From the NCBI RefSeq assembly GCF_000226255.1, contig NZ_AGFG01000035.1, positions 1 to 64,000 on the forward strand: a stretch of DNA of 64,000 nt, given 5' to 3'. The notes below the pieces were generated by a model that worked only from the letters and a program-made list of their open reading frames with translations, was not told where the DNA came from and searched no databases. Positions 1 to 64,000 of the stretch are shown here, one piece after another; the stretch's first letter is position 1; each line of letters opens with the position of its first letter. Origin of the DNA: Desulfovibrio sp. A2. GTDB lineage: Bacteria > Desulfobacterota > Desulfovibrionia > Desulfovibrionales > Desulfovibrionaceae. A program made the position numbers and the translations under genes.

Positions 1-79
1 AGGGAAGCTGCCGCCGAAGGGACGCCGCGCAAGATGCGCTGGGGGTCCAGGGGTGGCGAAGCCCCCCTGGAACGCAGGG

Positions 80-113
80 GGGCAGGGGGTGTTCGTTACA
101 ACACCCCCTGCCC
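80..113. terminator. GC-rich hairpin at the window edge
   Basis: A perfect 14-bp inverted repeat (80-93 and 100-113) encloses a 6-nt loop. No T-tract follows on either strand. It probably ends a gene lying left of the window, or the minus-strand gene that stops at 217. The rest of 1-216 shows no convincing gene. Confidence 0.45.
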
Positions 114-216
114 GCCGGAGGCATAACGAAATCGAGCGGCATCAATCGCGCGAGACTGTCTTCGTAGAAGCCGCACCCGTCAGGGAACACCCCCTCCCCC
201 ACACCCCGCCGTCAGG

Positions 217-846
217 CTACAACAAACACACATCCTCGCCGCAGCACCGCTTCAAAAACGCCGTGTACGCCCCCAGTATGCGCCGCTCGCCCGCCACGCG
301 TTCCGGCGTCAGCGGCGGGCACGGGTGCTCGGCGGCCAGCCGCCGCAGGTCGTCCCGCTGCGGCAACGCCCGCATGCCCTCGCCCAGCACCGCGCCGTCC
401 ACGGCGGCGACAAGCAGCGCGTCGCGCGTGTCGGTCACGGCCACCAGCGGCGCGGGGCCGCCGGGAAACAGCCGGGCCGCCGCCACACTTTCGCGGGCGT
501 AGGTGCCGGGCGCGCCGGGGCAGAACAGCACCAGGCACAGCGGCGCACCGTCGTCGTCGCGCAGGGTCAGGTCCACCACGCGGCAGCCCTCGTCGGCGTC
601 GGCGGTGCTTTCGGATGGTTGGGACGCTTCGGGAGAAGACAAAGAGAACGGGGAAGAAGCGACATCGCCGGCAGGCGGCGCATCGAACCGCACCCGCACG
701 CGCGGCTCAACAAGCTCGCGCGGGTGGCCAAGCTCTTCCACCAGCAGTCGCGCCAGCGCCTGCCGCAGATCTTCATAGGTGGTGTGGTCCACGTCCTGCC
801 CGGTCAGATAATCGCGCAGGGTGGCCCCAAGACTGACTTCGTGCAT
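217..846 (-). CDS. Restriction-endonuclease-like (HSDR_N_2-type) protein, probably catalytically inactive
   Basis: Encodes 209 residues. The start at 846 is chosen over a longer frame because a GGGAGG ribosome site sits just upstream. The N-terminal half resembles the fold found in type I restriction R-subunit N-terminal domains: a 'DYLTGQDV..TTYEDLRQALARLLVEELGHP' type helical start (seen in pieces), then a beta strand with VVDLTL and a second strand LCLVLF. In active members the second strand ends E-x-K; here that position reads F-C-P, so nuclease activity is unlikely. There is no methylase or specificity subunit nearby. Function is unknown; family assignment is by eye. Confidence 0.6.
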   Translation of the reverse strand: MHEVSLGATLRDYLTGQDVDHTTYEDLRQALARLLVEELGHPRELVEPRVRVRFDAPPAGDVASSPFSLSSPEASQPSESTADADEGCRVVDLTLRDDDGAPLCLVLFCPGAPGTYARESVAAARLFPGGPAPLVAVTDTRDALLVAAVDGAVLGEGMRALPQRDDLRRLAAEHPCPPLTPERVAGERRILGAYTAFLKRCCGEDVCLL

Positions 847-915
847 GCGGCCTCCCGGCAAGCCCGTTTTTTCGCAGGCTTGCACCGGAATTCACGAGCG
901 CCGCTGCCGCGCGTC

Positions 916-1173
916 TCAGTTGGCCTTCAAAAGGGCGCGCGCCACGGACTCGTCATACAGCTTGAGGGGATCGGTTTCGCGCCCCATGTCGCGGTACATG
1001 CCCGCCGCGTGCCGGATGACCTCCAGCGGCACCCACTCGTGTCGTTCCCACACCTCGGGGCGGTCGGCCCGCCACAGGCGGAATTCCACGCTGCCCCCGT
1101 GCGCGCGCACGTAGACGCGGGTGCGTTTGTCGTTGGGGTCGGGGTAGTAGTAAAGACCAAGATCATCCTGCAT
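916..1173 (-). CDS. Small conserved hypothetical protein
   Basis: Encodes 85 residues starting MQDDLGLYYYPDPNDKRTRV. The ATG at 1173 follows an AGGAGT ribosome site, which decides the start against a longer frame. The protein is soluble, with no signal peptide or membrane segment, and rich in aromatic and charged residues. It lies 69 nt upstream of the HSDR_N-like gene on the same strand, so the two may be co-transcribed. I do not recognise a family and assign no function. Confidence 0.65.
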   Translation of the reverse strand: MQDDLGLYYYPDPNDKRTRVYVRAHGGSVEFRLWRADRPEVWERHEWVPLEVIRHAAGMYRDMGRETDPLKLYDESVARALLKAN

Positions 1174-1738
1174 GGGCACTCCTGAGCACGTAAAAAAGCG
1201 TGTGACGCCCGCGCGCCGTGACGGATGCGGCCGACCGGGGGCGCATCCGTCCGGCGGCGGGCATACGGTCAATGCCCTATCCCGCCGATGCGCGCAAGCT
1301 GTTGTCATTCCCCGGTGGGTGGGCTACAAGCAAGGGAGTGTCGCCCGCCCCCTGCGCGGCGGCACCGGGGATGTCCGACAGGGATGCTGCCATGCCCCGT
1401 CCCCGCGCGAAAGCGCGGCGGGCACCGGAATGAACGAAGGTTTCGCGGCGCCACCGACTCGCCGCCCCTTGGTCCATTTCGGCAATCCCGACAAGGCGTT
1501 GTATGCGTTTCACCAGACGGCGAAGCGCCATGCCCGCCCGTGTCGGGGCTTGACAACGCGCCGGAATCCTTTTAGGAATGGCGTTACTTTGTCCAAAAAA
1601 TCACGAGTTTTCCGGGCGCAAGGGCCGCGCCGACCAAAGCCCTTACCTCCGGAAGACGCCGTCCTGTTGCGCCCCAGGGGCGATGGGCGTGTCTGTTGAG
1701 AGTCCAGAACTTCAACAAACCAATGTGGAGGTAAGGCA
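1174..1738 (+). promoter_or_regulatory. Control region upstream of dsrABD
   Basis: 565 bp without a supported gene, between the divergent small hypothetical and dsrA. A sigma-70-like candidate is TTGACA at 1550-1555 and TAGGAA at 1573-1578 with a 17-bp spacer, leaving a leader of roughly 150 nt. The -35 is perfect and the -10 is weak. The dsrA ribosome site GGAGGT (1727-1732) is ideally placed 6 nt before the ATG. Confidence 0.45.
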
Positions 1739-3052
1739 ATGGCGAAACATGCAACCCCCAAGTTGGACCAGCTCGAATCCGGGCCTTGGCCCAGCTTCGT
1801 GTCCGACATCAAGCAGGAAGCTGCTTACCGGGCTGCCAACCCCAAGGGTCTGGACTACCAGATCCCGGTGGACTGCCCCGAAGACCTGCTTGGCGTGCTC
1901 GAGCTGTCCTACAACGAGGGTGAAACCCACTGGAAGCACGGCGGCATCGTCGGCGTGTTCGGTTACGGCGGCGGCGTCATCGGCCGTTACTGTGACCAGC
2001 CCGAACAGTTCCCCGGCGTGGCGCACTTCCACACCGTGCGCGTGAACCAGCCCGCGGCGAAGTACTACCACACCGACTACCTCCGCCAGCTCTGCGACCT
2101 GTGGGATCTGCGCGGCTCCGGTCTGACCAACATGCACGGCTCCACCGGCGACATCGTGCTTCTTGGCACCCAGACCCCGCAGCTTGAAGAACTGTTCTTC
2201 GAACTGACCCACAAGATGAACACCGACCTCGGTGGCTCGGGCTCGAACCTGCGTACGCCCGAAGCGTGCCTTGGCATGTCGCGCTGCGAATACGCCTGCT
2301 ACGACACCCAGGCCTGCTGCTACGCCCTGACCATGGAATACCAGGACGAACTGCACCGTCCGGCGTTCCCCTACAAGTTCAAGTTCAAGTTCGACGGCTG
2401 CCCCAACGGCTGCGTGGCCTCCATCGCCCGCTCCGACTTCTCGGTCATCGGCACCTGGAAGGACGACATCAAGATCGACCAGGCCGCCGTCAAGGCCTAC
2501 GTCGGTGGCGAACTGAAGCCCAACGCGGGCGCCCACGCGGGCCGCGACTGGGGCAAGTTCGACATCGTGGCCGAAGTGGTGGAACGCTGCCCCTCCAAGT
2601 GCATCTCCTGGAACGGCTCCGCCCTGTCCATCAAGACCAGCGAGTGCGTGCGCTGCATGCACTGCATCAACACCATGCCCCGCGCCCTGCGCATCGGTGA
2701 CGAACGCGGCGCGTCCATCCTGGTCGGCGCCAAGGCGCCCGTCCTCGACGGCGCCCAGATGGGTTCGCTGCTGGTGCCCTTCGTGGAAGCCACCGATCCT
2801 TTCGACGAAATCAAGGAAGTCATCGAAAAGATCTGGGACTGGTGGATGGAAGAAGGCAAGAACCGCGAGCGTCTGGGCGAGACCATCAAGCGTCTCAGCT
2901 TCCAGAAGCTGCTCGAAGTGACCGAGATCGCCCCCCAGGCACAGCACGTGCAGGAGCCTCGCTCCAACCCGTACATCTTCTTCAAGGAAGAAGAAGTGCC
3001 CGGCGGCTGGGATCGCGACATCACGGAATACCGCAAGAGACACCAGAGATAA
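1739..3052 (+). CDS. dsrA: Dissimilatory sulfite reductase alpha subunit
   Basis: 437 residues, the normal length. With DsrB it forms the cytoplasmic alpha2beta2 enzyme that reduces sulfite during sulfate respiration, passing a trisulfide to DsrC. Siroheme/[4Fe-4S] ligand cysteines are visible at 177, 183, 221 and 225 (ACLGMSRC and DGCPNGC). A ferredoxin-type domain has cysteines at 284, 303, 306 and 309 (CPSKC, CVRCMHC). These are the numbers known for D. vulgaris DsrA. In DsrA the bound tetrapyrrole is the non-catalytic sirohydrochlorin or siroheme. A strong GGAGGT site fixes the start. dsrB follows after 18 nt, in one operon. Confidence 0.98.
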   Translation: MAKHATPKLDQLESGPWPSFVSDIKQEAAYRAANPKGLDYQIPVDCPEDLLGVLELSYNEGETHWKHGGIVGVFGYGGGVIGRYCDQPEQFPGVAHFHTVRVNQPAAKYYHTDYLRQLCDLWDLRGSGLTNMHGSTGDIVLLGTQTPQLEELFFELTHKMNTDLGGSGSNLRTPEACLGMSRCEYACYDTQACCYALTMEYQDELHRPAFPYKFKFKFDGCPNGCVASIARSDFSVIGTWKDDIKIDQAAVKAYVGGELKPNAGAHAGRDWGKFDIVAEVVERCPSKCISWNGSALSIKTSECVRCMHCINTMPRALRIGDERGASILVGAKAPVLDGAQMGSLLVPFVEATDPFDEIKEVIEKIWDWWMEEGKNRERLGETIKRLSFQKLLEVTEIAPQAQHVQEPRSNPYIFFKEEEVPGGWDRDITEYRKRHQR

Positions 3053-3070
3053 GAAGAGGGGTAGCACATC

Positions 3071-4216
3071 ATGGCATTCATCTCTTCCGGGTACAATCCC
3101 GAAAAGCCGATGGAAAACCGTATCACGGACATCGGCCCCCGCAAGCACGACTCCTTCTTCCCCCCGTTCATCGCCAAGAACTTCGGGAAGTGGCTGTACC
3201 ATGAAATCCTGGAACCCGGCGTGCTCATGCATGCCGCCGAATCCGGCGACAAGGTCTACACCGTGCGTGTTGGCGCCGCGCGCCTGATGTCGATCACCCA
3301 CATCCGCGAGATGTGCGACATCGCCGACAAGCACTGCGGCGGCTTCATGCGCTTCACCACCCGCAACAACGTCGAGTTCATGGTCGACAACGAAGCGGCC
3401 CTGAAGGCGCTGAAGGAAGACCTGGCCTCGCGCAAGTTCGCCGGCGGCTCCTACAAGTTCCCCATCGGCGGCACCGGCGCCGGTGTGTCCAACATCGTGC
3501 ACACTCAGGGCTGGGTGCACTGCCACACCCCCGCCACCGACGCCTCGGGCCCGGTCAAGGCCATCATGGACGAAGTCTTCACCGACTTCCAGTCCATGCG
3601 CCTGCCCGCCCCGGTCCGCATCTCGCTGGCTTGCTGCATCAACATGTGCGGCGCGGTGCACTGCTCCGACATCGGCGTGGTGGGCATCCACCGCAAGCCC
3701 CCGATGATCGACCACGAATGGACCGACCAGCTGTGCGAAATCCCGCTGGCCGTTTCGGCCTGCCCCACCGCCGCCGTGCGTCCCACCAAGGTGGAAGTCG
3801 GCGACAAGAAGCTGAACTCCATCGCCATCAAGAACGAACGCTGCATGTACTGCGGTAACTGCTACACCATGTGCCCCGCCCTGCCCATCTCCGATGGCGA
3901 AGGCGACGGCTGCGTGATCATGGTGGGCGGCAAGGTTTCCAACCGCATCTCCATGCCCAAGTTCTCGAAGGTCGTCGTGGCCTACATCCCGAACGAAATG
4001 CCGCGCTGGCCCTCGCTCACCGCGAAGATCAAGCACATCATCGAGGTGTACGCCGCCAACGCGAACAAGTACGAGCGTCTGGGCGAATGGGCCGAGCGCA
4101 TCGGCTGGGAAAGCTTCTTCAAGCTGACCGGCCTTGAGTTCACCCACCACCTCATCGACGACTTCCGCGATCCGGCCTACTACACCTGGCGTCAGAGCAC
4201 CCAGTTCAAGTTCTAA
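3071..4216 (+). CDS. dsrB: Dissimilatory sulfite reductase beta subunit
   Basis: 381 residues. DsrB holds the catalytic siroheme of the DsrAB complex. The coupled [4Fe-4S] ligands are Cys151, Cys188, Cys189 and Cys193 (WVHCH and ACCINMCG). The ferredoxin domain contributes Cys231, 258, 261 and 264 (ACPTAA, CMYCGNC), followed by CPALP. All expected ligands are present. It lies 18 nt after dsrA with a GAGGGG-type ribosome site. A very stable hairpin follows before dsrD, which may set the ratio of dsrAB to dsrD transcript. Confidence 0.98.
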
Positions 4217-4235
4217 GCCGGACGGCAACCACATT

Positions 4236-4260
4236 CCGGGGGCGGGTTTGCCGCCCCCGG
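4236..4260 (+). promoter_or_regulatory. Intercistronic hairpin between dsrB and dsrD
   Basis: A perfect 10-bp all-GC stem (4236-4245 with 4251-4260) and a 5-nt loop. It is 19 nt after the dsrB stop and 19 nt before dsrD. There is no T-tract, so it is more likely an mRNA-stability or processing element than a terminator. Confidence 0.55.
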
Positions 4261-4279
4261 ATAACCAAAGGGGCTATCC

Positions 4280-4513
4280 ATGGAAGAAGCCAAGAACAAG
4301 GTCGTGGAATTCCTGCAGTCCAAGGCCGGCTCGAAGAGCAAGTTCTACTTCAACGACTTTCTCGACCTGTTCCCCGACAAGGGCCCGCGCGACGTGAAGA
4401 AGATCCTCACTGCGCTGGTGAACGCCGAAGTTCTGGAATACTGGTCCTCCGGCAGCACCACCATGTACGGCCTCAAGGGCGCCGGCAAGCAGGCCGGGGC
4501 CGAGGGCGAATAG
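4280..4513 (+). CDS. dsrD: DsrD, winged-helix activator of DsrAB
   Basis: 77 residues, rich in Lys, with the compact winged-helix pattern typical of DsrD (FYFNDFLDLFPDKGPRDVKK region, then a beta wing ending TTMYGLKGAG). It was first thought to bind DNA; later work on purified proteins described it as an allosteric activator of DsrAB sulfite reduction. Third gene of the dsr operon, with an AAAGGGG ribosome site. A rho-independent terminator follows immediately, so cobB downstream is probably transcribed separately or by read-through. Confidence 0.95.
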   Translation: MEEAKNKVVEFLQSKAGSKSKFYFNDFLDLFPDKGPRDVKKILTALVNAEVLEYWSSGSTTMYGLKGAGKQAGAEGE

Positions 4514-4541
4514 TAGTTCTCCACGCCGGGGAACTATTTTT
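4514..4541 (+). terminator. Rho-independent terminator of dsrABD
   Basis: A 9-bp stem (4514-4522 with 4528-4536, one G-T pair), 5-nt loop and TTTTT at 4537-4541. It begins directly after the dsrD stop codon. A second hairpin (7-bp arms 4550-4556 and 4569-4575, then TCTTTT) lies just behind it. The rest of 4576-4872 shows no gene. Confidence 0.8.
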
Positions 4542-4872
4542 CCGAAAAGGCGTATGGACTGCAAGGTTCATACGCTCTTTTCATATGCGCGCCCCGCAGG
4601 GGCGGCACCTTGGCACATGCGTGCCTTGCGGGGACCGCACCCGCGCAACACTCTGCATTGCCGCCGCCCAGGCGTTGCGCCCGTTGAGAGCCCCACGCGC
4701 GCTGCGACGGCCCGCCCCCTGAACGCCAGCGCGCTGCGGGACTGACGCGGTGCGTGCGTCTGCCCGCATGCCGCCCGGCAGGCCGACAACCGTAGCACCA
4801 GCCCCGCGCGCCGCACCCGTCCGGCTTTCCACCACCCCTCACACCGTCCGGGTCATCCGGCATCCCTGCTTC

Positions 4873-6471
4873 ATGAATCTTCCACGCATCGTCATCGCCG
4901 GCCTTTCCGGCGGCTCAGGCAAGACGCTGGTGTCCCTCGGCGTCGTGCGCGCCCTTGCGCGCTCGGGCCTTGCGGTGAAGCCCTGCAAGAAGGGCCCGGA
5001 CTACATCGATGCCTGGTGGCTGGCCCTGGCCGCCGGGCATCCCGCCACCAACCTGGACCCCTACTTCCTCGGCGCGGACATGCTGCGTTCGCTGTTCTGG
5101 ACCCAATGCGGACTGACCGAAGGGCACGGGCAGCCCGCCGGGCAGCCGTCCGGCGGCGCGCGCGTACATGACGCGCCTCGCGGGTTCTCCCGGCCGGGCC
5201 CCTTCGACATGGCCGTCATCGAAGGCAACCGGGGCCTATTCGACGGGCGCGACCTGTCCGGCAGCTGCTCCACGGCCGAGCTGGCGCGCATCCTCGGCGC
5301 GCCGGTGGTGGTGGTCATGGACTGCACCAAGATGACCCGCACGGCGGCGGCCATCGTGTCCGGCCTGCGCCACTTCGAGCAGGGCGTGCGCATTGCCGGG
5401 GTGATCCTGAACCGCACGGCGGGGCCGCGCCACCGCACGGTGCTGCGCGAGACCATAGAGCATTACACCGACGTGCCGGTGCTGGGCGTGCTGCCCAAGC
5501 TCGCAGGAAATCCCATCCCGGAGCGGCACATGGGGCTGGTTTCCGGCATGGAGCACGAGGAATGCGTGGCCGGGCTGGACCGCGTGGCGGACATCATGGC
5601 CGACCACGTGGACCTGCACCGCCTGCGCGAGGTGGCCGCCTCCGCCCCCGCCCAGCGGCAGCCCATCGCCGACCTGTGGTCGCTGCTGCCCGGCGCGGAG
5701 CACGCCGCCCCTGCCCCTTCCGCCCAACGCGACGCGGAGCCCGATGCCGTACACCATGCCCGCCCGCGCATCGGCTACGTGCACGACGCAGCCCTGTGGT
5801 TCTACTACGAGGAAAACCTGCTGGCCCTGCGCCACGCCGGGGCCAACCTGGTCCGCTTGTCCCTGCTGGACGATGCCCTGTGGCCGGAACTGGACGGCCT
5901 GTACCTGGGCGGAGGCTTTCCGGAAACACTCGCCGCCCGCCTGGCCGCCAACCGCCCGTCCCTGGACAGACTGCGCGGACTGTCCGACGCGGGCCTGCCC
6001 ATCTACGCCGAATGCGGCGGCTTCATGGTGTTGGGCCGGTCCATCGTCATGGACGGCACGGAACACCCCATGGCGAACATCTTTCCGGTGCGCACGGTAT
6101 TCCACCCCAAGCCACAGGGGCTCGGGTACGTGGACGCCAACGCCGTGCTGGACAACCCCTTCCACCCCGTGGGCACGCCGTTTCGCGGACACGAATTCCA
6201 CTACTCGCGCTGCGTGCCCTGCGACGCCCCGACGGCCGAAGGCACTGCCGGGCAAGAGCGCCAAGGCTCCTCCCCCCTTCAAGCCTGCGCCCTGCGCCTG
6301 ACGGCCCAGTCCGGCCACGTCACCGGCATGGGCGAAGGCCGTGACGGCCTGCTGCACAACAACACCCTGGCCGCGTACACCCACATCTTCGCCCCCGCCG
6401 TGCCCCATTGGGCCCCGGCCATGGTGCGTGCAGCGAGCGACTTCCGTGCGCGTACGGCGCGCAGCGCCTGA
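4873..6471 (+). CDS. cobB: CbiA/CobB-family cobyrinate (or siroheme) amide synthase
   Basis: 532 residues from the ATG at 4873; the frame is open further upstream but the family begins at MNLPRIVIAG. The N-terminal half is a BioD-like ATPase with P-loop GGSGKT and the family motifs KKGPDYID and EGNRGLFDG. The C-terminal half is a glutamine amidotransferase with the Cys nucleophile in YAECGGFM and the His of AYTHIF. Family members amidate carboxylates of cobyrinate; the relative DsrN amidates siroheme in sulfur oxidisers. Its place behind dsrABD fits a role in making the siroheme amide found in Desulfovibrio sulfite reductases. Which substrate it uses cannot be read from sequence. A Gly/Pro-rich insert lies near residues 85-110. 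Confidence 0.9.
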   Translation: MNLPRIVIAGLSGGSGKTLVSLGVVRALARSGLAVKPCKKGPDYIDAWWLALAAGHPATNLDPYFLGADMLRSLFWTQCGLTEGHGQPAGQPSGGARVHDAPRGFSRPGPFDMAVIEGNRGLFDGRDLSGSCSTAELARILGAPVVVVMDCTKMTRTAAAIVSGLRHFEQGVRIAGVILNRTAGPRHRTVLRETIEHYTDVPVLGVLPKLAGNPIPERHMGLVSGMEHEECVAGLDRVADIMADHVDLHRLREVAASAPAQRQPIADLWSLLPGAEHAAPAPSAQRDAEPDAVHHARPRIGYVHDAALWFYYEENLLALRHAGANLVRLSLLDDALWPELDGLYLGGGFPETLAARLAANRPSLDRLRGLSDAGLPIYAECGGFMVLGRSIVMDGTEHPMANIFPVRTVFHPKPQGLGYVDANAVLDNPFHPVGTPFRGHEFHYSRCVPCDAPTAEGTAGQERQGSSPLQACALRLTAQSGHVTGMGEGRDGLLHNNTLAAYTHIFAPAVPHWAPAMVRAASDFRARTARSA

Positions 6472-6816
6472 CGTACCGGCATTCCTCCTGGTGTTACCCA
6501 CAAAACCTCGTTGCTCGCCTGACTGGCGCGTTCCCGTGGCATGGCCAGAAATTCGCTTGCCAGGCGACGCGGCCTGGTCTATTTGCACGCATATCATTAG
6601 CAAGCGAACAATATGTAAGCGAACCATATCCGCCTTCACGGAACTTTGCGCGCAAGCGCGCCGTCCCGGCACGGGGTCACGCGGCCACCTGCCTCGCCGT
6701 GCATATCATTCCCGCAAGCCGTCGCGCCCGCCCCATTGCCGCCGGTCGCCGCCGAGCCCCCTGTCTCCCGCAACCCGCAACATCACGCGGCACAGAGCCG
6801 CATGCAGGAAGCTTCC
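6472..6816 (+). promoter_or_regulatory. Leader with repeated AAGCGAAC boxes before the outer-membrane protein
   Basis: 345 bp without a gene. Two direct copies of AAGCGAAC-CATAT type lie 15 bp apart (6602-6614, 6617-6629). An inverted copy TTCGCTTGC sits at 6552-6560, pairing with GCAAGCGAA at 6600-6608. The spacing of about one and a half helical turns suggests a regulator site. No clear -35/-10 pair was found. Confidence 0.35.
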
Positions 6817-7716
6817 ATGACCCACCCGATCTTCTCCGCCAAGCGATGCCGCACCCTGTGCCCCCATCTTGCCGCCCTGCTGCTGGGCGCGGCCCTGCTG
6901 CTGGGGGCGACCTTACCGGCCCACGCCGAGGGCACCGACTTCGACGCAACCGTCACCGGGCGCGCCATCGGCGAGGCCGACATGGACGACGGCGGCTCCG
7001 TGGCCGTCACCGAAACCGGGGCCAGCCTGCGCTACCGCTGGTTCGGCATCGACTACCTGAACCGCAGCTACGACTGGTCCGACACCAACGACCTGCCCTT
7101 CGGCCACGGCAGCGACCCATGGGAACAGTTGCACCTGCTGCGCCTTCGCGCCGAGATATCCGACCAGTTGGGCCTCGGCGGCCTTGGCTGGTTCGCGGGC
7201 GCGGGCCTTACCGCTGGCTGGGAAGAGGAAATGGACGACGCCTGGGGCGTTTCCGGCACGGCCGGGCTCACCTGGGCGGTGGGCGGCGTGCGTCTGCGCG
7301 GCGGCGTTGGCGTCTCGGCGCATCCCATCGGGGTGCGGGCCATGCCCGTTGCCGCCGCCGACTGGGGCAACCAGCGCGACCTCGGCTTCTCGGCCACGGT
7401 GGGCATACCCGAAACCATGCTGCGCTACCGCACCTCGGACATCTTCTCCTTCCGCCTGGGCGGACGCATGGACGGCGGCACCTACCGCCTTGCCGACGAC
7501 AGCCCCGTGGAGCGCGAAGGCTACATGAAGACCTCGTCCGTCACCCTTGGCGGGTACATCGACGTCACCCCACTGGACGATCTTACGCTGACGCTGGGCG
7601 CGGAATACCTGACCCGGCGCGAGATGACCGTGTACAATTCCGACGGCGAGGAAAAGGACAGCTACGACGTGGACGACGCGCCCGCGCTGTTCCTGCGCCT
7701 GCGCTACGGCTTCTAG
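6817..7716 (+). CDS. Predicted outer-membrane beta-barrel protein
   Basis: 299 residues. The start MTHPIF is preferred because it gives a standard signal peptide: basic n-region, long Leu/Ala core and AHA-EG cleavage near residue 37. The mature part alternates short hydrophobic/aromatic strands with Gly/Asp turns and ends LRLRYGF, with the terminal Phe typical of barrels inserted by BamA. About ten to twelve strands are likely. No enzymatic motif is visible. It is followed by a GC hairpin. It could be a porin-like or adhesion barrel; no specific family was recognised. Confidence 0.7.
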   Translation: MTHPIFSAKRCRTLCPHLAALLLGAALLLGATLPAHAEGTDFDATVTGRAIGEADMDDGGSVAVTETGASLRYRWFGIDYLNRSYDWSDTNDLPFGHGSDPWEQLHLLRLRAEISDQLGLGGLGWFAGAGLTAGWEEEMDDAWGVSGTAGLTWAVGGVRLRGGVGVSAHPIGVRAMPVAAADWGNQRDLGFSATVGIPETMLRYRTSDIFSFRLGGRMDGGTYRLADDSPVEREGYMKTSSVTLGGYIDVTPLDDLTLTLGAEYLTRREMTVYNSDGEEKDSYDVDDAPALFLRLRYGF

Positions 7717-7735
7717 CCCCCCGGCGACACGCTCC

Positions 7736-7767
7736 GGCCCCGCGCGGGATTGACAGCGCGCGGGGCC
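7736..7767 (+). terminator. Hairpin after the outer-membrane protein gene
   Basis: A perfect 11-bp GC-rich stem (7736-7746 with 7757-7767) and a 10-nt loop, starting 20 nt after the stop codon. No T-tract follows, so termination is plausible rather than certain. Confidence 0.45.
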
Positions 7768-7816
7768 GCCACATACGCAAGGGGATACCCGACGCCCCCT
7801 CCACCGCAGGAGCGCC

Positions 7817-8284
7817 ATGCCCCAAGCCCCCTTCTACCCCCATGACGCGCCGCTGCCCGGCGTGCGCACCTCGCACCGGTTCCTTTTGCTGCTCACGGAA
7901 CTGAACCGGTCATGGCGCATGCGCCTTGACCAGCGGCTGAAGCCGCTGGGAATTTCCCTGGCCTCAGGCGGGGTGTTGTGGGCGCTCGCGGTGCGCGGCC
8001 GCCTGTCGCAAATCCAGCTGGCCCGGCACATCGGCATCGAAGGCTCCTCGCTTGTCAGGCAGATCGACAAGCTGGAGGCCGAAGGACATCTTCGTCGCAT
8101 CCAGAATCCGGAGGACCGCCGCGCGAACCTGGTGGAACTCACAGAAACGGGCAACACGCTGGCGGCGTCCGTCATCGCCGCAGGCGTGGCCGTGCGCGAC
8201 GAACTGTTCGAGGGCATACCCGACGTGGACCTGGAGACCACCATGCGCACCCTGCACCTGCTGCGCACCCGCCTGCCGGACTGA
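7817..8284 (+). CDS. MarR-family transcriptional regulator
   Basis: 155 residues. The central winged helix is clear: LSQIQLARHIGIEGSSLVRQ (helix-turn-helix) and the wing with NPEDRRANLVELT, the DxR signature of the family. Flanking helices would form the dimer interface. A GCAGGAG ribosome site precedes the ATG. The SLC13-type transporter starts 127 nt downstream on the same strand, so it may control that gene, possibly in response to an aromatic or organic acid ligand. The ligand is not predictable. Confidence 0.9.
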   Translation: MPQAPFYPHDAPLPGVRTSHRFLLLLTELNRSWRMRLDQRLKPLGISLASGGVLWALAVRGRLSQIQLARHIGIEGSSLVRQIDKLEAEGHLRRIQNPEDRRANLVELTETGNTLAASVIAAGVAVRDELFEGIPDVDLETTMRTLHLLRTRLPD

Positions 8285-8410
8285 TACCGGCGACCCGCCC
8301 GCGCGCCGGGCACCGCGGGACAAGCGCAGGCCAGCCGAGCGCCCGGCCAAGGTTGTCCGCCCATCCCCCCCGTGCTACGCAGGGTACATACCCCGCGAGG
8401 TGTCCCTGGC

Positions 8411-9967
8411 ATGCACGCTTCCCATGCTCCGTCCGGTCCCTCCCCGTTTGCCCCGTTCCTTGCGCTGGCGCGTTCGCCCCGCCAGGGCATCGCCCTGGCC
8501 TGCGTGCTGGCTGGCGTACTGCTGGCGCTGTACCCGCCGTCATCCATGCCGCCACAGGCCGCCCGCCCCGCCGGACTGGCGGTGGGGGCCATCGGGCTGT
8601 GGGTTACCGCCGTGATTCCCGAATACCTCACGGCGCTGCTGTTCTTCCTGCTGGCCATCCTGCTGCGCGCGGCCCCGCCCGCCACGGTGTTTTCCGGGTT
8701 CCATTCCGCCACGTTCTGGCTGGTGTTCGGCGGGCTGTGCATGGGCGCGGCCATGCACCACACCGGCCTTGGCGCGCGCATCGCCCGAGGGCTGCTGACG
8801 CGCACCGGGTCGGGCTACGCCGCGCTGGTCTGGGGGCTGGTTCTGGCGGGCGTGCTGCTGTCGTTCGTCATGCCCTCGTCCATGGGACGCATCGCCCTGC
8901 TGGTGCCCCTGGCCGTGTCGCTGGCCGAAGCGGCGGGTTACGGAACGGACACGGCGCAGCGTACCGGCATCGTGCTGGCCGCCCTGTTCGGCGCGCTGCA
9001 ACCGGCCTTCGCCATCCTGCCCGCCAACGTGCCCAACATGATCCTGGCGGGCAGCGCGGAAAACCTGTTCGGCCACACCCTTACCTACGGGCGTTACCTG
9101 CTGCTGCACTTTCCCGTGCTTGGCCTGCTGAAGACCGTGCTGATCGGGATGGCGGTGCTGTGGCTGTACCCGCCCCATGCCTCGGCCCCAAGTTCCGGAC
9201 GCTCGCCAGGCCGCCGCATGAACCACATCGACGCGGGGGGCACGGCATCGGATTCCAGACCTGCTGGCGCAGGCCGCAGCGGCCCGGCGGCATCCATGAC
9301 CGACGGCGGCCCCGCGTCCTCTCCAGTCACTCCGGCCACCCCGGCCACTCCGGCGGAACGGCGGCTGATGGCGGTGCTGACCGTGGCCGTGGGCCTGTGG
9401 GCCACGGACTTCCTGCACCACGTCTCGCCCGCGTGGATCAGCCTGGGGGCCGCCATTCTCTGCCTGTGGCCGCCGCTGGGCCTTACCGGCAAACAGGCCA
9501 TCACCAGGGACATGAGCATGGCGCCGCTGCTGTTCGTGGCGGGCATCATGGGGCTGGGCGCAATGGTGGCGACATCGGGCCTGGGGCATCTGCTGGTGCG
9601 CGCCATGCTGGACGCGCTGCCGTTGGCGCAGGGGGAACCGGCCCGCAATTTCGCCGTGCTCACGGGGTACGCGATGGTCACCGGCCTGCTGACCACCCTG
9701 CCGGGCATACCCGCAGTGCTCACCCCGCTGGCGGGCGACCTGGCCGCCGCATCCGGCCTTGGGCTGGAGACCGTGCTGATGACCCAGATCGTGGCCGTGT
9801 CGTCCATGTTCCTGCCCTACCAGTCGCCTCCCCTGGTGGTGGCCATGCAACTGGGCAGCGTTCCTTCCGGGCACATGACCCGGCTGTGCCTGCTGCTGGC
9901 CGCCGTCAACGTGGCGATACTGCTGCCGCTGCAGTACCTGTGGTGGCGCTGGCTGGGTGTGATCTAA
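8411..9967 (+). CDS. SLC13/DASS-family anion or dicarboxylate transporter
   Basis: 518 residues from ATG 8411, which follows the likely cleaved-free N-terminal Met and keeps the first membrane helix intact. About eleven to twelve hydrophobic segments fall in two halves, split by a polar, low-complexity Ala/Gly/Pro/Ser loop of about 60 residues (around 265-325). Each half has the family's re-entrant loop: FVMPSSMGRIALLVPL and the LPANVPNMIL motif in the first, TTLPGIPAVLTPLAG in the second. Members import sulfate, citrate or C4-dicarboxylates with sodium. Substrate is uncertain. Confidence 0.85.
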   Translation: MHASHAPSGPSPFAPFLALARSPRQGIALACVLAGVLLALYPPSSMPPQAARPAGLAVGAIGLWVTAVIPEYLTALLFFLLAILLRAAPPATVFSGFHSATFWLVFGGLCMGAAMHHTGLGARIARGLLTRTGSGYAALVWGLVLAGVLLSFVMPSSMGRIALLVPLAVSLAEAAGYGTDTAQRTGIVLAALFGALQPAFAILPANVPNMILAGSAENLFGHTLTYGRYLLLHFPVLGLLKTVLIGMAVLWLYPPHASAPSSGRSPGRRMNHIDAGGTASDSRPAGAGRSGPAASMTDGGPASSPVTPATPATPAERRLMAVLTVAVGLWATDFLHHVSPAWISLGAAILCLWPPLGLTGKQAITRDMSMAPLLFVAGIMGLGAMVATSGLGHLLVRAMLDALPLAQGEPARNFAVLTGYAMVTGLLTTLPGIPAVLTPLAGDLAAASGLGLETVLMTQIVAVSSMFLPYQSPPLVVAMQLGSVPSGHMTRLCLLLAAVNVAILLPLQYLWWRWLGVI

Positions 9968-9990
9968 GCGGTTGCCGCCCGGAAAAACAC

Positions 9991-10022
9991 CGACGCCGCC
10001 CCCCGGCCGGGGAGCGGCGTCG
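9991..10022 (-). terminator. Convergent terminator between transporter and ihfA
   Basis: Stem of 9 bp (9991-9999 with 10014-10022) plus an inner CCCC/GGGG extension. Read on the minus strand it is followed within a few bases by TTTTT, so it best serves ihfA; it may also stop the transporter transcript from the left. Confidence 0.7.
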
Positions 10023-10065
10023 AAAACCCTTGCGGCCCGTGGCCGGGCGGGTGCGCGCGGACGCG

Positions 10066-10359
10066 CTATTCGTCGTTCAGTTCGGCGCGGAACTTGCGCG
10101 ACAGGCGGAACACCACGACCTTGCGCGGGGGCAGGGTGATGGTTTCGTCGGTCTGCGGGTTGCGCCCCTTGCGGGCCTTCTTGTCGTAGGCCTCGAACTT
10201 GCCGAATCCGCTTATGAGCAGGGCATGATCCTTCTTGATCGCCTGCTTCATGATGCCGAGAAGCGACTCGACAACGCCTTTCACTTCGGCGCGGTTCCTG
10301 TCGGTCTTTTCATAGATGGCATCGACGATTTCCGCCTTGGTCAGGGTCTTGCCGCTCAT
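10066..10359 (-). CDS. ihfA: Integration host factor alpha-type DNA-bending protein
   Basis: 97 residues. The HU/IHF fold is obvious: TKAEIVDAIYEKT dimerisation helices, the core GFGKFEAYDKKARKGRNP entering the DNA-gripping beta arm (with the intercalating Pro in RNP), and RKVVVFRLSRKFR at the end. Length and the RKFRAELN tail favour IHF-alpha over HU. The frame is open far upstream, but an AGGAC site before ATG 10359 and the conserved N-terminus fix the start. It follows the HIT gene by 26 nt on the same strand. IHF would also be relevant to the sigma-54-type promoter of glnN in this window. Confidence 0.88.
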   Translation of the reverse strand: MSGKTLTKAEIVDAIYEKTDRNRAEVKGVVESLLGIMKQAIKKDHALLISGFGKFEAYDKKARKGRNPQTDETITLPPRKVVVFRLSRKFRAELNDE

Positions 10360-10385
10360 ACTGTCCTCCGGGCCGGTGCTTCCGG

Positions 10386-10805
10386 CTACTCCATGCGTTC
10401 CCTGATGGCCTTCGCGAGCGCCTGCATCTCGTCGATGCTGCCGTACTGCCCCTGCGGCCACAGTTCGTGGCCGTCGCCGGGAAAGCGGGGCACCAGATGC
10501 CAGTGGACGTGGAACACCACCTGTCCCGCCGTCGCGAAGTTGTTCTGGAATATGTTCAGTCCTTCCGCTCCGGTCGCCTCCATGACGGCACGGCCAACAC
10601 GCTGCTGGGCGGCGATGATGTGCTCGCCGAGCCGCGCTGGCATGTCGAGCACCGTGCGGTGATGTTCCCTGGGAACGATCAGCGCATGGCCCCGGTTGAC
10701 GGGCCCGATGTCCAGAAAGGAGAGCACGTGGTCGTCGGCGTAGATCTGCGCGCAGGGAATTTCGCCACGCACTATCCTGCAGAAAATGCAATCGGACTGG
10801 GACAT
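10386..10805 (-). CDS. HIT-family nucleotide hydrolase
   Basis: 139 residues, usual length. Contains the N-terminal zinc-type start CIFCRIVRGEIP, HALIVPREHH in the core and the histidine triad HVHWHLVPR. HIT proteins of this group hydrolyse AMP-linked nucleotides such as adenosine phosphoramidate or Ap4A. It is the first gene of a two-gene minus-strand unit with ihfA. Confidence 0.93.
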   Translation of the reverse strand: MSQSDCIFCRIVRGEIPCAQIYADDHVLSFLDIGPVNRGHALIVPREHHRTVLDMPARLGEHIIAAQQRVGRAVMEATGAEGLNIFQNNFATAGQVVFHVHWHLVPRFPGDGHELWPQGQYGSIDEMQALAKAIRERME

Positions 10806-11134
10806 GGATTCTCCGTCACATGGAACACTTTGAAATCATTCGGCCGCGCGTACCGGCGCGAAGCGGCGGGCATGTAACTAGTTATATACACAGTCAAAGC
10901 CGCAACCGCAAGTAAAATCTTGCAAGATTATGCCGGGTTGCCACGCCTTGCGGCACAAGGGCTTCCGTGCCATCGTCACCAGTGGGGCATGCCACCGCAC
11001 CCCTTTCCGGGGTCAGACCATGTCGCACCCTACCGCTAAAGGTAGGGAAAATACCGTGGCCTGTGGGCGGAATCCGCCCCGACGGTGCATCCAAACACGC
11101 CCCGATAGTAACACATCAGCAACACAAGGCAATC
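10806..11134. promoter_or_regulatory. Divergent control region between HIT/ihfA and a radical SAM gene
   Basis: 329 bp without a gene. It contains a 14-bp perfect palindrome AATCTTGCAAGATT at 10916-10929, a candidate operator, in a short AT-rich patch. A 7-bp hairpin (11028-11034 with 11041-11047) lies nearer the radical SAM gene. No confident promoter boxes were found. Confidence 0.35.
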
Positions 11135-12355
11135 ATGTCGGCGTTGATTTTTCCGGTTCCGGAGCCCGTTTGCGCCAGTTGCGCCAGTTGCGGCGGTCGC
11201 GACGGTCGCGGCGGTCGCCCAGCCGCCCCGCGTCCTGCCGCCGGGGCGGAAACCGCACGGGGCGCAGCGTTGCCCCCCGCTGCGGCAAGAGCCGGAACAC
11301 CCCGCAACCGGCCGCGCATCTTGCCGATTTTTCTGCCCTTTGCCGGGTGTCCCAGCCGTTGCGTGTTCTGCGCGCAAGACGTGCAGACCGGCCAGCGTGG
11401 GGGGGCGGATTCCATTGCCCGCGCCATGGAACAGGCGGAGGCGCGCCTGAAGCAGGAAGCGCGGACCATGGACACAGCGCGGGAAGCGGACGCCACGCAA
11501 CCGGCACCCGGCCCGCTGGAAATCGCCTTCTACGGCGGCACCTTCACCCTGTTGCCCGAAGCGGAGCGCGCCGCCTGTCTGGAGCTTGCCGCCCGCTGGC
11601 GTGAACGAGGAGTCGTTTGCCGGGTTCGCTGTTCCACCCGGCCCGACGCCGTGACGGAACGCGGCCTCGCGAACCTGCGCGCGGCGGGCATGGACTGCGT
11701 GGAGCTTGGGGTGCAGAGCTTCGACGATGCGGCGCTGTCCGCCGCCAGCCGGGGCTACGCCGGATCCGTGGCCCGCGCCGCCTGCGCCATGGTGGCCGGG
11801 GCTGGGCTGCAACTGGGGGTGCAACTGATGCCCGGCATGCCGGGGGTGACGCCGGAAGTATTCCGCGCCGACGTGCGCACCGCTCTGTTGCCGGACAACG
11901 CCGGGGCGCATCCGCTGGCGTCCTTCCTGCGCTTCTACCCCTGTCTGGTGCTGCGGGGCACGCCGCTGGCCGAGCGCTGGCGGGCCGGGGACCATGTGCC
12001 GTGGACGCTGGACATCACGGTGGACGCCCTGGCCGACGGCCTGCTGGCCGCCTGGGCGCGCGGGGTGGCCGTGGTGCGCATGGGCCTTTCGCCCGAAGAC
12101 GGCCTGGACGACGCCGTGCTGGCCGGGCCGGTGCACCCGGCGCTGGGGCAACTGGCCAAGGCCGAGGCCCTGCGCCGCCACGTGGCCGCGCAGGTGGCCC
12201 GGCTGCCGGGGCCGCCCGTCCGCTTCGGCGTGCCGCGTCGGTTGCGCGGGCTGCTGTGGGGCCACGCCAACGGGCTGGTGGACGCCTACGCGGCCATGGG
12301 CATCACCCGCGCCATGGTGTACTGGCGCGACGACGACAATTTTTCGCTGGAATGA
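11135..12355 (+). CDS. Radical SAM protein of the Elp3/MiaB-like group
   Basis: 406 residues from ATG 11135. After a low-complexity N-terminal stretch (to about residue 60) comes LPIFLPFAGCPSRCVFCAQ with the CX3CX2C cluster motif around residues 72-80. It is followed by EIAFYGGTFTLLP (the GGE-like SAM-binding strand) and GMDCVELGVQSFDDAAL, standard for the barrel. The C-terminal part carries VRFGVPRRLRGLLWGHANG. Similar proteins occur widely in anaerobes as uncharacterised oxygen-independent radical SAM enzymes; the substrate is unknown. Not linked to the radical SAM cluster further right. Confidence 0.8.
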   Translation: MSALIFPVPEPVCASCASCGGRDGRGGRPAAPRPAAGAETARGAALPPAAARAGTPRNRPRILPIFLPFAGCPSRCVFCAQDVQTGQRGGADSIARAMEQAEARLKQEARTMDTAREADATQPAPGPLEIAFYGGTFTLLPEAERAACLELAARWRERGVVCRVRCSTRPDAVTERGLANLRAAGMDCVELGVQSFDDAALSAASRGYAGSVARAACAMVAGAGLQLGVQLMPGMPGVTPEVFRADVRTALLPDNAGAHPLASFLRFYPCLVLRGTPLAERWRAGDHVPWTLDITVDALADGLLAAWARGVAVVRMGLSPEDGLDDAVLAGPVHPALGQLAKAEALRRHVAAQVARLPGPPVRFGVPRRLRGLLWGHANGLVDAYAAMGITRAMVYWRDDDNFSLE

Positions 12356-12359
12356 CGAA

Positions 12360-12390
12360 GGCGGCCACCCCGCACTCCGAGATGGCCGCC
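12360..12390. terminator. Possible convergent hairpin
   Basis: An 8-bp stem (12360-12367 with 12383-12390) and 15-nt loop, between the convergent radical SAM and uracil-DNA glycosylase genes. No T-tract, so weak support. Confidence 0.35.
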
Positions 12391-12418
12391 GCCGCAAAAC
12401 CTTCCTTTGCCCGACTGC

Positions 12419-13516
12419 TCACCAACGGATGGGAACTTCCCCCCGCGCCGCCAGCCAGGCGTTGACCCGCGAAAAATGGCCGCACCCGAAGAACCCGCGC
12501 GACGCCGACAGGGGCGAAGGATGCGCCGCCGTCAGCACCAGCTGCGCCGGATGGGTCACCAGTTCGGCGAACCCGTGCGCGGGCCTGCCCCACAGCAGAA
12601 AGGCGCACGGCTGCGGCCGCGCGCCCAGCGCTGCCATGATGCCCCGCGTCACCACCTCCCACCCCAGCCCCGCATGGCTGTTGGGCTGCCCCTCTTCCAC
12701 GGTGAGCACCGTGTTCAGCAGCAGCACGCCCTGCGCGGCCCAGCGCGAGAGATTGCCGGAAGGGACGGAGGATGGGGTGGCGAACGGAGCCAGCAACGGC
12801 GCGCCTGCGCGCGTGCCGCCAGCCACACCCGACGCGGCAGCCGCCTGTTCGCCGCAATCGGCGGCCACTTCCTTGAAGATGTTGCGCAGGGAACGCGGCA
12901 GGGGCACCCCGTCGGCAACGGAAAAGGCCATGCCGTGAGCCTGCCCCGGCCCGTGATAGGGGTCCTGCCCCAGGATCACCACCCGCACCGCGTCCCATGG
13001 CGTGGCGCAGAGCGCCCGGAACACGTCGGCGCGGGCGGGGTAGATGGTGCGCCCCTGCGCGCGCAGGGTTTCGACCATCGCCAGAGCTTCAAGATGCTTT
13101 CGGGCGGCCAGTTCCGCTACATGGTCCGGCCAACCGGTACCCGCCAGCGGGTCGGGCCCGGCCAGCACGGCGGGGTCGGGCCCAGCCAGCGCGGCGCCAG
13201 CTGGAATGACAGGCGCACGGAACGGTGCGGAACGTGCGGGTGCACCGGCTGCGCGGCCGGACGCGCCCTTGGGCGTCCCGCCGGGCGAGGCGGTTGCGCC
13301 AATCGGGCCGGTCGGGCCAATCGGGGCAGCCGGGGCGGGTCCATCCGCCTTGCGCGGCCTGCCGCGCCGCCGGGGCGCTGCCTGCGGCTGGGCGTCTTTC
13401 ATGGGCGATGATGCCGCTTCGGGCGATGGCGCTACACTGGCCGCAGCCGACCGCGCATCCCCCCCCGTCTCCGCCCCCCTCGCCGGGCCGTCCACCAGAA
13501 TCCTGCGCCGGGCCAT
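12419..13516 (-). CDS. ung: Uracil-DNA glycosylase, family 1, with long N-terminal extension
   Basis: 365 residues against about 220-230 for typical UNG. The catalytic core begins near residue 128. It has VVILGQDPYHGPGQAHGMAFSV (seen as GQDPYHGPGQA, with the catalytic Asp), VLLLNTVLTVEEGQPNSH and the DNA-intercalating loop HPSPLSASRGFF. The first ~120 residues are Ala/Pro/Gly-rich with a RRRGRPRK AT-hook-like stretch near residue 49-56, so they may be disordered and DNA-binding. A further insert of about 30 residues lies before NLSRWAAQG. An internal Met at 39 could be the true start. It begins directly after the aminotransferase stop, so the two form one transcript. Confidence 0.9.
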   Translation of the reverse strand: MARRRILVDGPARGAETGGDARSAAASVAPSPEAASSPMKDAQPQAAPRRRGRPRKADGPAPAAPIGPTGPIGATASPGGTPKGASGRAAGAPARSAPFRAPVIPAGAALAGPDPAVLAGPDPLAGTGWPDHVAELAARKHLEALAMVETLRAQGRTIYPARADVFRALCATPWDAVRVVILGQDPYHGPGQAHGMAFSVADGVPLPRSLRNIFKEVAADCGEQAAAASGVAGGTRAGAPLLAPFATPSSVPSGNLSRWAAQGVLLLNTVLTVEEGQPNSHAGLGWEVVTRGIMAALGARPQPCAFLLWGRPAHGFAELVTHPAQLVLTAAHPSPLSASRGFFGCGHFSRVNAWLAARGEVPIRW

Positions 13517-14719
13517 CTACAGGGCCGCCACCCAGTGCTGGATGCGGTCGAAGGCCTCGGTCAGTTCCGCCTTGTCCATGCCGAAGGACAGCCGCAGGTG
13601 TCGTTCGCCCGTGGGACCGAACGAACCGCCCGGCACGGTGATCACCCGCGCCTCTTCCAGCATGCGCCGGGCCACGGTCATGGAGTCGGCGTCGGTGAAG
13701 GTGTAGCGGGCCATGGCGTAGAACGCGCCGCGCGGCGGCACGTAGGTGAAGTGCGGGGCCAGCGCGTCAAGGCGGCGGCAGGTCAGGTCGCGCCGGGCGG
13801 CCAGGGCCGCGCGCATGATGTCCACGCAGGCCTGCGGTCCGGTCAGCGCCGCAAGGGCCGCGTGCTGCGACACGGTGGGCGCGCACACCGCCGTGGCGTC
13901 GTGCACCTTCAGCAGCTCCGCCATCCACGCGGCGTCGGCGGCCACGTAGCCCACGCGCCAGCCGGTGAGCGCGTACTTCTTGGAAAAGGAATTCACGGTG
14001 ATCACGTGGCGGCGCAGCTCCGGCTGGCCCACGGGAGAAAAGCGGCGCGTGCCCGGCGCCTCGCCATACACCATGTAGTCGTAGGTGTCGTCCACGATGA
14101 GCACCAGGTCGCGCTCCAGCGCAAGGTCGCACAGGGCGCGCACGTCGGCCTCGTCGTACACCCCGCCGGTGGGGTTGCCGGGGCTGCACACGATGATGGC
14201 CCGTGTGCGCGGGGTGACGGCGGCGCGCACCGCGTCCACGTCCAGCCCCCAGTCGGCGGCGCGCAGGGGCACGTGCACGGGCACGCCCTCTGCCATCAGC
14301 ACCTGCTCGGCGTGCGAGGCGTAGCCCGGCGAGGGAATGATGACCTCGTCGCCGCGCTCCACCACCGTCAGCATGATCATCACCAGCGCTTCCATGGCCC
14401 CCACGGTGACGCCGATTTCCGTCTCCGGGTCGAAGCGCGCTCCCTTGCGGGCCAGGATGTCCGCCGCGATGGCCTCGCGCAGGGCGGGCATGCCGGGTTG
14501 CAGGCTGTAGCGCCCGGCCGTGGGGTCGTCGCGCAGGGCGCGGCACACGGCCTCCACGATGTGGTCCGGCGTGCGGAACGAGGGAACGCCCTGCCCCAGC
14601 GACACGCAGCCGCCCACCTTGGCGGCCAGCATGGGCATGAGCTTGGTGGCGGAAATGCGGATGTTGCGCACGCGCTCGGCAACGCGCAGGGAAGATTGCG
14701 AAGACGCGATGTCGGACAT
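13517..14719 (-). CDS. PLP-dependent class I aminotransferase (aspartate/aromatic type)
   Basis: 400 residues from ATG 14719; the frame extends upstream but the family starts at the MSDIASSQSS region. Fold-type I features: SPGYASH, CSPGNPTGGVYDEADV (SPGNPTGG, cofactor-binding Asn), VDDTYDYMVYGE and the PLP lysine in SFSKKYALTGWRVGY. It ends with LRLSFGMDK, the substrate-carboxylate Arg region. Members act on aspartate or aromatic amino acids; the precise substrate is open. Directly upstream of ung in one operon. Confidence 0.88.
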   Translation of the reverse strand: MSDIASSQSSLRVAERVRNIRISATKLMPMLAAKVGGCVSLGQGVPSFRTPDHIVEAVCRALRDDPTAGRYSLQPGMPALREAIAADILARKGARFDPETEIGVTVGAMEALVMIMLTVVERGDEVIIPSPGYASHAEQVLMAEGVPVHVPLRAADWGLDVDAVRAAVTPRTRAIIVCSPGNPTGGVYDEADVRALCDLALERDLVLIVDDTYDYMVYGEAPGTRRFSPVGQPELRRHVITVNSFSKKYALTGWRVGYVAADAAWMAELLKVHDATAVCAPTVSQHAALAALTGPQACVDIMRAALAARRDLTCRRLDALAPHFTYVPPRGAFYAMARYTFTDADSMTVARRMLEEARVITVPGGSFGPTGERHLRLSFGMDKAELTEAFDRIQHWVAAL

Positions 14720-15023
14720 GGTTCGGCTCCGGTGACTAAGAGAAGTCGGCAGAAATGGGCGAAAGTGGAGAAATGGCCGCGCGGGTGGGCAAGCTCCGCG
14801 TTGCGCGCGGGCGCCCGGCGGCACGATGCGTCGGCCAGCAATGGGCTATACCCGCCCGCGCCGCGCTCCGCAACGCGCGGGGCGGAGGAGCTTCCGCACG
14901 GGCAAGGCCCGAAGCCCGCTCCCGCGCGTCGTCCCGCACCCTTGCATCGCCCCGCGCACGGTGGCACCCTGACGGCACGGCTGCGCAAACGGATGCACCC
15001 GTTAGCCACTCCCCGAGGTCCGC
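14720..15023. other. Intergenic, no feature recognised
   Basis: 304 bp between the divergent aminotransferase and YaeQ-like genes. It is very GC-rich, and I saw no convincing promoter, hairpin or small gene. It must hold both promoters. Confidence 0.4.
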
Positions 15024-15716
15024 ATGAAGTACACCTGCACCATCGAACATCTGCCCGGATCGCGCCCGCTGGAGATGCCGCCCCGGCTGCCGCGCCATGT
15101 GGCCGGGCACCGGGCAGGTTACGACACCGCCTTCGGCATGAACGCCGCGCCGGACACCGGTGACTACAGCGACTATGGCCAACGCCCTGTGCCCGCTTCC
15201 GGCCTGCCCCTGCCGGTGCGCGACCGAATCGTGCTGGATGCGGCCCCCGGCGAAGTGCCGTGGCATATCGCCCTGAAATTTCTGGGCTACCTGCTGTACC
15301 GGGAATGGGAACCGCGCGTGGAGGAAGGCGTGGGCTGGCACTACAAACCGGACCTGGTGGCGCTGGACGCGGCGGGGAACATCCGCCTTTGGCTGGACTG
15401 CGGGAACATCGCGGCGCGCAAGACCGACCGGGTGGCCGCCAAGCTGGGCGAGGACACGCCCTTCCGCATCCTGCGCCGGACCGAGAACGACGCGCGGCAA
15501 CTGGCGGCCACGCTGGCGGGCAAGGTGCGCCACCCGCAGCGGGTGCGCCTGATAGCCTTTGACGCGGGGTTCGTGGACGCCATAGCGGCGGGGCTGGACA
15601 GCACCAACCGCATCAAGGCCCTGCGCGGGGCCGACCGGCTGGACCTGACCTTCGAGACGCGGCAGGACCGGCTGGAACTGCACAGCCGGTTGCATGTGCT
15701 TGAACTGAAGGGATAA
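15024..15716 (+). CDS. YaeQ-like PD-(D/E)XK-fold protein
   Basis: 230 residues. The C-terminal two thirds follow the YaeQ pattern: a helix HIALKFLGYLLYRE, then YKPDLVALDAAGNIRLWLDCGN and the basic helix AARKTDRVAAKL, corresponding to the YaeQ core of D, E/D and K. It ends with long strands and helices DRLELHSRLHVLELKG. YaeQ proteins adopt a restriction-endonuclease fold and their activity is not settled. The N-terminal ~75 residues look specific to this lineage. Stand-alone gene followed by a strong hairpin. Confidence 0.65.
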   Translation: MKYTCTIEHLPGSRPLEMPPRLPRHVAGHRAGYDTAFGMNAAPDTGDYSDYGQRPVPASGLPLPVRDRIVLDAAPGEVPWHIALKFLGYLLYREWEPRVEEGVGWHYKPDLVALDAAGNIRLWLDCGNIAARKTDRVAAKLGEDTPFRILRRTENDARQLAATLAGKVRHPQRVRLIAFDAGFVDAIAAGLDSTNRIKALRGADRLDLTFETRQDRLELHSRLHVLELKG

Positions 15717-15777
15717 ACCTGCCTGCGACCAGCGTTCACCCCCCCATGAAACGTTTTGAAGACGGGGGGAGGGTACG

Positions 15778-15821
15778 GGAGGGGGGAGGAAATTTTTGGA
15801 AAAGTTTCCTCCCCCCTCCCT
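15778..15821. terminator. Convergent hairpin terminator
   Basis: A perfect 16-bp stem (15778-15793 with 15806-15821) with a 12-nt loop, between the convergent YaeQ-like and glcD-like genes. The stem starts with A/T pairs at the loop side, so the T-rich loop gives weak T-tracts on both strands. Probably bidirectional. Confidence 0.7.
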
Positions 15822-15846
15822 ATTCGTTCTTTCTTCAGGAGACTCT

Positions 15847-17265
15847 TTATCCGAACACCTTGCCGGGGTTCATGATGCCTTGGGGGTCGAACACCTGGCG
15901 GATGCCCTGTTGCAAGCGGATGGAGGCGGGGGAAAGTTCCAGGGGCAGCAGGTGCTTCTTGGCCTCGCCGATGCCGTGCTCGCCGGAAATGGTGCCGCCC
16001 AGTTCCAGCACCTTGCCCACCAGGGCCACGATGCCCTGCTCCACCATGTCGCGGGTGTCGCGGGTGGGGGCGGTGACGTTGAGGTGGATGTTGCCGTCGC
16101 CCGCGTGGCCGAAGGCGAAAATCTCCATGCCATAGCGCTGCTCGAACTCCGGCAGCGCGGCCACGAGGTCGGCGATGGCCCCCAGAGGCACGGCCACGTC
16201 CTCGGACATGTACAGGGCGGCATAGTCGTGGATGCGCAGCGACACCTGGCGGCGCGCCCCCCAGACCCTGGCGCGGGTTTCCTCGTCGGCGGCGGGCAGC
16301 ACGTGGGTGGCGCCCTGCTGGCGGCAGATGCCGGCCACCAGATCAAGCTCGGGCACGATCTGCTCGCGCGCGCCGTCCAGTTCGATGATCAGCAGCGAGG
16401 GCTTGTCGCCGGGCACGGGGATGGGCAGCAGCTCGCCCAGTAGGCGGATGCAGCGGTGATCCAGGAATTCGATGGCCGAGGGCAGGTGCCCGGAGCCCAG
16501 CACGGCGGCCACGCCGCGCATGGCGGCGGCCATGTCCGGAAAGGCCACGGCCATGCTCACGGTGGCGGGCGGCAGGGGCACCAGCTTCAACGTCAGGGCG
16601 GTGATGACGCCCAGCGTGCCTTCGGACCCGCACAGCAGGTGGGCCATGTCGTAGCCCACCACGCCCTTGCGGGTGCGCACCCCGGCGCGCAGCAACTCGC
16701 CGTCGGGCAGCACGGCCTCCACGCCCAGCACGTAGTCGCGGGTGACGCCGTACTTGACGCAGGCCGGGCCGCCCGCGTTGGTGGCCACGTTGCCGCCGAT
16801 GGTGGAACGGTCCATGCCCGCCGGGTCGGGCGGGTAGTACAGGCCCTGTTCGGCGGCGGCGTCGCGCACGCGCTGCGAGATGACCCCCGCCTCCACCTCG
16901 GCCACCAGGTTGCGGGGGTCGATGGCGCGGATGCTGTTCAGGCGCTCCAGCGACAGCACCACCCCGCCGCGCACGGCAAGGCAGCCGGCCGCAAGGCCGG
17001 TGCCGCCGCCGCGCGGAATGACCGGGATACCGTGGGCGCTGGCGCAGCGTAGCAGCGCCTGCACCTGCGCCACGGATTCCGGCAGCACCACCAGGTCGGC
17101 GGGGGCGCGCAGTTCCGAGGCATCGCGGTCGTAGGGTTCACCGGGGGCGTGCAGCACGGCGGCTTCGCCCACGGCGGCCACGATGGCGGCGCGGTGGGCG
17201 TCGGTGAGCACGAAGCGGAGGGCGGAATCAAGGGCCGGGGACGGCGAAGATGTCTGATGGGGCAT
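15847..17265 (-). CDS. glcD: FAD-linked oxidase, GlcD / D-lactate dehydrogenase type
   Basis: 472 residues. N-terminal FAD-binding PCMH domain with VIPRGGGTGLAAGCLAVRGG and TIGGNVATNAGGPACVKYG. C-terminal domain has the metal-binding FGHAGDGNIHLNV and GTISGEHGIGEAKK, ending NPGKVFG. Members oxidise glycolate or D-lactate and pass electrons to partner Fe-S subunits or the quinone pool. No GlcE/GlcF partner is adjacent. It stands downstream of the amino-acid ABC operon on the same strand with a 92-nt gap. Confidence 0.9.
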   Translation of the reverse strand: MPHQTSSPSPALDSALRFVLTDAHRAAIVAAVGEAAVLHAPGEPYDRDASELRAPADLVVLPESVAQVQALLRCASAHGIPVIPRGGGTGLAAGCLAVRGGVVLSLERLNSIRAIDPRNLVAEVEAGVISQRVRDAAAEQGLYYPPDPAGMDRSTIGGNVATNAGGPACVKYGVTRDYVLGVEAVLPDGELLRAGVRTRKGVVGYDMAHLLCGSEGTLGVITALTLKLVPLPPATVSMAVAFPDMAAAMRGVAAVLGSGHLPSAIEFLDHRCIRLLGELLPIPVPGDKPSLLIIELDGAREQIVPELDLVAGICRQQGATHVLPAADEETRARVWGARRQVSLRIHDYAALYMSEDVAVPLGAIADLVAALPEFEQRYGMEIFAFGHAGDGNIHLNVTAPTRDTRDMVEQGIVALVGKVLELGGTISGEHGIGEAKKHLLPLELSPASIRLQQGIRQVFDPQGIMNPGKVFG

Positions 17266-17357
17266 GGCGGCACGCTGGCCCGGCCGCGCGTCAGGGGCGT
17301 GCGCCGCCGGGCTTCGTCACCGGGCGGGACCGGAGAGGAAAACCGGCGCGCGGCGCG

Positions 17358-18041
17358 CTACTGGCGCGGGCGGCCGAACCCGGGAATGTGGAATCGGTCC
17401 TCCAGCTTGTGGAGCAGCCACGAAGCCACGGTGACAAGGAACAGGTAGTACGCGCCCACCACCAGGAAGACCTCGGTGAACCGGAAGGTGCGCGACGCGA
17501 GCACCTTGGCCTCGCCCGTGAGTTCGATGCACGTGATCACGTAGGCGAGGGACGAATACTTGATGAGGTAGACCACCTCGTTGCCGCAGCCCGGCAGCGC
17601 GCGCCGCACGGCCTGGGGCACCACGATGGACATCAGGGTCTGCATGGTGCTGAAGCCCAGCGCCTGCGCCGCGCTGAGCTGCCCCTGGCGGATGGAGAGC
17701 AGCGCCCCGCGCACGTATTCCGAGTTGTAGGCCGCGCTGCACAAGATGAAGCCCAGCACGGAGGCGGGATACGGCTCGAGATAGATGCCGATGTTGGGCA
17801 GGCCGAAATAGAGGATGAACAGCTGCACCAGCAACGGCACGCCCCGGAAGGTGGCGGTGTAGGCGTTGGCGGCGCGCTGCATCCACGGCTTGCCGAACAC
17901 CCGCACCACCCCGATGATCACCCCGAACAGCAGGCCGAACACGGCCGAGGGCACGATGAGCTTCACGCTCATCCACAGCCCGGCGTTCAGCGAGGGGAAC
18001 ACCCGGTCGACGAGGAAATCGACGTCGAACACTAGCTGCAC
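17358..18041 (-). CDS. Polar amino-acid ABC transporter, permease
   Basis: 227 residues, HisM/GlnM type. Five hydrophobic segments with the HEAAR-like cytoplasmic loop GALLSIRQGQLSAAQALGFSTMQTL (coupling helix contacting the ATPase). Starts inside the end of the ATPase gene (10-nt overlap), so translation is coupled. It works with the second permease at 18825, the ATPase and the periplasmic binding protein upstream. Substrate probably a polar amino acid such as glutamine, glutamate or arginine. Confidence 0.92.
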   Translation of the reverse strand: MQLVFDVDFLVDRVFPSLNAGLWMSVKLIVPSAVFGLLFGVIIGVVRVFGKPWMQRAANAYTATFRGVPLLVQLFILYFGLPNIGIYLEPYPASVLGFILCSAAYNSEYVRGALLSIRQGQLSAAQALGFSTMQTLMSIVVPQAVRRALPGCGNEVVYLIKYSSLAYVITCIELTGEAKVLASRTFRFTEVFLVVGAYYLFLVTVASWLLHKLEDRFHIPGFGRPRQ

Positions 18042-18814
18042 TCCTCACACAGGTCGGTCAGGCGGCTGCAGAAATCCGCCGTGCGGGTGCCGGAACCGGG
18101 GGCCAGCAGTTCGGCCGGGGAACCACGCTCGATGATGCTGCCCCGCTCCATGAACAGGATTTCATGGGCCAGGGCGCGGGCGAAGTCCATCTGGTGGGTG
18201 GCCATGACCATGGTCATGCCGCCGCGCGCCAGATCGCGGATGACCGCCAGCACCTCGCCCACCAGTTCCGGGTCGAGGGCCGAGGTGGGCTCGTCCAGCA
18301 GCATGACCTTGGGGTCCATGGCCAGGGCGCGGGCAATGGCCACGCGCTGTTTCTGGCCGCCGGAAAGCTGGGCCGGATACAGGGTGGCGCGGTTGGCCAG
18401 GCCCACCCGCTCCAGTTCGGCCATGGCGCGTTCGGCGGCGGCCTTGCGGTTCATGCCGCGCACCTTGCGCAGGGCGATGGACACGTTATTCAGCGCGTCC
18501 AGATGGTCGAACAGGTTGAAATCCTGAAAAATCATCCCCACCTGCTGGCGAAAGGCATACAGCTCGGACCGGCGCGCGGCGTCCACCACCCGGCCTTCGA
18601 GGTAGATGTGCCCCTCGTCCGGCGGGATGAGGTGGTTGATGCACTGCAGCAGCGTGCTCTTGCCCGCGCCGGAAGGGCCGATGAGCACCTTCAGCTGGCC
18701 CTTGTCCACCTCCATGGTGACGGAGGACAGGATGCGCTTGCCGCCAAGGGTCTTGCCGATGTTCTCAAGGCGCAGGATGGGCGCGGGTGCGGAAACGTTT
18801 TCGGGCATGGCCAT
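18032..18814 (-). CDS. Polar amino-acid ABC transporter, ATP-binding subunit
   Basis: 260 residues, GlnQ type. Walker A GPSGAGKSTLLQ, Q-loop in VGMIFQDFNLFDHL, signature LSGGQKQRVAIARAL, Walker B VMLLDEPTSALDPEL and the H-loop in MVMATHQMDFA. All catalytic residues are intact. Lies between the two permease genes; 10-nt gap to the upstream one and 10-nt overlap with the next. Confidence 0.95.
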   Translation of the reverse strand: MAMPENVSAPAPILRLENIGKTLGGKRILSSVTMEVDKGQLKVLIGPSGAGKSTLLQCINHLIPPDEGHIYLEGRVVDAARRSELYAFRQQVGMIFQDFNLFDHLDALNNVSIALRKVRGMNRKAAAERAMAELERVGLANRATLYPAQLSGGQKQRVAIARALAMDPKVMLLDEPTSALDPELVGEVLAVIRDLARGGMTMVMATHQMDFARALAHEILFMERGSIIERGSPAELLAPGSGTRTADFCSRLTDLCEECS

Positions 18815-18824
18815 GGGAATGTCC

Positions 18825-19505
18825 TTATAACGGTCCGTGGCTGGCGTAGCCCGGAATGTGCAGCTTGTGTTCGAGACGGCGCAGCACCTTGAGCCCGATG
18901 AGGGTGATGACGAAATAGAGCGCGCCCGCCGTCATGTACAGCGGCAGGTGCTCATAGGTGCGCGAGGCCACGAAGTGGGTGCGGGCCATGATCTCGGGCG
19001 TCCCGAGCACGAAGGCCAGCGCCGAATCCTTGAGCAGGATGGAATATTCGTTGGACCAGCCGGGTATGGACAGGCGCAGGGCCTGCGGCAGGATGATGGT
19101 GCGGATGGCCGTGCCGTCGCTCATGCCAAGGGCGCGCGCCGCGCGCAACTGGCCCTGCGGCAGGCCCTGAATGGCCCCCCGGAATATCTGCGACTGATAG
19201 GCGGCGCTGGTCATGCCCAGCACCAGGCACGAGGCGGTGAAGGCGGAAAGGTTCAGCCCGATGAGCTGGAACAGCCCGAAGTAGAACAGCAGCAACAACA
19301 CCAGGATGGGCATGCCCCGGAAGAACCAGACGTAGAAACCCACGGCAAGCCGCACGGGCCACGCGCCGTAGGCCTGGGCCACTGACATGGGCACGCCGAG
19401 CACAAGCCCCAGGGCCATGGCCCCGAACACGGTGCCCACGGTGACGAGGGTGCCTTCCAGAATGTACGGCAGCGCCTCTATGATGGTGGTGATGCTTTCA
19501 AGCAT
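18825..19505 (-). CDS. Polar amino-acid ABC transporter, permease
   Basis: 226 residues from ATG 19505; a longer frame to 19574 would add a basic tail not seen in the family, but the ribosome site is poor for either choice. HisM/GlnP-type membrane protein with the coupling loop GAIQGLPQGQLRAARALGMSDG. Pairs with the other permease of this operon to form the channel. Next to the binding-protein gene (167 nt), with a GC-rich spacer likely to tune expression. Confidence 0.9.
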   Translation of the reverse strand: MLESITTIIEALPYILEGTLVTVGTVFGAMALGLVLGVPMSVAQAYGAWPVRLAVGFYVWFFRGMPILVLLLLFYFGLFQLIGLNLSAFTASCLVLGMTSAAYQSQIFRGAIQGLPQGQLRAARALGMSDGTAIRTIILPQALRLSIPGWSNEYSILLKDSALAFVLGTPEIMARTHFVASRTYEHLPLYMTAGALYFVITLIGLKVLRRLEHKLHIPGYASHGPL

Positions 19506-19671
19506 GAACGCGGGCCGGGCGGCCCCCCCTTTTTTTGCTGTTGCGCGCCGGGGCGCAACGGGTTGCATACCCAAAAAAGGTCCGGAAGGCGACAGGAGAT
19601 TTCCCGCGCCTTCCGGATGGATGGACTGCGCCGGGCCGGGCGCGCAAACGCCCGGCCCGGCCGCGAACGGA

Positions 19672-20427
19672 TTACTTCTTGGCCAGGTGCTTCTGCTTCA
19701 ACTGTTCCCAGTAGGGGTCGGCCATGAGCAGCTTGTAGCCGTCGTTGATCAGCTTCAGCAGCTCGGCGTCTTCCTTGCGGGTGGCCACGCCGAAGTCTTC
19801 GGGGTCGCCGTACACGCCCACGACCTGGATGGCCTTGCCCTTGGCGGCGGCGTCGTCGGCGGGCAAGTTGTCCATGGTGGCGGCGTCGATGCGGCCGTTC
19901 AGCACGTCCTCGATGGCCAGCGGGGCGGAATCGTAGAAGCGCAGGTCATAGCCGTAGCCCTTGGCTTCCTTGTCCTTCTGCAGCGCTTCGGCCTCGGAGG
20001 TGCCGCGCTGCACGCCCAGCTTCAGCTTGCCCTTCAGGATCTGGTCGGCGGTGAGGGTGGAACCCTTCTTCGCGATGAAGACCTGCTTCACGTTCCAGTA
20101 GGGGTTCGAGAAATTGACCTTCTGCTTGCGTTCTTCGGTGATGGACATCCCGGAGCAGACCATGTCGATCTTCTTGGCCAGCAGGTTGGGGATGATGCCG
20201 TCCCAGTCCATGGGTTGGTGGGTGACCTTGAAGCCCATCTTCTTGGCGATCCAGTCCATGGAATCCACGTCGAAGCCGGCGGGCTTGCCGCTCTTGTCCA
20301 CGTAGGCGAAGGGGGGATAGTTGGCGTCGATGCCGTTGATGTAGGCCTTCTCGGCAAAGGCCACGCCGCCAAGCGCCAGGACCAGGGCCAGGGCCAGGGC
20401 CGCCACAAGGGTGGTCATTCTGAACAT
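19672..20427 (-). CDS. Periplasmic amino-acid-binding protein of the ABC transporter
   Basis: 251 residues from ATG 20427, preceded by a GAGGAAG site. Signal peptide MFRMTTLVAALALALVLALG ending GVAFA-EK. Mature SBP family 3 fold: INGIDANYPPFAYVDKSGKP, GFDVDSMDWIAKKMG, DMVCSGMSITEERK and KLGVQRGTSEAE. These are typical of glutamine/arginine/cystine binders. First gene of the four-gene transporter operon; like most binding proteins it is separated from the permease by a longer spacer. Confidence 0.94.
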   Translation of the reverse strand: MFRMTTLVAALALALVLALGGVAFAEKAYINGIDANYPPFAYVDKSGKPAGFDVDSMDWIAKKMGFKVTHQPMDWDGIIPNLLAKKIDMVCSGMSITEERKQKVNFSNPYWNVKQVFIAKKGSTLTADQILKGKLKLGVQRGTSEAEALQKDKEAKGYGYDLRFYDSAPLAIEDVLNGRIDAATMDNLPADDAAAKGKAIQVVGVYGDPEDFGVATRKEDAELLKLINDGYKLLMADPYWEQLKQKHLAKK

Positions 20428-20733
20428 GCTTGTGCTTCCTCTCGTTCGTTGAACCGTTGCTTCACCACGCCCGCGCGCGGGGCCTGTCCCCGCCACGCAT
20501 ACCCGGCCACGCATACCGCCATGCGAACATGCCGGAAAAGCTAAATTTCTTCATTTCGCTACCAGAAACGAAGTACCCGCGCAAGCATCCCCGGCGTGAT
20601 TTTGACAATTGCGTCGCCACTTGCCTTGCCGCGAAGGCCAAAGTTTGCCACACTCGCCCGCAGCGCCCTGCCCCCAGCGGACCTCGCCGTCCGGCTGCCG
20701 CGGCCGCGCCCATCACCCCAAACGAGGTCGGAC
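20428..20733. promoter_or_regulatory. Divergent control region, ABC operon and flavin reductase
   Basis: 306 bp without a gene. A TTGACA box at 20602-20607 faces the flavin reductase, but no good -10 sits at the right distance. A short AT-rich patch at 20535-20560 may hold the minus-strand promoter. Confidence 0.3.
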
Positions 20734-21306
20734 ATGAAGAAATCCCTGGGTGCGCGCACCCTTGCCTACCCTACCCCGCTCTTTCTCGTGGGCACTTACG
20801 ACCGCGATTCGCGCCCCAACATCATGGCGGCGGCGTGGGCGGGCATCTGCTGCTCGCAGCCGCCGAGCATCGCCGTTTCACTGCGCAAGGCCACGTACAC
20901 TTACCGTTCCATCACCGAGCGCGGGGCCTTCACCATTTCCATCCCCTCGCGGGCCTACGTGCGCCATGCGGACTACGCGGGCATCTATTCCGGCGAGAAC
21001 GAGGACAAGTTCGCCTCGCTGGGGCTCACCCCGGTGCCGGGGGAGCATGTGGACGCGCCCTATGTGGGCGAGTTTCCCATGGCCATCGAACTGAAGCTGA
21101 TCCACCAGATCGAAATAGGACTGCATACGCAGTTCATCGGCGAGATCATGGACGTGAAGGTGGACGAATCCTGCCTGCGCGACGACGGGCTGCCCGACAT
21201 CAACAAGGTGGACCCGGTGATCTTTGCCCCGGTGTCGCGTGAATACTACGCCGTGGGCGAGTTCCTGGCCAAGGCGTTCTCGGCGGGCAAGGGACTGCGC
21301 GCCTAG
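20734..21306 (+). CDS. Flavin reductase-like FMN-binding protein
   Basis: 190 residues from ATG 20734 (GAGGTCGGAC precedes). Matches the flavoredoxin / flavin_reduct domain: [20 protein letters not shown] at the start (in pieces), [21 protein letters not shown], and the later [10 protein letters not shown] strand. Desulfovibrio flavoredoxin, an FMN protein linked to thiosulfate and electron transfer, belongs to this family; flavoredoxin identity is likely but not proven here. Single-gene unit, ended by an 11-bp hairpin at 21332-21357. Confidence 0.85.
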
Positions 21307-21331
21307 GGACCGCGGCGCGAAGCGCCAGTGT

Positions 21332-21357
21332 GTGACGCCGCACTGTTGCGGCGTCAC
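21332..21357 (+). terminator. Hairpin after the flavin reductase gene
   Basis: A perfect 11-bp stem (21332-21342 with 21347-21357) and a CTGT loop. No T-tract follows. Confidence 0.5.
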
Positions 21358-21434
21358 GCGCCATCCCTTATACAGGCCGCCTGCCCCGGAACGCCGGGGC
21401 GGCAAACGACACCCGGACCATCAACGGAACACGC

Positions 21435-22847
21435 ATGAGCCTCTGCCCCGTCCAGATCGCCTCGTGGAGAGCAACCCTGCTGCTGGTGCTCGCGGATACG
21501 GCCATCATCGTCGGCCTCACCTTCGTGGCGGCGCTGCTGCGGGACATGGCGGGCCTGGGCATCCAGTGGTCCTTCTACCCGCGACTGCTGCCCTTCCTCC
21601 TGCTGCTGCCGCTGTTCAACGGGGTGCTCGGCCTGTACGCCGACATTTCGCTGCCCCCGCCTCAAGAGCTGAAAAAGCTCACCCTCGGCGTGGCCCTGAC
21701 ATTCTTGTGCGCCGGGTCGTTCATCTTCTTCGCCAAGGGGGGCGAGCGGTATTCGCGCGCGGCCTTCCTGCTGGCGTGGCTGGGCTGCTCGGTGGCCCTG
21801 CCGCTGTGCCGCCACTGGCTGCGCACCCGCTTCGCCGACCGCACATGGTGGGGCGCGCCCGCCGTCATCCTGGGCGATGGCGACGCCGCCGCCGAGGTGG
21901 CGCGCACCCTGCTAGCCAAGCCGTGGATCGGGCTGCGGCCCGTGGCCTGCGTGACGCCGGGCATGCCGCCGACCACTTCCGACTGCGGCTGCGGCCTCGC
22001 CTGCTGCGCCAGCGACGAGGAAGCCCTGCGGCTGTACCCGCGCGCCTACGGCCTGCTGCTGCTGGACAGCTTCGAGGACGCCAGGGCCCGGCAACGCATC
22101 GTCGAGGCCACGGCGCGGTTCCGCAACGTGCTGATCATGCCGCCCTTCTCCACGGGCGGCGCACGCCTGTGGGTCAACGCCATGGATATCGGCGGGCTGC
22201 TGGGCCTGCTGGTGCGCCAGAACCTGCTGGACGCCAACCGGGTGCGCCTGAAGCGGGCCATCGACCTGCTGTTCACGCTGGGCGGCGGGGTGGTGGCCCT
22301 GCCGCTGATCCTGGCCATCGCGGTGTGGATCCGCATCGACAGTCCGGGGTCGCCCTTCTTCACCCAGCGCCGCATTGGCCAGAACGGCCGCGAACTGCGC
22401 ATCCTGAAATTCCGCACCATGGTGCGTGACGCAGAATGCGTGCTGCGCGACTGCCTGGAGGCCGACCCCGCGCTGCGCGCCGAATGGGAATGCGACCAGA
22501 AGCTGAAGAACGACCCGCGCGTGACCCGCGCCGGGGCCTTCCTGCGCAAGACCAGCCTGGACGAGTTACCCCAGTTGTGGAACGTGCTGAAGGGCGAGAT
22601 GAGCCTGGTCGGCCCCCGCCCCATCGTGGACAACGAGGTGGTCAAATACGGCGAGGTGTTCGACCTGTACACCCGCGTCAAGCCCGGCATCACCGGGCTG
22701 TGGCAGGTTTCCGGCCGCAACGACGTAAGCTACCCGCAGCGCGTGGAGATGGACCGCTACTACATCTGCAACTGGTCCGTGTGGTTCGACATCTGGATTC
22801 TGGCCAAGACCGTGCCGGTGGTGCTGCAGCGCAACGGGGCGTACTAG
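21435..22847 (+). CDS. Undecaprenyl-phosphate sugar phosphotransferase (WbaP-like)
   Basis: 470 residues. Four hydrophobic helices and a CoA-binding-like domain lead into the C-terminal bacterial sugar transferase domain. That domain has KRAIDLLFTLGGGVVALPL (membrane re-entrant helix), RRIGQNGRELRILKFRTM, TSLDELPQLWNVLKGEMSLVGPRP and KPGITGLWQVSGRND. It loads a sugar-1-phosphate, galactose or similar, onto undecaprenyl phosphate to start surface polysaccharide synthesis. The convergent glycosyltransferase gene to the right may act in the same pathway. Confidence 0.92.
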   Translation: MSLCPVQIASWRATLLLVLADTAIIVGLTFVAALLRDMAGLGIQWSFYPRLLPFLLLLPLFNGVLGLYADISLPPPQELKKLTLGVALTFLCAGSFIFFAKGGERYSRAAFLLAWLGCSVALPLCRHWLRTRFADRTWWGAPAVILGDGDAAAEVARTLLAKPWIGLRPVACVTPGMPPTTSDCGCGLACCASDEEALRLYPRAYGLLLLDSFEDARARQRIVEATARFRNVLIMPPFSTGGARLWVNAMDIGGLLGLLVRQNLLDANRVRLKRAIDLLFTLGGGVVALPLILAIAVWIRIDSPGSPFFTQRRIGQNGRELRILKFRTMVRDAECVLRDCLEADPALRAEWECDQKLKNDPRVTRAGAFLRKTSLDELPQLWNVLKGEMSLVGPRPIVDNEVVKYGEVFDLYTRVKPGITGLWQVSGRNDVSYPQRVEMDRYYICNWSVWFDIWILAKTVPVVLQRNGAY

Positions 22848-22866
22848 GAAATTGCCGGGGTGCACC

Positions 22867-22917
22867 CCGCAAACGCATGAAGGCCGGGAGATGTTCCCGG
22901 CCTTCATGCGTTTGCGG
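22867..22917. terminator. Convergent terminator, 23-bp stem
   Basis: A perfect 23-bp inverted repeat (22867-22889 with 22895-22917) with a 5-nt loop, between the convergent sugar transferase and glycosyltransferase genes. One of the longest stems in the window. It lacks a T-tract but should act in both directions. Confidence 0.7.
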
Positions 22918-22971
22918 ATGCATGCCGCGCGCAATGGCCTGACACGGCCACGCGGCGAAGGGACAGCGGCT

Positions 22972-24102
22972 TCAGCGCCCCATCACCTGTCCGGCCATGT
23001 CGCGCAACGCCTCGTCCACTACCGCGCCGAACTCGGCGCGGAACCGTTCCTCGCCAAAATTCCGGGCATGCGCCGCGATGTGGGCCGGGTCGAACTGGCG
23101 TTCCTCGCGTTCAAAGCGATCCAGCGCGGCAACCAGCGCATCCACGCTCTGCGTGTCGAAGAACAGCCCCGTCTCGCCGTCCACCACCGTCTCCAGCGCC
23201 CCGCCCCGCCCATAGGCGATGACCGGCCGCCCAGAGGCCATGGCCTCCACCGGCACCATGCCGAAATCCTCTTCGCCGGGGAACAGCAGCGCGCGGCTCT
23301 CCGCATAGACGGCGCGCATGGCCCCGTCGTCCAGCCGCCCCACGAAGCGCACCGTGTGCCCGGCCTGCGCCTCCAGCGCGCGGCGCATCTCGCCGTCGCC
23401 CGCCACCACCAGCGAACGGTTGGTAGCGGTGCAGGCGCGCACGGCAAGGTCGGCCCGCTTGTAGCCCACCAACTGGCCCAGGCACAGGTAGGGTGCGCCG
23501 TCCGCCGGGCGCGTGGGCACGCCGCCAGCCGGGGCCAGGGCATCCACGTCCACCGGAGGCGTCACCACGACCGCATCCCTGCGCCAGTGCTTGCGGATGC
23601 GCGCCGCCACCGTGCGTGAATTGGCCACGTAGCGGTCCACCCGCATGGCCGACACGGCATCCCACATGCGCAGGTAGTGGAACCACGGACGCATCATGCC
23701 CCGCACGAACCACCCGGCCTCCTCCAGGTAATCCTGGTAGAAATCCCACAGGTAGCGCATGGGGCTGTGGCAATAGCAGACGTGGGGCGTGTCCGCGCGG
23801 GTCAGCACCCCCTTGGCGGGGCCGGACTCGCTGGAAATGACCAGGTCGTAGCCGCGCAGGTCCAGCTGTTCGAGGGCCAGCGGCATGAACGGCAGGTATT
23901 TCTTGTAATGGCGCACCGCGCCGGGCAGGCGCTGGATGAACGTGGTGCGGATGTCGTGCGCCAGCAGCGTGCGCGACAGGCGGCCGCGATCGACCACGTG
24001 GGTGAAGATGTCGGCCCGCGGGTACATGCGGCACAGCGCCTCGACAACCTTTTCGCCGCCGCGCATGCCCACGAACCAGTAATGTATGATGGCTACCTTC
24101 AT
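22972..24102 (-). CDS. Glycosyltransferase family 4 protein
   Basis: 376 residues from ATG 24102 with a GAGGCGGG ribosome site; a longer frame to 24294 has no support. GT-B fold: N-terminal MKVAIIHYWFVGMRGGEKVVE (glycine-rich acceptor loop, in part), and the C-terminal donor-binding EEDFGMVPVEAMASGRPVIAYG with the EX7E motif. CYCHSPMRYLWD is typical of the WbaZ/mannosyl-like branch. Cytoplasmic transferase adding a sugar to a surface-polysaccharide intermediate; donor unknown. Confidence 0.9.
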   Translation of the reverse strand: MKVAIIHYWFVGMRGGEKVVEALCRMYPRADIFTHVVDRGRLSRTLLAHDIRTTFIQRLPGAVRHYKKYLPFMPLALEQLDLRGYDLVISSESGPAKGVLTRADTPHVCYCHSPMRYLWDFYQDYLEEAGWFVRGMMRPWFHYLRMWDAVSAMRVDRYVANSRTVAARIRKHWRRDAVVVTPPVDVDALAPAGGVPTRPADGAPYLCLGQLVGYKRADLAVRACTATNRSLVVAGDGEMRRALEAQAGHTVRFVGRLDDGAMRAVYAESRALLFPGEEDFGMVPVEAMASGRPVIAYGRGGALETVVDGETGLFFDTQSVDALVAALDRFEREERQFDPAHIAAHARNFGEERFRAEFGAVVDEALRDMAGQVMGR

Positions 24103-24250
24103 CCCGCCTCCGGCCCGTGGCCGATCCTGCCAGAACTTCCTGTTACCGCCGACTTGTAGCGCGCCCGGCCATGCCGCGTCCAGTGCGGGTTCCGCCGTGC
24201 CGTCCATGCCGCCCGCGCGCCCCCACCCGGCCCGTCCACCACCACGCGAA

Positions 24251-24280
24251 ACGCCCCGCCGGAGGTTCCCGGCGGGGCGT
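24251..24280 (-). terminator. Terminator of the SulP gene
   Basis: A perfect 12-bp GC-rich stem (24251-24262 with 24269-24280); on the minus strand TTT follows. Lies 43 nt past the SulP stop. Confidence 0.65.
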
Positions 24281-24322
24281 GGTCGCATCGTCACGGCACC
24301 GTGATGGCGCGGTATGCCGGCG

Positions 24323-26038
24323 CTACTTCTGGGCCGCCGGGGGCGTCACCCCGCGCTTGTCGGCCAGCAGGCGCACGGAATGTTCGATGGCCCGGTCCAC
24401 GTTCTCGAACAGGTTCTCGCGGCCGATCAGGTCCAGGGTGCCGAAACGCTCCATCATGTTGCGCGCGGCGGGCCGCACGCCGGAAAGCAGCAGCGCGGTG
24501 CCCCGGCGGCGGCAGGTGCGGTAGAACGCCTCCAGCGCGTTGGCCCCGGTGGAGTCCACGGTGTTGGCCTTGCGCATGCGCAGGATGAACACCTCCGGCT
24601 GCTTCTGCAACGCCTGCGACACGCTCTGGAAGCGGTCGGCCACGCCGAAGAAGAACGGCCCGTCGATCTCGTACACCTGCACCCCTTCGGGCACGGTCAG
24701 TTCCGCCGTCTCGCGGCCCTGGATCACCGGCTTGTCGTCGATGGCGCAGGAGCAGATGGCCGTCACCTCGCTCATGCGGCGCATGAACAGCAGCGCGGCC
24801 AGCACCACGCCCACGTACACCGCCACGGTCAGGTCGATGACCACGGTAAGCACGAAGGTCAGGCACATCACCGTCACGTCGGACTTGGGCGCGCGCAGCA
24901 GGCGCAGGAACTTGTGCAGTTCGCTCATGTCCCACGAAACCATGATCAGCACGGCGGCCAGGCTGGCCAGCGGAATGAACGAGGCCAGCGGCGCGAGAAA
25001 CAGCACGAAGGCCACCAGCACCGCCGCGTGGATCATGCCCGCCACCGGGGTCTGCCCGCCGGAGCGGATGTTGGTGACGGTGCGCGCGATGGCCCCGGTG
25101 GCCGGAATGCCGCCGAACAGCACAGAGGCGATGTTGGCCGCGCCCTGGGCGGTCAGTTCCACATTGGAGTTGTGCTTGTCGCCGGTCATGCCGTCGGCCA
25201 CCACGCACGAGAGCAGCGATTCGATGCCCGCCAGCAGGGCGATGGTCATGGCGTCGGGCAACAGTTCGCGCACCCTGGCAAAGGTGAAGGTGGGCCAGGC
25301 GAAGCTGGGCAGTTCACGCGGGATGCCGCCGAACCGGCTGCCGATGGTCTCCACGTCCAGCCCCAGCGCCCACACCGCCAGCGAGGCCAGGCCCACGCCC
25401 ACCACCGGGGCGGGTATGCGCGGTATGAACCGCCGCGTGGCCAGGATGCACGCCAGCGCGAACCCGGCCACGCACAGCGTGGTGGGGTTCAGGGTGTCCA
25501 GATGCTCGCCGTAGGCCAGCCACTTCTCGAAGAACTCCGGCGGCACGGCGTCCATGGTCAGGCCGAAGAAGTCCTTCATCTGCGACGAGAAAATCAGCAC
25601 GGCGATGCCCGCCGTGAACCCGGTGGTGACCGGATAGGGAATGTACTTGATCAGCACGCCGATGCGGCACAGGCCGAAGAGGAGCAGCATGGCCCCGGCC
25701 AGCAGCGTGGTGATGACCAGCCCGTCGTACCCGTGGCGGTAGATAACGTTGTAGATGATGACCACGAACGCGCCGGTGGGCCCGCCGATCTGGTAGCGGC
25801 TGCCGCCCAGCAGCGAGATGAGGAACCCGGCCACGATGGCGGTGAACAGCCCGCGTTCCGGCGTGGTGCCCGAGGCGATGGCGAAGGCCATGGCCAGCGG
25901 CAGGGCCACCACGCCCACGGTGAGCCCCGCCAGCAGGTCGCGGATGAATTTCTGCGCCGAATACCCGGCGCGCAGTTCCGTGATGGTGCGCGGCAGAAAG
26001 GATGTCGCGCCGTCTCCCATGTTGTCTGTAACAGCCAT
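24323..26038 (-). CDS. SulP (SLC26)-family anion permease with STAS domain
   Basis: 571 residues from ATG 26038 (GGGAGCGG site upstream). The membrane part has the SulP motifs LLAGLTVGVVALPLAMAFAI and RYQIGGPTGAFVVI, then about 12-14 helices. The C-terminal STAS domain starts near residue 440 and includes VYEIDGPFFFGVADRF and VDSTGANALEAFYRTCR. Family members carry sulfate, bicarbonate or other anions. In a sulfate reducer sulfate uptake is an obvious role, but bicarbonate carriers look similar. Single gene. Confidence 0.93.
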   Translation of the reverse strand: MAVTDNMGDGATSFLPRTITELRAGYSAQKFIRDLLAGLTVGVVALPLAMAFAIASGTTPERGLFTAIVAGFLISLLGGSRYQIGGPTGAFVVIIYNVIYRHGYDGLVITTLLAGAMLLLFGLCRIGVLIKYIPYPVTTGFTAGIAVLIFSSQMKDFFGLTMDAVPPEFFEKWLAYGEHLDTLNPTTLCVAGFALACILATRRFIPRIPAPVVGVGLASLAVWALGLDVETIGSRFGGIPRELPSFAWPTFTFARVRELLPDAMTIALLAGIESLLSCVVADGMTGDKHNSNVELTAQGAANIASVLFGGIPATGAIARTVTNIRSGGQTPVAGMIHAAVLVAFVLFLAPLASFIPLASLAAVLIMVSWDMSELHKFLRLLRAPKSDVTVMCLTFVLTVVIDLTVAVYVGVVLAALLFMRRMSEVTAICSCAIDDKPVIQGRETAELTVPEGVQVYEIDGPFFFGVADRFQSVSQALQKQPEVFILRMRKANTVDSTGANALEAFYRTCRRRGTALLLSGVRPAARNMMERFGTLDLIGRENLFENVDRAIEHSVRLLADKRGVTPPAAQK

Positions 26039-26873
26039 TGCCGCTCCCTTGCTTGGTCGCGCCGGGGTGCCGCGTATGGCGGCCAGGCACCGGTGGCGCT
26101 TGTCGTTGCCGGACCTTGCGCGGCAGCCCTCCGCGCCCTGTCCGCTCCTACAGGAGTGCGCCACGCCACGATTGACGCGCGTACTCACTCGCAAAAACCG
26201 CCTACGTTTCGCCGGACATGCCGCACGATGCATTGCCCCGACGGGACCGCAGGTCAGCCGGGGTGCGCCCCGCGCCGCAAACTGCGGTAGCGCTGCCGTT
26301 TTCAGCAGTAAGTAAGACACGCACCCCAAAGCCCGGTCCATTACGCCCGGTGCGCCGCATTGGCAAGTGGGCTGTTATAAATAATCATTCCGGCGTGTTA
26401 TGATGTGTTATACAAGACTGCGGGTCTACGCTGCGCATGCCTTCACGCCGCTGGCGGCGCGGAGTCTGCGTGGAAGGCTCCTGGGAGGGGAGACAGACGG
26501 CCTGACAGCTCGGCATGAGGGACCGCGCGGGGACTCCAGAACGGCAACGGGCAATGGGGCGTTGCCAACGCGAAGAACCACGAAATGCAGGGGCGTGGCA
26601 CGGCAGACCGCGCATGGACGGTGGTCGGCCGACGAGACCGCATCCGCACGCTCCACGGCTGGCAAGAAACATCGCCCGCAGGACGCAGCCCACGGGCGAT
26701 GTTGAAAACGGAGGCGGGCCCGGTCGCGCCGGGTATCGGAAAGCCATCGGACGCCATCCGCCGGACGCCCGTCGCCGGGCAGGGGGGCCGGGCGGGAGCA
26801 GCGCGGACGGTACCGGACGGCACCGCACAGGACCGGGCGGGACCACACGACTGGCCGGTGCGCCCGGCACAAC
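26039..26873. other. Long intergenic region without a supported gene
   Basis: 835 bp. An AT-rich patch at about 26365-26415 (TTATAAATAATCATTC type) could hold the SulP promoter or an extended leader. A hairpin with 11-bp arms (26668-26678 and 26693-26703) has a weak T-run on the minus strand and could end the AraC-type gene about 170 nt upstream of it. Several open frames exist because of the GC content, but none has family features or a good ribosome site. Confidence 0.5.
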
Positions 26874-28283
26874 CTACAGCGGCCGCACCGCCACGCAGAT
26901 GCCCACGTCCCACGGCCCTTCGGGCGGGCAGCCCAGCATGTCGTGGTACAGTTCGTAGCCGGGGCGGTCGTCGCACTGCCAGCCGCTGGCGGGCAGCCAC
27001 TGCGAGTACATGTCGTTCCACGCCTTGAAGAACCCGTCGCAGGGAATCATGCTGCGGTATTCGGCGTAGAGTCCGCCGGGCAGGGTCTGCACGCTGATGC
27101 CCGCGTCGGCCAGTTCCAGCGCGTCCACCTCCGGCCCGATCTCGATGCAGGCGTCGTAGCGGCAATGCTCCGGCGGGGTCACTTCCGGGTTGTCCCAGCT
27201 GATGCCGAAGCCGGGCACGCCGGGGCGCAGCAGGCCGCGCTGCCCGGCCAGGGCCATCAGGCGGCCCCACACCGGGCCGATGGTTTCGCTGGCGTAGGGC
27301 CCGATGTGCCGCAGGTAGGCCACGCGGTAGGCGGGCATTTCCTTCACGTCCACGTTCATGGCGTCGCTCCTTGCGCTGTCCGGGTCCAGCCGGACGTGCG
27401 GGGGGCAGTCCGGCAGCCACGGAATTTCATCCTGCTTGGGCGGGTTGCCCGGCAGGGGCCGCATGCATGACGGCTGCGGGTGCTGCGGCGGGGGACGGTC
27501 CGCCGCGCCGCGCATGGCCTGTTGGTACTCCACCCCGGAGGCGGGAACGTTTCCGGCATTGCCATTCGCCGCCCCGGCGCCCGCCGACACGATATCCGCC
27601 GCCCCGCTGGCCGAAGGATACGCGCGAAAGGGGTCGGCCAGCAGGCAGCACGCGCCTTCCCGGTCCGCGCCGGTGCGGTAGTGGCGGCGACGGCGGAACT
27701 CGCTGGGGGTCATGTCGAAGCGTTCGCGAAATGCGCGGGCGAAATTCTGCGACGAGGAAAACCCGCAGTACATGGCCACGTCGGTCACGCTCACGTCCGG
27801 CGCGAAGGCCAGCATGTTGGCCGCGCGGTCCATGCGCAGGCGGCGGATGAACGCCTGCACCGTCTCGCCCGTGAGGCCCGCGAAGATGCGGTGGAAGTGA
27901 AAGCGCGAAAACGGCGCGGCCCCGGCCAGTTCGTCCAGGGTGAATTCGCGCGCCGGGTCCGCCGCGATATGGTCGATGACCCGGTTGATGCGCGCCTCGT
28001 AGCGGCGCAGGGTGTCCTCTCGGACAGGTCGCATGGGGCGGCCGGGCCCGGCGGCCCGGTCCGGGAGGGGCTGGCCGAAGGCGGTGTCAGCGCCGGGCGG
28101 TGCGTAGCCCGTGAAGACGCCCGTGGACGGCAGCTCGGATGCGCCTTGACCAGTGATGCCCATGGGAGAGGCTCCGGCAGGGGACGCGGCTCCGGCAGTG
28201 ACGCAGGGCGCAACGACTGGCAGGGCGGGAGCCGCGATGGGGGGCGTATTGCCAAGGGCTGTTTCGATCGGGTGGCGCGTCAT
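26874..28283 (-). CDS. AraC-family regulator with C-terminal GyrI-like effector domain
   Basis: 469 residues from ATG 28283. After a ~75-residue low-complexity N-terminus comes an AraC double helix-turn-helix (roughly residues 82-190: FTLDELAGAAPFSRFHFHRIF and SVTDVAMYCGFSSSQNFARAF). A Pro/Gly-rich linker of about 90 residues leads to a GyrI-like domain from VDVKEMPAYRVAYLRHIGPY to CVAVRPL. This is the Rob/SoxS-relative layout used to sense small hydrophobic or cationic drugs. The long linker and N-terminal tail are unusual. Targets are unknown; no efflux pump is adjacent. Confidence 0.88.
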   Translation of the reverse strand: MTRHPIETALGNTPPIAAPALPVVAPCVTAGAASPAGASPMGITGQGASELPSTGVFTGYAPPGADTAFGQPLPDRAAGPGRPMRPVREDTLRRYEARINRVIDHIAADPAREFTLDELAGAAPFSRFHFHRIFAGLTGETVQAFIRRLRMDRAANMLAFAPDVSVTDVAMYCGFSSSQNFARAFRERFDMTPSEFRRRRHYRTGADREGACCLLADPFRAYPSASGAADIVSAGAGAANGNAGNVPASGVEYQQAMRGAADRPPPQHPQPSCMRPLPGNPPKQDEIPWLPDCPPHVRLDPDSARSDAMNVDVKEMPAYRVAYLRHIGPYASETIGPVWGRLMALAGQRGLLRPGVPGFGISWDNPEVTPPEHCRYDACIEIGPEVDALELADAGISVQTLPGGLYAEYRSMIPCDGFFKAWNDMYSQWLPASGWQCDDRPGYELYHDMLGCPPEGPWDVGICVAVRPL

Positions 28284-28445
28284 GGAACTCTCCGGGGGCG
28301 GGGGAAGGAAGCCGGTAGAAAATCTGGCCGCGAATACTCTGGCAGGGACACGCAGCAGGCGCTTGCACATGTACCCACGCCAGGCCCACGGCTGGCCGCC
28401 GCGCGCCGGGCATGGCGCGCCGACATGCCAGGCAGGGCCGACAGG

Positions 28446-28682
28446 TCAGAGTCTGGTGTCCTTGGTGCCGGAATAGGTGAAGGCATTGGAGATCATGGCC
28501 CAGTGCCCGCCCTTGTCCACACCTACGGCCTGCCCGCAGGCGCACCAGATGCGTCCGTCGCGTTCCTCGGCATCATACACGCGGGTAATGCGTTCCTTGT
28601 GGCAACGCAGCACCTCACCCTTGCCGAGCTTCAGGTACTTCCAGAGTTTGCGGCGGCAGGCCGCGCAGCGCAGGGTGAGCAT
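28446..28682 (-). CDS. Small zinc-ribbon-like hypothetical protein
   Basis: 78 residues starting MLTLRCAACRRKLWKYLKLG. CxxC at residues 6-9, Cys at about 27 and CAC near 48-50 could bind zinc. Basic N-terminal half. It lies between the AraC-type gene and the end of the radical SAM operon, 87 nt downstream of the latter on the same strand, and its higher GC suggests it belongs to the core chromosome. Function unknown. Confidence 0.6.
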   Translation of the reverse strand: MLTLRCAACRRKLWKYLKLGKGEVLRCHKERITRVYDAEERDGRIWCACGQAVGVDKGGHWAMISNAFTYSGTKDTRL

Positions 28683-28769
28683 GGCCGGTCTGATAGCAGG
28701 TGTGAATCCTGATTAAAAAACACATGGATATAAAACAAACCACACGGTCAGAGCCACGCGAAAAAACAC

Positions 28770-30182
28770 CTACCCTAAAATAGCATCCACGTTTTCACCA
28801 AACGTGCGAAAGACAGCATCGCTGCGAGACGAAAAGTCCTCTGGCGTGATTTGCCCGTTGCGAAACTCATGCGTCATATGAACGAATACCTCATCCATTG
28901 CCTCAAGGCGCAATGCATCAAATTTTTCCCATGCCTCCGCGATTTCAGGGTTATCGAATTCCCATCCGTAATCCTCCCAAGGAGCAACGCCCCGCCCGTC
29001 GCTATCTTGCTTCTGTCCTGCATCGCGCGAACCTTTGTACTTCTTGAGGCGAAACAGCATTTGCGTCTTTTCGTATCCAAAATTACGCAACATGGCATGA
29101 TCCTGACGCAACTGGGCAAGAGTGCTTTGGGGATGAAACATTATCATGCCCAGAATAGGACGAACTCCAAACTTTTCCAGCACCTCAATTGCCCGAATAT
29201 TCACGTGGCCACTGGTTTTCTTGCCAAACATCTTCAGGGTAGCATCGTCAAAAGATTCCACACCGACAAAACATCGCTGCAAACCTGCCCTGCACAGTGC
29301 TTCGATGACCTGTTCATCAACTGCATCCGCTCTGGCATCAATCTCCAGACTAACGTCCACGCCTAATTCTGCAATCCTGCGCGCTATTTCCAAGACCCTG
29401 CTCTTCTCGGAGGGCTGCCCCAGAAAGTCCGCGTCCATAAACCAGAAATCCCGTAAGCCATATGCCTCGACTACATGGCGCACCTCGTCCGCCACTGCTG
29501 TCGGAGATCTCAACCGCCGCACCGCAGCGCAACCGGCCATCCGCTGGCTAGCTGCAATACTGCAAAAACTGCACGAATGCGCGCAACCGCGGGATGACTC
29601 TATGGCAACCCTGTAGCATAGCCTTGGAAAACGCGTGAGATGTGACAACTGCTCATAACTGCGTCTCCCAAGCGCGGCAAACTCCAGACCAGGCTTGGGG
29701 TTTGTGTTCCGAATACCGTCACTTGTCCGCACTGCCACACCAGGAATGTCGCACCACATGGCACAATCAGCTCCCGCATTCGCCATGTACAAGAACGGAA
29801 TTTCCCCCTCGCCAAGAACAACACCGTGAAATGGTGTGTCCGCGCTTAAGAGATCATCGCAATGAAATGTAGCGTAGCTTCCGCCAGCAACAACCGCCGC
29901 ATGAGGATACAGCCGCCGCAGTTCGCGTGCAGATGCGAACACATCGTCAACGTTGCTGTAATTCACGGAATATCCGACAATATCAGGACGTTCCGCGGCG
30001 GCTCGACTTGCCAGACCCTCATCCGGCACGTCATGCAACAACGTATCCAGAATGCTGACATCATGCCCCCCTTCCGCCAACACGCCGGCCAGCGAAGCAA
30101 GCCCAAGATGATCTACCGCAGGAGAAGCAGGCGTTCCATCAACACCCTTCGCAATATGCGCCAATACGCACCTCACGACCAC
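28770..30182 (-). CDS. B12-binding-domain radical SAM protein (third in cluster)
   Basis: 470 residues with a GTG start; a GTG two codons on (30176), five bases after GGAGG, is an equally good choice. N-terminal cobalamin-binding fold: HLGLASLAGVLAEGGHDVSI, PDIVGYSVNY, VVAGGSYATF and VVLGEGE. The radical SAM barrel carries SSRGCAHSCSFCS (CX3CX2C near residues 197-204) and CFVGVESFDDATLKMFGKKT. Such enzymes do methylations and ring or C-C chemistry. Last gene of the minus-strand operon, overlapping the M19-like gene by 10 nt. GC is well below the core genes. Confidence 0.88.
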   Translation of the reverse strand: MVVRCVLAHIAKGVDGTPASPAVDHLGLASLAGVLAEGGHDVSILDTLLHDVPDEGLASRAAAERPDIVGYSVNYSNVDDVFASARELRRLYPHAAVVAGGSYATFHCDDLLSADTPFHGVVLGEGEIPFLYMANAGADCAMWCDIPGVAVRTSDGIRNTNPKPGLEFAALGRRSYEQLSHLTRFPRLCYRVAIESSRGCAHSCSFCSIAASQRMAGCAAVRRLRSPTAVADEVRHVVEAYGLRDFWFMDADFLGQPSEKSRVLEIARRIAELGVDVSLEIDARADAVDEQVIEALCRAGLQRCFVGVESFDDATLKMFGKKTSGHVNIRAIEVLEKFGVRPILGMIMFHPQSTLAQLRQDHAMLRNFGYEKTQMLFRLKKYKGSRDAGQKQDSDGRGVAPWEDYGWEFDNPEIAEAWEKFDALRLEAMDEVFVHMTHEFRNGQITPEDFSSRSDAVFRTFGENVDAILG

Positions 30183-31069
30183 CTCCCCTCAAAAAGCGCG
30201 TGCCAAACGTTTACCCAGAACACTCCCTCAACTTCATCTGTCGACATTCCGCGCAGACGCAAAATTTCAAAAAGAGCCTTCAGGCCAGACGCTTCCGCCA
30301 TTCCTTCGACAATGCCGACGCCCAATCCCGCCATACTTGATTCCGCAAAATAATCTGGCCCCAGGCAGACACGCTCAACACCTACAACATCCGCAAGGTG
30401 CAGGATATGCATTGCCACATCATCCACACGCACGCCTGCCGCCGCGCCGCCTCCTCCATCCGCAAAGCCAACCAGGTCGTCGACAAAAGGCACGCCGAAC
30501 AATTCTGCTCCACACGACACCAGTTCGGCATCACTCATCGCATTTGCCCGCCGGGCGATGTTCTTTTGCAGCAAAGCTTCGCAAACAATATGAGAAGCTA
30601 TCTTCCTGCACGGGGATTCGCCTAACACATGTTGCAAGAGTGCTCCGTGCAAATGACTGATATCAAGAAAAATATCTGCTTCGGCCATGGCCCGCAACAA
30701 AACACGCCCATCACCGCTTACGCCAGAAAATGCTGATATGTAACGACACTCTGCCATCTGATGATACAACTGAACAGCCTGTAACCCCGCGTTTCTCAAG
30801 TCTACCAAACGCCCCGGATCACCGAAATCAGGCACGCCTTCTGCAGAAAAAAGCATCGGGAGGCCTTGCATATCGGCGGGCCGCAACGCTTCAGAATGCT
30901 CCAGATAAAACATCAAACCGGAGAAAGGATCATTTGCATCGCACGGCACTCCAAACATCTTCTCCAAAACCTGTGGTCGCCACTCGGCAGAAAGCACCAT
31001 TCCCTTCAGGGGGGTGCGCCATATTGCATCCGGGATACAATGCAAATGCACAGGCAACCACCCTCTCAT
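30173..31069 (-). CDS. M19 membrane-dipeptidase-like metallohydrolase
   Basis: 298 residues from ATG 31069, which overlaps the upstream stop as ATGA; a GTG at 31111 would add 14 residues. The renal-dipeptidase barrel is recognisable: LFSAEG (metal Glu), GVSGDGR, DISHLH and IASHIVCEAL (two metal His), and VGVERVCLGPDYF (acidic catalytic residue). It ends RGMSTDEVEGVFWVNVWHALFEG, the usual last helix. The first ligand pair, normally H-x-D, reads H-L-H here. No signal peptide, so cytoplasmic. In gliotoxin synthesis an M19 enzyme (GliJ) trims peptide-thiol adducts; a similar trimming step on the Cys-rich precursor is my inference. Confidence 0.8.
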   Translation of the reverse strand: MRGWLPVHLHCIPDAIWRTPLKGMVLSAEWRPQVLEKMFGVPCDANDPFSGLMFYLEHSEALRPADMQGLPMLFSAEGVPDFGDPGRLVDLRNAGLQAVQLYHQMAECRYISAFSGVSGDGRVLLRAMAEADIFLDISHLHGALLQHVLGESPCRKIASHIVCEALLQKNIARRANAMSDAELVSCGAELFGVPFVDDLVGFADGGGGAAAGVRVDDVAMHILHLADVVGVERVCLGPDYFAESSMAGLGVGIVEGMAEASGLKALFEILRLRGMSTDEVEGVFWVNVWHALFEGRWS

Positions 31070-32445
31070 GCTCCCATCTCTCCTGACCGCTCCAGGCCTT
31101 GAAGAACGCACTCCATATGCCGCAAATCCGCCTCACACCCCCCGCTTGAGCTGACTCCCAACGAACACAGTACTTTCAACGCTTCAATGCACCATTCTGT
31201 ACGCACCTGCACATCGTCGTTCCCCCGCCCTGTATGCCATAGCCGCCACGGTGCCACCTCTGGATACACTATGCCCAATTCCGCACGCCTGGCCCACAGC
31301 AAACTACCCTGGGGAATGCACAGGGGGTTTACCGCCACACAGGAAATCCGCCTACCCAATCTTGCAATAGCTTCAAGATCACTCTGAAACTGTTCTCTCG
31401 CTTGCAGCGGCGGCCCGGCGACGATAAGGCCCATGGAAACGCGCACCCCGACATCACTCAAACACTCAACAGCGTCCCGGGCTTTTCCGGCGACAGATGT
31501 CTTGCCGAGCACCTTCAAGAATTCCGCATTGAAGGATTCCACTCCCAGAAACACATCAGAGCATCCTGAAGCCTTCAGTTGCGCTGCGATCTCCTTATCT
31601 ATCCCCTTGCACTGCAACATCCCGTCCCATGTAACATCACACGTCTTCAAAGCATCAACAATCTGAAGCATCCTTTGCGGCGTAGGATTCAATACTGAAT
31701 CACTGAATGTTACATGCCTCGCACTCCCACTGCATGCCGAGACATCCTGCGCAACACGCCATGCAGACTTCATCCGGTAATGCCCCCACATCTGGGCATC
31801 ATCACAAAATGCGCATCTGTTCACGCAGCCTCGTGACGTTTCCTGGGGAACCACCCCGCGGCGCGCGTACAACCCCGCAGGAAATCCCGCATAATCCGGA
31901 CTTGGCGCATCATCCAGCATGATCAGACGATGTTCATATACCTTGGAAGGAAGCCCCTTATTCCGCAGTACGTCGGAAACCCATTCACATATGGCCACAT
32001 CGCCTTCACCACGGCAAATGCTTACCCCTTCGCGCAGCGGAAACGCTGCGACCTCTTCCTCGTAAAAGAAGCCTGCCCCCCCGATGAGTATCGGCAACAC
32101 GGGAAACCTTGCCCGCACAGCATCAATCACTGCACTGGCAAACGCCCTTCCCGCACTGGCAGCGGACAGCGCCACCCCATCCGGAGACAGCGCAGCTATG
32201 GCGTCGCAAACATGCAATGCAACCTGCGACACCCAGCCCGCATACGAATCCACCGCCCCCCAGGATGACCACCCCGCACCGCTCCAACGCCATTTTTCAG
32301 TTTTGCACTGGGCATACAGCTCGACGTTGCAGTCTTTTATCACACATTCATGCCCGGCTCCACGCAATGCGCCAGCAAGCACTGCCGCCCCCAAGGGGGG
32401 ACAATCCGGGGCGACAGGCGGCAATACTGCAAGCAGCACTTTCAT
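31066..32445 (-). CDS. B12-binding-domain radical SAM protein (second in cluster)
   Basis: 459 residues. Start MKVLLAVLPPVAPDCPPLGA at 32445, one base after the UvrA-like stop. N-terminal cobalamin-type Rossmann region (LGAAVLAGALRGAGHECVIKD, GVALSAAS, ILIGGAG, CRGEGD), then PQETSRGCVNRCAFCDD with CX3CX2C. The barrel motif DVFLGVESFNAEFLKVLGKT is nearly the same wording as in the third enzyme, so the two are likely paralogues. Several extra Cys occur in the C-terminal third. Overlaps the M19-like gene by 4 nt. Confidence 0.88.
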   Translation of the reverse strand: MKVLLAVLPPVAPDCPPLGAAVLAGALRGAGHECVIKDCNVELYAQCKTEKWRWSGAGWSSWGAVDSYAGWVSQVALHVCDAIAALSPDGVALSAASAGRAFASAVIDAVRARFPVLPILIGGAGFFYEEEVAAFPLREGVSICRGEGDVAICEWVSDVLRNKGLPSKVYEHRLIMLDDAPSPDYAGFPAGLYARRGVVPQETSRGCVNRCAFCDDAQMWGHYRMKSAWRVAQDVSACSGSARHVTFSDSVLNPTPQRMLQIVDALKTCDVTWDGMLQCKGIDKEIAAQLKASGCSDVFLGVESFNAEFLKVLGKTSVAGKARDAVECLSDVGVRVSMGLIVAGPPLQAREQFQSDLEAIARLGRRISCVAVNPLCIPQGSLLWARRAELGIVYPEVAPWRLWHTGRGNDDVQVRTEWCIEALKVLCSLGVSSSGGCEADLRHMECVLQGLERSGEMGA

Positions 32446-32446
32446 C

Positions 32447-34582
32447 TCAACACGCAAAAACCTCTGCCCAAAGCGTTTTTGGACAGGCAGACGGCGGCCC
32501 AGCATACTTGATCGCAACGGCACGAGAACCGCTGCCATGCTCGACGGGAGCCCCCAAAACAATCAACCAATCCGCCATTTGCGCCAGCGCCGGGTCGTTT
32601 TCTGCCACCAGCACGGTGTGTTTTTCGGCAAGACCCCAGAGCGTTTGCGACAGTAGCCCGGTCGCCCCTGCGCCGATCCCCCTGCACGGATTATCCAGCA
32701 CATACAGCGACCGATCCCCCAACCGCTTGGACAGCACGTCAACAATCTTGACGCGCAGATTCTCTCCACCGCTCAAACTGTTGGAGGGCTGCCCCAAAAC
32801 AAGATATTCCAGGGCAACCCCCATAAAATGCTCAAACCTGTCTCCAAATGCTGCATCACCGTGAAAGTGGCGGGCGGCCTGACGCATGGTCAGGCAGTTC
32901 ACATCGGCGACAGACAGCCCCTTGTGCTTCGGGGCAAGAACCGCATCCTTGAAGCGTGTTCCGTGGCAACGGGGGCATTCTTCATAATGCACGTCATCCC
33001 GCGTCAGGTATCCGCGTCCGTGGCACTGCGGGCATTGCCCTGCCTTTCCGTTGAAACTGAAGTGTGACTTGCTGAACTTCCGTCGCCGGGATTCCGGCAA
33101 CGTCGCGTAAAAATCCCTTACCTTGTCCCATAGTCCTGTATACGTGGCTGGCGTGCTGCCAGCATGCACCCCTATGGGGTCGGGACTAACCTTGTGCGGA
33201 CGGCGAACGGCGTCATGCCCCTTGCGCTCATCCAGGCTGGTTCTTCCCTGCCAGGCAATCGGCGTCTTGTCGCAGGCGGCGTATGCGGCCTCGATATAGG
33301 CCGTTTTGCCAGAGCCGCTGGGGCCGCACACGCATGTTAAACGCTGTAGCGGCACAGCCACCGCAAAACCCGCAAACCCGTACCAGTCCGAAAACTGCGC
33401 GTGCAGTACATACTGTGCGTCCCCCTTGCGCCTTGCAGGGCGGGACTTGCCGGAAAGCGCCGCCGCAGAGGGCCGGGCAGGCGGCCCCTGCCCCACGATA
33501 CGCCCGCCCTCGGCCCCGGCGCCGGGGCCAAATTCCGTCACCACATCTGCGGCCTCGATCAATTCGCGCCGATGCTCAACGGCGATGACCGTATGCCCCT
33601 TTTGCTGCACCGCGCGCAGCACCTTTGCCATCTGCCGGGCTTCACAACCTGTCATCCCTGCCGCAGGTTCATCAAAGATGACCAGCGCATCGGCTGGAAT
33701 TTCTCGCAGCACCGCGAAAAAACGCAACTTCCTTGCCATGGCAGAGCTTTGCTGAAACATCGGCGCACGCACTGGCACATCGCCAAGACCAAGCAGCGAA
33801 AGCCATTCTCCATCCAGAGAAGAAGGCCACGTCACCTGCTTCAGTGCCAGCCCTGCGGCCAGCATTTCCGGCGTTGCGGCAAACCCCCAGCCATCGCATT
33901 TCTTGCAACGCGGATACGATGTATAATACGGCAATTCCTGCGCCAAATCCCCGGCGGCAGTTCCTTTGAGCAAGCTCCGAAGACTGGGAACAACGGGCCT
34001 GACCGGGGGAACACCTGCAAACAACAGTCTTTCTTGCATGCCAGGCGGCAGCCGCTTCCAGGCCAAATCGTGCTGAACGCCCGCCTCTGCACAAATCTTT
34101 CTCCAGCGGGCAGCATCCAACCCAACGCATTTCTTCACTGCGGGGCTGAATGCGCCTGCCGTGACGGACCCTTCCGCATTACGGACAACCCGGGCAGGAT
34201 CGATATCCCGCAGGTACCCCTTGCCCGCGCAAGCAGGGCAAGACGGCACCGCCCTGCCCTGCGACCTGAAAATCTGCGGCACCCCCACATGGACACCGAC
34301 GCTCTCTATAAGGGACCTGTGCGTAAGCTGCTGCTCTATGCCCACCACAAAGTGCGGCAACCCCTCTACCCTGTACTGGGGCCGCGACTTGCGGAACACC
34401 TTGGAAAGGCCACGCGCGCAGCCTTTGGCGTCTGCCGCAGCGTACAACACATCAAAGGCCAACGACGACTTGCCGCTTCCGCTGGGCCCGCTGAACACGT
34501 GCAACTTGCCCTGCTCGAACGAAACCTGCTCTATCCGCAAGTTATTCACAGTGACATCGTACAACTGGATCAACTGCGTCAC
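32447..34582 (-). CDS. UvrA-like ABC ATPase, stand-alone paralogue
   Basis: 711 residues (true UvrA is about 940); GTG start, 12 nt after the previous gene. Two ABC halves. N-half: Walker A GPSGSGKSSLAF, Walker B ALVIFDEPAAGM, but the signature is degraded to SSAMARKLRF. C-half: Walker A GPSGSGKTAYIE, intact signature SLSGGENLRVKI, but Walker B reads VLDNPCRGI with Asn for the catalytic Glu. So one composite ATP site (N-half Walker A/B with C-half signature) looks active and the other dead. UvrA-type zinc modules remain (CPACAGKGY/CKKCDGWGF; CPQCHGRGY/CPRCHGTRF). The UvrB-binding insert seems reduced. Class II UvrA relatives such as DrrC confer resistance in drug clusters. Confidence 0.88.
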   Translation of the reverse strand: MTQLIQLYDVTVNNLRIEQVSFEQGKLHVFSGPSGSGKSSLAFDVLYAAADAKGCARGLSKVFRKSRPQYRVEGLPHFVVGIEQQLTHRSLIESVGVHVGVPQIFRSQGRAVPSCPACAGKGYLRDIDPARVVRNAEGSVTAGAFSPAVKKCVGLDAARWRKICAEAGVQHDLAWKRLPPGMQERLLFAGVPPVRPVVPSLRSLLKGTAAGDLAQELPYYTSYPRCKKCDGWGFAATPEMLAAGLALKQVTWPSSLDGEWLSLLGLGDVPVRAPMFQQSSAMARKLRFFAVLREIPADALVIFDEPAAGMTGCEARQMAKVLRAVQQKGHTVIAVEHRRELIEAADVVTEFGPGAGAEGGRIVGQGPPARPSAAALSGKSRPARRKGDAQYVLHAQFSDWYGFAGFAVAVPLQRLTCVCGPSGSGKTAYIEAAYAACDKTPIAWQGRTSLDERKGHDAVRRPHKVSPDPIGVHAGSTPATYTGLWDKVRDFYATLPESRRRKFSKSHFSFNGKAGQCPQCHGRGYLTRDDVHYEECPRCHGTRFKDAVLAPKHKGLSVADVNCLTMRQAARHFHGDAAFGDRFEHFMGVALEYLVLGQPSNSLSGGENLRVKIVDVLSKRLGDRSLYVLDNPCRGIGAGATGLLSQTLWGLAEKHTVLVAENDPALAQMADWLIVLGAPVEHGSGSRAVAIKYAGPPSACPKTLWAEVFAC

Positions 34583-34594
34583 GACAGCACCCCT

Positions 34595-36223
34595 TCAATC
34601 CGCAAATGACAGGCTGTATCGTTCGGAAAGCAATATGCTGTCCGCCATGGTCGGAAAGCACTTTATCTGCTTTTTCCGGGTATAGAACCGCTCTTCGATA
34701 TCCTTGTCATCCACACCACCCTCACCGCGCTGCCGGTACTCCGGGTGAGACCAGAAATCCGGGGCAGCGGTTCTGGCAATGTCATCAGGGTCTGCTGCAC
34801 GCGCAATCGGCGATTCTTCATACAGCGCAAATTCCGAAAAATTGAACCCGTCTATATTGCGCAGGTTTTCAAACAGAAAATCGACGGTTTGGCGCACGTC
34901 TGCGACCTGCTCGCCGGGAAAGCCGTGCATGAGGTACACATGAACCCCCATGCCCGCTTCCGCAACACTTCGCAGCACGCGACCGGCCATTTCTGCGGTC
35001 GTCCCCTTGCACATTCCCCGCAACACCGCATCAGAGGCGCTTTCCAGCCCAAACCGCAAGAACCTGCACCCCCCGGAATACAACTGGCTTGCCACGGTTG
35101 GATCTGCCAACCTTCTGGAAATCCTGCTGTTCCCTCCCCAGCGCAGGTTGGCCTGCCTGCTTTGCAGCGCGCCTGCCAGGCCCACCATGAACGCCGCGGG
35201 CAGTTCAGCATCCAGAAAATACACGCCGTCAGCCCCGTAGGTAACGGCAAGCGCGTGCAGGTCTTCGGCAACAAGTTCAGGATTGCCGTCCAGCCTGTCT
35301 GCATGAAAATGGTAGCGTGCATCGGCGCAAAAGGCACATTTGCGCCACTGACAGCGTGAAAAGACCCGGTACGGAAGCACCCTGCCCGCAGCCCGGTAAT
35401 CGCCTAGCGGAAAGGCATCAAAATTCGGACGCCGCGCCTGTTCCTGCGCAACGCCGGATGCAATCCAGCAACCGTTGGACAGCACGCGCGCGCCGGGAAG
35501 GGACACGCGCCCGCGCACCTTTTCAAGCGATGTGACCAGGGATTCGCCCGCCCCCAGCATGGCGCCGTCGGCACTGTGCCAGATGGGGGTCTGTTCCGTA
35601 AGCTGCTGCGCGAACGCATTCAGCAGCCCCCCACCCCAGATCACCGTAACGCCTTCTTCGCGCAGCCGTTGGCCCAACACCAACGCGGCGGGCAACTGCC
35701 CGTCAAAGTTGACGGACAACCCCACCCAATCCGGCTGATGCCGCAATATGCCCTGCACCACGGAACCCGCAGCCACCCACTGCCGCCAGACGCCGTCCGG
35801 TTCCAGCGCCGTGGCGGCCACCCTGCGCAAATCAGGCCATTCCCCGTGATACGTCACCTGGTACGGGGCAAACCCATACCGGGGAAACGCCTTGCCAAGC
35901 AGGCGCAGCATTTGCTGCTGCTGCCGGTATCCTGTCAGATATTGCGAGGCATTGTGGGCATGAGCGGGCAGAAATGGCGCAAACGAACCGCTGTGGCCCC
36001 AGCGCCCGCTTTCGATGAAACGCAGAAAATCCAGATTCGCGTCCACAACAGCATGCGGCGCGCCCTGCTCGGCAAGGGCCGCCGAAAGCAGGCCCACGCC
36101 CAGCATCGGAACGGATGGATCCTGAAAAGGCAGGGAAACGAGAACGCACCGCAACGCCGCGTGGGTGCGCTGCCGTAATGTCACCCCGGCAGCATTGATG
36201 GGGTGGGGGGGGCGCCTGATCAT
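34595..36223 (-). CDS. B12-binding-domain radical SAM protein (first in cluster)
   Basis: 542 residues from ATG 36223; the ribosome site is poor and the exact start is open. N-terminal cobalamin-type domain from VLVSLPFQDPSVPMLGVGLL through VGLSVNFDGQ and VIWGGGLLNAF. Cluster motif CQWRKCAFC, a CX4CX2C spacing seen in a subset of these enzymes instead of CX3CX2C. Then GVYFLDAELP and CRFLRFGLESASDAVLRGM in the barrel, and HGFPGEQ. It lies 71 nt after the PqqD-like gene and 12 nt before the UvrA-like gene. Chemistry cannot be predicted. Confidence 0.85.
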   Translation of the reverse strand: MIRRPPHPINAAGVTLRQRTHAALRCVLVSLPFQDPSVPMLGVGLLSAALAEQGAPHAVVDANLDFLRFIESGRWGHSGSFAPFLPAHAHNASQYLTGYRQQQQMLRLLGKAFPRYGFAPYQVTYHGEWPDLRRVAATALEPDGVWRQWVAAGSVVQGILRHQPDWVGLSVNFDGQLPAALVLGQRLREEGVTVIWGGGLLNAFAQQLTEQTPIWHSADGAMLGAGESLVTSLEKVRGRVSLPGARVLSNGCWIASGVAQEQARRPNFDAFPLGDYRAAGRVLPYRVFSRCQWRKCAFCADARYHFHADRLDGNPELVAEDLHALAVTYGADGVYFLDAELPAAFMVGLAGALQSRQANLRWGGNSRISRRLADPTVASQLYSGGCRFLRFGLESASDAVLRGMCKGTTAEMAGRVLRSVAEAGMGVHVYLMHGFPGEQVADVRQTVDFLFENLRNIDGFNFSEFALYEESPIARAADPDDIARTAAPDFWSHPEYRQRGEGGVDDKDIEERFYTRKKQIKCFPTMADSILLSERYSLSFAD

Positions 36224-36294
36224 GCGACTGGATAGCAGCGCATACAGGCAGAGGCAAGGGGAGCCTGCCGGACGGGAATACGCAGGACAGGCAC

Positions 36295-36573
36295 CTAGCG
36301 TGCCACGGTGACGCACCCCGCCTTCAGGCAGAAACGCACGAATTCGGGCAACATCTGCCGGACAGCGTCGTCCTCGTATTCTTCAAGCAGCAAGGCTTCG
36401 ATTTCGCGCACCGTACGCTTGCCGTCGAACAATTCCCATACGGCTGCCGCGTCCTCGTTCAGGTTGAGGATCGGCATGTTGCCGCCCGCCAGCATCACGC
36501 CGAACGCCTCGCGGCGCATCATGGTCCCCGGTGCGGGCACGGGAACGGCTTCGTACAGTTCGTTGTCGTCCAT
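36295..36573 (-). CDS. PqqD-family RiPP recognition element
   Basis: 92 residues from ATG 36573. The PqqD core is clear: PILNLNEDAAAVWELFDGKRTV then REIEALLLEEYEDD and a final helix ending CLKAGCVTVAR. PqqD proteins hold the leader of a precursor peptide and present it to a radical SAM maturase. It lies 10 nt after the second SPASM enzyme in the same operon, the standard arrangement. This gene is the strongest hint that the cluster processes a ribosomal peptide. Confidence 0.92.
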   Translation of the reverse strand: MDDNELYEAVPVPAPGTMMRREAFGVMLAGGNMPILNLNEDAAAVWELFDGKRTVREIEALLLEEYEDDAVRQMLPEFVRFCLKAGCVTVAR

Positions 36574-36583
36574 AAGGCATCCT

Positions 36584-37573
36584 TTACCCGAGGAGCACGT
36601 CCTCTGCATCGATTTCGTTGGCCCTGGCAAACGCGGCCGCACGGCACCCGCCGCCGCAGTCTTCCAGCATCGGGCACGCACGGCATTTTTCCGGCAGATG
36701 GGCCAGCGTCCGGTACCGGGCGTACAGATCGGCCCCGTGCAGCACGTCGCACAGCGGGGTTTCCAGCAGATTGCCCAGCACGTGCCGCCCCATGCCGCAC
36801 ACCATCACCTGCCCCTGCACGTCGATGTAGAACTTGTCATGCCCGAAAGAACACCTGTTGCACAGGTGCTGCAAATCTTGCGGCAACTGGCAGGCAGGGG
36901 CCGAATTGGCCAGCAGCAACGCAATGCCGCGGCTGTCCGTCGCCTCCACCAGCACCCGCAAGGCGCTGATGAACGCATCCGCCCCCAGTTGCAACGGCTT
37001 GTCCTTGCCAAGGCCCGTGGGGATAAACCGGGTGATGGTCATTTCTTCGCAACCGGTGGCGGCCAGGATGTCCACCGTTTCACGCAGCACGTCTGGCCGG
37101 GCGTTGCGGCTGTTCAGCACCAGATTGCTGGCCGCGCGAATACCGGCGCGCACGGCATGTTCCAGGGCAGCGCGGGTTTCGGCAAACGAGCCGGGCCTTC
37201 CGACCAGGGCGTCATGCACGGCTTCTGGCCCATGCAGCGAAAAATTCACGCAGAACACCGCATTCTGGCGCAGCACATCAAGTGCCTGGGCAGTTGCGAA
37301 CAGGGTGCCGTTGCTTTGCACCATGACCCTGGCGAACAGGCTGCCTGCAAGCTTCAGCAAAGCCGGAAACCGCGAATGCAGCGCGGGTTCCCCCCCGGTA
37401 AAGATCAGCTCCATCACCCCGGCATCGGCAAGGCGATGCAGAATGCCTTCCGGGTCTCTGCTTTCACGCGGGGCGCAGGAATTGTAACAGAACGCGCAAC
37501 GCAAGTTGCACGCTTCCGTCAGTTCCACCTCCACACGGGTGACGGGCAGGGGAAAGAACGCAGGCGCGGGCAT
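36584..37573 (-). CDS. Radical SAM/SPASM peptide maturase (second)
   Basis: 329 residues. Radical SAM motif TEACNLRCAFCYN (CX3CX2C, residues about 20-27), MELIFTGGEPALH for SAM binding, and a C-terminal SPASM domain: HLCNRCSFGHDKF, QGQVMVCGMG, LPEKCRACPMLEDCGGGCRAA. The SPASM cysteines would hold two auxiliary 4Fe-4S clusters, as in sactipeptide and PQQ-type maturases. Its ATG overlaps the stop of the first SPASM gene by one base (TAATG), so translation is coupled. Followed by pqqD. Confidence 0.92.
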   Translation of the reverse strand: MPAPAFFPLPVTRVEVELTEACNLRCAFCYNSCAPRESRDPEGILHRLADAGVMELIFTGGEPALHSRFPALLKLAGSLFARVMVQSNGTLFATAQALDVLRQNAVFCVNFSLHGPEAVHDALVGRPGSFAETRAALEHAVRAGIRAASNLVLNSRNARPDVLRETVDILAATGCEEMTITRFIPTGLGKDKPLQLGADAFISALRVLVEATDSRGIALLLANSAPACQLPQDLQHLCNRCSFGHDKFYIDVQGQVMVCGMGRHVLGNLLETPLCDVLHGADLYARYRTLAHLPEKCRACPMLEDCGGGCRAAAFARANEIDAEDVLLG

Positions 37574-38583
37574 TACGCCCCCCACTTGAACGTGCCGGGG
37601 GTATGCCCGCAGGCATGCAGGCAATCGTCGTAAAAAACGCAGCCGCCCCGGCAGCTTTCCAGTTCTTCGCACTCGCGGCAGTTGGCGGGCAGGTGCTGCA
37701 CCTGTTCATACCGCTTCCAGGCCGTGTTGCCCCACAGGGCGGCAAAGGGGGTATCCAGCACGTTGCCTATCACGTTGTCGGAAAGGGGGCAGGGGGTCAT
37801 CAGCCCTTGCGGCGATATGCGGCACAGGCCGTACCCCACCTGGCACGGCGTATTCCACTGGCGCAGCCGGTCGCGGTATTCGTCCGGCAATTCGCAATAC
37901 GGCACGGGGCCGGGCAGCTTTACTTCTGCATACGTTGGCAGATCGCGCTTGATGCGGTCCAGCGAGTCAAGCACCGATATGGTTTCGGGGACGCCAAGCA
38001 CGTGTTCGCTGCCTGCGCTGCTGACCATGATGTACCGGGTAACGCAAAACACATGCACGCCCGGCTCGGCCATTACCCGCGCAATATCGTAGAGTTCTGC
38101 GTAATTGCCCTTGAAGGTGCAGACGTTTATCTCCACCTTCATGCCGCGCTCAAGCACCCGCCGCACGCCCTGGCGCATTCTGCCGAACGCGCCGAAGCTG
38201 CCCACAAGTTCATCATGGCGCTGCTCGGCAGCAGCAAGCACAGAGGTACACAGGCTGGGAAAGCACTGCGCCAACTGGTCGGCAACCTGATCGCTGATGA
38301 GCGTGCCGTTGGTGTTCAGATGAATATCGAACCCCAGGGCCTTGGCATGCCGCGCGATATCAAAGAAATCCGGGCGGGTAAGGGGTTCGCCGCCATTGAA
38401 ATTGATGGAAAACACCCCCGCTTCACGCATCTGGTCCAGCAGGTGCTTGCACTGGTCCGTGGACAACTGCCCGCCGTCGGCGCGCATGGCGTCATTATAA
38501 CAAAAGAAGCACCGATGGTTGCACGCATCGGTGAGTTCAAACTGCACGTAGAAGGGAGCACTGGGCCGTGTGATTGCTGGCAT
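37573..38583 (-). CDS. Radical SAM/SPASM peptide maturase (first)
   Basis: 336 residues. Radical SAM motif TDACNHRCFFCYND (CX3CX2C), FSINFNGGEPLTRPDF, then a SPASM region with CQVGYGLCRISPQGLMTPC and LPANCRECEELESCRGGCVFY, followed by extra Cys in DDCLHACGH. It resembles the second maturase throughout, so they likely arose by duplication and may modify different positions of the same peptide. First enzyme gene of the operon, 77 nt after the precursor, just beyond an attenuator-like terminator. Ribosome site is weak (GCCTC...). Confidence 0.92.
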   Translation of the reverse strand: MPAITRPSAPFYVQFELTDACNHRCFFCYNDAMRADGGQLSTDQCKHLLDQMREAGVFSINFNGGEPLTRPDFFDIARHAKALGFDIHLNTNGTLISDQVADQLAQCFPSLCTSVLAAAEQRHDELVGSFGAFGRMRQGVRRVLERGMKVEINVCTFKGNYAELYDIARVMAEPGVHVFCVTRYIMVSSAGSEHVLGVPETISVLDSLDRIKRDLPTYAEVKLPGPVPYCELPDEYRDRLRQWNTPCQVGYGLCRISPQGLMTPCPLSDNVIGNVLDTPFAALWGNTAWKRYEQVQHLPANCRECEELESCRGGCVFYDDCLHACGHTPGTFKWGA

Positions 38584-38613
38584 TGAGGCGGGGGGATTGA
38601 TAGAAAATGCTAT

Positions 38614-38651
38614 AAAAAAAGCAAGGGCAGGCCAAGCCTACCCCCACTTGC
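38614..38651 (-). terminator. Attenuator-like terminator after the precursor gene
   Basis: Read on the minus strand, an imperfect stem (GCAAG pairs with CTTGC; an inner GGTAGG pairs with CCTGCC, loop CTTGG) is followed at once by TTTTTTT. It lies in the 77-nt gap between the precursor stop and the first maturase start. Partial termination here would give much more precursor than enzyme, as in many RiPP operons. Confidence 0.7.
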
Positions 38652-38660
38652 CGTGCCAGC

Positions 38661-38822
38661 CTAGCGGCAGGCGGTGCATGCGGTACATGCGCAGCAGGCG
38701 ACTGCCTTTTCCGCGTCCGTGCTCACGACAGTCCGACTCGGGGTGCTGAAGGGCTGCTTGAACGCGCTGAACACTTCCACGCGGGGAGCAAACGGCTTCT
38801 TACGCTTGGCACCGGTAGCCAT
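38661..38822 (-). CDS. Putative RiPP precursor peptide with Cys-rich C-terminus
   Basis: 53 residues, too short for routine gene calling, translated by hand. Starts MATGAKRKKPFAPRVEVF, with an AAGGGG ribosome site 8 nt upstream. The N-terminal ~40 residues are basic and hydrophobic/aromatic, as expected of a leader (FSAFKQPFSTPSR in the middle). The last residues read AVACCACTACTACR: five Cys at 43, 44, 46, 49 and 52 separated by Ala/Thr. That regular C-x2-C-x2-C tail is a plausible core for thioether or other radical SAM chemistry. First gene of the operon with two SPASM enzymes and a PqqD. No family name is known to me. Confidence 0.8.
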   Translation of the reverse strand: MATGAKRKKPFAPRVEVFSAFKQPFSTPSRTVVSTDAEKAVACCACTACTACR

Positions 38823-39094
38823 ATCGAAAACCCCTTGAAATACATGGCGTTTATCTTTTCTGCCCGCAGGTGCCGGGCATTCCTCAACCTATTACCGTTC
38901 GCTCATACCTGCCGTGCGCTGAAAAGTAAACCCCGACCCGGCCCGCGCCTGGGGGGCGCTGCCGCGCGACCAGCTTACGCAATCTGAACCTGCACACCGG
39001 ATATCGTGATATTGCCAAAATATCCATCTGCATATAACCATTGCGCACACCCAGGAACGCACCAACCACGCGCCGTTCGGGCGCAGGTGACACC
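38823..39094. promoter_or_regulatory. Divergent promoter region between the RiPP-like and RADAR operons
   Basis: 272 bp. For the precursor (minus): TTTACT at 38930-38925 and TATGAG at 38907-38902, 17-bp spacer, giving a leader of about 70 nt that includes a 6-bp hairpin (38861-38866 with 38874-38879). For rdrA (plus): TTGCCA at 39012-39017 and TATAAC at 39033-39038 with a short 15-bp spacer. The rdrA ATG at 39095 follows AGGTGA. Confidence 0.4.
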
Positions 39095-41698
39095 ATGAGC
39101 ACTGACAAAGAAAATAATGCGCAAGCCGAGTCCAACAGCTGGATCATCATTGCCCCCAAGGCAAGCCGCACCGCTGCCGCCTACGAAGACAAGAACCTCA
39201 TCCAGCAATCTGCGCTCAGGGATGTCGTCGAATTCGTCAGAGATACGCGATCCCATATTCAAAAATTCAAGAATGAACTGCAATCTTGCAATTCACATAC
39301 GTTTCGGTCGCGCTTTCACGACACTATACTTATTGATGGCGAGCGCGGCACGGGAAAAACATCGTTTCTCCTCAGTGCAGTAAACCATTTATGCAGCACT
39401 GGTGACCCATCTTCTCCTCCCGAACGGAACAAAAACGCTCCCATCAGCCTGGGCATCATTGACCCCACACTTATTTCCACCAAGGAAAACATCTTCATCC
39501 TGGTTATTTCCAGAATCAAACAATATGTAGATGATAATCATGACAAAAACATTTCTCACGAATGCGACGGCAAATACCAGGACTGGAACGAGCAACTAAC
39601 CAAGCTGTCACGCGGACTGTGCATGCAGGACGGCATAGGAACCGATGCCCTCTTGCACGAGAAGTGGGAAGATGCCAACTACATCATGCAGGAAGGCCTG
39701 AATAACGCGCAAAGCGGACTCGACCTCGAACGCAATTTCCATAAATTCATATACAAGTCCCTCGATATACTTAGTAAAGACTGTTTCATTCTCTGCTTTG
39801 ACGATACGGATACAGATTTCAGCAAAGGATGGCCTGTTCTCGAACTTCTCCGCAAGTATTTTACAACTCCCCAACTGATCACCTTACTCTCCGGCGACTA
39901 TGCCTTGTACGCAAAGCTTGTGCGCATCAACCAATGGAAACTTTTCAAAGATCACCAGCATGCCATATACCACTATGGCACGAAGAACATCAAAGAAACT
40001 ATAGAATCCTTAGAATCCCAGTATCTCACAAAAATACTCCCTCCAAACCGCCGCATACTACTCAAAAATGCCTGGGAACTTCTTGATCACCTGCGCGTAA
40101 AAGACCCTACGCGACCGGATGCAGAGCCAATACGCATTGACAACCTTTTTGAATCCTTTACGGCTCTATGGTATCGCTACCCCACTTCTGTGTGCAGAAA
40201 AATCGGCGACCTCTTCACACACCTTCCCATGCGCAACATTATACATATACTGCACGTTATAAGCAGCGCTAAAACAAAAACCAAGACTACATATAACGCT
40301 CAAGCAAAAGACGAGACTACAGATGGTGCTCAGCAGATCATAGAAAAGCAAACATATGAATATGCCCGCAGCATCCAAGACCACAGGAAAAAACTAGAGC
40401 ATGGAGAACCATCAACTCAGCCCAGCATCCCACCGCTAAACAATGAAGATGCCATCCTTGCTGTGCATTCAAACATGATTCTTATTTACTACAACAACCT
40501 CATCAACCTCGGCTTTGCCCAATATGAATTGAATGCCATTCAATGGACAGGGTCGTTTTATAGACTATCTGAAATACTCAACGAAAAAAGACTCATAAAA
40601 AATGGGGCAAGCCTGCTACCGGCAAACGTCATGCCGCAAGACGGCTTGGACATCCTCCTGCTCTCCGGCATATACACATCGGCGATTCTTGGCGACATTC
40701 GCCTTATATTCGACTACTATATTCGGGTACTTCTGGTACGAGACATCCTGGCCCCAACCAACGGCAAAGACTCCCCAACCGAGGACGACTTTCAATACAA
40801 ACAACTTTTTTCATCTGAAAAATCGTTACTCGACATCACAACAACAATAACAAATATCTGCATCACAGAAGGCGGTAAACATGCCACTTTAAAAAATATG
40901 CTAGTAGATATCACCACTGCCACAAACGAACAGCCCTCCAGCCAAGGCCGTGTATATATCAAAAAACTACTACACAATTACACAACACATGTACATTACG
41001 ATGCAAACGGGAAACGCATTGTTTACTTTTCCCCATTCAACGCCATAGCACTCCTTGCGCTCTGTGTTGGATCCACAGGCGACTTCAGATTTGAACTTGA
41101 AAGATACACAAAACCACATACAACTCATCCAACATACCCCGTAGACACCAAAGACAGCTCTCCGGTCGGCACGCCGGAAGGCGCTCCGGAAGGCGCTCCG
41201 GAAGGCGCTCCGGAAGGCGCTCCGGAAGGCGCCGGAACCACCATCCGGAATGACACCTCAGTGTGTAGCAGCGATGAATCTGATTTCTTCAACAAACTTT
41301 CTGATAAGATACATGAATCAGCTTTAAAATACCATAATGGCACACTCAAAAAGATACCGTTACTACTTCCTCTTTACGTCCACCATGATATATGGACAGA
41401 TTTCATTCAAAATTTAAATATACAATGCGGCTCTGAAATCGACACCACCGAACTATTAAAGAAGACATACAAAGCCTTCACAGATTCCATAGAAAAAATC
41501 GAAAATAGATATAGCAGCCAAAGAACAGCAGAGACACTTCTTGCAGGTTTCATCAAGGAGAACACACCGACAGCACACATCGACGCCCTAGACGAGCCAT
41601 CCACCTTGCAGGCGTCGCAAGCCGACCAAGGTAACCAAGGCGAACAGAATGGCCAGGACGTGCAAGCAAATACAGAGAACAACACCACCCCTAGCTAA
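39095..41698 (+). CDS. rdrA: RADAR system ATPase RdrA
   Basis: 867 residues, the usual size. P-loop GERGTGKTS at residues 82-90 and Walker B CFILCFDDTDTDF with Asp236-Asp237. The rest is mainly helical with no other known domain. RdrA is the large AAA+-like ATPase that assembles with RdrB; RADAR limits phage by deaminating adenosine nucleotides or RNA in infected cells. Near residues 690-715 a 12-bp tandem repeat encodes (PEGA)n. The C-terminus is acidic and Gln-rich. GC is far lower than in the core genes, a mark of transfer. The ATG at 39095 has an AGGTGA site. rdrB starts 2 nt after the stop. Confidence 0.9.
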   Translation: MSTDKENNAQAESNSWIIIAPKASRTAAAYEDKNLIQQSALRDVVEFVRDTRSHIQKFKNELQSCNSHTFRSRFHDTILIDGERGTGKTSFLLSAVNHLCSTGDPSSPPERNKNAPISLGIIDPTLISTKENIFILVISRIKQYVDDNHDKNISHECDGKYQDWNEQLTKLSRGLCMQDGIGTDALLHEKWEDANYIMQEGLNNAQSGLDLERNFHKFIYKSLDILSKDCFILCFDDTDTDFSKGWPVLELLRKYFTTPQLITLLSGDYALYAKLVRINQWKLFKDHQHAIYHYGTKNIKETIESLESQYLTKILPPNRRILLKNAWELLDHLRVKDPTRPDAEPIRIDNLFESFTALWYRYPTSVCRKIGDLFTHLPMRNIIHILHVISSAKTKTKTTYNAQAKDETTDGAQQIIEKQTYEYARSIQDHRKKLEHGEPSTQPSIPPLNNEDAILAVHSNMILIYYNNLINLGFAQYELNAIQWTGSFYRLSEILNEKRLIKNGASLLPANVMPQDGLDILLLSGIYTSAILGDIRLIFDYYIRVLLVRDILAPTNGKDSPTEDDFQYKQLFSSEKSLLDITTTITNICITEGGKHATLKNMLVDITTATNEQPSSQGRVYIKKLLHNYTTHVHYDANGKRIVYFSPFNAIALLALCVGSTGDFRFELERYTKPHTTHPTYPVDTKDSSPVGTPEGAPEGAPEGAPEGAPEGAGTTIRNDTSVCSSDESDFFNKLSDKIHESALKYHNGTLKKIPLLLPLYVHHDIWTDFIQNLNIQCGSEIDTTELLKKTYKAFTDSIEKIENRYSSQRTAETLLAGFIKENTPTAHIDALDEPSTLQASQADQGNQGEQNGQDVQANTENNTTPS
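41174..41233 (+). repeat. 12-bp tandem repeat inside rdrA
   Basis: Five head-to-tail copies of CCGGAAGGCGCT (the last ends CC), in frame, encoding Pro-Glu-Gly-Ala repeats. The copies are almost identical at DNA level while the surrounding gene is AT-richer, which points to recent slippage-driven expansion. Copy-number change keeps the frame. Confidence 0.95.
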
Positions 41699-41700
41699 CC

Positions 41701-44415
41701 ATGCTCACAACCTCATTATTCAACAACCACCTCTTGCTCCACAGGCTCTCAAGGGGGGATAATACACCTAATTTTCGGGAGATTATCGAGAACATCCATT
41801 TCACCACTGCCCGCAACGGCCACAGCAAACTCCCCGACCATCTGATCAAGAACTGGATGGCCAGAGCCAACGCCGAGGGCAAAACCGACCTTGCCCAATT
41901 GATTGCGAATCACCTTGATCATCTGGTGGAACACACGCTGGCCATGGACGGAGAGGATATCTTTGTCCAGAGCAGACACTTCGAGCTATGGCAAGAAATC
42001 ATAGGCGAAACGTCTCCCCTGCTGCTGCTTGCGTGGAAGATCAGCAAGGACACACCGCACATCCGGTCACGCGATGCACATGTCGAGCAATTGATACACC
42101 GGAACATTCAGCCGCATGTGTTCCCCGGCCTGCACGCCCCCCTGCTTGAAGAACGGTTGCGTCGCATGGGTCTGTGCGACCTGCACATACACCTGAACGG
42201 CAGCACACCCAGTGATGTCGTATGGCTGGACGCCCTGGCATCTCCCCGCAAGTTTCGGGCACGCATGGCGCATGAGCACCGCCACAGCCGCAAGGAAATA
42301 GAAGAACTTCTCCTGCAAACCTGCCCGCTTTTCGACTGGCGGGACCTGTGCTCGCTTATCGATATCGCAGCAGGCCTGCGCGACTGGCTGGTACGCAGAC
42401 TGTTTGCTTCCACCATCTCACCCGTCTGGATTCCCTCTGGCGAACAAGAGCCCGCCTGCCTCCCCCACTGCCACCTCCACACCCCGGACGCTTGTGGAAA
42501 ACGCGAACATCAGCTGCACTGCTCGCGCTACCGCTGGTGGGGCAGGCTGCACCACGACATGCACCTTTCTCGCTACACCTTTACCGGCGTCTCCAGACAA
42601 CAACTGCGCATCCACCCCCTGCAAAAGTACTTTCCCTCACGCGCGTCCCGCTTCCCCAGAAACCTGCTCCATCAGGAAGCCTGCTTCCTTGTTCATGCGC
42701 TCACCGAACTCCGCACAAGACGCGATGACAGGGTGGCAACATTCCTGTTCTACTACCTGTCCATACAGAGCCTGTTTACGCGGCTGCTCGTACAGCAGGC
42801 CGACCAATACGGGTTTGACCAATTCCAGAAGATAACCCTTACAGGGCTGCGCGAAGAGGTAGAGAGCTCCTATCCTGCCAGGATGATCCAGTTTGCAGCC
42901 TCATCCACCGGTCACGAAATACATGTGGAAGGGCGGTTTGCGCCAAAATCAAATTTTATAGCCTTGCATACATTGCTGCGAAAAATAAACAGGGGCGATA
43001 TTGCCCCCGTCGCCTTCCGTGCGCCCGGCAGACACCCATCGCCCCGGCATCCTGCTTCCGCAACCCCACCCAACGTCACGCTATCCCTGGTGGCACACCT
43101 GATCAAACAGAAAGACGAAAAGACGCACAGAGGAGCCCAACACTACAGGCTCAGACGTGCCCTGCAAAAGCAGGTGCGCCACCTGCTCAACTACATCAAC
43201 CACCCCCAGAACCAAAAACATCTCGCCCAGATCGTGGGCTTTGACGCTGCCTCGAATGAACTGCACACCCCGCCGGAAGTCTTTGCCCCGGCCTTCCGCC
43301 AATTACGCCGCGGGGGCCAACGCAATTTCACCTTTCATGTCGGCGAAGACTTTCAGCACCTTGCCAGCGGCATTCGGGCCGTGCATGAGGCCATCACCTT
43401 TCTTGACCTGGGCGCCGGCAACCGCATTGGTCACGGCACTGCTGTCGGCATCGCCCCCAAACTCTGGAGGCAGCGCGTAGGGCCTTCCATCTGCCTGTTG
43501 CGCGCAGAATGGCTGGACACGCTGGTATATGCCCACCAGACCCTTTCGGGCAGCGCGTGCTATTCCGACATACGCAGTGTCGTGGAAGGAGACATCCACC
43601 AGCACTCGCGCGCCGTATACGGCAGGCCGCTGACGCCGGAAACGCTGTGGCAAGCATGGCTGCTGCGCAAGCTGGACCCCATTCGCTGCTTTATCGACAA
43701 GGACAAGACCCAGTGCCTGTCCCTGAAGGAACGGGAAGAGGAATGGGGCATGATCGAACGCCACAGACCAGCGCCCCGCAGCACAACACCGAATGACGCC
43801 CACAGCTCTTACGACGACCCGTACCAGGTATTTGCGGAGTACCACCAGAAGCACGTTTTTGCGGCATACAACCCCCAAGCGGGCACTTCTGCCCGCGACA
43901 AAAAGAACGGGGCAAAGCCGAACGGGCGATATGTCGACGTGGCGACCGACTACTTCACGGATGAAGCCCTTGCGTACATGCAGATCCGGGTCCTGAAAGA
44001 GATTGTCGACCGCAAGATCGCCATTGAATCGATGATCACAAGCAACGTGCGCATCAGCTTCTATCAAGGGTACGACGAGCACCACATACTCCGCTGGCTT
44101 GGGCTGGACCCCAACTTTACCGACGAACCCCACCCCACCGTCTGTCTGGGCACGGACGACCCCGGCATTTTCGCCACCACAATGAAGAACGAATGCCTGC
44201 ACCTGCTCGGCATGCTGACCCGGCGCGGCAAATCAGAGGCGAAAGCCGTGGACATCATCGCCCGGCTTGTAGAAAACTCGCACGCGTACAGCTTCAAAAT
44301 CGCCCCCCCAGCAGGGCATGACCGATCCTGCAACGGCGCGGGGCAATCCCCTTCGACAGACGGGACGCGAATGACCGCCAACCGCGCATGCCGGACAAGA
44401 AACCGGGACTGGTAG
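41701..44415 (+). CDS. rdrB: RADAR system adenosine deaminase RdrB
   Basis: 904 residues. Adenosine-deaminase motifs are spread along the chain: metal ligands HIH at 162-164 (CDLHIHLNGS), catalytic HVGED at 546-550 (H-x-G-E), metal His in GHGTA (578), and TDDPG at 818-822. So the active site is intact despite large family-specific inserts. RdrB forms a shell that RdrA joins; the pair has been described as editing RNA or converting ATP/dATP to ITP/dITP on infection. No ribosome site: it starts 2 nt after the rdrA stop, so translation is coupled. No third accessory gene (csx27- or SLATT-like) follows. Confidence 0.9.
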   Translation: MLTTSLFNNHLLLHRLSRGDNTPNFREIIENIHFTTARNGHSKLPDHLIKNWMARANAEGKTDLAQLIANHLDHLVEHTLAMDGEDIFVQSRHFELWQEIIGETSPLLLLAWKISKDTPHIRSRDAHVEQLIHRNIQPHVFPGLHAPLLEERLRRMGLCDLHIHLNGSTPSDVVWLDALASPRKFRARMAHEHRHSRKEIEELLLQTCPLFDWRDLCSLIDIAAGLRDWLVRRLFASTISPVWIPSGEQEPACLPHCHLHTPDACGKREHQLHCSRYRWWGRLHHDMHLSRYTFTGVSRQQLRIHPLQKYFPSRASRFPRNLLHQEACFLVHALTELRTRRDDRVATFLFYYLSIQSLFTRLLVQQADQYGFDQFQKITLTGLREEVESSYPARMIQFAASSTGHEIHVEGRFAPKSNFIALHTLLRKINRGDIAPVAFRAPGRHPSPRHPASATPPNVTLSLVAHLIKQKDEKTHRGAQHYRLRRALQKQVRHLLNYINHPQNQKHLAQIVGFDAASNELHTPPEVFAPAFRQLRRGGQRNFTFHVGEDFQHLASGIRAVHEAITFLDLGAGNRIGHGTAVGIAPKLWRQRVGPSICLLRAEWLDTLVYAHQTLSGSACYSDIRSVVEGDIHQHSRAVYGRPLTPETLWQAWLLRKLDPIRCFIDKDKTQCLSLKEREEEWGMIERHRPAPRSTTPNDAHSSYDDPYQVFAEYHQKHVFAAYNPQAGTSARDKKNGAKPNGRYVDVATDYFTDEALAYMQIRVLKEIVDRKIAIESMITSNVRISFYQGYDEHHILRWLGLDPNFTDEPHPTVCLGTDDPGIFATTMKNECLHLLGMLTRRGKSEAKAVDIIARLVENSHAYSFKIAPPAGHDRSCNGAGQSPSTDGTRMTANRACRTRNRDW

Positions 44416-44453
44416 CAAAGCCAGGCACGGACGGGCAAGACACATTCCCAGCA

Positions 44454-44520
44454 ACGCAAAAAAGGGCGAGGCATTGTTACCTCGCCCTTCGTGCATTCGA
44501 TGGCGGAGCGGAAGGAACTC
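44454..44520. repeat. Duplicated tRNA-Asp 3' end with its terminator (att-like remnant)
   Basis: This 67-bp segment repeats, with few changes, the sequence at 46031-46094. It contains a hairpin (44462-44471 with 44480-44489; followed on the minus strand by TTTTTT) and then, at 44501-44520, the last 20 nt of a tRNA-Asp gene including CCA with one mismatch. The match stops inside the T-arm. It looks like the far boundary of an insertion at the tRNA 3' end. The hairpin now also serves as a terminator for the minus-strand qorB. Confidence 0.75.
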
Positions 44521-44569
44521 TCATTATGGAGAGGCGACCACCCCGGCCTCAGGGGCTTCCGAAAAAGCG

Positions 44570-45427
<858 letters not shown>

Positions 45428-45484
45428 GGTCGAACTCCTTTACGTTTGGGGTTGGAGTTGCCAATATATGGCCGACACGCACTT

Positions 45485-45498
45485 TGCGTAAGTACGCA
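45485..45498. promoter_or_regulatory. Candidate QorR operator
   Basis: Palindrome TGCGTA-AG-TACGCA in the 84-bp gap between divergent qorB and qorR, 13 nt before the qorR start. HxlR regulators bind such inverted repeats, so autoregulation and control of qorB are likely. Confidence 0.5.
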
Positions 45499-45511
45499 CA
45501 CGAAGGTAAGT

Positions 45512-45982
45512 ATGAAGAAAGATGCCCCCCATCCCGTCCCCCCTACCGCCCTCGGTGACGCCACCGTGCCCGGGAATCCCCAGGATTCCACAGCGCTTCG
45601 GACGTCTGCGGCCCCATCCGTTCCCACCGCGCTGCTCCTGCGGGGCAACCTGTTCGCGGAAAAGTGCCCGTCGCGCCAGATTCTTACCCACGTCACCAGC
45701 CGCTGGGGCGTGCTGATCCTGGTGGCCCTGCTGGACGGCACGCACCGCTTCAGCGAACTGCGCCGCCGCATCGGCGGGGTGAGTGAGCGGATGCTGTCCC
45801 AGACCCTGCAATGGCTGGAGGCAGACGGCTTTGTCCTGCGCATCGCCTACCCCGTGGTGCCGCCCCACGTGGAATACAGCCTGACCCCGCTGGGCCGGGA
45901 GATCAGCGAGCAGGTGCGCCAACTGACGGATTGGATAGAAGAGAATCTGGGCAGGATTCGAGGCGAGCAGGCCGCAGGGTAG
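45512..45982 (+). CDS. qorR: HxlR-family regulator QorR (YtfH-like)
   Basis: 156 residues from ATG 45512. A ~40-residue Pro/Ala-rich N-terminal extension is followed by the YtfH-like body: GNLFAEKCPSRQILTHVTSRW, THRFSELRRRIGGVSERMLSQ (winged helix) and RIAYPVVPPHVEYSLTPLG. QorR senses quinone or thiol stress through the conserved N-terminal Cys (here in EKCPS). Divergent from its target qorB. The wording is close to the enterobacterial protein, so lateral transfer is likely. Confidence 0.92.
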   Translation: MKKDAPHPVPPTALGDATVPGNPQDSTALRTSAAPSVPTALLLRGNLFAEKCPSRQILTHVTSRWGVLILVALLDGTHRFSELRRRIGGVSERMLSQTLQWLEADGFVLRIAYPVVPPHVEYSLTPLGREISEQVRQLTDWIEENLGRIRGEQAAG

Positions 45983-46038
45983 ACCGAGAGGCAGATCAGG
46001 TTCCGTCCCCCTCCCCGGATGCCGCCCACAACGCAGAA

Positions 46039-46064
46039 GGGGCGAGGTATTGCTACCTCGCCCC
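46039..46064 (-). terminator. Terminator after the first tRNA-Asp
   Basis: An 11-bp stem (46039-46049 with 46054-46064) just beyond the tRNA 3' end on the minus strand. Its T-tract is eroded (TT), unlike the intact TTTTTT in the copy at 44462-44489. Confidence 0.6.
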
Positions 46065-46074
46065 CGTGCATTCG

Positions 46075-46151
<77 letters not shown>

Positions 46152-46220
46152 GCGGAAACCCGACACGGATACCGACCGCAAAGCGGTCTTCCGCACCGGG
46201 AAATACTGGCTTTAGAAAAA

Positions 46221-46240
46221 GGGGGAGCTTGCGCTCCCCC
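46221..46240 (-). terminator. Rho-independent terminator of the tRNA-Val/tRNA-Asp unit
   Basis: An 8-bp stem (46221-46228 with 46233-46240), TTGC loop, and TTTTT on the minus strand. It separates the second tRNA-Asp from the first, implying the latter has its own promoter or depends on read-through. Confidence 0.8.
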
Positions 46241-46251
46241 CTCTGGGATCC

Positions 46252-46328
<77 letters not shown>

Positions 46329-46334
46329 GCGTGG

Positions 46335-46410
46335 TGGTGGGCAGTGCAGGGCTTGAACCTGCGACCCCCGCCGTGTGAAGGCGGTGCTCTCCCAGCTGAG
46401 CTAACTGCCC
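46335..46410 (-). tRNA. tRNA-Val (CAC)
   Basis: 76 nt with encoded CCA. Acceptor GGGCAGT pairs with ACTGCCC, D-arm AGCTCAGCTGGGAGAGC, anticodon loop TTCACAC giving CAC, and T-loop GGTTCAAGCC. First gene of the minus-strand tRNA unit. Confidence 0.94.
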
Positions 46411-46423
46411 GCGCAGGAAGGAA

Positions 46424-46453
46424 TGTCTATCCTCACCCCCCCGAAGTTGTCAA
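46424..46453 (-). promoter_or_regulatory. Promoter of the tRNA unit
   Basis: Minus strand TTGACA (46453-46448) and TAGACA (46429-46424) with an 18-bp spacer. Transcription would start about 6 nt before tRNA-Val. The perfect -35 and position make this convincing. The remaining sequence up to 46765 (355-bp gap in all) shows nothing else. Confidence 0.6.
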
Positions 46454-46765
46454 CGGAATTTTTCCGAGGCCGCGCATTTTTTTGATTCGCCAAGGCAATG
46501 CCCTAAAATACTGGCGCATTACTGTGCGGCACGCGCGCCAGCGCCCGACACGGCGGGCTGTGTCCGGTCGCCCCGCCCCCGTCCCCGCCCCCCATGCGCG
46601 GCCCGGCCGTCACCCGCCACAAACCGTAAGCATGCGCAGACAATCCTTGCATGCCGTAACGTCTCTCTATACAAAGGTACTCGCATACCGTCGTCGTGCG
46701 TGGCGTCTCCGTGCAGCGCCCGGCGTCGGAAGCGGATATCCCTTTCAGGAGTGCGAAACACGCAC

Positions 46766-46966
46766 ATGTTCGACCCCACGGAAACGGACGCCGCAGAGGC
46801 CCAACCCTGCCGCTCCTGCATACAACCGGCCATCGACCACAGCATGCAGCTTACCCTGCTGCTGCGCGACGCAACCGCCTACGCCGCCAGGTTGCGCTCC
46901 CGCTTCGCGGATGAACGCCCCCACGCGCCGCCCCCGACGCCCGACACGTCGGCCCGCAGCAACTGA
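46766..46966 (+). CDS. Small hypothetical protein
   Basis: 66 residues starting MFDPTETDAAEAQPCRSC. A CAGGAG site lies about 14 nt upstream, a little far. One CxxC and an amphipathic helix HSMQLTLLLRDATAYAARL are visible, then a Pro-rich tail. It sits 37 nt before the polysaccharide deacetylase gene on the same strand. No family recognised; could be a chance frame. Confidence 0.4.
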   Translation: MFDPTETDAAEAQPCRSCIQPAIDHSMQLTLLLRDATAYAARLRSRFADERPHAPPPTPDTSARSN

Positions 46967-47003
46967 CGCGATTTCACGCCGCACCCCCACAGCGGGAGCC
47001 CCC

Positions 47004-47792
47004 ATGCTCGCCCACACCACCGCGCATCCCCTGCATGCACCGCGCCCCCGGCGCAGTCGCCCGGTCCTCCCCGTGCGCCGTTCCGCCGCCCGTGCTCCGT
47101 TCCTCCTGCTTGCCCTGCTGCTTGCCGCGCTTGCCCTGCGCCCCGCCCCGGCCGCAGCCCGCGACCCCTCGGTGCTCGACGGCCTGGCCCTGGCCCAGCG
47201 CGGCGCAAGCGCCAACCTGTGCGCCCTCACCTTTGACGACGGCCCCGGCCAGACCACCGAAGCGCTGCTGAACATCCTGCGCGACAAGGGCGTGCGCGGT
47301 ACTTTCTTCGTGGTGGGCGCGCGCGTGCACCTGTACCCGGAAACCCTGAAGCGCCTGGTGGCAGAGGGCAACGAGGTGGGCAACCACACCTTCTCGCACA
47401 TCAGCATGCGCCAGCGCGCGCCCGTGGAGCAGCTGAGCGAGATCGCCCGCACCAACGAGGAACTGGCCAAGCTCGGCATCGTGCCGCGCTACCTGCGCCC
47501 CCCCTACGGCCGCTACGACAACGCCACCATCGACGCCGCCGCCGCCCAGAGCATGACTATCGCCCTGTGGTCCGTGGACAGCCGCGACTGGCGCAAGCAC
47601 GACCTGGCCGCCATCTTGCCGCGCAAGTCCTACGGCGTGCTCGGGGTACGCGGGGTGTTCCTGTTCCACGACAACCACCGCGAAACCGTGGAGGCCCTGC
47701 CCAGCCTCATCGACCGCCTTACCGAGGCGGGCTGCACCTTCGTCACCATGTCGGAATACGTGGAGACCTCCGGCCCCCTCTGCCTGCACTGA
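47004..47792 (+). CDS. Polysaccharide deacetylase, NodB family, secreted
   Basis: 262 residues from ATG 47004. Basic N-terminus then a Leu/Ala signal segment ending PAPAAA-RD near residue 50. NodB domain: ALTFDDGPGQTT (catalytic Asp pair), VGNHTFSH (metal His pair), PRYLRPPYGRY and FLFHDNH near the end. Members remove N-acetyl groups from peptidoglycan, poly-GlcNAc or chitin oligomers in the periplasm. The long Arg-rich n-region suggests Tat-like or unusual export, or an over-extended start. Followed by a GC hairpin at 47834-47870. Confidence 0.88.
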   Translation: MLAHTTAHPLHAPRPRRSRPVLPVRRSAARAPFLLLALLLAALALRPAPAAARDPSVLDGLALAQRGASANLCALTFDDGPGQTTEALLNILRDKGVRGTFFVVGARVHLYPETLKRLVAEGNEVGNHTFSHISMRQRAPVEQLSEIARTNEELAKLGIVPRYLRPPYGRYDNATIDAAAAQSMTIALWSVDSRDWRKHDLAAILPRKSYGVLGVRGVFLFHDNHRETVEALPSLIDRLTEAGCTFVTMSEYVETSGPLCLH

Positions 47793-48402
47793 TCCGCCCG
47801 CGTTGGCGGCTCCCCTTCCCCCTCGCCACACGCAGCCCCGGCCGCCGGCACCCACCGGCCCACCGGGGCTGTTCCGTTTGCACCCACGTCCCTCTCGCCC
47901 CCTCCCTCCCCATCGCACCCCATTGCGCCCCATTGCGCCCCATTGCGCCATTGCACGGGAAGGATGACGACAATTCCGTCGCTTTTCCACCCCGGCTTTA
48001 CCTGGTTCGCCCCCTTCTCCGGCTACGAAAACGGACTGTGCGCGCATCCAATAGGTTGAACAACCAACCGTATTGATTGTAAAATTTTTTAAAAATGAGT
48101 GATGTCCAGCCAAACCGGAGTATTACCACTCACCAACAACACCGCCGCCACTGTTCGCCATGTTTACATTCTCGTCTAAACGCGGGTATTGGAACGCCAT
48201 TACAATGTTCCGGCTCGCGAGAAGGAGCCCGCCGCACTTCGCGGCCCGAAGCGACAGGGCGTACCGCCCCGGCGCGCCGCCCCCTGGCGGCTGCCGACGC
48301 CCCGCCCGTTTCGTGCCGCACGCCTCGTGAGCGCATGCGCGCCGTTCCGGCCTTGTGGCCGGGCGGCGTCCGTTTCCTTCACACTGTCGCGGAGGTCGAA
48401 CC
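47793..48402 (+). promoter_or_regulatory. Region between deacetylase and livJ
   Basis: 610 bp without a gene. Contains a hairpin (8-bp outer arms 47834-47841 and 47863-47870) after the deacetylase, four tandem 10-bp repeats of CATTGCGCCC type at 47911-47950, and a sharply AT-rich island at 48065-48105 that probably holds the liv promoter (TTGATT at 48073, no clear -10). The livJ ribosome site GGAGGT is at 48391-48396. Confidence 0.4.
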
Positions 48403-49587
48403 ATGCGCAATATCCTGCTGGCCCTGTGTCTTTCCCTGTGCCTCGTCCTGCCCGCCACGGCTTCGGCGGCGGACACCGCCTTCAGCGTGCCGCTGCCGCT
48501 TACCGGCGGGCAGGCCAAGTTCGGCGAGATCATCAAGAAATCCATGGAAATCGCCGCAGAGGAAATCAACGCCAAGGGCGGCGTGAAGGGCGGCAAGCTG
48601 GTGCTGCGCTTCGAGGATTCGCAGGGCAAGCCCGAGATCGCGCGGTCCATCGCCGAAAAGATCATCGACGTGCAGAAGCAGCCGCTGCTGTTCGGCGAAT
48701 ACACCTCGGCCTGCGCCAAGGCCGTGGCCGCCGTGGCCGAGGAACGCAAGACTCCCTACGTGGTGGTCGCCTCCGCCGCCGACGAGATAACCCAGCAGAA
48801 CTACAAGTACGTCTACCGCATCAACCCCACCAACGCCTATTACGCTTCGGGCCTGTTGTCCTTCATGGACAAGGTGGTGAAGCCCAAGACCATGGTCATC
48901 CTGTACGAATCGTCCGACTTCGGCACCTCGGGCGCGGAAGAGATGGCCAAGTCCGCCGAAAAGGCGGGCATCAAGGTGCTGATGAAGGAGAAGTACGAAA
49001 AGGGCGCGGTGGACTTCAAGCCCATCCTCTCGCAGGTCAAGGCCCAGAACCCCGACGTCATCTACATGGTCTCCTACGTCATGGACGCCGCCCTGCTGAT
49101 GCGCCAGATCAAGGAACTGCGCATCGACGCGCGCCTGTTCGCGGGCGGGGCCGCCGGGTTCGCCATCCCCGAGTTCATCGACAACGCCAAGGACGCCGCC
49201 GAGTTCGTGGTTACCGCCACCCTGTGGAGCCCGCAGGTAAGCTACCCCGGCGCGCGCGAATTCGCCGAAAAGTACAAGGCCGCCCATGGCGACTACCCCT
49301 CGTACCACGGCGCGCTGGCCTACTCTGCCGTCTACGTGGTCAAGGACGCCGTGGAACGGGCCAAGGCCCTGACCAACGAGGACATCAACACCGCCATGAA
49401 GGGCGTGGACATGATGACCGCCTTTGGCCAGGTGAAGTTCGAGAGCCGCGACGGCTACCAGAACCAGAACTTCATCGACACCCTGGCCTTGCAGGTGTTG
49501 CACGGCAAGCACGAGACCATCTGGCCCGAACGCTACGCCAGCGCCAAGCCGGTGTTCCCCATCCCCAAGTGGCGCGAACGCAAGTAG
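48403..49587 (+). CDS. livJ: Branched-chain amino-acid ABC transporter, binding protein
   Basis: 394 residues. Signal peptide MRNILLALCLSLCLVLPATASA, cleaved before ADT. Mature type I periplasmic-binding fold: PLTGGQAKFGEIIKKSMEIA, LRFEDSQGKPEIARS, YVVVASAADEITQQNYKYVYR and ILYESSDFGTSGAEEM. Delivers Leu/Ile/Val or related ligands to LivHM. First gene of the operon; a 393-bp spacer with very stable hairpins separates it from livH. It lacks the usual Cys pair near the N-terminus. Confidence 0.93.
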   Translation: MRNILLALCLSLCLVLPATASAADTAFSVPLPLTGGQAKFGEIIKKSMEIAAEEINAKGGVKGGKLVLRFEDSQGKPEIARSIAEKIIDVQKQPLLFGEYTSACAKAVAAVAEERKTPYVVVASAADEITQQNYKYVYRINPTNAYYASGLLSFMDKVVKPKTMVILYESSDFGTSGAEEMAKSAEKAGIKVLMKEKYEKGAVDFKPILSQVKAQNPDVIYMVSYVMDAALLMRQIKELRIDARLFAGGAAGFAIPEFIDNAKDAAEFVVTATLWSPQVSYPGAREFAEKYKAAHGDYPSYHGALAYSAVYVVKDAVERAKALTNEDINTAMKGVDMMTAFGQVKFESRDGYQNQNFIDTLALQVLHGKHETIWPERYASAKPVFPIPKWRERK

Positions 49588-49980
49588 CCCCGGCAGCATG
49601 ACAACGACGCCGGACGCGCGCGGGGCCGCCTACCCCGGGCACGCGTCCGGCGCCGCACACCACGCGCGCATCCGGCGTCACGCGGTGCGCGCGCACCACG
49701 GACAAGGGGCGGCCATTTGGTCACCCCGCCCGGCCAGCCGACCGGCCGACCGTCGAAAGGACAGCCCAGCAGGACCGTCCGCCCGTCCCCCCGTCCGCCC
49801 CTCCAGGCGGGTCGGGCCGGGTTCGCAAGAACCCGGCCCGACAGGACGAAGGCGCATGAAATTCCGGCCGCGACGGCCGCCATCGTCGCGCATGCCCGTT
49901 CCGCCGCCGCGCGGAAAACCCGCCGCCAGCCAACACAGGCCAGTCAACTCAGGCCAACCAACCCAGGGAGGTCCCGCCCC
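49588..49980 (+). promoter_or_regulatory. Hairpin-rich spacer between livJ and livH
   Basis: 393 bp with two strong hairpins: 10-bp arms at 49609-49618 and 49642-49651, and a perfect 14-bp stem at 49811-49824 with 49829-49842 closed by a GCAA (GNRA) tetraloop. Neither has a T-tract. They probably protect the livJ message and limit read-through, giving more binding protein than permease. No gene is supported inside. Confidence 0.6.
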
Positions 49981-50907
49981 ATGTGGGTGCAAGCCGAAGT
50001 GTTCCTGCAAACCCTTGTCGCCGGCATCCTGCTCGGCGGCCTGTACGCGCTCATCGGCATCGGCATGACGCTGATCCTCGGCGTCATGAAGATCATCAAC
50101 CTCACGCACGGCCAGCTGATGATGGTGGCCATGTACATCGCCTTCTGGCTGTTCACCCTGTTCGGCATCGACCCCTACGTGTCGCTGCTCATCGCGCCGC
50201 CGCTGATGTTCGCCTTCGGCATGCTCATCCAGAAGGCGCTGGTGAACCCGGTGCTGCGGGTGGAATCCATCCTGCCGCACAACCAGGTCATCCTTACCGT
50301 GGGCATCGGCCTGGTGCTGCAGAACGCGGCCACCATCCTGTTCACGTCCGACTATCGGTCCACCCCGGTGGACTACGCCTCCACCGCCTTCTACCTGTCC
50401 GACCTGTGGCAGGGCACGCCGGTTGAAATCTCGCTGTCGCTGCCGTGGACGGTGTCGTTCCTGCTCTCGGTGGTCATCACCGTGCTGCTGTGGTTCTTCC
50501 TGGCGCACACCGACACGGGCAAGTCCATCCGCGCCACCGCGCAGGACAAGGACGCCGCCATGATCATGGGCGTGAACGTGGGGCTGATGCGGGTCATCAC
50601 CTTCGGCCTCGGCTCGGCGCTGGTGGCCTGCGCGGGGTGCCTGTTCATCCCCATCTACTACCTGTTCCCCGCGCTGGGCTCGCAATTCACGCTCATCGCC
50701 TTCGTCATCACCATCCTCGGGGGGCTCGGCTCCACGCTGGGGGCCATCCTCGGCGGGCTGATCCTGGGGGTGTTCGAATCCATGACCGCCACCTACGTGG
50801 GCATGGGCTGGGCCCCGGTGGGGCGCTTTGTCATCTTCGTGGCCGCGCTGGTGTTCCTGCCGGGCGGCGTCGCCTCGCTCCTCAAGACCAGGAAGCTCTC
50901 GAAATGA
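49981..50907 (+). CDS. livH: Branched-chain amino-acid ABC transporter, permease LivH
   Basis: 308 residues; start ATG 49981 after GGGAGGT. About eight membrane helices. Family motifs: GGLYALIGIGMTLILGVMKIINLTHGQ near the N-terminus and ATAQDKDAAMIMGVN (coupling loop). C-terminal LPGGVASLL. Forms the channel with LivM. Its stop overlaps the livM start as ATGA. Confidence 0.95.
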   Translation: MWVQAEVFLQTLVAGILLGGLYALIGIGMTLILGVMKIINLTHGQLMMVAMYIAFWLFTLFGIDPYVSLLIAPPLMFAFGMLIQKALVNPVLRVESILPHNQVILTVGIGLVLQNAATILFTSDYRSTPVDYASTAFYLSDLWQGTPVEISLSLPWTVSFLLSVVITVLLWFFLAHTDTGKSIRATAQDKDAAMIMGVNVGLMRVITFGLGSALVACAGCLFIPIYYLFPALGSQFTLIAFVITILGGLGSTLGAILGGLILGVFESMTATYVGMGWAPVGRFVIFVAALVFLPGGVASLLKTRKLSK

Positions 50908-51845
50908 AGAACAACCTCGCTCCGCTCATCGTGCTGGCGGTGCTGGCGGCCCTGCCGTTGCTGGGCCTGAACAGCTACGTCATGCACATCCTCATCCTGT
51001 CCATCATGTGGACCCTGGCGGGCATGGCCTGGAACCTGCTTGGCGGCTACTGCGGGCAGGTATCGTTCGGGCATGCCGCGTTCTTCGGCATGGGCGCGTA
51101 CAGCGCCGGGCTCATCCACCTGCATCTGGGCGCATCCCCGTGGTGGGGCTTTCTGGCCAGCCTGCCGGTGGTGGCGCTGGTGGCCCTTGGCATGGGCTCG
51201 GTGGTGCTGCGGCTGCGCGGCCCCTACTTCGTGCTGGCCACCCTGGCCATCGGCGAGGTGCTGCGCATCACCTGCGAGAACCTTACCGATTTCACCAAGG
51301 GCACGCTCGGCATCATGATCACCCGCACCTGGGTGGAAAAGACGCAATACTACTACATCATCCTGGGGTTGGCCGCGCTGGCGTTCATCGTCTGCCGGGT
51401 CATCGTGCATTCGCGCTGGGGCTACTACTTCGTGGCTATCCGCGAGGACCAGGACGCGGCGGAATCGCTGGGCATAGACACCACGCGCTACAAGACCATC
51501 GCGCTCACGGTCAGCGCCATGCTCACGGGCCTGGCCGGGGCGTTCTACACCAACTACATGGGGTACATCGATCCGGGGGTGGTGTTCTCGCTGGGCGAGA
51601 TTTCCATCCTGATCATCATGGTGGTCATGGTGGGCGGGGTGGCAACGGAATGGGGCCCGGCGCTGGGCGCGGGCATCATGGTCATCCTGGCCGAATACAT
51701 CCGTTCGCTGCCGCTCATCGGGGTGGCCTACCAGACCATGTTCGGGGTGCTGCTGATCGTGATCATCATCTACCTGCCCAACGGGCTGGTGGGCGACTGG
51801 CCGGTGCTCAAGCGCAAGCTGCTGCGCAGGGGGGCTCCGGCATGA
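50904..51845 (+). CDS. livM: Branched-chain amino-acid ABC transporter, permease LivM
   Basis: 313 residues. Hydrophobic, about nine helices. GYCGQVSFGHAAFFGMGAYSAG is the LivM signature, and AIREDQDAAESLGIDTTRYK the coupling loop for the ATPases. Starts in the livH stop (4-nt overlap) and overlaps livG by 4 nt, so the whole set is translationally coupled. Confidence 0.95.
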   Translation: MKNNLAPLIVLAVLAALPLLGLNSYVMHILILSIMWTLAGMAWNLLGGYCGQVSFGHAAFFGMGAYSAGLIHLHLGASPWWGFLASLPVVALVALGMGSVVLRLRGPYFVLATLAIGEVLRITCENLTDFTKGTLGIMITRTWVEKTQYYYIILGLAALAFIVCRVIVHSRWGYYFVAIREDQDAAESLGIDTTRYKTIALTVSAMLTGLAGAFYTNYMGYIDPGVVFSLGEISILIIMVVMVGGVATEWGPALGAGIMVILAEYIRSLPLIGVAYQTMFGVLLIVIIIYLPNGLVGDWPVLKRKLLRRGAPA

Positions 51846-52556
51846 GCATGCTCGAAATCCGCAAGCTGTCCATGTTCTTCGGCGGGCTGGCCGCCCTGCA
51901 CGACGTGAACTTCGACGTGCGCCAGGGCGAGATACTGGCCCTCATCGGCCCCAACGGCGCGGGCAAGACCACGCTGTTCAACTGCGTGAACGGCTTCTAC
52001 AACCCCTCCGAGGGGCAGGTGCTGTTCAAGGGCAAACCCATTACCGGGCTCAAGCCGCACAAGGTCTGCAACCTGGGCATCGCCCGCACCTTCCAGGTGG
52101 TGAAGCCGCTGTCGCGCATGAGCGTGTTCGACAACGTGCTGGCCTCGGCCTTCCTGCGCAACCCCACCCGCAAGGGCGCGGAGGACGTGGCCGACGAGGT
52201 GCTGCACTTCACCGGACTGTGGGACGACCGTGACCAGCTTTCCAAGGGGCTGCCCCTCGGCAAGCGCAAGCGGCTGGAAATAGCCCGCGCGCTGGCCACC
52301 CAGCCGGAATTCCTGCTGCTGGACGAATCGTTCGCGGGGCTGAACCCGGCGGAACTGGACGTGTCCATCGACATCATCCGGGGCATCAAACAGCAGGGCA
52401 TCACCGTGATGATCATCGAGCACCACATGAAGGTGATCATGGCCATCTCGGACCGCATCGTGGTGCTGAACTTCGGCCAGAAGATCGCCGAGGGAACCCC
52501 GGCGGAAATCAGCGCCAACAGGCAGGTCGTGGAAGCGTACCTGGGGGAGGAGCACG

Positions 52557-52564
<8 letters not shown>
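51842..52564 (+). CDS. livG: Branched-chain amino-acid ABC transporter, ATPase LivG
   Basis: 240 residues. Walker A GPNGAGKTTLFN, Q-loop IARTFQVVKPLS, Walker B LLLDESFAGLNPAEL, and the H-loop in MIIEHHMKVIM. The ABC signature, normally LSGGQ-like, reads SKGLPLGKRKRLEIARAL, a known LivG-type variation (LPLGxxK). Works with LivF on the cytoplasmic face of LivHM. Confidence 0.94.
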
Positions 52565-53261
<697 letters not shown>

Positions 53262-53305
53262 CGCTGACAACGGCCGCCACAGCCATCCACCCAACGGAGG
53301 TTCCC

Positions 53306-53959
53306 ATGCTGGTCAAGGACTGGATGACCACCCACGTCTACACGGTGACGCCGGACGATTCCATCTCGTGCGCGGCGGGCATGATGCGCGAGCGCAACGT
53401 GAAGCACCTGCCCGTGACCGAGGGGGGCATCGTCGTCGGCATGCTGTCCGACCGCGACATCAAGGCGTACCTGCCCTCCAAGGGCACGTCGCTGGACATC
53501 TACGAGATCAACTACCTGCTGGCCCGCACCAAGGTCAGCCAGGCCATGACCCGGCCGGTGGTCACCATACCGGCCGAAACCCCCATCGAGGACGCGGCCA
53601 TGATCATGCACGACCGCGACTTCGGCTGCCTGCCGGTGACGGAATCCGCGCCGGGCGGGCCGCGCCTGGTGGGCATCATCTCCGACAACGACCTGTTCCG
53701 GGTCATGGTGGACATCACCGGCGTGCGCGGCGGCGGGCACCGGCTGGCCCTGGTGCTGCCCGACCGGCCCGGTTCCATCAAGGAGGCAGGCGACGTGGTG
53801 CGGGCGCGCGGCTTCCGCTTGCAGAGCATCATGTCCACCAACGAGAAGGCCGCGCCCGGCACCCGCTACGTGGTGCTGCGCACCCGTGGCGAGGGCGACT
53901 GGGACGGCCTGCTGGAGGACATCGGCAAGAGCCCGTTCCACCTCGTGCACGCGCTGTAG
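53306..53959 (+). CDS. CBS-pair and ACT domain protein
   Basis: 217 residues. Two CBS motifs (residues 1-60: MLVKDWMTTHVYTV...HLPVTEGGIVVGMLSDRDIK; 75-135: VSQAMTRPVVTIPAETPIEDAAMIM) followed by an ACT domain from about 145 (LALVLPDRPGSIKEAGDVVRARG). CBS domains bind adenine nucleotides and ACT domains amino acids. Placed at the end of the liv operon, it could tie branched-chain amino-acid and energy status together; this is inference. Same layout as AcuB-like proteins of Desulfovibrio. Confidence 0.9.
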   Translation: MLVKDWMTTHVYTVTPDDSISCAAGMMRERNVKHLPVTEGGIVVGMLSDRDIKAYLPSKGTSLDIYEINYLLARTKVSQAMTRPVVTIPAETPIEDAAMIMHDRDFGCLPVTESAPGGPRLVGIISDNDLFRVMVDITGVRGGGHRLALVLPDRPGSIKEAGDVVRARGFRLQSIMSTNEKAAPGTRYVVLRTRGEGDWDGLLEDIGKSPFHLVHAL

Positions 53960-53984
53960 CTGGCGCGCCGACCAGACATGCCGA

Positions 53985-54009
53985 AGGGCCGGGAGACGAT
54001 CCCGGCCCT
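53985..54009 (+). terminator. Terminator of the liv operon
   Basis: A perfect 10-bp stem (53985-53994 with 54000-54009), 5-nt loop, tail CTTTCGTTG. Starts 26 nt after the CBS-ACT stop. Confidence 0.65.
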
Positions 54010-54200
54010 CTTTCGTTGCGCCGCCCTCCATCAACATATATGCACCGGGCGGGCGCACCCCTGGCCCGGCGCATCCGCCGCCGATCGGGCCTCTCGCCCC
54101 CTCTCGCATGCCCGCCGCGCGAGACAGCCGAGCTCGCCTCCCCCCGCGCCGGGCGCGCTGCCCCCGCGTTTCCCGCTTGCCTCCAAAACCGGCTGCTGTT

Positions 54201-54254
54201 ACAAGTTTGCAAAAATGAATCGGGCTCAACCCTTCATGTTTTGCACGAATTTGT
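54201..54254 (+). promoter_or_regulatory. Long imperfect inverted repeat upstream of glnN, candidate enhancer
   Basis: ACAAGTTTGCAAAAATGAA (54201-54219) is mirrored imperfectly by the sequence at 54233-54254. It is about 75 nt upstream of the -24 box, the usual range for a bacterial enhancer-binding protein. A related perfect palindrome ACAAATTTGT lies downstream at 54480-54489, in the leader. Confidence 0.45.
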
Positions 54255-54329
54255 AAATTTTACTGCTTTTTCTCCGGCCCCGTGCGCAGGCCGAATTGCC
54301 AACCGCACGGAACACCGGCCTTTTTTTTA

Positions 54330-54347
54330 GTGGACCGCTTCTTGCTT
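54330..54347 (+). promoter_or_regulatory. Sigma-54-like promoter of glnN
   Basis: TGG-8-TTGCT: TGGACCGCTTCTTGCT at 54331-54346 keeps the GG (-24) and GC (-12) dinucleotides with exact spacing; two bases of the -24 box differ from consensus. A T8 run precedes it. It gives a leader of about 175 nt. The rest of 53960-54530 has no gene. Confidence 0.6.
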
Positions 54348-54530
54348 TTGTTTTTGGCGTCGCACCGCGCCGACACCCGCCACGTGGCACGCGGCGGCTC
54401 CGGCACGCCGCCGCACCCCGGCAGGGCGACCACGTGAACAGGGACACCGGCGCGAGCAGGTTGCGCCGGACAAAATGCGACAAATTTGTAAGCATCGCGA
54501 TTACCGCAACCACCTTTCAGGAGAACGTCC

Positions 54531-56711
54531 ATGAGCGGAATCCAGGCCCGTCTGAACGCGATCTCGGCCATCACCAACTACACGCCGAGCGCGGCCCCCA
54601 TGAACTTCGCCGAAACCAAGCCCACCGAGCTGTTCGGCTGCAACGTCTTCAACGACAAGGTCATGAAGGACCGCCTGCCCAAGGCCGTCTACAAGTCGCT
54701 GAAGAAGACCATCGAGCTCGGCGAAAAGCTTGATCCGTCCATCGCCGACGTGGTCGCCAACGCCATGAAGGACTGGGCCATCGAAAAGGGCGCCACCCAC
54801 TTCACCCACGTCTTCTACCCGCTCACCGGCCTGACCGCCGAAAAGCACGACGCCTTCCTGGTGCCCGACGGCAAGGGCGGAGCGCTGGCCGAATTCAGCG
54901 GCAAGCTGCTGATCCAGGGCGAACCCGACGCCTCCAGCTTCCCCTCGGGCGGCCTGCGCGCCACCTTCGAAGCGCGCGGCTACACCGCGTGGGACGTGAC
55001 CAGCCCCGCCTACCTCCTTGAAAATCCCAACGGCACCTTCCTGTGCATCCCCACCGCGTTCGTTTCGTGGACCGGCGAGGCCCTGGACAAGAAGACCCCG
55101 CTGCTGCGCGCCAACCAGGCCCTGAACAAGCAGGCCCAGCGCGTGCTGAAGCTGTTCGGCACCGAAACCAGGCTGCCCGTGGGCTCGTTCGCCGGGGCCG
55201 AGCAGGAATACTTCCTCATCGACCGCAACTTCGCCTTCGCCCGGCCCGACCTGCACATCTGCGGCCGCAGCCTGTTCGGCGCCAAGCCCGCCAAGGGCCA
55301 GGAATTCGAAGACCAGTACTTCGGCGTCATTCCCCGCCGCGTGCTGTCCTTCATGATGGAAGTGGAGCGCGAACTGTTCAAGCTCGGCGTGCCGGTGAAG
55401 ACCCGCCACAACGAAGTGGCCCCCAGCCAGTACGAAATCGCCCCCATCTTCGAAACCAGCAACCTGGCCACCGACCACAACCAGATGGTCATGACCGTGC
55501 TGCGCAGCGTGGCCAAGCGCTACGGCATGGTCTGCCTGCTGCACGAAAAGCCCTTCGCGGGCATCAACGGCTCGGGCAAGCACCTCAACTACTCCATCGG
55601 CAACGCCGAACTGGGCAGCCTGTTCGATCCCGGCGAAAGCCCGCACGAGAACGCCCAGTTCCTGGTGTTCTGCGCCGCCGCCATTCGCGCCGTGCACAAG
55701 TACGGCGCCCTGCTGCGCGCCACCGTGGCTTCCGCCTCCAACGACCACCGTCTGGGCGCCAACGAGGCCCCGCCGGCCATCATGTCCGTGTACCTCGGCG
55801 CACAGCTGGCCGACGTGTTCGAGCAGTTCAAGACCGGCAAGGTCAACGGCTGCAAGAAGGCCTGCGTCATGAACATCGGCGTCGACGTGCTGCCGCCGCT
55901 GCCCATGGATCCGGGCGACCGCAACCGCACGAGCCCCTTTGCCTTCACCGGCAACCGCTTTGAATTCCGCGCCGTGGGCTCGTCCATGTCCATCGCCGGT
56001 CCCCAGGTTGCCCTGAACACCATGATGGCCGAATCGCTGGACTACATCGCCACCGAGCTGGAAAAGGCCACCAAGGGCGATCCCGCGAAGCTCAACGACG
56101 CCGTGCAGAAGCTGCTCCAGAAGATCATGAAGGAGCACGACAAGGTCATCTTCAACGGCGACGGCTACTCCGAGGAATGGCACAAGGAAGCCGAAAAGCG
56201 CGGCTTGCCCAACCTGAAGACCACGCCCGACGCCCTGCCCGTGCTGAGCAGCCCTGAAGTGGTGAAGCTGTTCACCTCCTACGGCGTGTTCAGCGAAGCG
56301 GAAGTGAAGTCGCGCGAGGAAATCTACCTCGAGCAGTACTGCAAGACCGTGAAGACCGAAGCCAACCTGGTCATCCGCATGGCCCGCACCATCATCTTCC
56401 CCGCCGCCATGCGCTACCAAGGCGAACTGGCCGCCACCTGCGCCAACCTGAAGGCCGCCGGGCACGACTACAAGGTGGTCACCCTTGAAGACGTGACCGC
56501 CAAGCTGCGCGCCATGCAGGGCGCCGTGGGCGAACTGGAGAAGAAGCTGGAGCACGAGGCCGCCAGCACCCACGCCGAAGCCAAGCACATGTGCGACGTG
56601 ATCCTGCCCGCCATGCTCAAGGTGCGCGAATACGCCGACGCGCTGGAAGCCGTGGTGGCCGACGACCTGTGGGCCCTGCCCAGCTACCAGGAAATGCTGT
56701 TCATCAAGTAG
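54531..56711 (+). CDS. glnN: Glutamine synthetase, type III
   Basis: 726 residues, matching GSIII (about 700-730) and not GSI or GSII. GSIII features: [16 protein letters not shown] near the start, [12 protein letters not shown], the metal region [12 protein letters not shown], the ATP-binding [19 protein letters not shown] (in part) and the long C-terminal extension with [18 protein letters not shown]. Makes glutamine from glutamate, ammonia and ATP as a dodecamer. GSIII is not adenylylated like GSI, so control is likely transcriptional, in line with the sigma-54-like promoter. Monocistronic, with a terminator after it. Confidence 0.97.
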
Positions 56712-56755
56712 GGCCCGCGCCCTGCCGCACGGCAGCAGCAAGCATGAACGATACG

Positions 56756-56780
56756 GGGCCGCCTTAGGGCGGCCCCTTTC
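56756..56780 (+). terminator. Terminator of glnN
   Basis: A perfect 9-bp stem (56756-56764 with 56769-56777), TTAG loop, then TTT. Begins 44 nt after the stop codon. Confidence 0.75.
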
Positions 56781-56943
56781 GCGTGGGGCGGCGGCCCCGG
56801 CGGTCTTGACGCGGCGTCCGGCCCCGTCTAGGGCATGGACACCACGCGCCGAGTCCGGGCTCCGCCCGGGCATGCGCCCTTCGCCCCCGGTATGCGCAGG
56901 CGGAGGGCGGCAACAGGCGCGCATACGCAACCATGAGGATGCC

Positions 56944-57318
56944 ATGGCCAATCAGGAAGAAGACGACGGCTACGACTACCTGTTCGAGGCGGCCTACGAG
57001 GCGCTGGAAGAAAGCGGGTTCACCGGCCTGCTGGTGAGCGGCTACGAGGACATGCCCGAGCCCGCCCCGGTGGAGGGCCACATGCCCGACCTCACCGCCA
57101 CCAACGCCAAGGGCGTGCCCTGCATTTTCGAGATCTGCCCGCGCGAGGCATTCGCCACGCAGGAACTGGCGGAACGGCTGCAGGCCTTCGCCCGCCACGC
57201 GGAAGCCAGCAAGGGCCATCTGGTGCTCATCGTACCCGAGGGCGAAGAGGACGTGGCCTGGGCCTTCCTGTCCGAACACGCCATACCCGAAGACCGCCTG
57301 GACGTCTGGGAAGCGTAG
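56944..57318 (+). CDS. Conserved hypothetical acidic protein
   Basis: 124 residues from ATG 56944. Very acidic N-terminus (MANQEEDDGYDYLFEAAYE), then strands and helices GKGVPCIFEICPREAFAT-like and GHLVLIVPEGEEDVAW. Cytoplasmic, no membrane segment. The alternation of strand and helix suggests a small alpha/beta fold. Monocistronic. I do not recognise the family. Confidence 0.7.
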   Translation: MANQEEDDGYDYLFEAAYEALEESGFTGLLVSGYEDMPEPAPVEGHMPDLTATNAKGVPCIFEICPREAFATQELAERLQAFARHAEASKGHLVLIVPEGEEDVAWAFLSEHAIPEDRLDVWEA

Positions 57319-57384
57319 CGCCGCCGCCCGCACCGGGACGCAGCAGAGGCGCAGCAGGGACGCAACAGGGGCGACGCCCAGCCC

Positions 57385-57672
57385 TCACCCCCGGTCGCGC
57401 ACGTCGCCCCGCCACGAGCACAGCGGCGCGCAGCAGCCAAGGCCCTGGCGCAGTTCGGTCAGGTCAGGTTCGGAATTGTCCGGCGACGGGCCGGAGGCAG
57501 TGCGGCAAGACGCCGCGCGGGTCGGGGCCATCAGCTGGCACAGGTAGCGGCCCAGCGCGCCATCCCAGACAAGTTCCGGGCAGCGCGCCACGTAGCCGTG
57601 CAGATGGTGCGACACCAGACACTGGTCGGAAAGGCAGCACCAGCCGCAGCCCACGCAGGGCGTATGGGACAT
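57385..57672 (-). CDS. YkgJ-like Cys-cluster protein
   Basis: 95 residues from ATG 57672. Starts MSHTPCVGCGWCCLSDQC, the CxxCxxCC pattern of the YkgJ/CxxCxxCC family thought to bind zinc or an Fe-S cluster. Later Cys in RCPEL, LCQLM, SCRTA, GCCAPLC. Function of the family is not settled. Convergent with the acidic hypothetical gene. Confidence 0.75.
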   Translation of the reverse strand: MSHTPCVGCGWCCLSDQCLVSHHLHGYVARCPELVWDGALGRYLCQLMAPTRAASCRTASGPSPDNSEPDLTELRQGLGCCAPLCSWRGDVRDRG

Positions 57673-58127
57673 GAAGGCACCGTGAACAGCTTCGCGGGCA
57701 AGCCGTCCCCCTGTTGACGGACATGTTGCGGGGGGTGGCTCCGGGCCGCGCGGGCTCCATGCTCCTTCCGGGGCGGGCACGGTCTTGGGAGGGAATTGGG
57801 CCGCACCCTACACCCCGGCCACGGGCATGGCAAATGGACGGTCAGCGCCGCATCGCATGCCGTCCGGGCCTGCCTTGGGATTGACCCGGACTGGCCCGGA
57901 CTGGCCCGGGCGGACATCAGGCATCATTCAAGGAGGGCCGGGCATCCCATCAAAATCCACGCCCTTCTTTCCGCCATCCCCCCCGGCAACGGGTTACACA
58001 CCGTTACCATTTGCCGCTTGCCTTCCACCCGGCGTGGCCCTAGAAGGCATGCAACCGGTTCCCCACGCCGCGCACCGGATTCACACCGCGCGCACGCCAC
58101 GCCGCAAGCCCACCGCAGGTCCCTGCC
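57673..58127. other. Intergenic, no feature recognised
   Basis: 455 bp between the divergent YkgJ-like and esterase-like genes. GC-rich with only chance open frames; I found no clear promoter or hairpin. A weak run of CCCGGACTGGCCCGGACTGG type tandem copies occurs near 57888-57910. Confidence 0.4.
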
Positions 58128-59018
58128 ATGTCCCGCCGCACCAGCCTGTTCCGCATCTGCGCCCTGCCGGCCCTGCTGGCCCTGGGGGCGCTGCTGCACG
58201 CCCCCCTGCGCGAAGGGATGGTGGGGCTGGCCCGCTACACCAAGGCCCGGCTGTACGACTACAGCCTGTTCGACGATTCCGACCTGGTCACCGACGTTTC
58301 CAACCGCACGCCGGTGCCGCTGGAGCGGCTGGCCGACGGCAACACCCTGTACGTGCTGGTCATGGGGCAGTCCAACGCCGCCAACGAGGTGGACACCCCC
58401 CTGCCCTCCGACGACCTGGAAAACGTGTTCATCGAATACGACGGCACCCTGTACCCCGCCGAAGACCCCATGCTGGGCGGCACGGGCGAACGGGGGTCGG
58501 TGTGGTCGCGCTTCGCGCGGCAGGCCCTGGCCACCGGGCGCTGGCGGTACGTGGTGCTTTCGGTCATCGCCGAGGGCGGATCGCCGCTGTCCTACTGGCT
58601 GCCCGGCGGCCCGGTGCGCCCCAAGCTGGAGGACCGGCTGCGCGCCATCCAGCAGCTGCCCATCCGCCCCGACTACGTGTTCTGGTTCCACGGCGAATCG
58701 GACGCGCTCAATTCCCTGCCGCGCCTGCTGTACAAGCACGACTTTCTCGATCTCGTGGGCACGCTGCGCACCTTCGGCATCGACAACCCGGTGCTGGTCT
58801 CGCAAACCTCGCTATGCCGCCGCCTGGGCACGGAATCGGTGCGCCAGGCCCAGCAGGAACTGGCCCGCCAGGTGCCCAACGTGACCCTGGGGCCGGACAC
58901 CGACGAGGTGGGCCTGCCCTTCCGGCGCGACGGCTGCCACTTCACCGACGAGGGCGGCGACATCGTGGCCGGCCTGTGGATGGACGCCATGCTCGACGCG
59001 GAGCAGGCAGCCCGATAG
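58128..59018 (+). CDS. SGNH/SASA-type carbohydrate esterase, exported
   Basis: 296 residues. N-terminal signal or anchor segment (FRICALPALLALGALLHAPL). SASA-family blocks: LYVLVMGQSNAANEVD (GQSN, nucleophile Ser), GSVWSRFARQAL, WFHGESDALN and DGCHFTDEGGDIVAG (catalytic D-x2-H). Family members remove acetyl groups from sialic acids or xylan; here a surface polysaccharide is a plausible target. Single gene. Confidence 0.85.
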   Translation: MSRRTSLFRICALPALLALGALLHAPLREGMVGLARYTKARLYDYSLFDDSDLVTDVSNRTPVPLERLADGNTLYVLVMGQSNAANEVDTPLPSDDLENVFIEYDGTLYPAEDPMLGGTGERGSVWSRFARQALATGRWRYVVLSVIAEGGSPLSYWLPGGPVRPKLEDRLRAIQQLPIRPDYVFWFHGESDALNSLPRLLYKHDFLDLVGTLRTFGIDNPVLVSQTSLCRRLGTESVRQAQQELARQVPNVTLGPDTDEVGLPFRRDGCHFTDEGGDIVAGLWMDAMLDAEQAAR

Positions 59019-59956
59019 ACGTCGGCTCGCCCGGCCCTCCCACCCCGCCGCATCCCACGGGATGCCCCGCCGCGCACGTCCGCCATGGAGCGCCATGCCG
59101 CACCCTGGCACGCATGCCGCGCCCCGTCGCGCCAGCCGCGCTCGCCAGCCTTCCGCCCTTTCCACCTCCCTCCGCCGCCGTTCCCGGCGGTCCTGCCCAC
59201 GCGCTGCAACCGGGTTATCCATATAGGAAGCCACGGCAAGAGCGACATGCTCCCGCAAAATAATCTTCTTTCGCCGTTCAACCAAAGCGGTTGTCCGACC
59301 AGACAATTTTTCGCGTTCCGCCGCGCAGCACCCGGCATCCGGCCTGTTCCCCCGTTTCTTCCCTGCCGGGGCGGGGGGTTGCGCGCGGCGCAAGGCCAAT
59401 CCCACGTGAATTTCCAAACATGGTAGCGGTTACTGACATTGCGTGTTATACGGATGATAGACCTTTAGTCCGTTCGGTACGCGAACCAGCCGCCGCCCCT
59501 CGCCGGGCGGGCCTTTTCGCGTACCCGGCGATGCCGCGGCATCGTGAATCGGACAATCGAGGCGGCATCGCGCCCGGCGGGCAGCAGTCCCGCGCGTCCG
59601 TGACCCCGATCATTTCCGGCAGGCGCCGGATGGGGCAACGGTACTGGCAAAAGGCGCGCCGCAAAGCGGACGCCCCCGCTGCGGACCGACGCCGGGTGAA
59701 CAGGCAACATGCACGGCGCAACAGCGCGCAATAGTCAGTAGCACTAATTTGACAAACGTAGCACCGCGAGGTAACCCACCAGCACTCCACCATCCTCCGC
59801 GTTCCGCCCACCATCGACGGGCAAACGCCAACCCGGCGGACACGGTCGCCGCCGGCGCGCACCGCATGTCAGGCGCTCCTGACATGGCATGCGCACGCAA
59901 CGGGCAATCCAATGCCGCGGCCGCGCCGTGGTTTCACTGGTTTCCGGAGGTGACCG
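59019..59956 (+). other. Long region upstream of nuoA
   Basis: 938 bp with no supported protein gene. An AT-richer stretch at 59400-59470 is followed by a hairpin (59493-59498 with 59505-59510) and CTTTT at 59511-59515, which could be a short non-coding transcript with its own terminator. TTGACA at 59750-59755 may be a nuo -35 box but no good -10 follows. The nuoA ribosome site GGAGGTGA is at 59947-59954. Confidence 0.4.
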
Positions 59957-60337
59957 ATGGTCTTCGACATCCTGCATCTTGCTATCATTCTCTTCCTCAT
60001 CGCGGGGCTCGCGTTCGCGGGCGGCCCGCTCATCCTCGCCATGCTCGTGGCCCCACGGGCGCGCGGCGGCGACCTGGGCATGTCCTACGAATGCGGCATG
60101 CGCCCCCACGGCAACGCCTGGTCCCGCTTCGGCATCAACTACTACGTCTACGCCCTGCTGTTCATCGCCTTCGACGTGGACGTGCTCTACCTGTTCCCCG
60201 CCGCGGCCCACTACCACCTCACCGTGGGCTGGTCCGCCTTTGTCGAAATCTGCCTTTTCCTGTTCTTTCTCGTGCTTGCCCTGATCTATTTCCGCGCCAA
60301 GGGGGTGTTCACATGGCCGCGCAAGATTGCCCTGTAA
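59957..60337 (+). CDS. nuoA: Complex I-type subunit NuoA
   Basis: 126 residues, three membrane helices. The conserved loop between helices 1 and 2 reads [24 protein letters not shown], with the essential Cys next to the quinone channel. [12 protein letters not shown] in helix 2 keeps the family acidic residues. First gene of the nuo operon; overlaps nuoB by 25 nt. Confidence 0.95.
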
Positions 60338-60876
60338 GGCCGCCGGTCATCGCACCGGCCACGGGCGGGGTCGATGCGCCCATCGTCAACGTGGCGCCGG
60401 TGCAGAAGATCCTGGACGTGTGCCGGGCCATGTCGCTGTGGCCCATGACCTTCGGCCTGGCCTGCTGCGCCATCGAGATGATGGCCGTGGGCATGGCCCG
60501 GTTCGACATCTCGCGCTTCGGGGCCGAAGTGTTCCGCCCCTCGCCGCGCCAGTCGGACCTGATGATCGTGGCGGGCACCGTCACCCGCAAGATGGCCCCG
60601 GCGCTGGTGCGCCTGTATGAACAGATGCCCGCGCCGCGCTACGTCATGGCGCTGGGCAACTGCGCCATCTCGGGCGGGCCGTTCAACTTCGAGGGGCAGT
60701 ACGCCATCGTCGAGGGCGTGGACAACCTGGTGCCCGTGGACGTCTACGTGCCCGGCTGCCCGCCCCGGCCAGAGGCGCTGCTGGAAGGGCTATTCCAGAT
60801 CCAGCACAAGATCACCGGCCGCCGCTGGTGGCCGGTGCCCGCCGAAATCTCCGGCTCGATGGGGGGTGGCGCATGA
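60313..60876 (+). CDS. nuoB: Complex I-type subunit NuoB
   Basis: 187 residues. Holds cluster N2: [11 protein letters not shown] (tandem Cys), [12 protein letters not shown] and [14 protein letters not shown] supply the four ligands. Starts inside nuoA and overlaps nuoC by 4 nt (ATGA). Forms the quinone-module core with NuoD at the membrane. Confidence 0.96.
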
Positions 60877-61478
60877 CGCCCGAAACGGCTTCCGTGACCC
60901 CCGACGTGTTGCTGGCCCCGCTGGACCCCGCCTACCTGGCCGATGAAAACCCGGCCCGCACCGGCCTTCGCTGGTCGGCCTTCCTGGCGGCCGACGCCCT
61001 TCCCCGCGCCGCCGCCCTGCTGCTGGAGGCTGGCTGGCACCTGGAGGACATCTGCGGCCTGGACGTGCGTGAAGGGCTGGCGGCGGTATACCACTTCGAC
61101 CGCATGGCCGCGCCCGGCCGCCTGGCCATCCGGGTGATGGTGGACCGCGACGCCCCCATGCTGCCCTCCATCGCCGACATCCACCAGGGCGCGGAATGGC
61201 ACGAGCGCGAAACCGCCGACTTCTACGGCATCGCCTTCACCGGCAACCCCAACCCCGCGCCGCTGCTGCTGCCCGAAGGCATGGAGGGCTACCCCCTGCT
61301 GAAGGACGCGGCCGCCCGCGCGCCGCTGGCCGCCCTGCTGGCCGTACCCGGACGTGAGGACACGGTGTTGCGCAAGGCCGAGGGGTTCACCCTGCTGGAA
61401 CCGGCCGAGGACGCCAAACCCGCCAAGGCCGCCAAGGCCAAGCCCGCCGCTGGCGAGGAGGGTTCCGACAATGCATAG
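60873..61478 (+). CDS. nuoC: Complex I-type subunit NuoC (30 kDa)
   Basis: 201 residues. The 30-kDa signature [19 protein letters not shown] is intact (residues about 108-126), followed by the usual [15 protein letters not shown]. Ends in an Ala/Lys-rich tail ([14 protein letters not shown]). Separate from nuoD, not fused as in E. coli; its end overlaps the nuoD start by 8 nt. Confidence 0.94.
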
Positions 61479-62691
61479 CGCCGACACCCTCCGGTCGCGC
61501 CCCACGTCCTGTCCCGCCGCTTCGGCGGACGGAGGCTGCGCCGACGACCAGATCGCGGGCGACGGCTACACCTGCCGCTTCGAGCGGGGAGCCCGCCCGG
61601 AATCGCTCATCCTGAACATGGGGCCGCAGCACCCCTCCACCCACGGCGTGCTGCGCGTGCTGCTGGAACTGGACGGCGAATACATCGTCCGGGCGGAACC
61701 GGTGCTGGGCTACCTGCACCGCATGCACGAGAAGATGGCCGAGGTGAAGAACCCCGCCCAGTTCATGCCCAACATGGGCCGGGTGGACTACCTGCACGCC
61801 CTGGCCTGGAACTGGGCCTACGTGGGCGCGGTGGAAAAGCTGGCGGGCATCGAGATTCCCGAACGGGCCGAGTACCTGCGGGTGATCACCTGCGAGCTCA
61901 ACCGCATCTCGTCGCACCTTCTGTGGTGGGGCGCGTACCTGCTGGACCTGGGGGCCTTCACCCCCATCATGTACGCCTTCGACGACCGCGAAATGCTGCT
62001 GGACCTGTTGCAGCTCATGACCGGCTCGCGCCTGACGTACAGTTCGTTCCGCTTCGGCGGGGTGTACACCGACGCAAGCCCCGCCTTCGTGCAGGGCGTG
62101 CGCCAGTTCGTTCCGCACCTGCGTTCGCGCCTGCCCATGTACACCGCGCTGGTGACGGAAAACATCATCCTGCGCCGCCGCATCGAAGAGGTGGGCGTCA
62201 TCCCGCCCGACATGGTCACCCGCTACGGGGCCAGCGGCCCGGTGGCGCGCGGCAGCGGCATCGCCTACGACGTGCGCCGGGCGGAACCGTACTCGGTGTA
62301 CGACCGCTTCGACTACGAAATCCCCACCCGAGCCGAGCAGTGCTCCATGGCCCGCTACATGGTGCGCATGGCCGAGATCGAGCAGAGCCTGCGCATCATC
62401 GAGCAGGCCATCGACAGCCTGCCCGAGGGGGAGCACATGCACCCCAAGGCCCCCAAGCCCAGCTTCAAGCTGCCCGCCGGGGAATCCTACTTCGCGGTGG
62501 AAGGGGCGCGCGGCAAGATCGGCGTGTGGATCGCCAGCGACGGCGGCAAGACGCCCTACCGCGTCAAGCTGCGCGCGCCGGGCTTCTCCAACCTGGCCCT
62601 GTTCGCCGAATGCGCGCGCGGCACCCTGCTGGCCGACGCCGTTGCCATTCTTGGCAGTCTCGACATGGTCATCCCCGAAATCGACAGGTAG
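61471..62691 (+). CDS. nuoD: Complex I-type subunit NuoD (49 kDa)
   Basis: 406 residues. A ~40-residue N-terminal extension, then LILNMGPQHPSTHGVLRV, the quinone-binding His loop. Also YLHRMHEKMAE, ELNRISSHLLWWG, DPAFVQ-like GVRQF helix, and the C-terminal LVIPEIDR-type end (DMVIPEIDR). No Ni-binding Cys pairs, so it is a Nuo and not a hydrogenase subunit. Confidence 0.96.
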   Translation: MHSADTLRSRPTSCPAASADGGCADDQIAGDGYTCRFERGARPESLILNMGPQHPSTHGVLRVLLELDGEYIVRAEPVLGYLHRMHEKMAEVKNPAQFMPNMGRVDYLHALAWNWAYVGAVEKLAGIEIPERAEYLRVITCELNRISSHLLWWGAYLLDLGAFTPIMYAFDDREMLLDLLQLMTGSRLTYSSFRFGGVYTDASPAFVQGVRQFVPHLRSRLPMYTALVTENIILRRRIEEVGVIPPDMVTRYGASGPVARGSGIAYDVRRAEPYSVYDRFDYEIPTRAEQCSMARYMVRMAEIEQSLRIIEQAIDSLPEGEHMHPKAPKPSFKLPAGESYFAVEGARGKIGVWIASDGGKTPYRVKLRAPGFSNLALFAECARGTLLADAVAILGSLDMVIPEIDR

Positions 62692-62697
62692 GCCGCC

Positions 62698-63672
62698 ATG
62701 AATGCAACCATCTCCTTCGATTCCGTGCTGCACGTGGTGCTCGCGCTGGTGGGCGTGGCCGTCTTCGTGGGGCTGAACGGGCTGCTGCTCGTCTACGCCG
62801 AACGCAAGGTGGCGGGTTTCATCCAGCGCCGCCCCGGCCCGTATGAAGTGGGACCGCAGGGCATCCTGCAGGCCGTGGCCGACGCGCTGAAGCTCATCGG
62901 CAAGCAACTGGTGCGCCCGGACCGGGCAGACCCGCTGCTGTTCTGGATGGCCCCGGTGCTGGCCTTCTTCCCGGTGCTGCTACTGTTTCTGCCCCTTCCC
63001 TTCAGCCCGCTGCTCACCGGGTGGGACGTGAACCTCGGCCTGCTGCTCATCCTCGCCTTTGCCGGGTTCAACGTGCTGGCCCTGCTGCTTGCCGGGTGGG
63101 GGTCCAACAACAAGTACGGCCTGCTCGGCGCGGCCCGCGCCGTGGCCCAGTCCGTGGCCTATGAAATCCCCCTGCTGCTGGCCGTGCTGGCCATCGCCTT
63201 CCAGGAAGGCACGCTGAGCCTCTCGTCCATCGTGGCGACGCAGGGCAGCATGCCGTGGCAGTGGAACATCGCGGTGCAACCGCTGGCGTTCCTCATCTTC
63301 CTCATCAGCGCGCTGGGCGAGACCAACCGCGCCCCCTTCGACCTTCCCGAGGCCGAATCGGAACTGACCGCCGGGTTCCATACCGAATATTCGGGCATGG
63401 GCTTCGGCATGTTCTTCCTGGCCGAGTACGCCAACATGATCGTGGCGTGCAGCGTGTGCACCGTGCTGTTCCTGGGCGGCTGGAAAGGCCCGTTCCTGGA
63501 CGGCGCATGGTGGTTCCTGGCCAAGGTGTACGCACTGCTGCTGGCCATGATGTGGTTCCGCTGGACGTTCCCGCGCGTGCGCTTCGACCAGCTGCTGAAC
63601 CTGAACTGGCGGTGGCTGCTGCCCCTCGGCGTGCTGAACCTGCTGGCGACCGCGTTCGTCATGAAGCTGTAG
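62698..63672 (+). CDS. nuoH: Complex I-type subunit NuoH
   Basis: 324 residues, eight membrane helices. Signature ERKVAGFIQRRPGPYEVGPQG (in part: IQRRPGPYEVGPQG) and the quinone-site loop TNRAPFDLPEAESELTAGF are intact. It lies directly after nuoD with a 6-nt gap; nuoE, nuoF and nuoG are absent at this point, where most full-length operons carry them. Confidence 0.96.
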   Translation: MNATISFDSVLHVVLALVGVAVFVGLNGLLLVYAERKVAGFIQRRPGPYEVGPQGILQAVADALKLIGKQLVRPDRADPLLFWMAPVLAFFPVLLLFLPLPFSPLLTGWDVNLGLLLILAFAGFNVLALLLAGWGSNNKYGLLGAARAVAQSVAYEIPLLLAVLAIAFQEGTLSLSSIVATQGSMPWQWNIAVQPLAFLIFLISALGETNRAPFDLPEAESELTAGFHTEYSGMGFGMFFLAEYANMIVACSVCTVLFLGGWKGPFLDGAWWFLAKVYALLLAMMWFRWTFPRVRFDQLLNLNWRWLLPLGVLNLLATAFVMKL

Positions 63673-63690
63673 GAAAGGGGGAATCGCGCA

Positions 63691-64000
63691 ATGGCATCGA
63701 TCTTCCGCACCATCGCCGACCTGTGGAGCCTTGTGGTGGGCCTTGCCATCACCGGCAAGGAATTCTGCAGGCCCGGCGTCACCGTGCACTATCCCCGGGC
63801 AGAGGTAACGCCCGAGTCGGCCGCCTCGTTCCGGGGCCCCATAGAGCTCATCGGCCTGGACAAGGAACCGGCGAAGCCCCGGTGCATCGCCTGCATGCTC
63901 TGCGTGTCGGCCTGCCCCAGCGGGTGCATCGCCGTCACCCGCGCCCCCGCGCCCAAACCCACGCCAGAGGAACTGAAGGCCATCGCAGAGGCCGAGGCGC
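63691..64000 (+). CDS. nuoI: Complex I-type subunit NuoI, partial
   Basis: First 103 codons; the gene runs off the window. The first ferredoxin motif CIACMLCVSACPSGCI is seen at about residues 71-86, with the second cluster motif expected beyond the edge. N-terminal TGKEFCRPGVTVHYP is typical of NuoI. It would carry clusters N6a/N6b to NuoB. GGAAAGGGGG site upstream. Confidence 0.93.
   Translation, partial: MASIFRTIADLWSLVVGLAITGKEFCRPGVTVHYPRAEVTPESAASFRGPIELIGLDKEPAKPRCIACMLCVSACPSGCIAVTRAPAPKPTPEELKAIAEAEA

Follow-up and report, generated by a model that had tools for sequence, protein, structure and literature searches.

Nine minus-strand genes at positions 28770-38822 of a 64,000-nucleotide stretch of the Desulfovibrio sp. 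A2 genome (contig NZ_AGFG01000035.1, hereafter the window) almost certainly form a RiPP-type maturation operon, whose predicted product is probably a modified peptide and which we propose as a new RiPP operon type. In the three loci with both flanks readable the operon lies beside virus-defence genes, and its product may therefore be an anti-virus compound, undescribed so far, that acts within the cell. We give a probability of roughly one half to the reading that it is a mobile RiPP system with a product acting inside the producer against phages or other invading elements, and the defence part of this reading is an even bet. The figure for defence derives mainly from an insert that the operon has in common with RADAR genes and from a BREX operon adjacent to a second copy.

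All nine open reading frames are free of internal stops (Table 1), and they lie where the preliminary description had seen nine tightly packed minus-strand genes. With the start codons as chosen in our analysis, the eight junctions measure +77, -1, +10, +71, +12, +1, -4 and -10 nt, the start of SP2 overlapping the stop of SP1 by 1 nt, and six of the eight are within the 1-12 nt of gap or overlap that had been described for most junctions. A hairpin search of a 701-base stretch gave two hairpins, compared with 0.9 expected in shuffles, one in the 77-nt gap between the precursor and SP1 and the second inside SP1. The hairpin between the precursor and the enzymes could give an excess of precursor. 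None of the nine window proteins has a 19-residue stretch with a Kyte-Doolittle mean above 1.43. None of them thus looks like an exporter or other membrane protein, in line with the earlier proposal that an exporter is lacking, and the product would therefore stay inside the producing cell.

Table 1. Features of the operon and of the surrounding insert, in coordinates of the window. Identities are to the copies in L012, L013 and L027.
Feature	Position	Strand	Properties
Precursor peptide	38661..38822	-	53 aa; leader FxP[RK][IV]ExF..F..PF, core ACCACTACTACR; 80 homologues
Terminator-like hairpin, precursor/SP1 gap	38619..38649	-	Consensus match alone
SP1 radical SAM/SPASM	37573..38583	-	CX3CX2C; identity 72/55/47% to L012/L013/L027
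SP2 radical SAM/SPASM	36584..37573	-	329 aa; identity 57/46/39% to L012/L013/L027
PqqD-like peptide chaperone	36295..36573	-	92 aa; identity 52/50/33% to L012/L013/L027
B12a radical SAM, B12-binding-like N-terminus	34595..36223	-	CX4CX2C; identity 43/35/29% to L012/L013/L027; start codon uncertain
UvrA-like ABC ATPase	32447..34582	-	711 aa; UvrB-binding domain absent, distal ATP site degenerate
B12b B12-binding radical SAM	31066..32445	-	CX3CX2C; identity 39/34% to L012/L013; absent from L027
M19-like dipeptidase	30173..31069	-	Identity 42/34/25% to L012/L013/L027; metal ligands kept, first motif HxH
B12c B12-binding radical SAM	28770..30182	-	CX3CX2C; identity 50/36% to L012/L013; absent from L027
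Insert, empty at same site in sister genomes	28703..44563	.	Edges accurate to some tens of bases
RdrA-like ATPase of RADAR	39041..41698	+	E 1.6e-31 over residues 47-361 of 885; divergent neighbour
RdrB-like adenosine deaminase of RADAR	41701..44415	+	E 1.6e-29 over residues 497-831 of 904

The Pfam and NCBIfam models find Radical_SAM and SPASM domains in both SP1 and SP2, and a PqqD-like protein (PF05402, 37.8 bits against a cut-off of 23.4) that is the one PqqD match in the whole genome. B12a, B12b and B12c all match Radical_SAM, and two of them exceed the cut-off for B12-binding; B12a scores 23.9 bits there, below the cut-off of 32.1. B12a has 22 homologues, and its CX4CX2C motif is invariant in 23 of 23 rows. 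The M19-like protein matches Peptidase_M19 (65.7 bits, cut-off 26), and compared with what we take to be the M19 binuclear metal-ligand set, all four copies retain the E, H, H, R and D, while the first HxD is HxH in every copy. The UvrA-like protein scores 308 bits against TIGR00630, below the cut-off of 730. The window precursor matches no Pfam or NCBIfam family.

The preliminary description knew of no named class with this set of genes, and our searches agree: among the best 25 NCBIfam matches per operon protein, none reaches its cut-off. Assignment to GeoRSP, PQQ or mycofactocin was rejected since the equivalog cut-offs are missed, with SP1 scoring 118 bits against the mycofactocin maturase model (cut-off 265) and 99.5 bits against the GeoRSP model (cut-off 400). 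Radical SAM/SPASM enzymes and a Cys-rich core, which are features of sactipeptides and ranthipeptides, are present, and no lanthipeptide Lan dehydratase or cyclase family is among the matches of the nine window proteins. A full-text literature search for PqqD, UvrA and radical SAM in combination returned no paper.

Complete clusters also occur in one Spirochaetia MAG and one Thermincola MAG (L012 and L013), and a divergent cluster, L027, does without B12b and B12c. The precursor, both SPASM enzymes, PqqD, a B12-type radical SAM, the UvrA-like protein and the M19-like protein are common to all four clusters. The operon is not a chance arrangement: L012, L013 and, apart from B12b and B12c, L027 have the same genes together with the same precursor tail. 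B12c is at the opposite end of the cluster in L013, and an extra protein lies between PqqD and B12a in L013 (451 aa) and L012 (525 aa); the two extra proteins have no Pfam match, are 19% identical (E 9e-8), and give a poor predicted model (mean pLDDT 47.7).

The hallmark of a RiPP, a short precursor gene beside modifying enzymes with leader and core both conserved, is found here. The precursor adjoins SP1, SP2 and PqqD in each of the four loci, which bears out the RiPP maturation reading of the preliminary description and its expectation that the precursor, UvrA-like and M19 genes recur together. A SPASM/PqqD pair lacking a similar Cys-rich peptide, which would have spoken against that reading, was seen in none of the four loci read, three of which were found via B12a or precursor queries and so do not make an unbiased sample of such pairs. 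A precursor search gave 80 homologues, with a near-invariant tail, ACCAC(TAC)n, that is exactly ACCACTACTACR in 60 of 83 aligned rows. Between the window and spirochaete precursors, 8 of the 12 core codons differ with zero residue changes. The longest-contig sizes of precursor and SP1 homologues coincide 16 times, versus 0.5 expected by jitter, in a test that took in the 80 precursors and 120 listed SP1 homologues out of 147. In these pairs, R/Q-tailed precursors go with SP1 proteins 57-79% identical to the window SP1 (13/13), and other-tailed precursors with SP1 proteins 44-51% identical to it (3/3). Four precursor homologues are named from Patescibacteria (P0054, P0073, P0075 and P0080), as peptide sequences. 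Further clusters can readily be sought with the precursor tail as a marker.

The operon is very rare, with a single occurrence among 348 genomes of its own class and two among 398 from another phylum, and the sampled genomes added one new cluster, L027; the tail pattern used on the sampled genomes misses ACSACTACTACR tails, including that of Thermincola itself, so its genome counts are lower bounds, and the SP1 genome searches, which are free of this fault, scored in each genome the 5-6 candidates that ranked best at a first look. The cluster appears to be moving horizontally. Carriage by viruses was rejected: in viral_contigs the pattern CACTACTAC had four matches, none with a precursor in an open frame, and profile scans of viral contigs with B12a and SP1 found none. 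SP1 had no match in plasmids at 1e-30, and the B12a matches in plasmids and phages were distant radical SAM proteins only (26-30% identity).

In the window, the operon is part of a 15.9 kb insert whose recognised contents are the operon and the RADAR anti-phage genes only. The RdrA-like protein has no Pfam match, and the RdrB-like protein matches Pfam A_deaminase (E 6.3e-11). Three of seven sister genomes have an empty site, two lack the operon and have a different local arrangement, and in two the contigs end at the site; a search with SP1 at 1e-60 found it in none of the seven. We infer that the operon and RADAR arrived as a single event. The two 400-base ends of the insert have no word of 9 or more bases in common in either orientation. 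Just inside the right edge, positions 44501-44520 match the last 20 bases of tRNA-Asp at 19 of 20 positions, which may be the trace of an old tRNA-targeted element.

Defence genes adjoin the cluster in all three loci where both flanks are readable, and the combination that would be looked for in an intracellular anti-phage RiPP, a defence-island location and no exporter, is found in all three. The Thermincola cluster has a BREX operon on one side and a SIR2 gene on the other: BrxL, PglZ, BrxC and BrxP are encoded upstream in the same orientation, BrxL at a distance of 398 bp from B12c, and the SIR2 protein follows 207 bp after M19. In the L027 cluster, an AEP-TOTE primase is 1.3 kb from the precursor, with a PLD protein in between. 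The one readable flank of the spirochaete locus has a MobA/MobL relaxase and no assignable PADLOC family at 1e-20. At that threshold 8 of 30 flanking proteins have a PADLOC match, four of them from one BREX operon, compared with 4 to 9 of 104 proteins in a small, non-random control set (a range because members are given per family and not as their union), which is a modest excess. The operon proteins themselves have weak or superfamily matches only to PADLOC 2.0.0 systems, these being pVip for SP1 and SP2, mad3/mad8 for the UvrA-like protein and PDC-M51A for B12b.

As for how the operon might work, PqqD would hold the precursor leader, SP1 and SP2 would introduce cross-links into the Cys/Thr/Ala tail or oxidise it (thioethers being a guess), the B12 enzymes would methylate or rearrange it, and the M19 enzyme would cut peptide bonds beside modified residues, so that the product is freed or trimmed. 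The UvrA-like protein, with one intact composite ATP site and no domain for UvrB recruitment, would most likely either keep a DNA-acting product from harming the host chromosome or sense product-bound DNA, as Ecm16-type proteins do. It aligns to 3pih at residues 9-109 and then 263-375, two individually weak stretches (i-E 0.015 and 0.008), with nothing in between where the UvrB-binding domain would be. Two elements of the distal composite ATP site, signature I and the Walker B II catalytic Glu, are degenerate by alignment in all four copies, and the other composite site is intact. The predicted model has a mean pLDDT of 60.1, and the matches include PDB 7sh1, the entry given for Ecm16 (PMC10192343). 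According to that paper, Ecm16 needs its insertion domain for DNA binding; this region is present in the window, L012 and L013 copies and missing from the L027 copy, so self-immunity against a DNA-acting product, which the UvrA-like protein may possibly provide, may not be general.

An intracellular role outside defence would also account for the lack of an exporter. The preliminary description leaned toward a cofactor or metallophore, which our results do not support. A peptide-derived cofactor or a metal- or Fe-S-binding peptide, whose CxxCxxC-like tail the radical SAM enzymes would mature and M19 would cut to size so that it serves a metabolic enzyme, is possible, though in our view unlikely. 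SPASM/PqqD-type systems can make cofactors, as PQQ and mycofactocin do; a tail nearly invariant across 83 rows is what is expected of a cofactor rather than of a diversifying toxin, and the UvrA-like ATPase might act in carrying or loading. The rarity of the operon, in one of 348 genomes of the class and two of 398 of another phylum, argues against this. So do two further findings: no client enzyme was recognised that recurs next to the four clusters, and the insert is shared with RADAR, with BREX or TOTE genes adjoining the other two two-flank loci. The invariant core also counts against defence, being unusual for a weapon under phage selection, and so does the cost of a defence that needs five oxygen-sensitive enzymes.

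The product could instead be a bacteriocin-like antibiotic directed at rival bacteria, to which the UvrA-like protein makes the producer immune; the operon would then sit in islands only because mobile conflict genes gather there. UvrA-like proteins do give producers self-resistance to DNA-binding drugs (PMC10192343, PMC10413001), and the UvrB-binding domain is missing here too. We consider an antibiotic of this kind improbable, as the core does not diversify and no membrane protein is found in the nine window genes, nor did inspection by eye reveal one in the other three clusters. Islands collect passengers as well, and co-location at three two-flank loci is no proof of defence: a biosynthetic module or selfish element could ride on mobile islands with RADAR and BREX adjacent by coincidence, consistent with the small number of loci, the relaxase beside the spirochaete copy and the tRNA-Asp 3'-end-like remnant. 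An insert in which only the operon and RADAR are recognised in the sister-genome comparison, and a flank PADLOC rate modestly above controls, make such a passenger very improbable.

Returning to defence, the fullest version of that reading is tentative, with the odds against it: a mobile chemical immune system in which radical chemistry would turn a near-invariant (Thr-Ala-Cys)-repeat peptide into an intracellular DNA-acting anti-phage molecule in several phyla (Patescibacteria too, if the named precursors are functional), while the UvrA paralogue with one ATP site keeps the chromosome safe or triggers a response. If true, this would be a radical-SAM-made immune effector of fixed structure across phyla. 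Work on RiPPs made by radical SAM enzymes has dealt largely with antibiotics and cofactors, and work on bacterial immunity largely with proteins and nucleotides. With a near-fixed RiPP family that moves between phyla beside RADAR, BREX or TOTE genes, bacterial immunity would gain a chemical arm, the operon would supply five enzymes of uncharacterised chemistry for one short substrate, and a UvrA paralogue with half-degenerate ATP sites can be tested as an immunity device.

The GeoRSP, PQQ, mycofactocin and NirJ/Ahb SPASM families are like the operon in the radical SAM/SPASM fold, and PQQ also in its PqqD partner, but their curated cut-offs are far from reached and their precursors and partners differ. 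The RiPP B12 radical SAM C-methyltransferases of the TIGR03975 type provide the best NCBIfam model for B12a (74.9 bits), although the cut-off of 281.85 bits is missed and the B12a motif is CX4CX2C. Ecm16 and DrrC (PMC10192343) are, like the operon protein, UvrA paralogues in biosynthetic clusters without a UvrB-binding domain; the operon protein differs in its distal ATP site, degenerate in all four copies, and in the L027 copy without an insertion domain. Intracellular anti-phage lanthipeptides located in defence islands have been described in Streptomyces (PMC12360287), a precedent for the defence reading. Those are made by lanthionine chemistry, whereas the operon, which is known from sequence alone, combines radical SAM/SPASM and B12 radical SAM enzymes with PqqD, UvrA-like and M19 proteins, has a precursor without a family match and occurs in other phyla. 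What the two have in common is a RiPP cluster, a defence-island location and a product thought to be intracellular.

The nine minus-strand genes of the operon, which lie where the preliminary description had placed them, almost certainly represent a RiPP-type maturation family for which we found no name. That description knew of no named class with this gene set. In our searches of the open-licence literature, no paper was found for a set of PqqD, UvrA and radical SAM, for a RiPP with radical SAM, PqqD, UvrA and dipeptidase, or for renal dipeptidase with a radical SAM RiPP, and among the matches listed, judged by titles and the starts of abstracts, none describes the operon's gene set. The eight junctions measure, in order, +77, -1, +10, +71, +12, +1, -4 and -10 nt, and inside the 77-nt gap 3' of the precursor gene there is a terminator-like hairpin; this would suit production of the precursor in excess over the enzymes. 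No membrane segments were found among the nine window proteins, in keeping with the earlier remark that an exporter is missing. The radical SAM cluster motif is CX4CX2C in B12a and its 22 homologues, in contrast to CX3CX2C in SP1, SP2, B12b and B12c of the window.

Features of the window and related clusters, with family-scan matches and members of the divergent cluster L027 (percentages, identity to the window's protein)
Feature	Position	Family match	L027 cluster
Insert	about 28703-44563
Operon	28770-38822
Precursor		none	ends ACCACTACTACSACK
SP1 (radical SAM/SPASM)		Radical_SAM + SPASM	47%
SP2 (radical SAM/SPASM)		Radical_SAM + SPASM	39%
PqqD		PqqD	33%
B12a (B12-type radical SAM)	34595-36223	Radical_SAM; B12-binding under cut-off	B12a-like, 29%
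UvrA-like		UvrA-like	32%
B12b (B12-type radical SAM)		Radical_SAM, B12-binding	no match
M19-like		Peptidase_M19	25%
B12c (B12-type radical SAM)		Radical_SAM, B12-binding	no match
Additional members			SAM methyltransferase; one more radical SAM/SPASM protein
RdrA (885 aa) and RdrB (904 aa), divergent pair	39041-44415
tRNA-Asp-like 20 bases	44501-44520
tRNA-Asp	46075-46151
Extra protein, Spirochaetia (525 aa)	L012:2577-4154
Extra protein, Thermincola (451 aa)	L013:8686-10041

Searching genome contigs with a B12a profile turned up two loci, L012 in a Spirochaetia MAG and L013 in a Thermincola ferriacetica MAG; each encodes relatives of all nine window genes. A pattern search covering 348 genomes from the Thermincola phylum added the fourth cluster, L027. 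Comparing the genes of the four leaves a common core of precursor, SP1, SP2, PqqD, B12a, UvrA-like and M19. The recurrence of precursor, UvrA-like and M19 genes near SPASM/PqqD genes, earlier proposed as a check, was found in 4/4 clusters, the three other than the window's having been reached through the B12a profile or the pattern search. Between PqqD and B12a, L012 and L013 encode an extra protein without a Pfam match, which we saw neither in the window's cluster nor in that of L027.

Searching with a profile built on three precursors yielded 80 homologues at E <= 10, of which 78 reach 1.3e-5 or better. The alignment has 83 rows, 82 of them distinct (L012 and P0026 are identical), of which 60 end exactly in ACCACTACTACR, 8 in ACCACTACTACTACG and 4 in ACSACTACTACR, while the remaining 11 have other endings, including P0096, which has no tail; P13, P24, F25 and A48 are invariant throughout. 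Between the window and spirochaete precursors 8 of the 12 core codons differ and every change is silent, which argues for purifying selection on the precursor tail. Longest-contig sizes, an indirect measure that does not read neighbourhoods, coincide 16 times for precursor and SP1 (0.5 expected by jitter), 6 times for precursor and B12a (0.06) and 5 times for SP1 and B12a (0.09), in a sample of 80 precursors, 120 SP1 homologues listed of 147, and 22 B12a homologues; the other 64 precursors had no coincidence with the listed SP1 homologues. In the 16 pairs tail type tracks SP1 type: the SP1 paired with the 13 R/Q-tailed precursors is 57-79% identical to that of the window, and the SP1 paired with the 3 other-tailed ones 44-51%. 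Four homologues (P0054, P0073, P0075, P0080) come from proteins named as Patescibacteria.

The family is rare. SP1 at E <= 1e-60 occurs in 1/348 genomes of the window's class, its own, and in 2/398 of L027's phylum, and the tail pattern in at least 1/395 genomes of the window's phylum, 1/344 of the spirochaete phylum and 1/348 of the Thermincola phylum, lower bounds because the pattern misses the Ser variant. Despite this rarity, window and spirochaete SP1 are 72% identical. In relatives of the window's genome, heme-type radical SAM pairs hint at a host resembling Desulfovibrio and reducing sulphate. The left flank of the insert is kept in all seven same-genus sister genomes. In three (G005, G006, G007) matches to window 28700-28702 and 44564-44580 are only ~140-200 bp apart; in two others, both without the operon, 28702 is followed by 113 bp and then 46025 (G004), or by ~1.2 kb and then 46022 (G003), and this different arrangement of the intergenic site (stretches L045, L047) suggests that the spot may be a hotspot. 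The contigs of G001 and G002 end before the site can be compared. The G+C fraction is 0.68-0.70 immediately to the left of the insert, drops to 0.54-0.63 across the operon and is 0.47 in RdrA. Just inside the right edge, 19 of 20 bases equal the last 20 of tRNA-Asp, and a mobile element that targets tRNA genes may have left this trace. Only the operon and the RADAR anti-phage genes RdrA and RdrB, each covered just in part by PADLOC models, were recognised on the insert, which may also hold small ORFs.

Of the roles considered for the operon, the likeliest is a predicted action inside the cell against phages or other elements. In Thermincola, BrxP, BrxC, PglZ and BrxL, a set that looks like BREX type IV, share the strand of B12c and lead up to it with a gap of 398 bp; at the other end, 207 bp past M19, there is a SIR2 protein. 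Around L027 there are an AEP-TOTE primase 1.3 kb from the precursor (PF22548, 340 bits; PrimPol in PADLOC), a PLD protein, a Schlafen/AlbA_2 protein and, ~11 kb away, a SoFic match, and a MobA/MobL relaxase lies downstream of L012, which begins 65 bp before its precursor and has a single readable flank. At least 8 of 30 proteins flanking the four clusters have a PADLOC match at 1e-20 or better, versus 4 to 9 of 104 with a match in the controls. The flanking set was drawn by a mechanical rule from closed ORFs >= 250 aa, for the most part without overlaps, up to 10 kb from a cluster (one side in Thermincola extends to 11 kb and thereby admits BrxP; one flank for L012), and controls were ten stretches of the Thermincola and L027 genomes and the window outside the insert. 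Since the sets share six window proteins, the control places were picked by hand on two contigs rather than at random, and the BREX genes are not independent of each other, we give no P value. Control matches were to mad3 (four members), PD-Lambda-1 (two families, one each) and IetA (three families, one each); the UvrA-like protein also matches mad3.

The M19-like protein has only distant PDB relatives. H22xH24, E91, H153, H174, R188 and D253 (312-aa ORF numbering) are invariant in its four copies, so that the first motif is HxH, whereas that of M19 is usually HxD.

All four UvrA-like copies keep both Walker A motifs, Walker B I (DE) and signature II (LSGGE). By alignment, signature I departs from LSGGE to a varying degree (QQSSA, LSTTE, LSGSE, MSLTL), and each has lost the glutamate of Walker B II (N, N, N or S instead). 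As PMC10192343 pairs ATP-binding domain II with signature I in the distal ATP site, both changes fall on one site. In the same paper Ecm16 requires its insertion domain for DNA binding, and the absence of this domain from the L027 copy weighs against a DNA role there. The window protein aligns to UvrA (3pih) over residues 9-109 and then 263-375, and because the alignment skips from 109 to 263 the UvrB-binding domain is gone; in this it resembles Ecm16, which, according to PMC10192343, is likewise built without a UvrB-binding domain.
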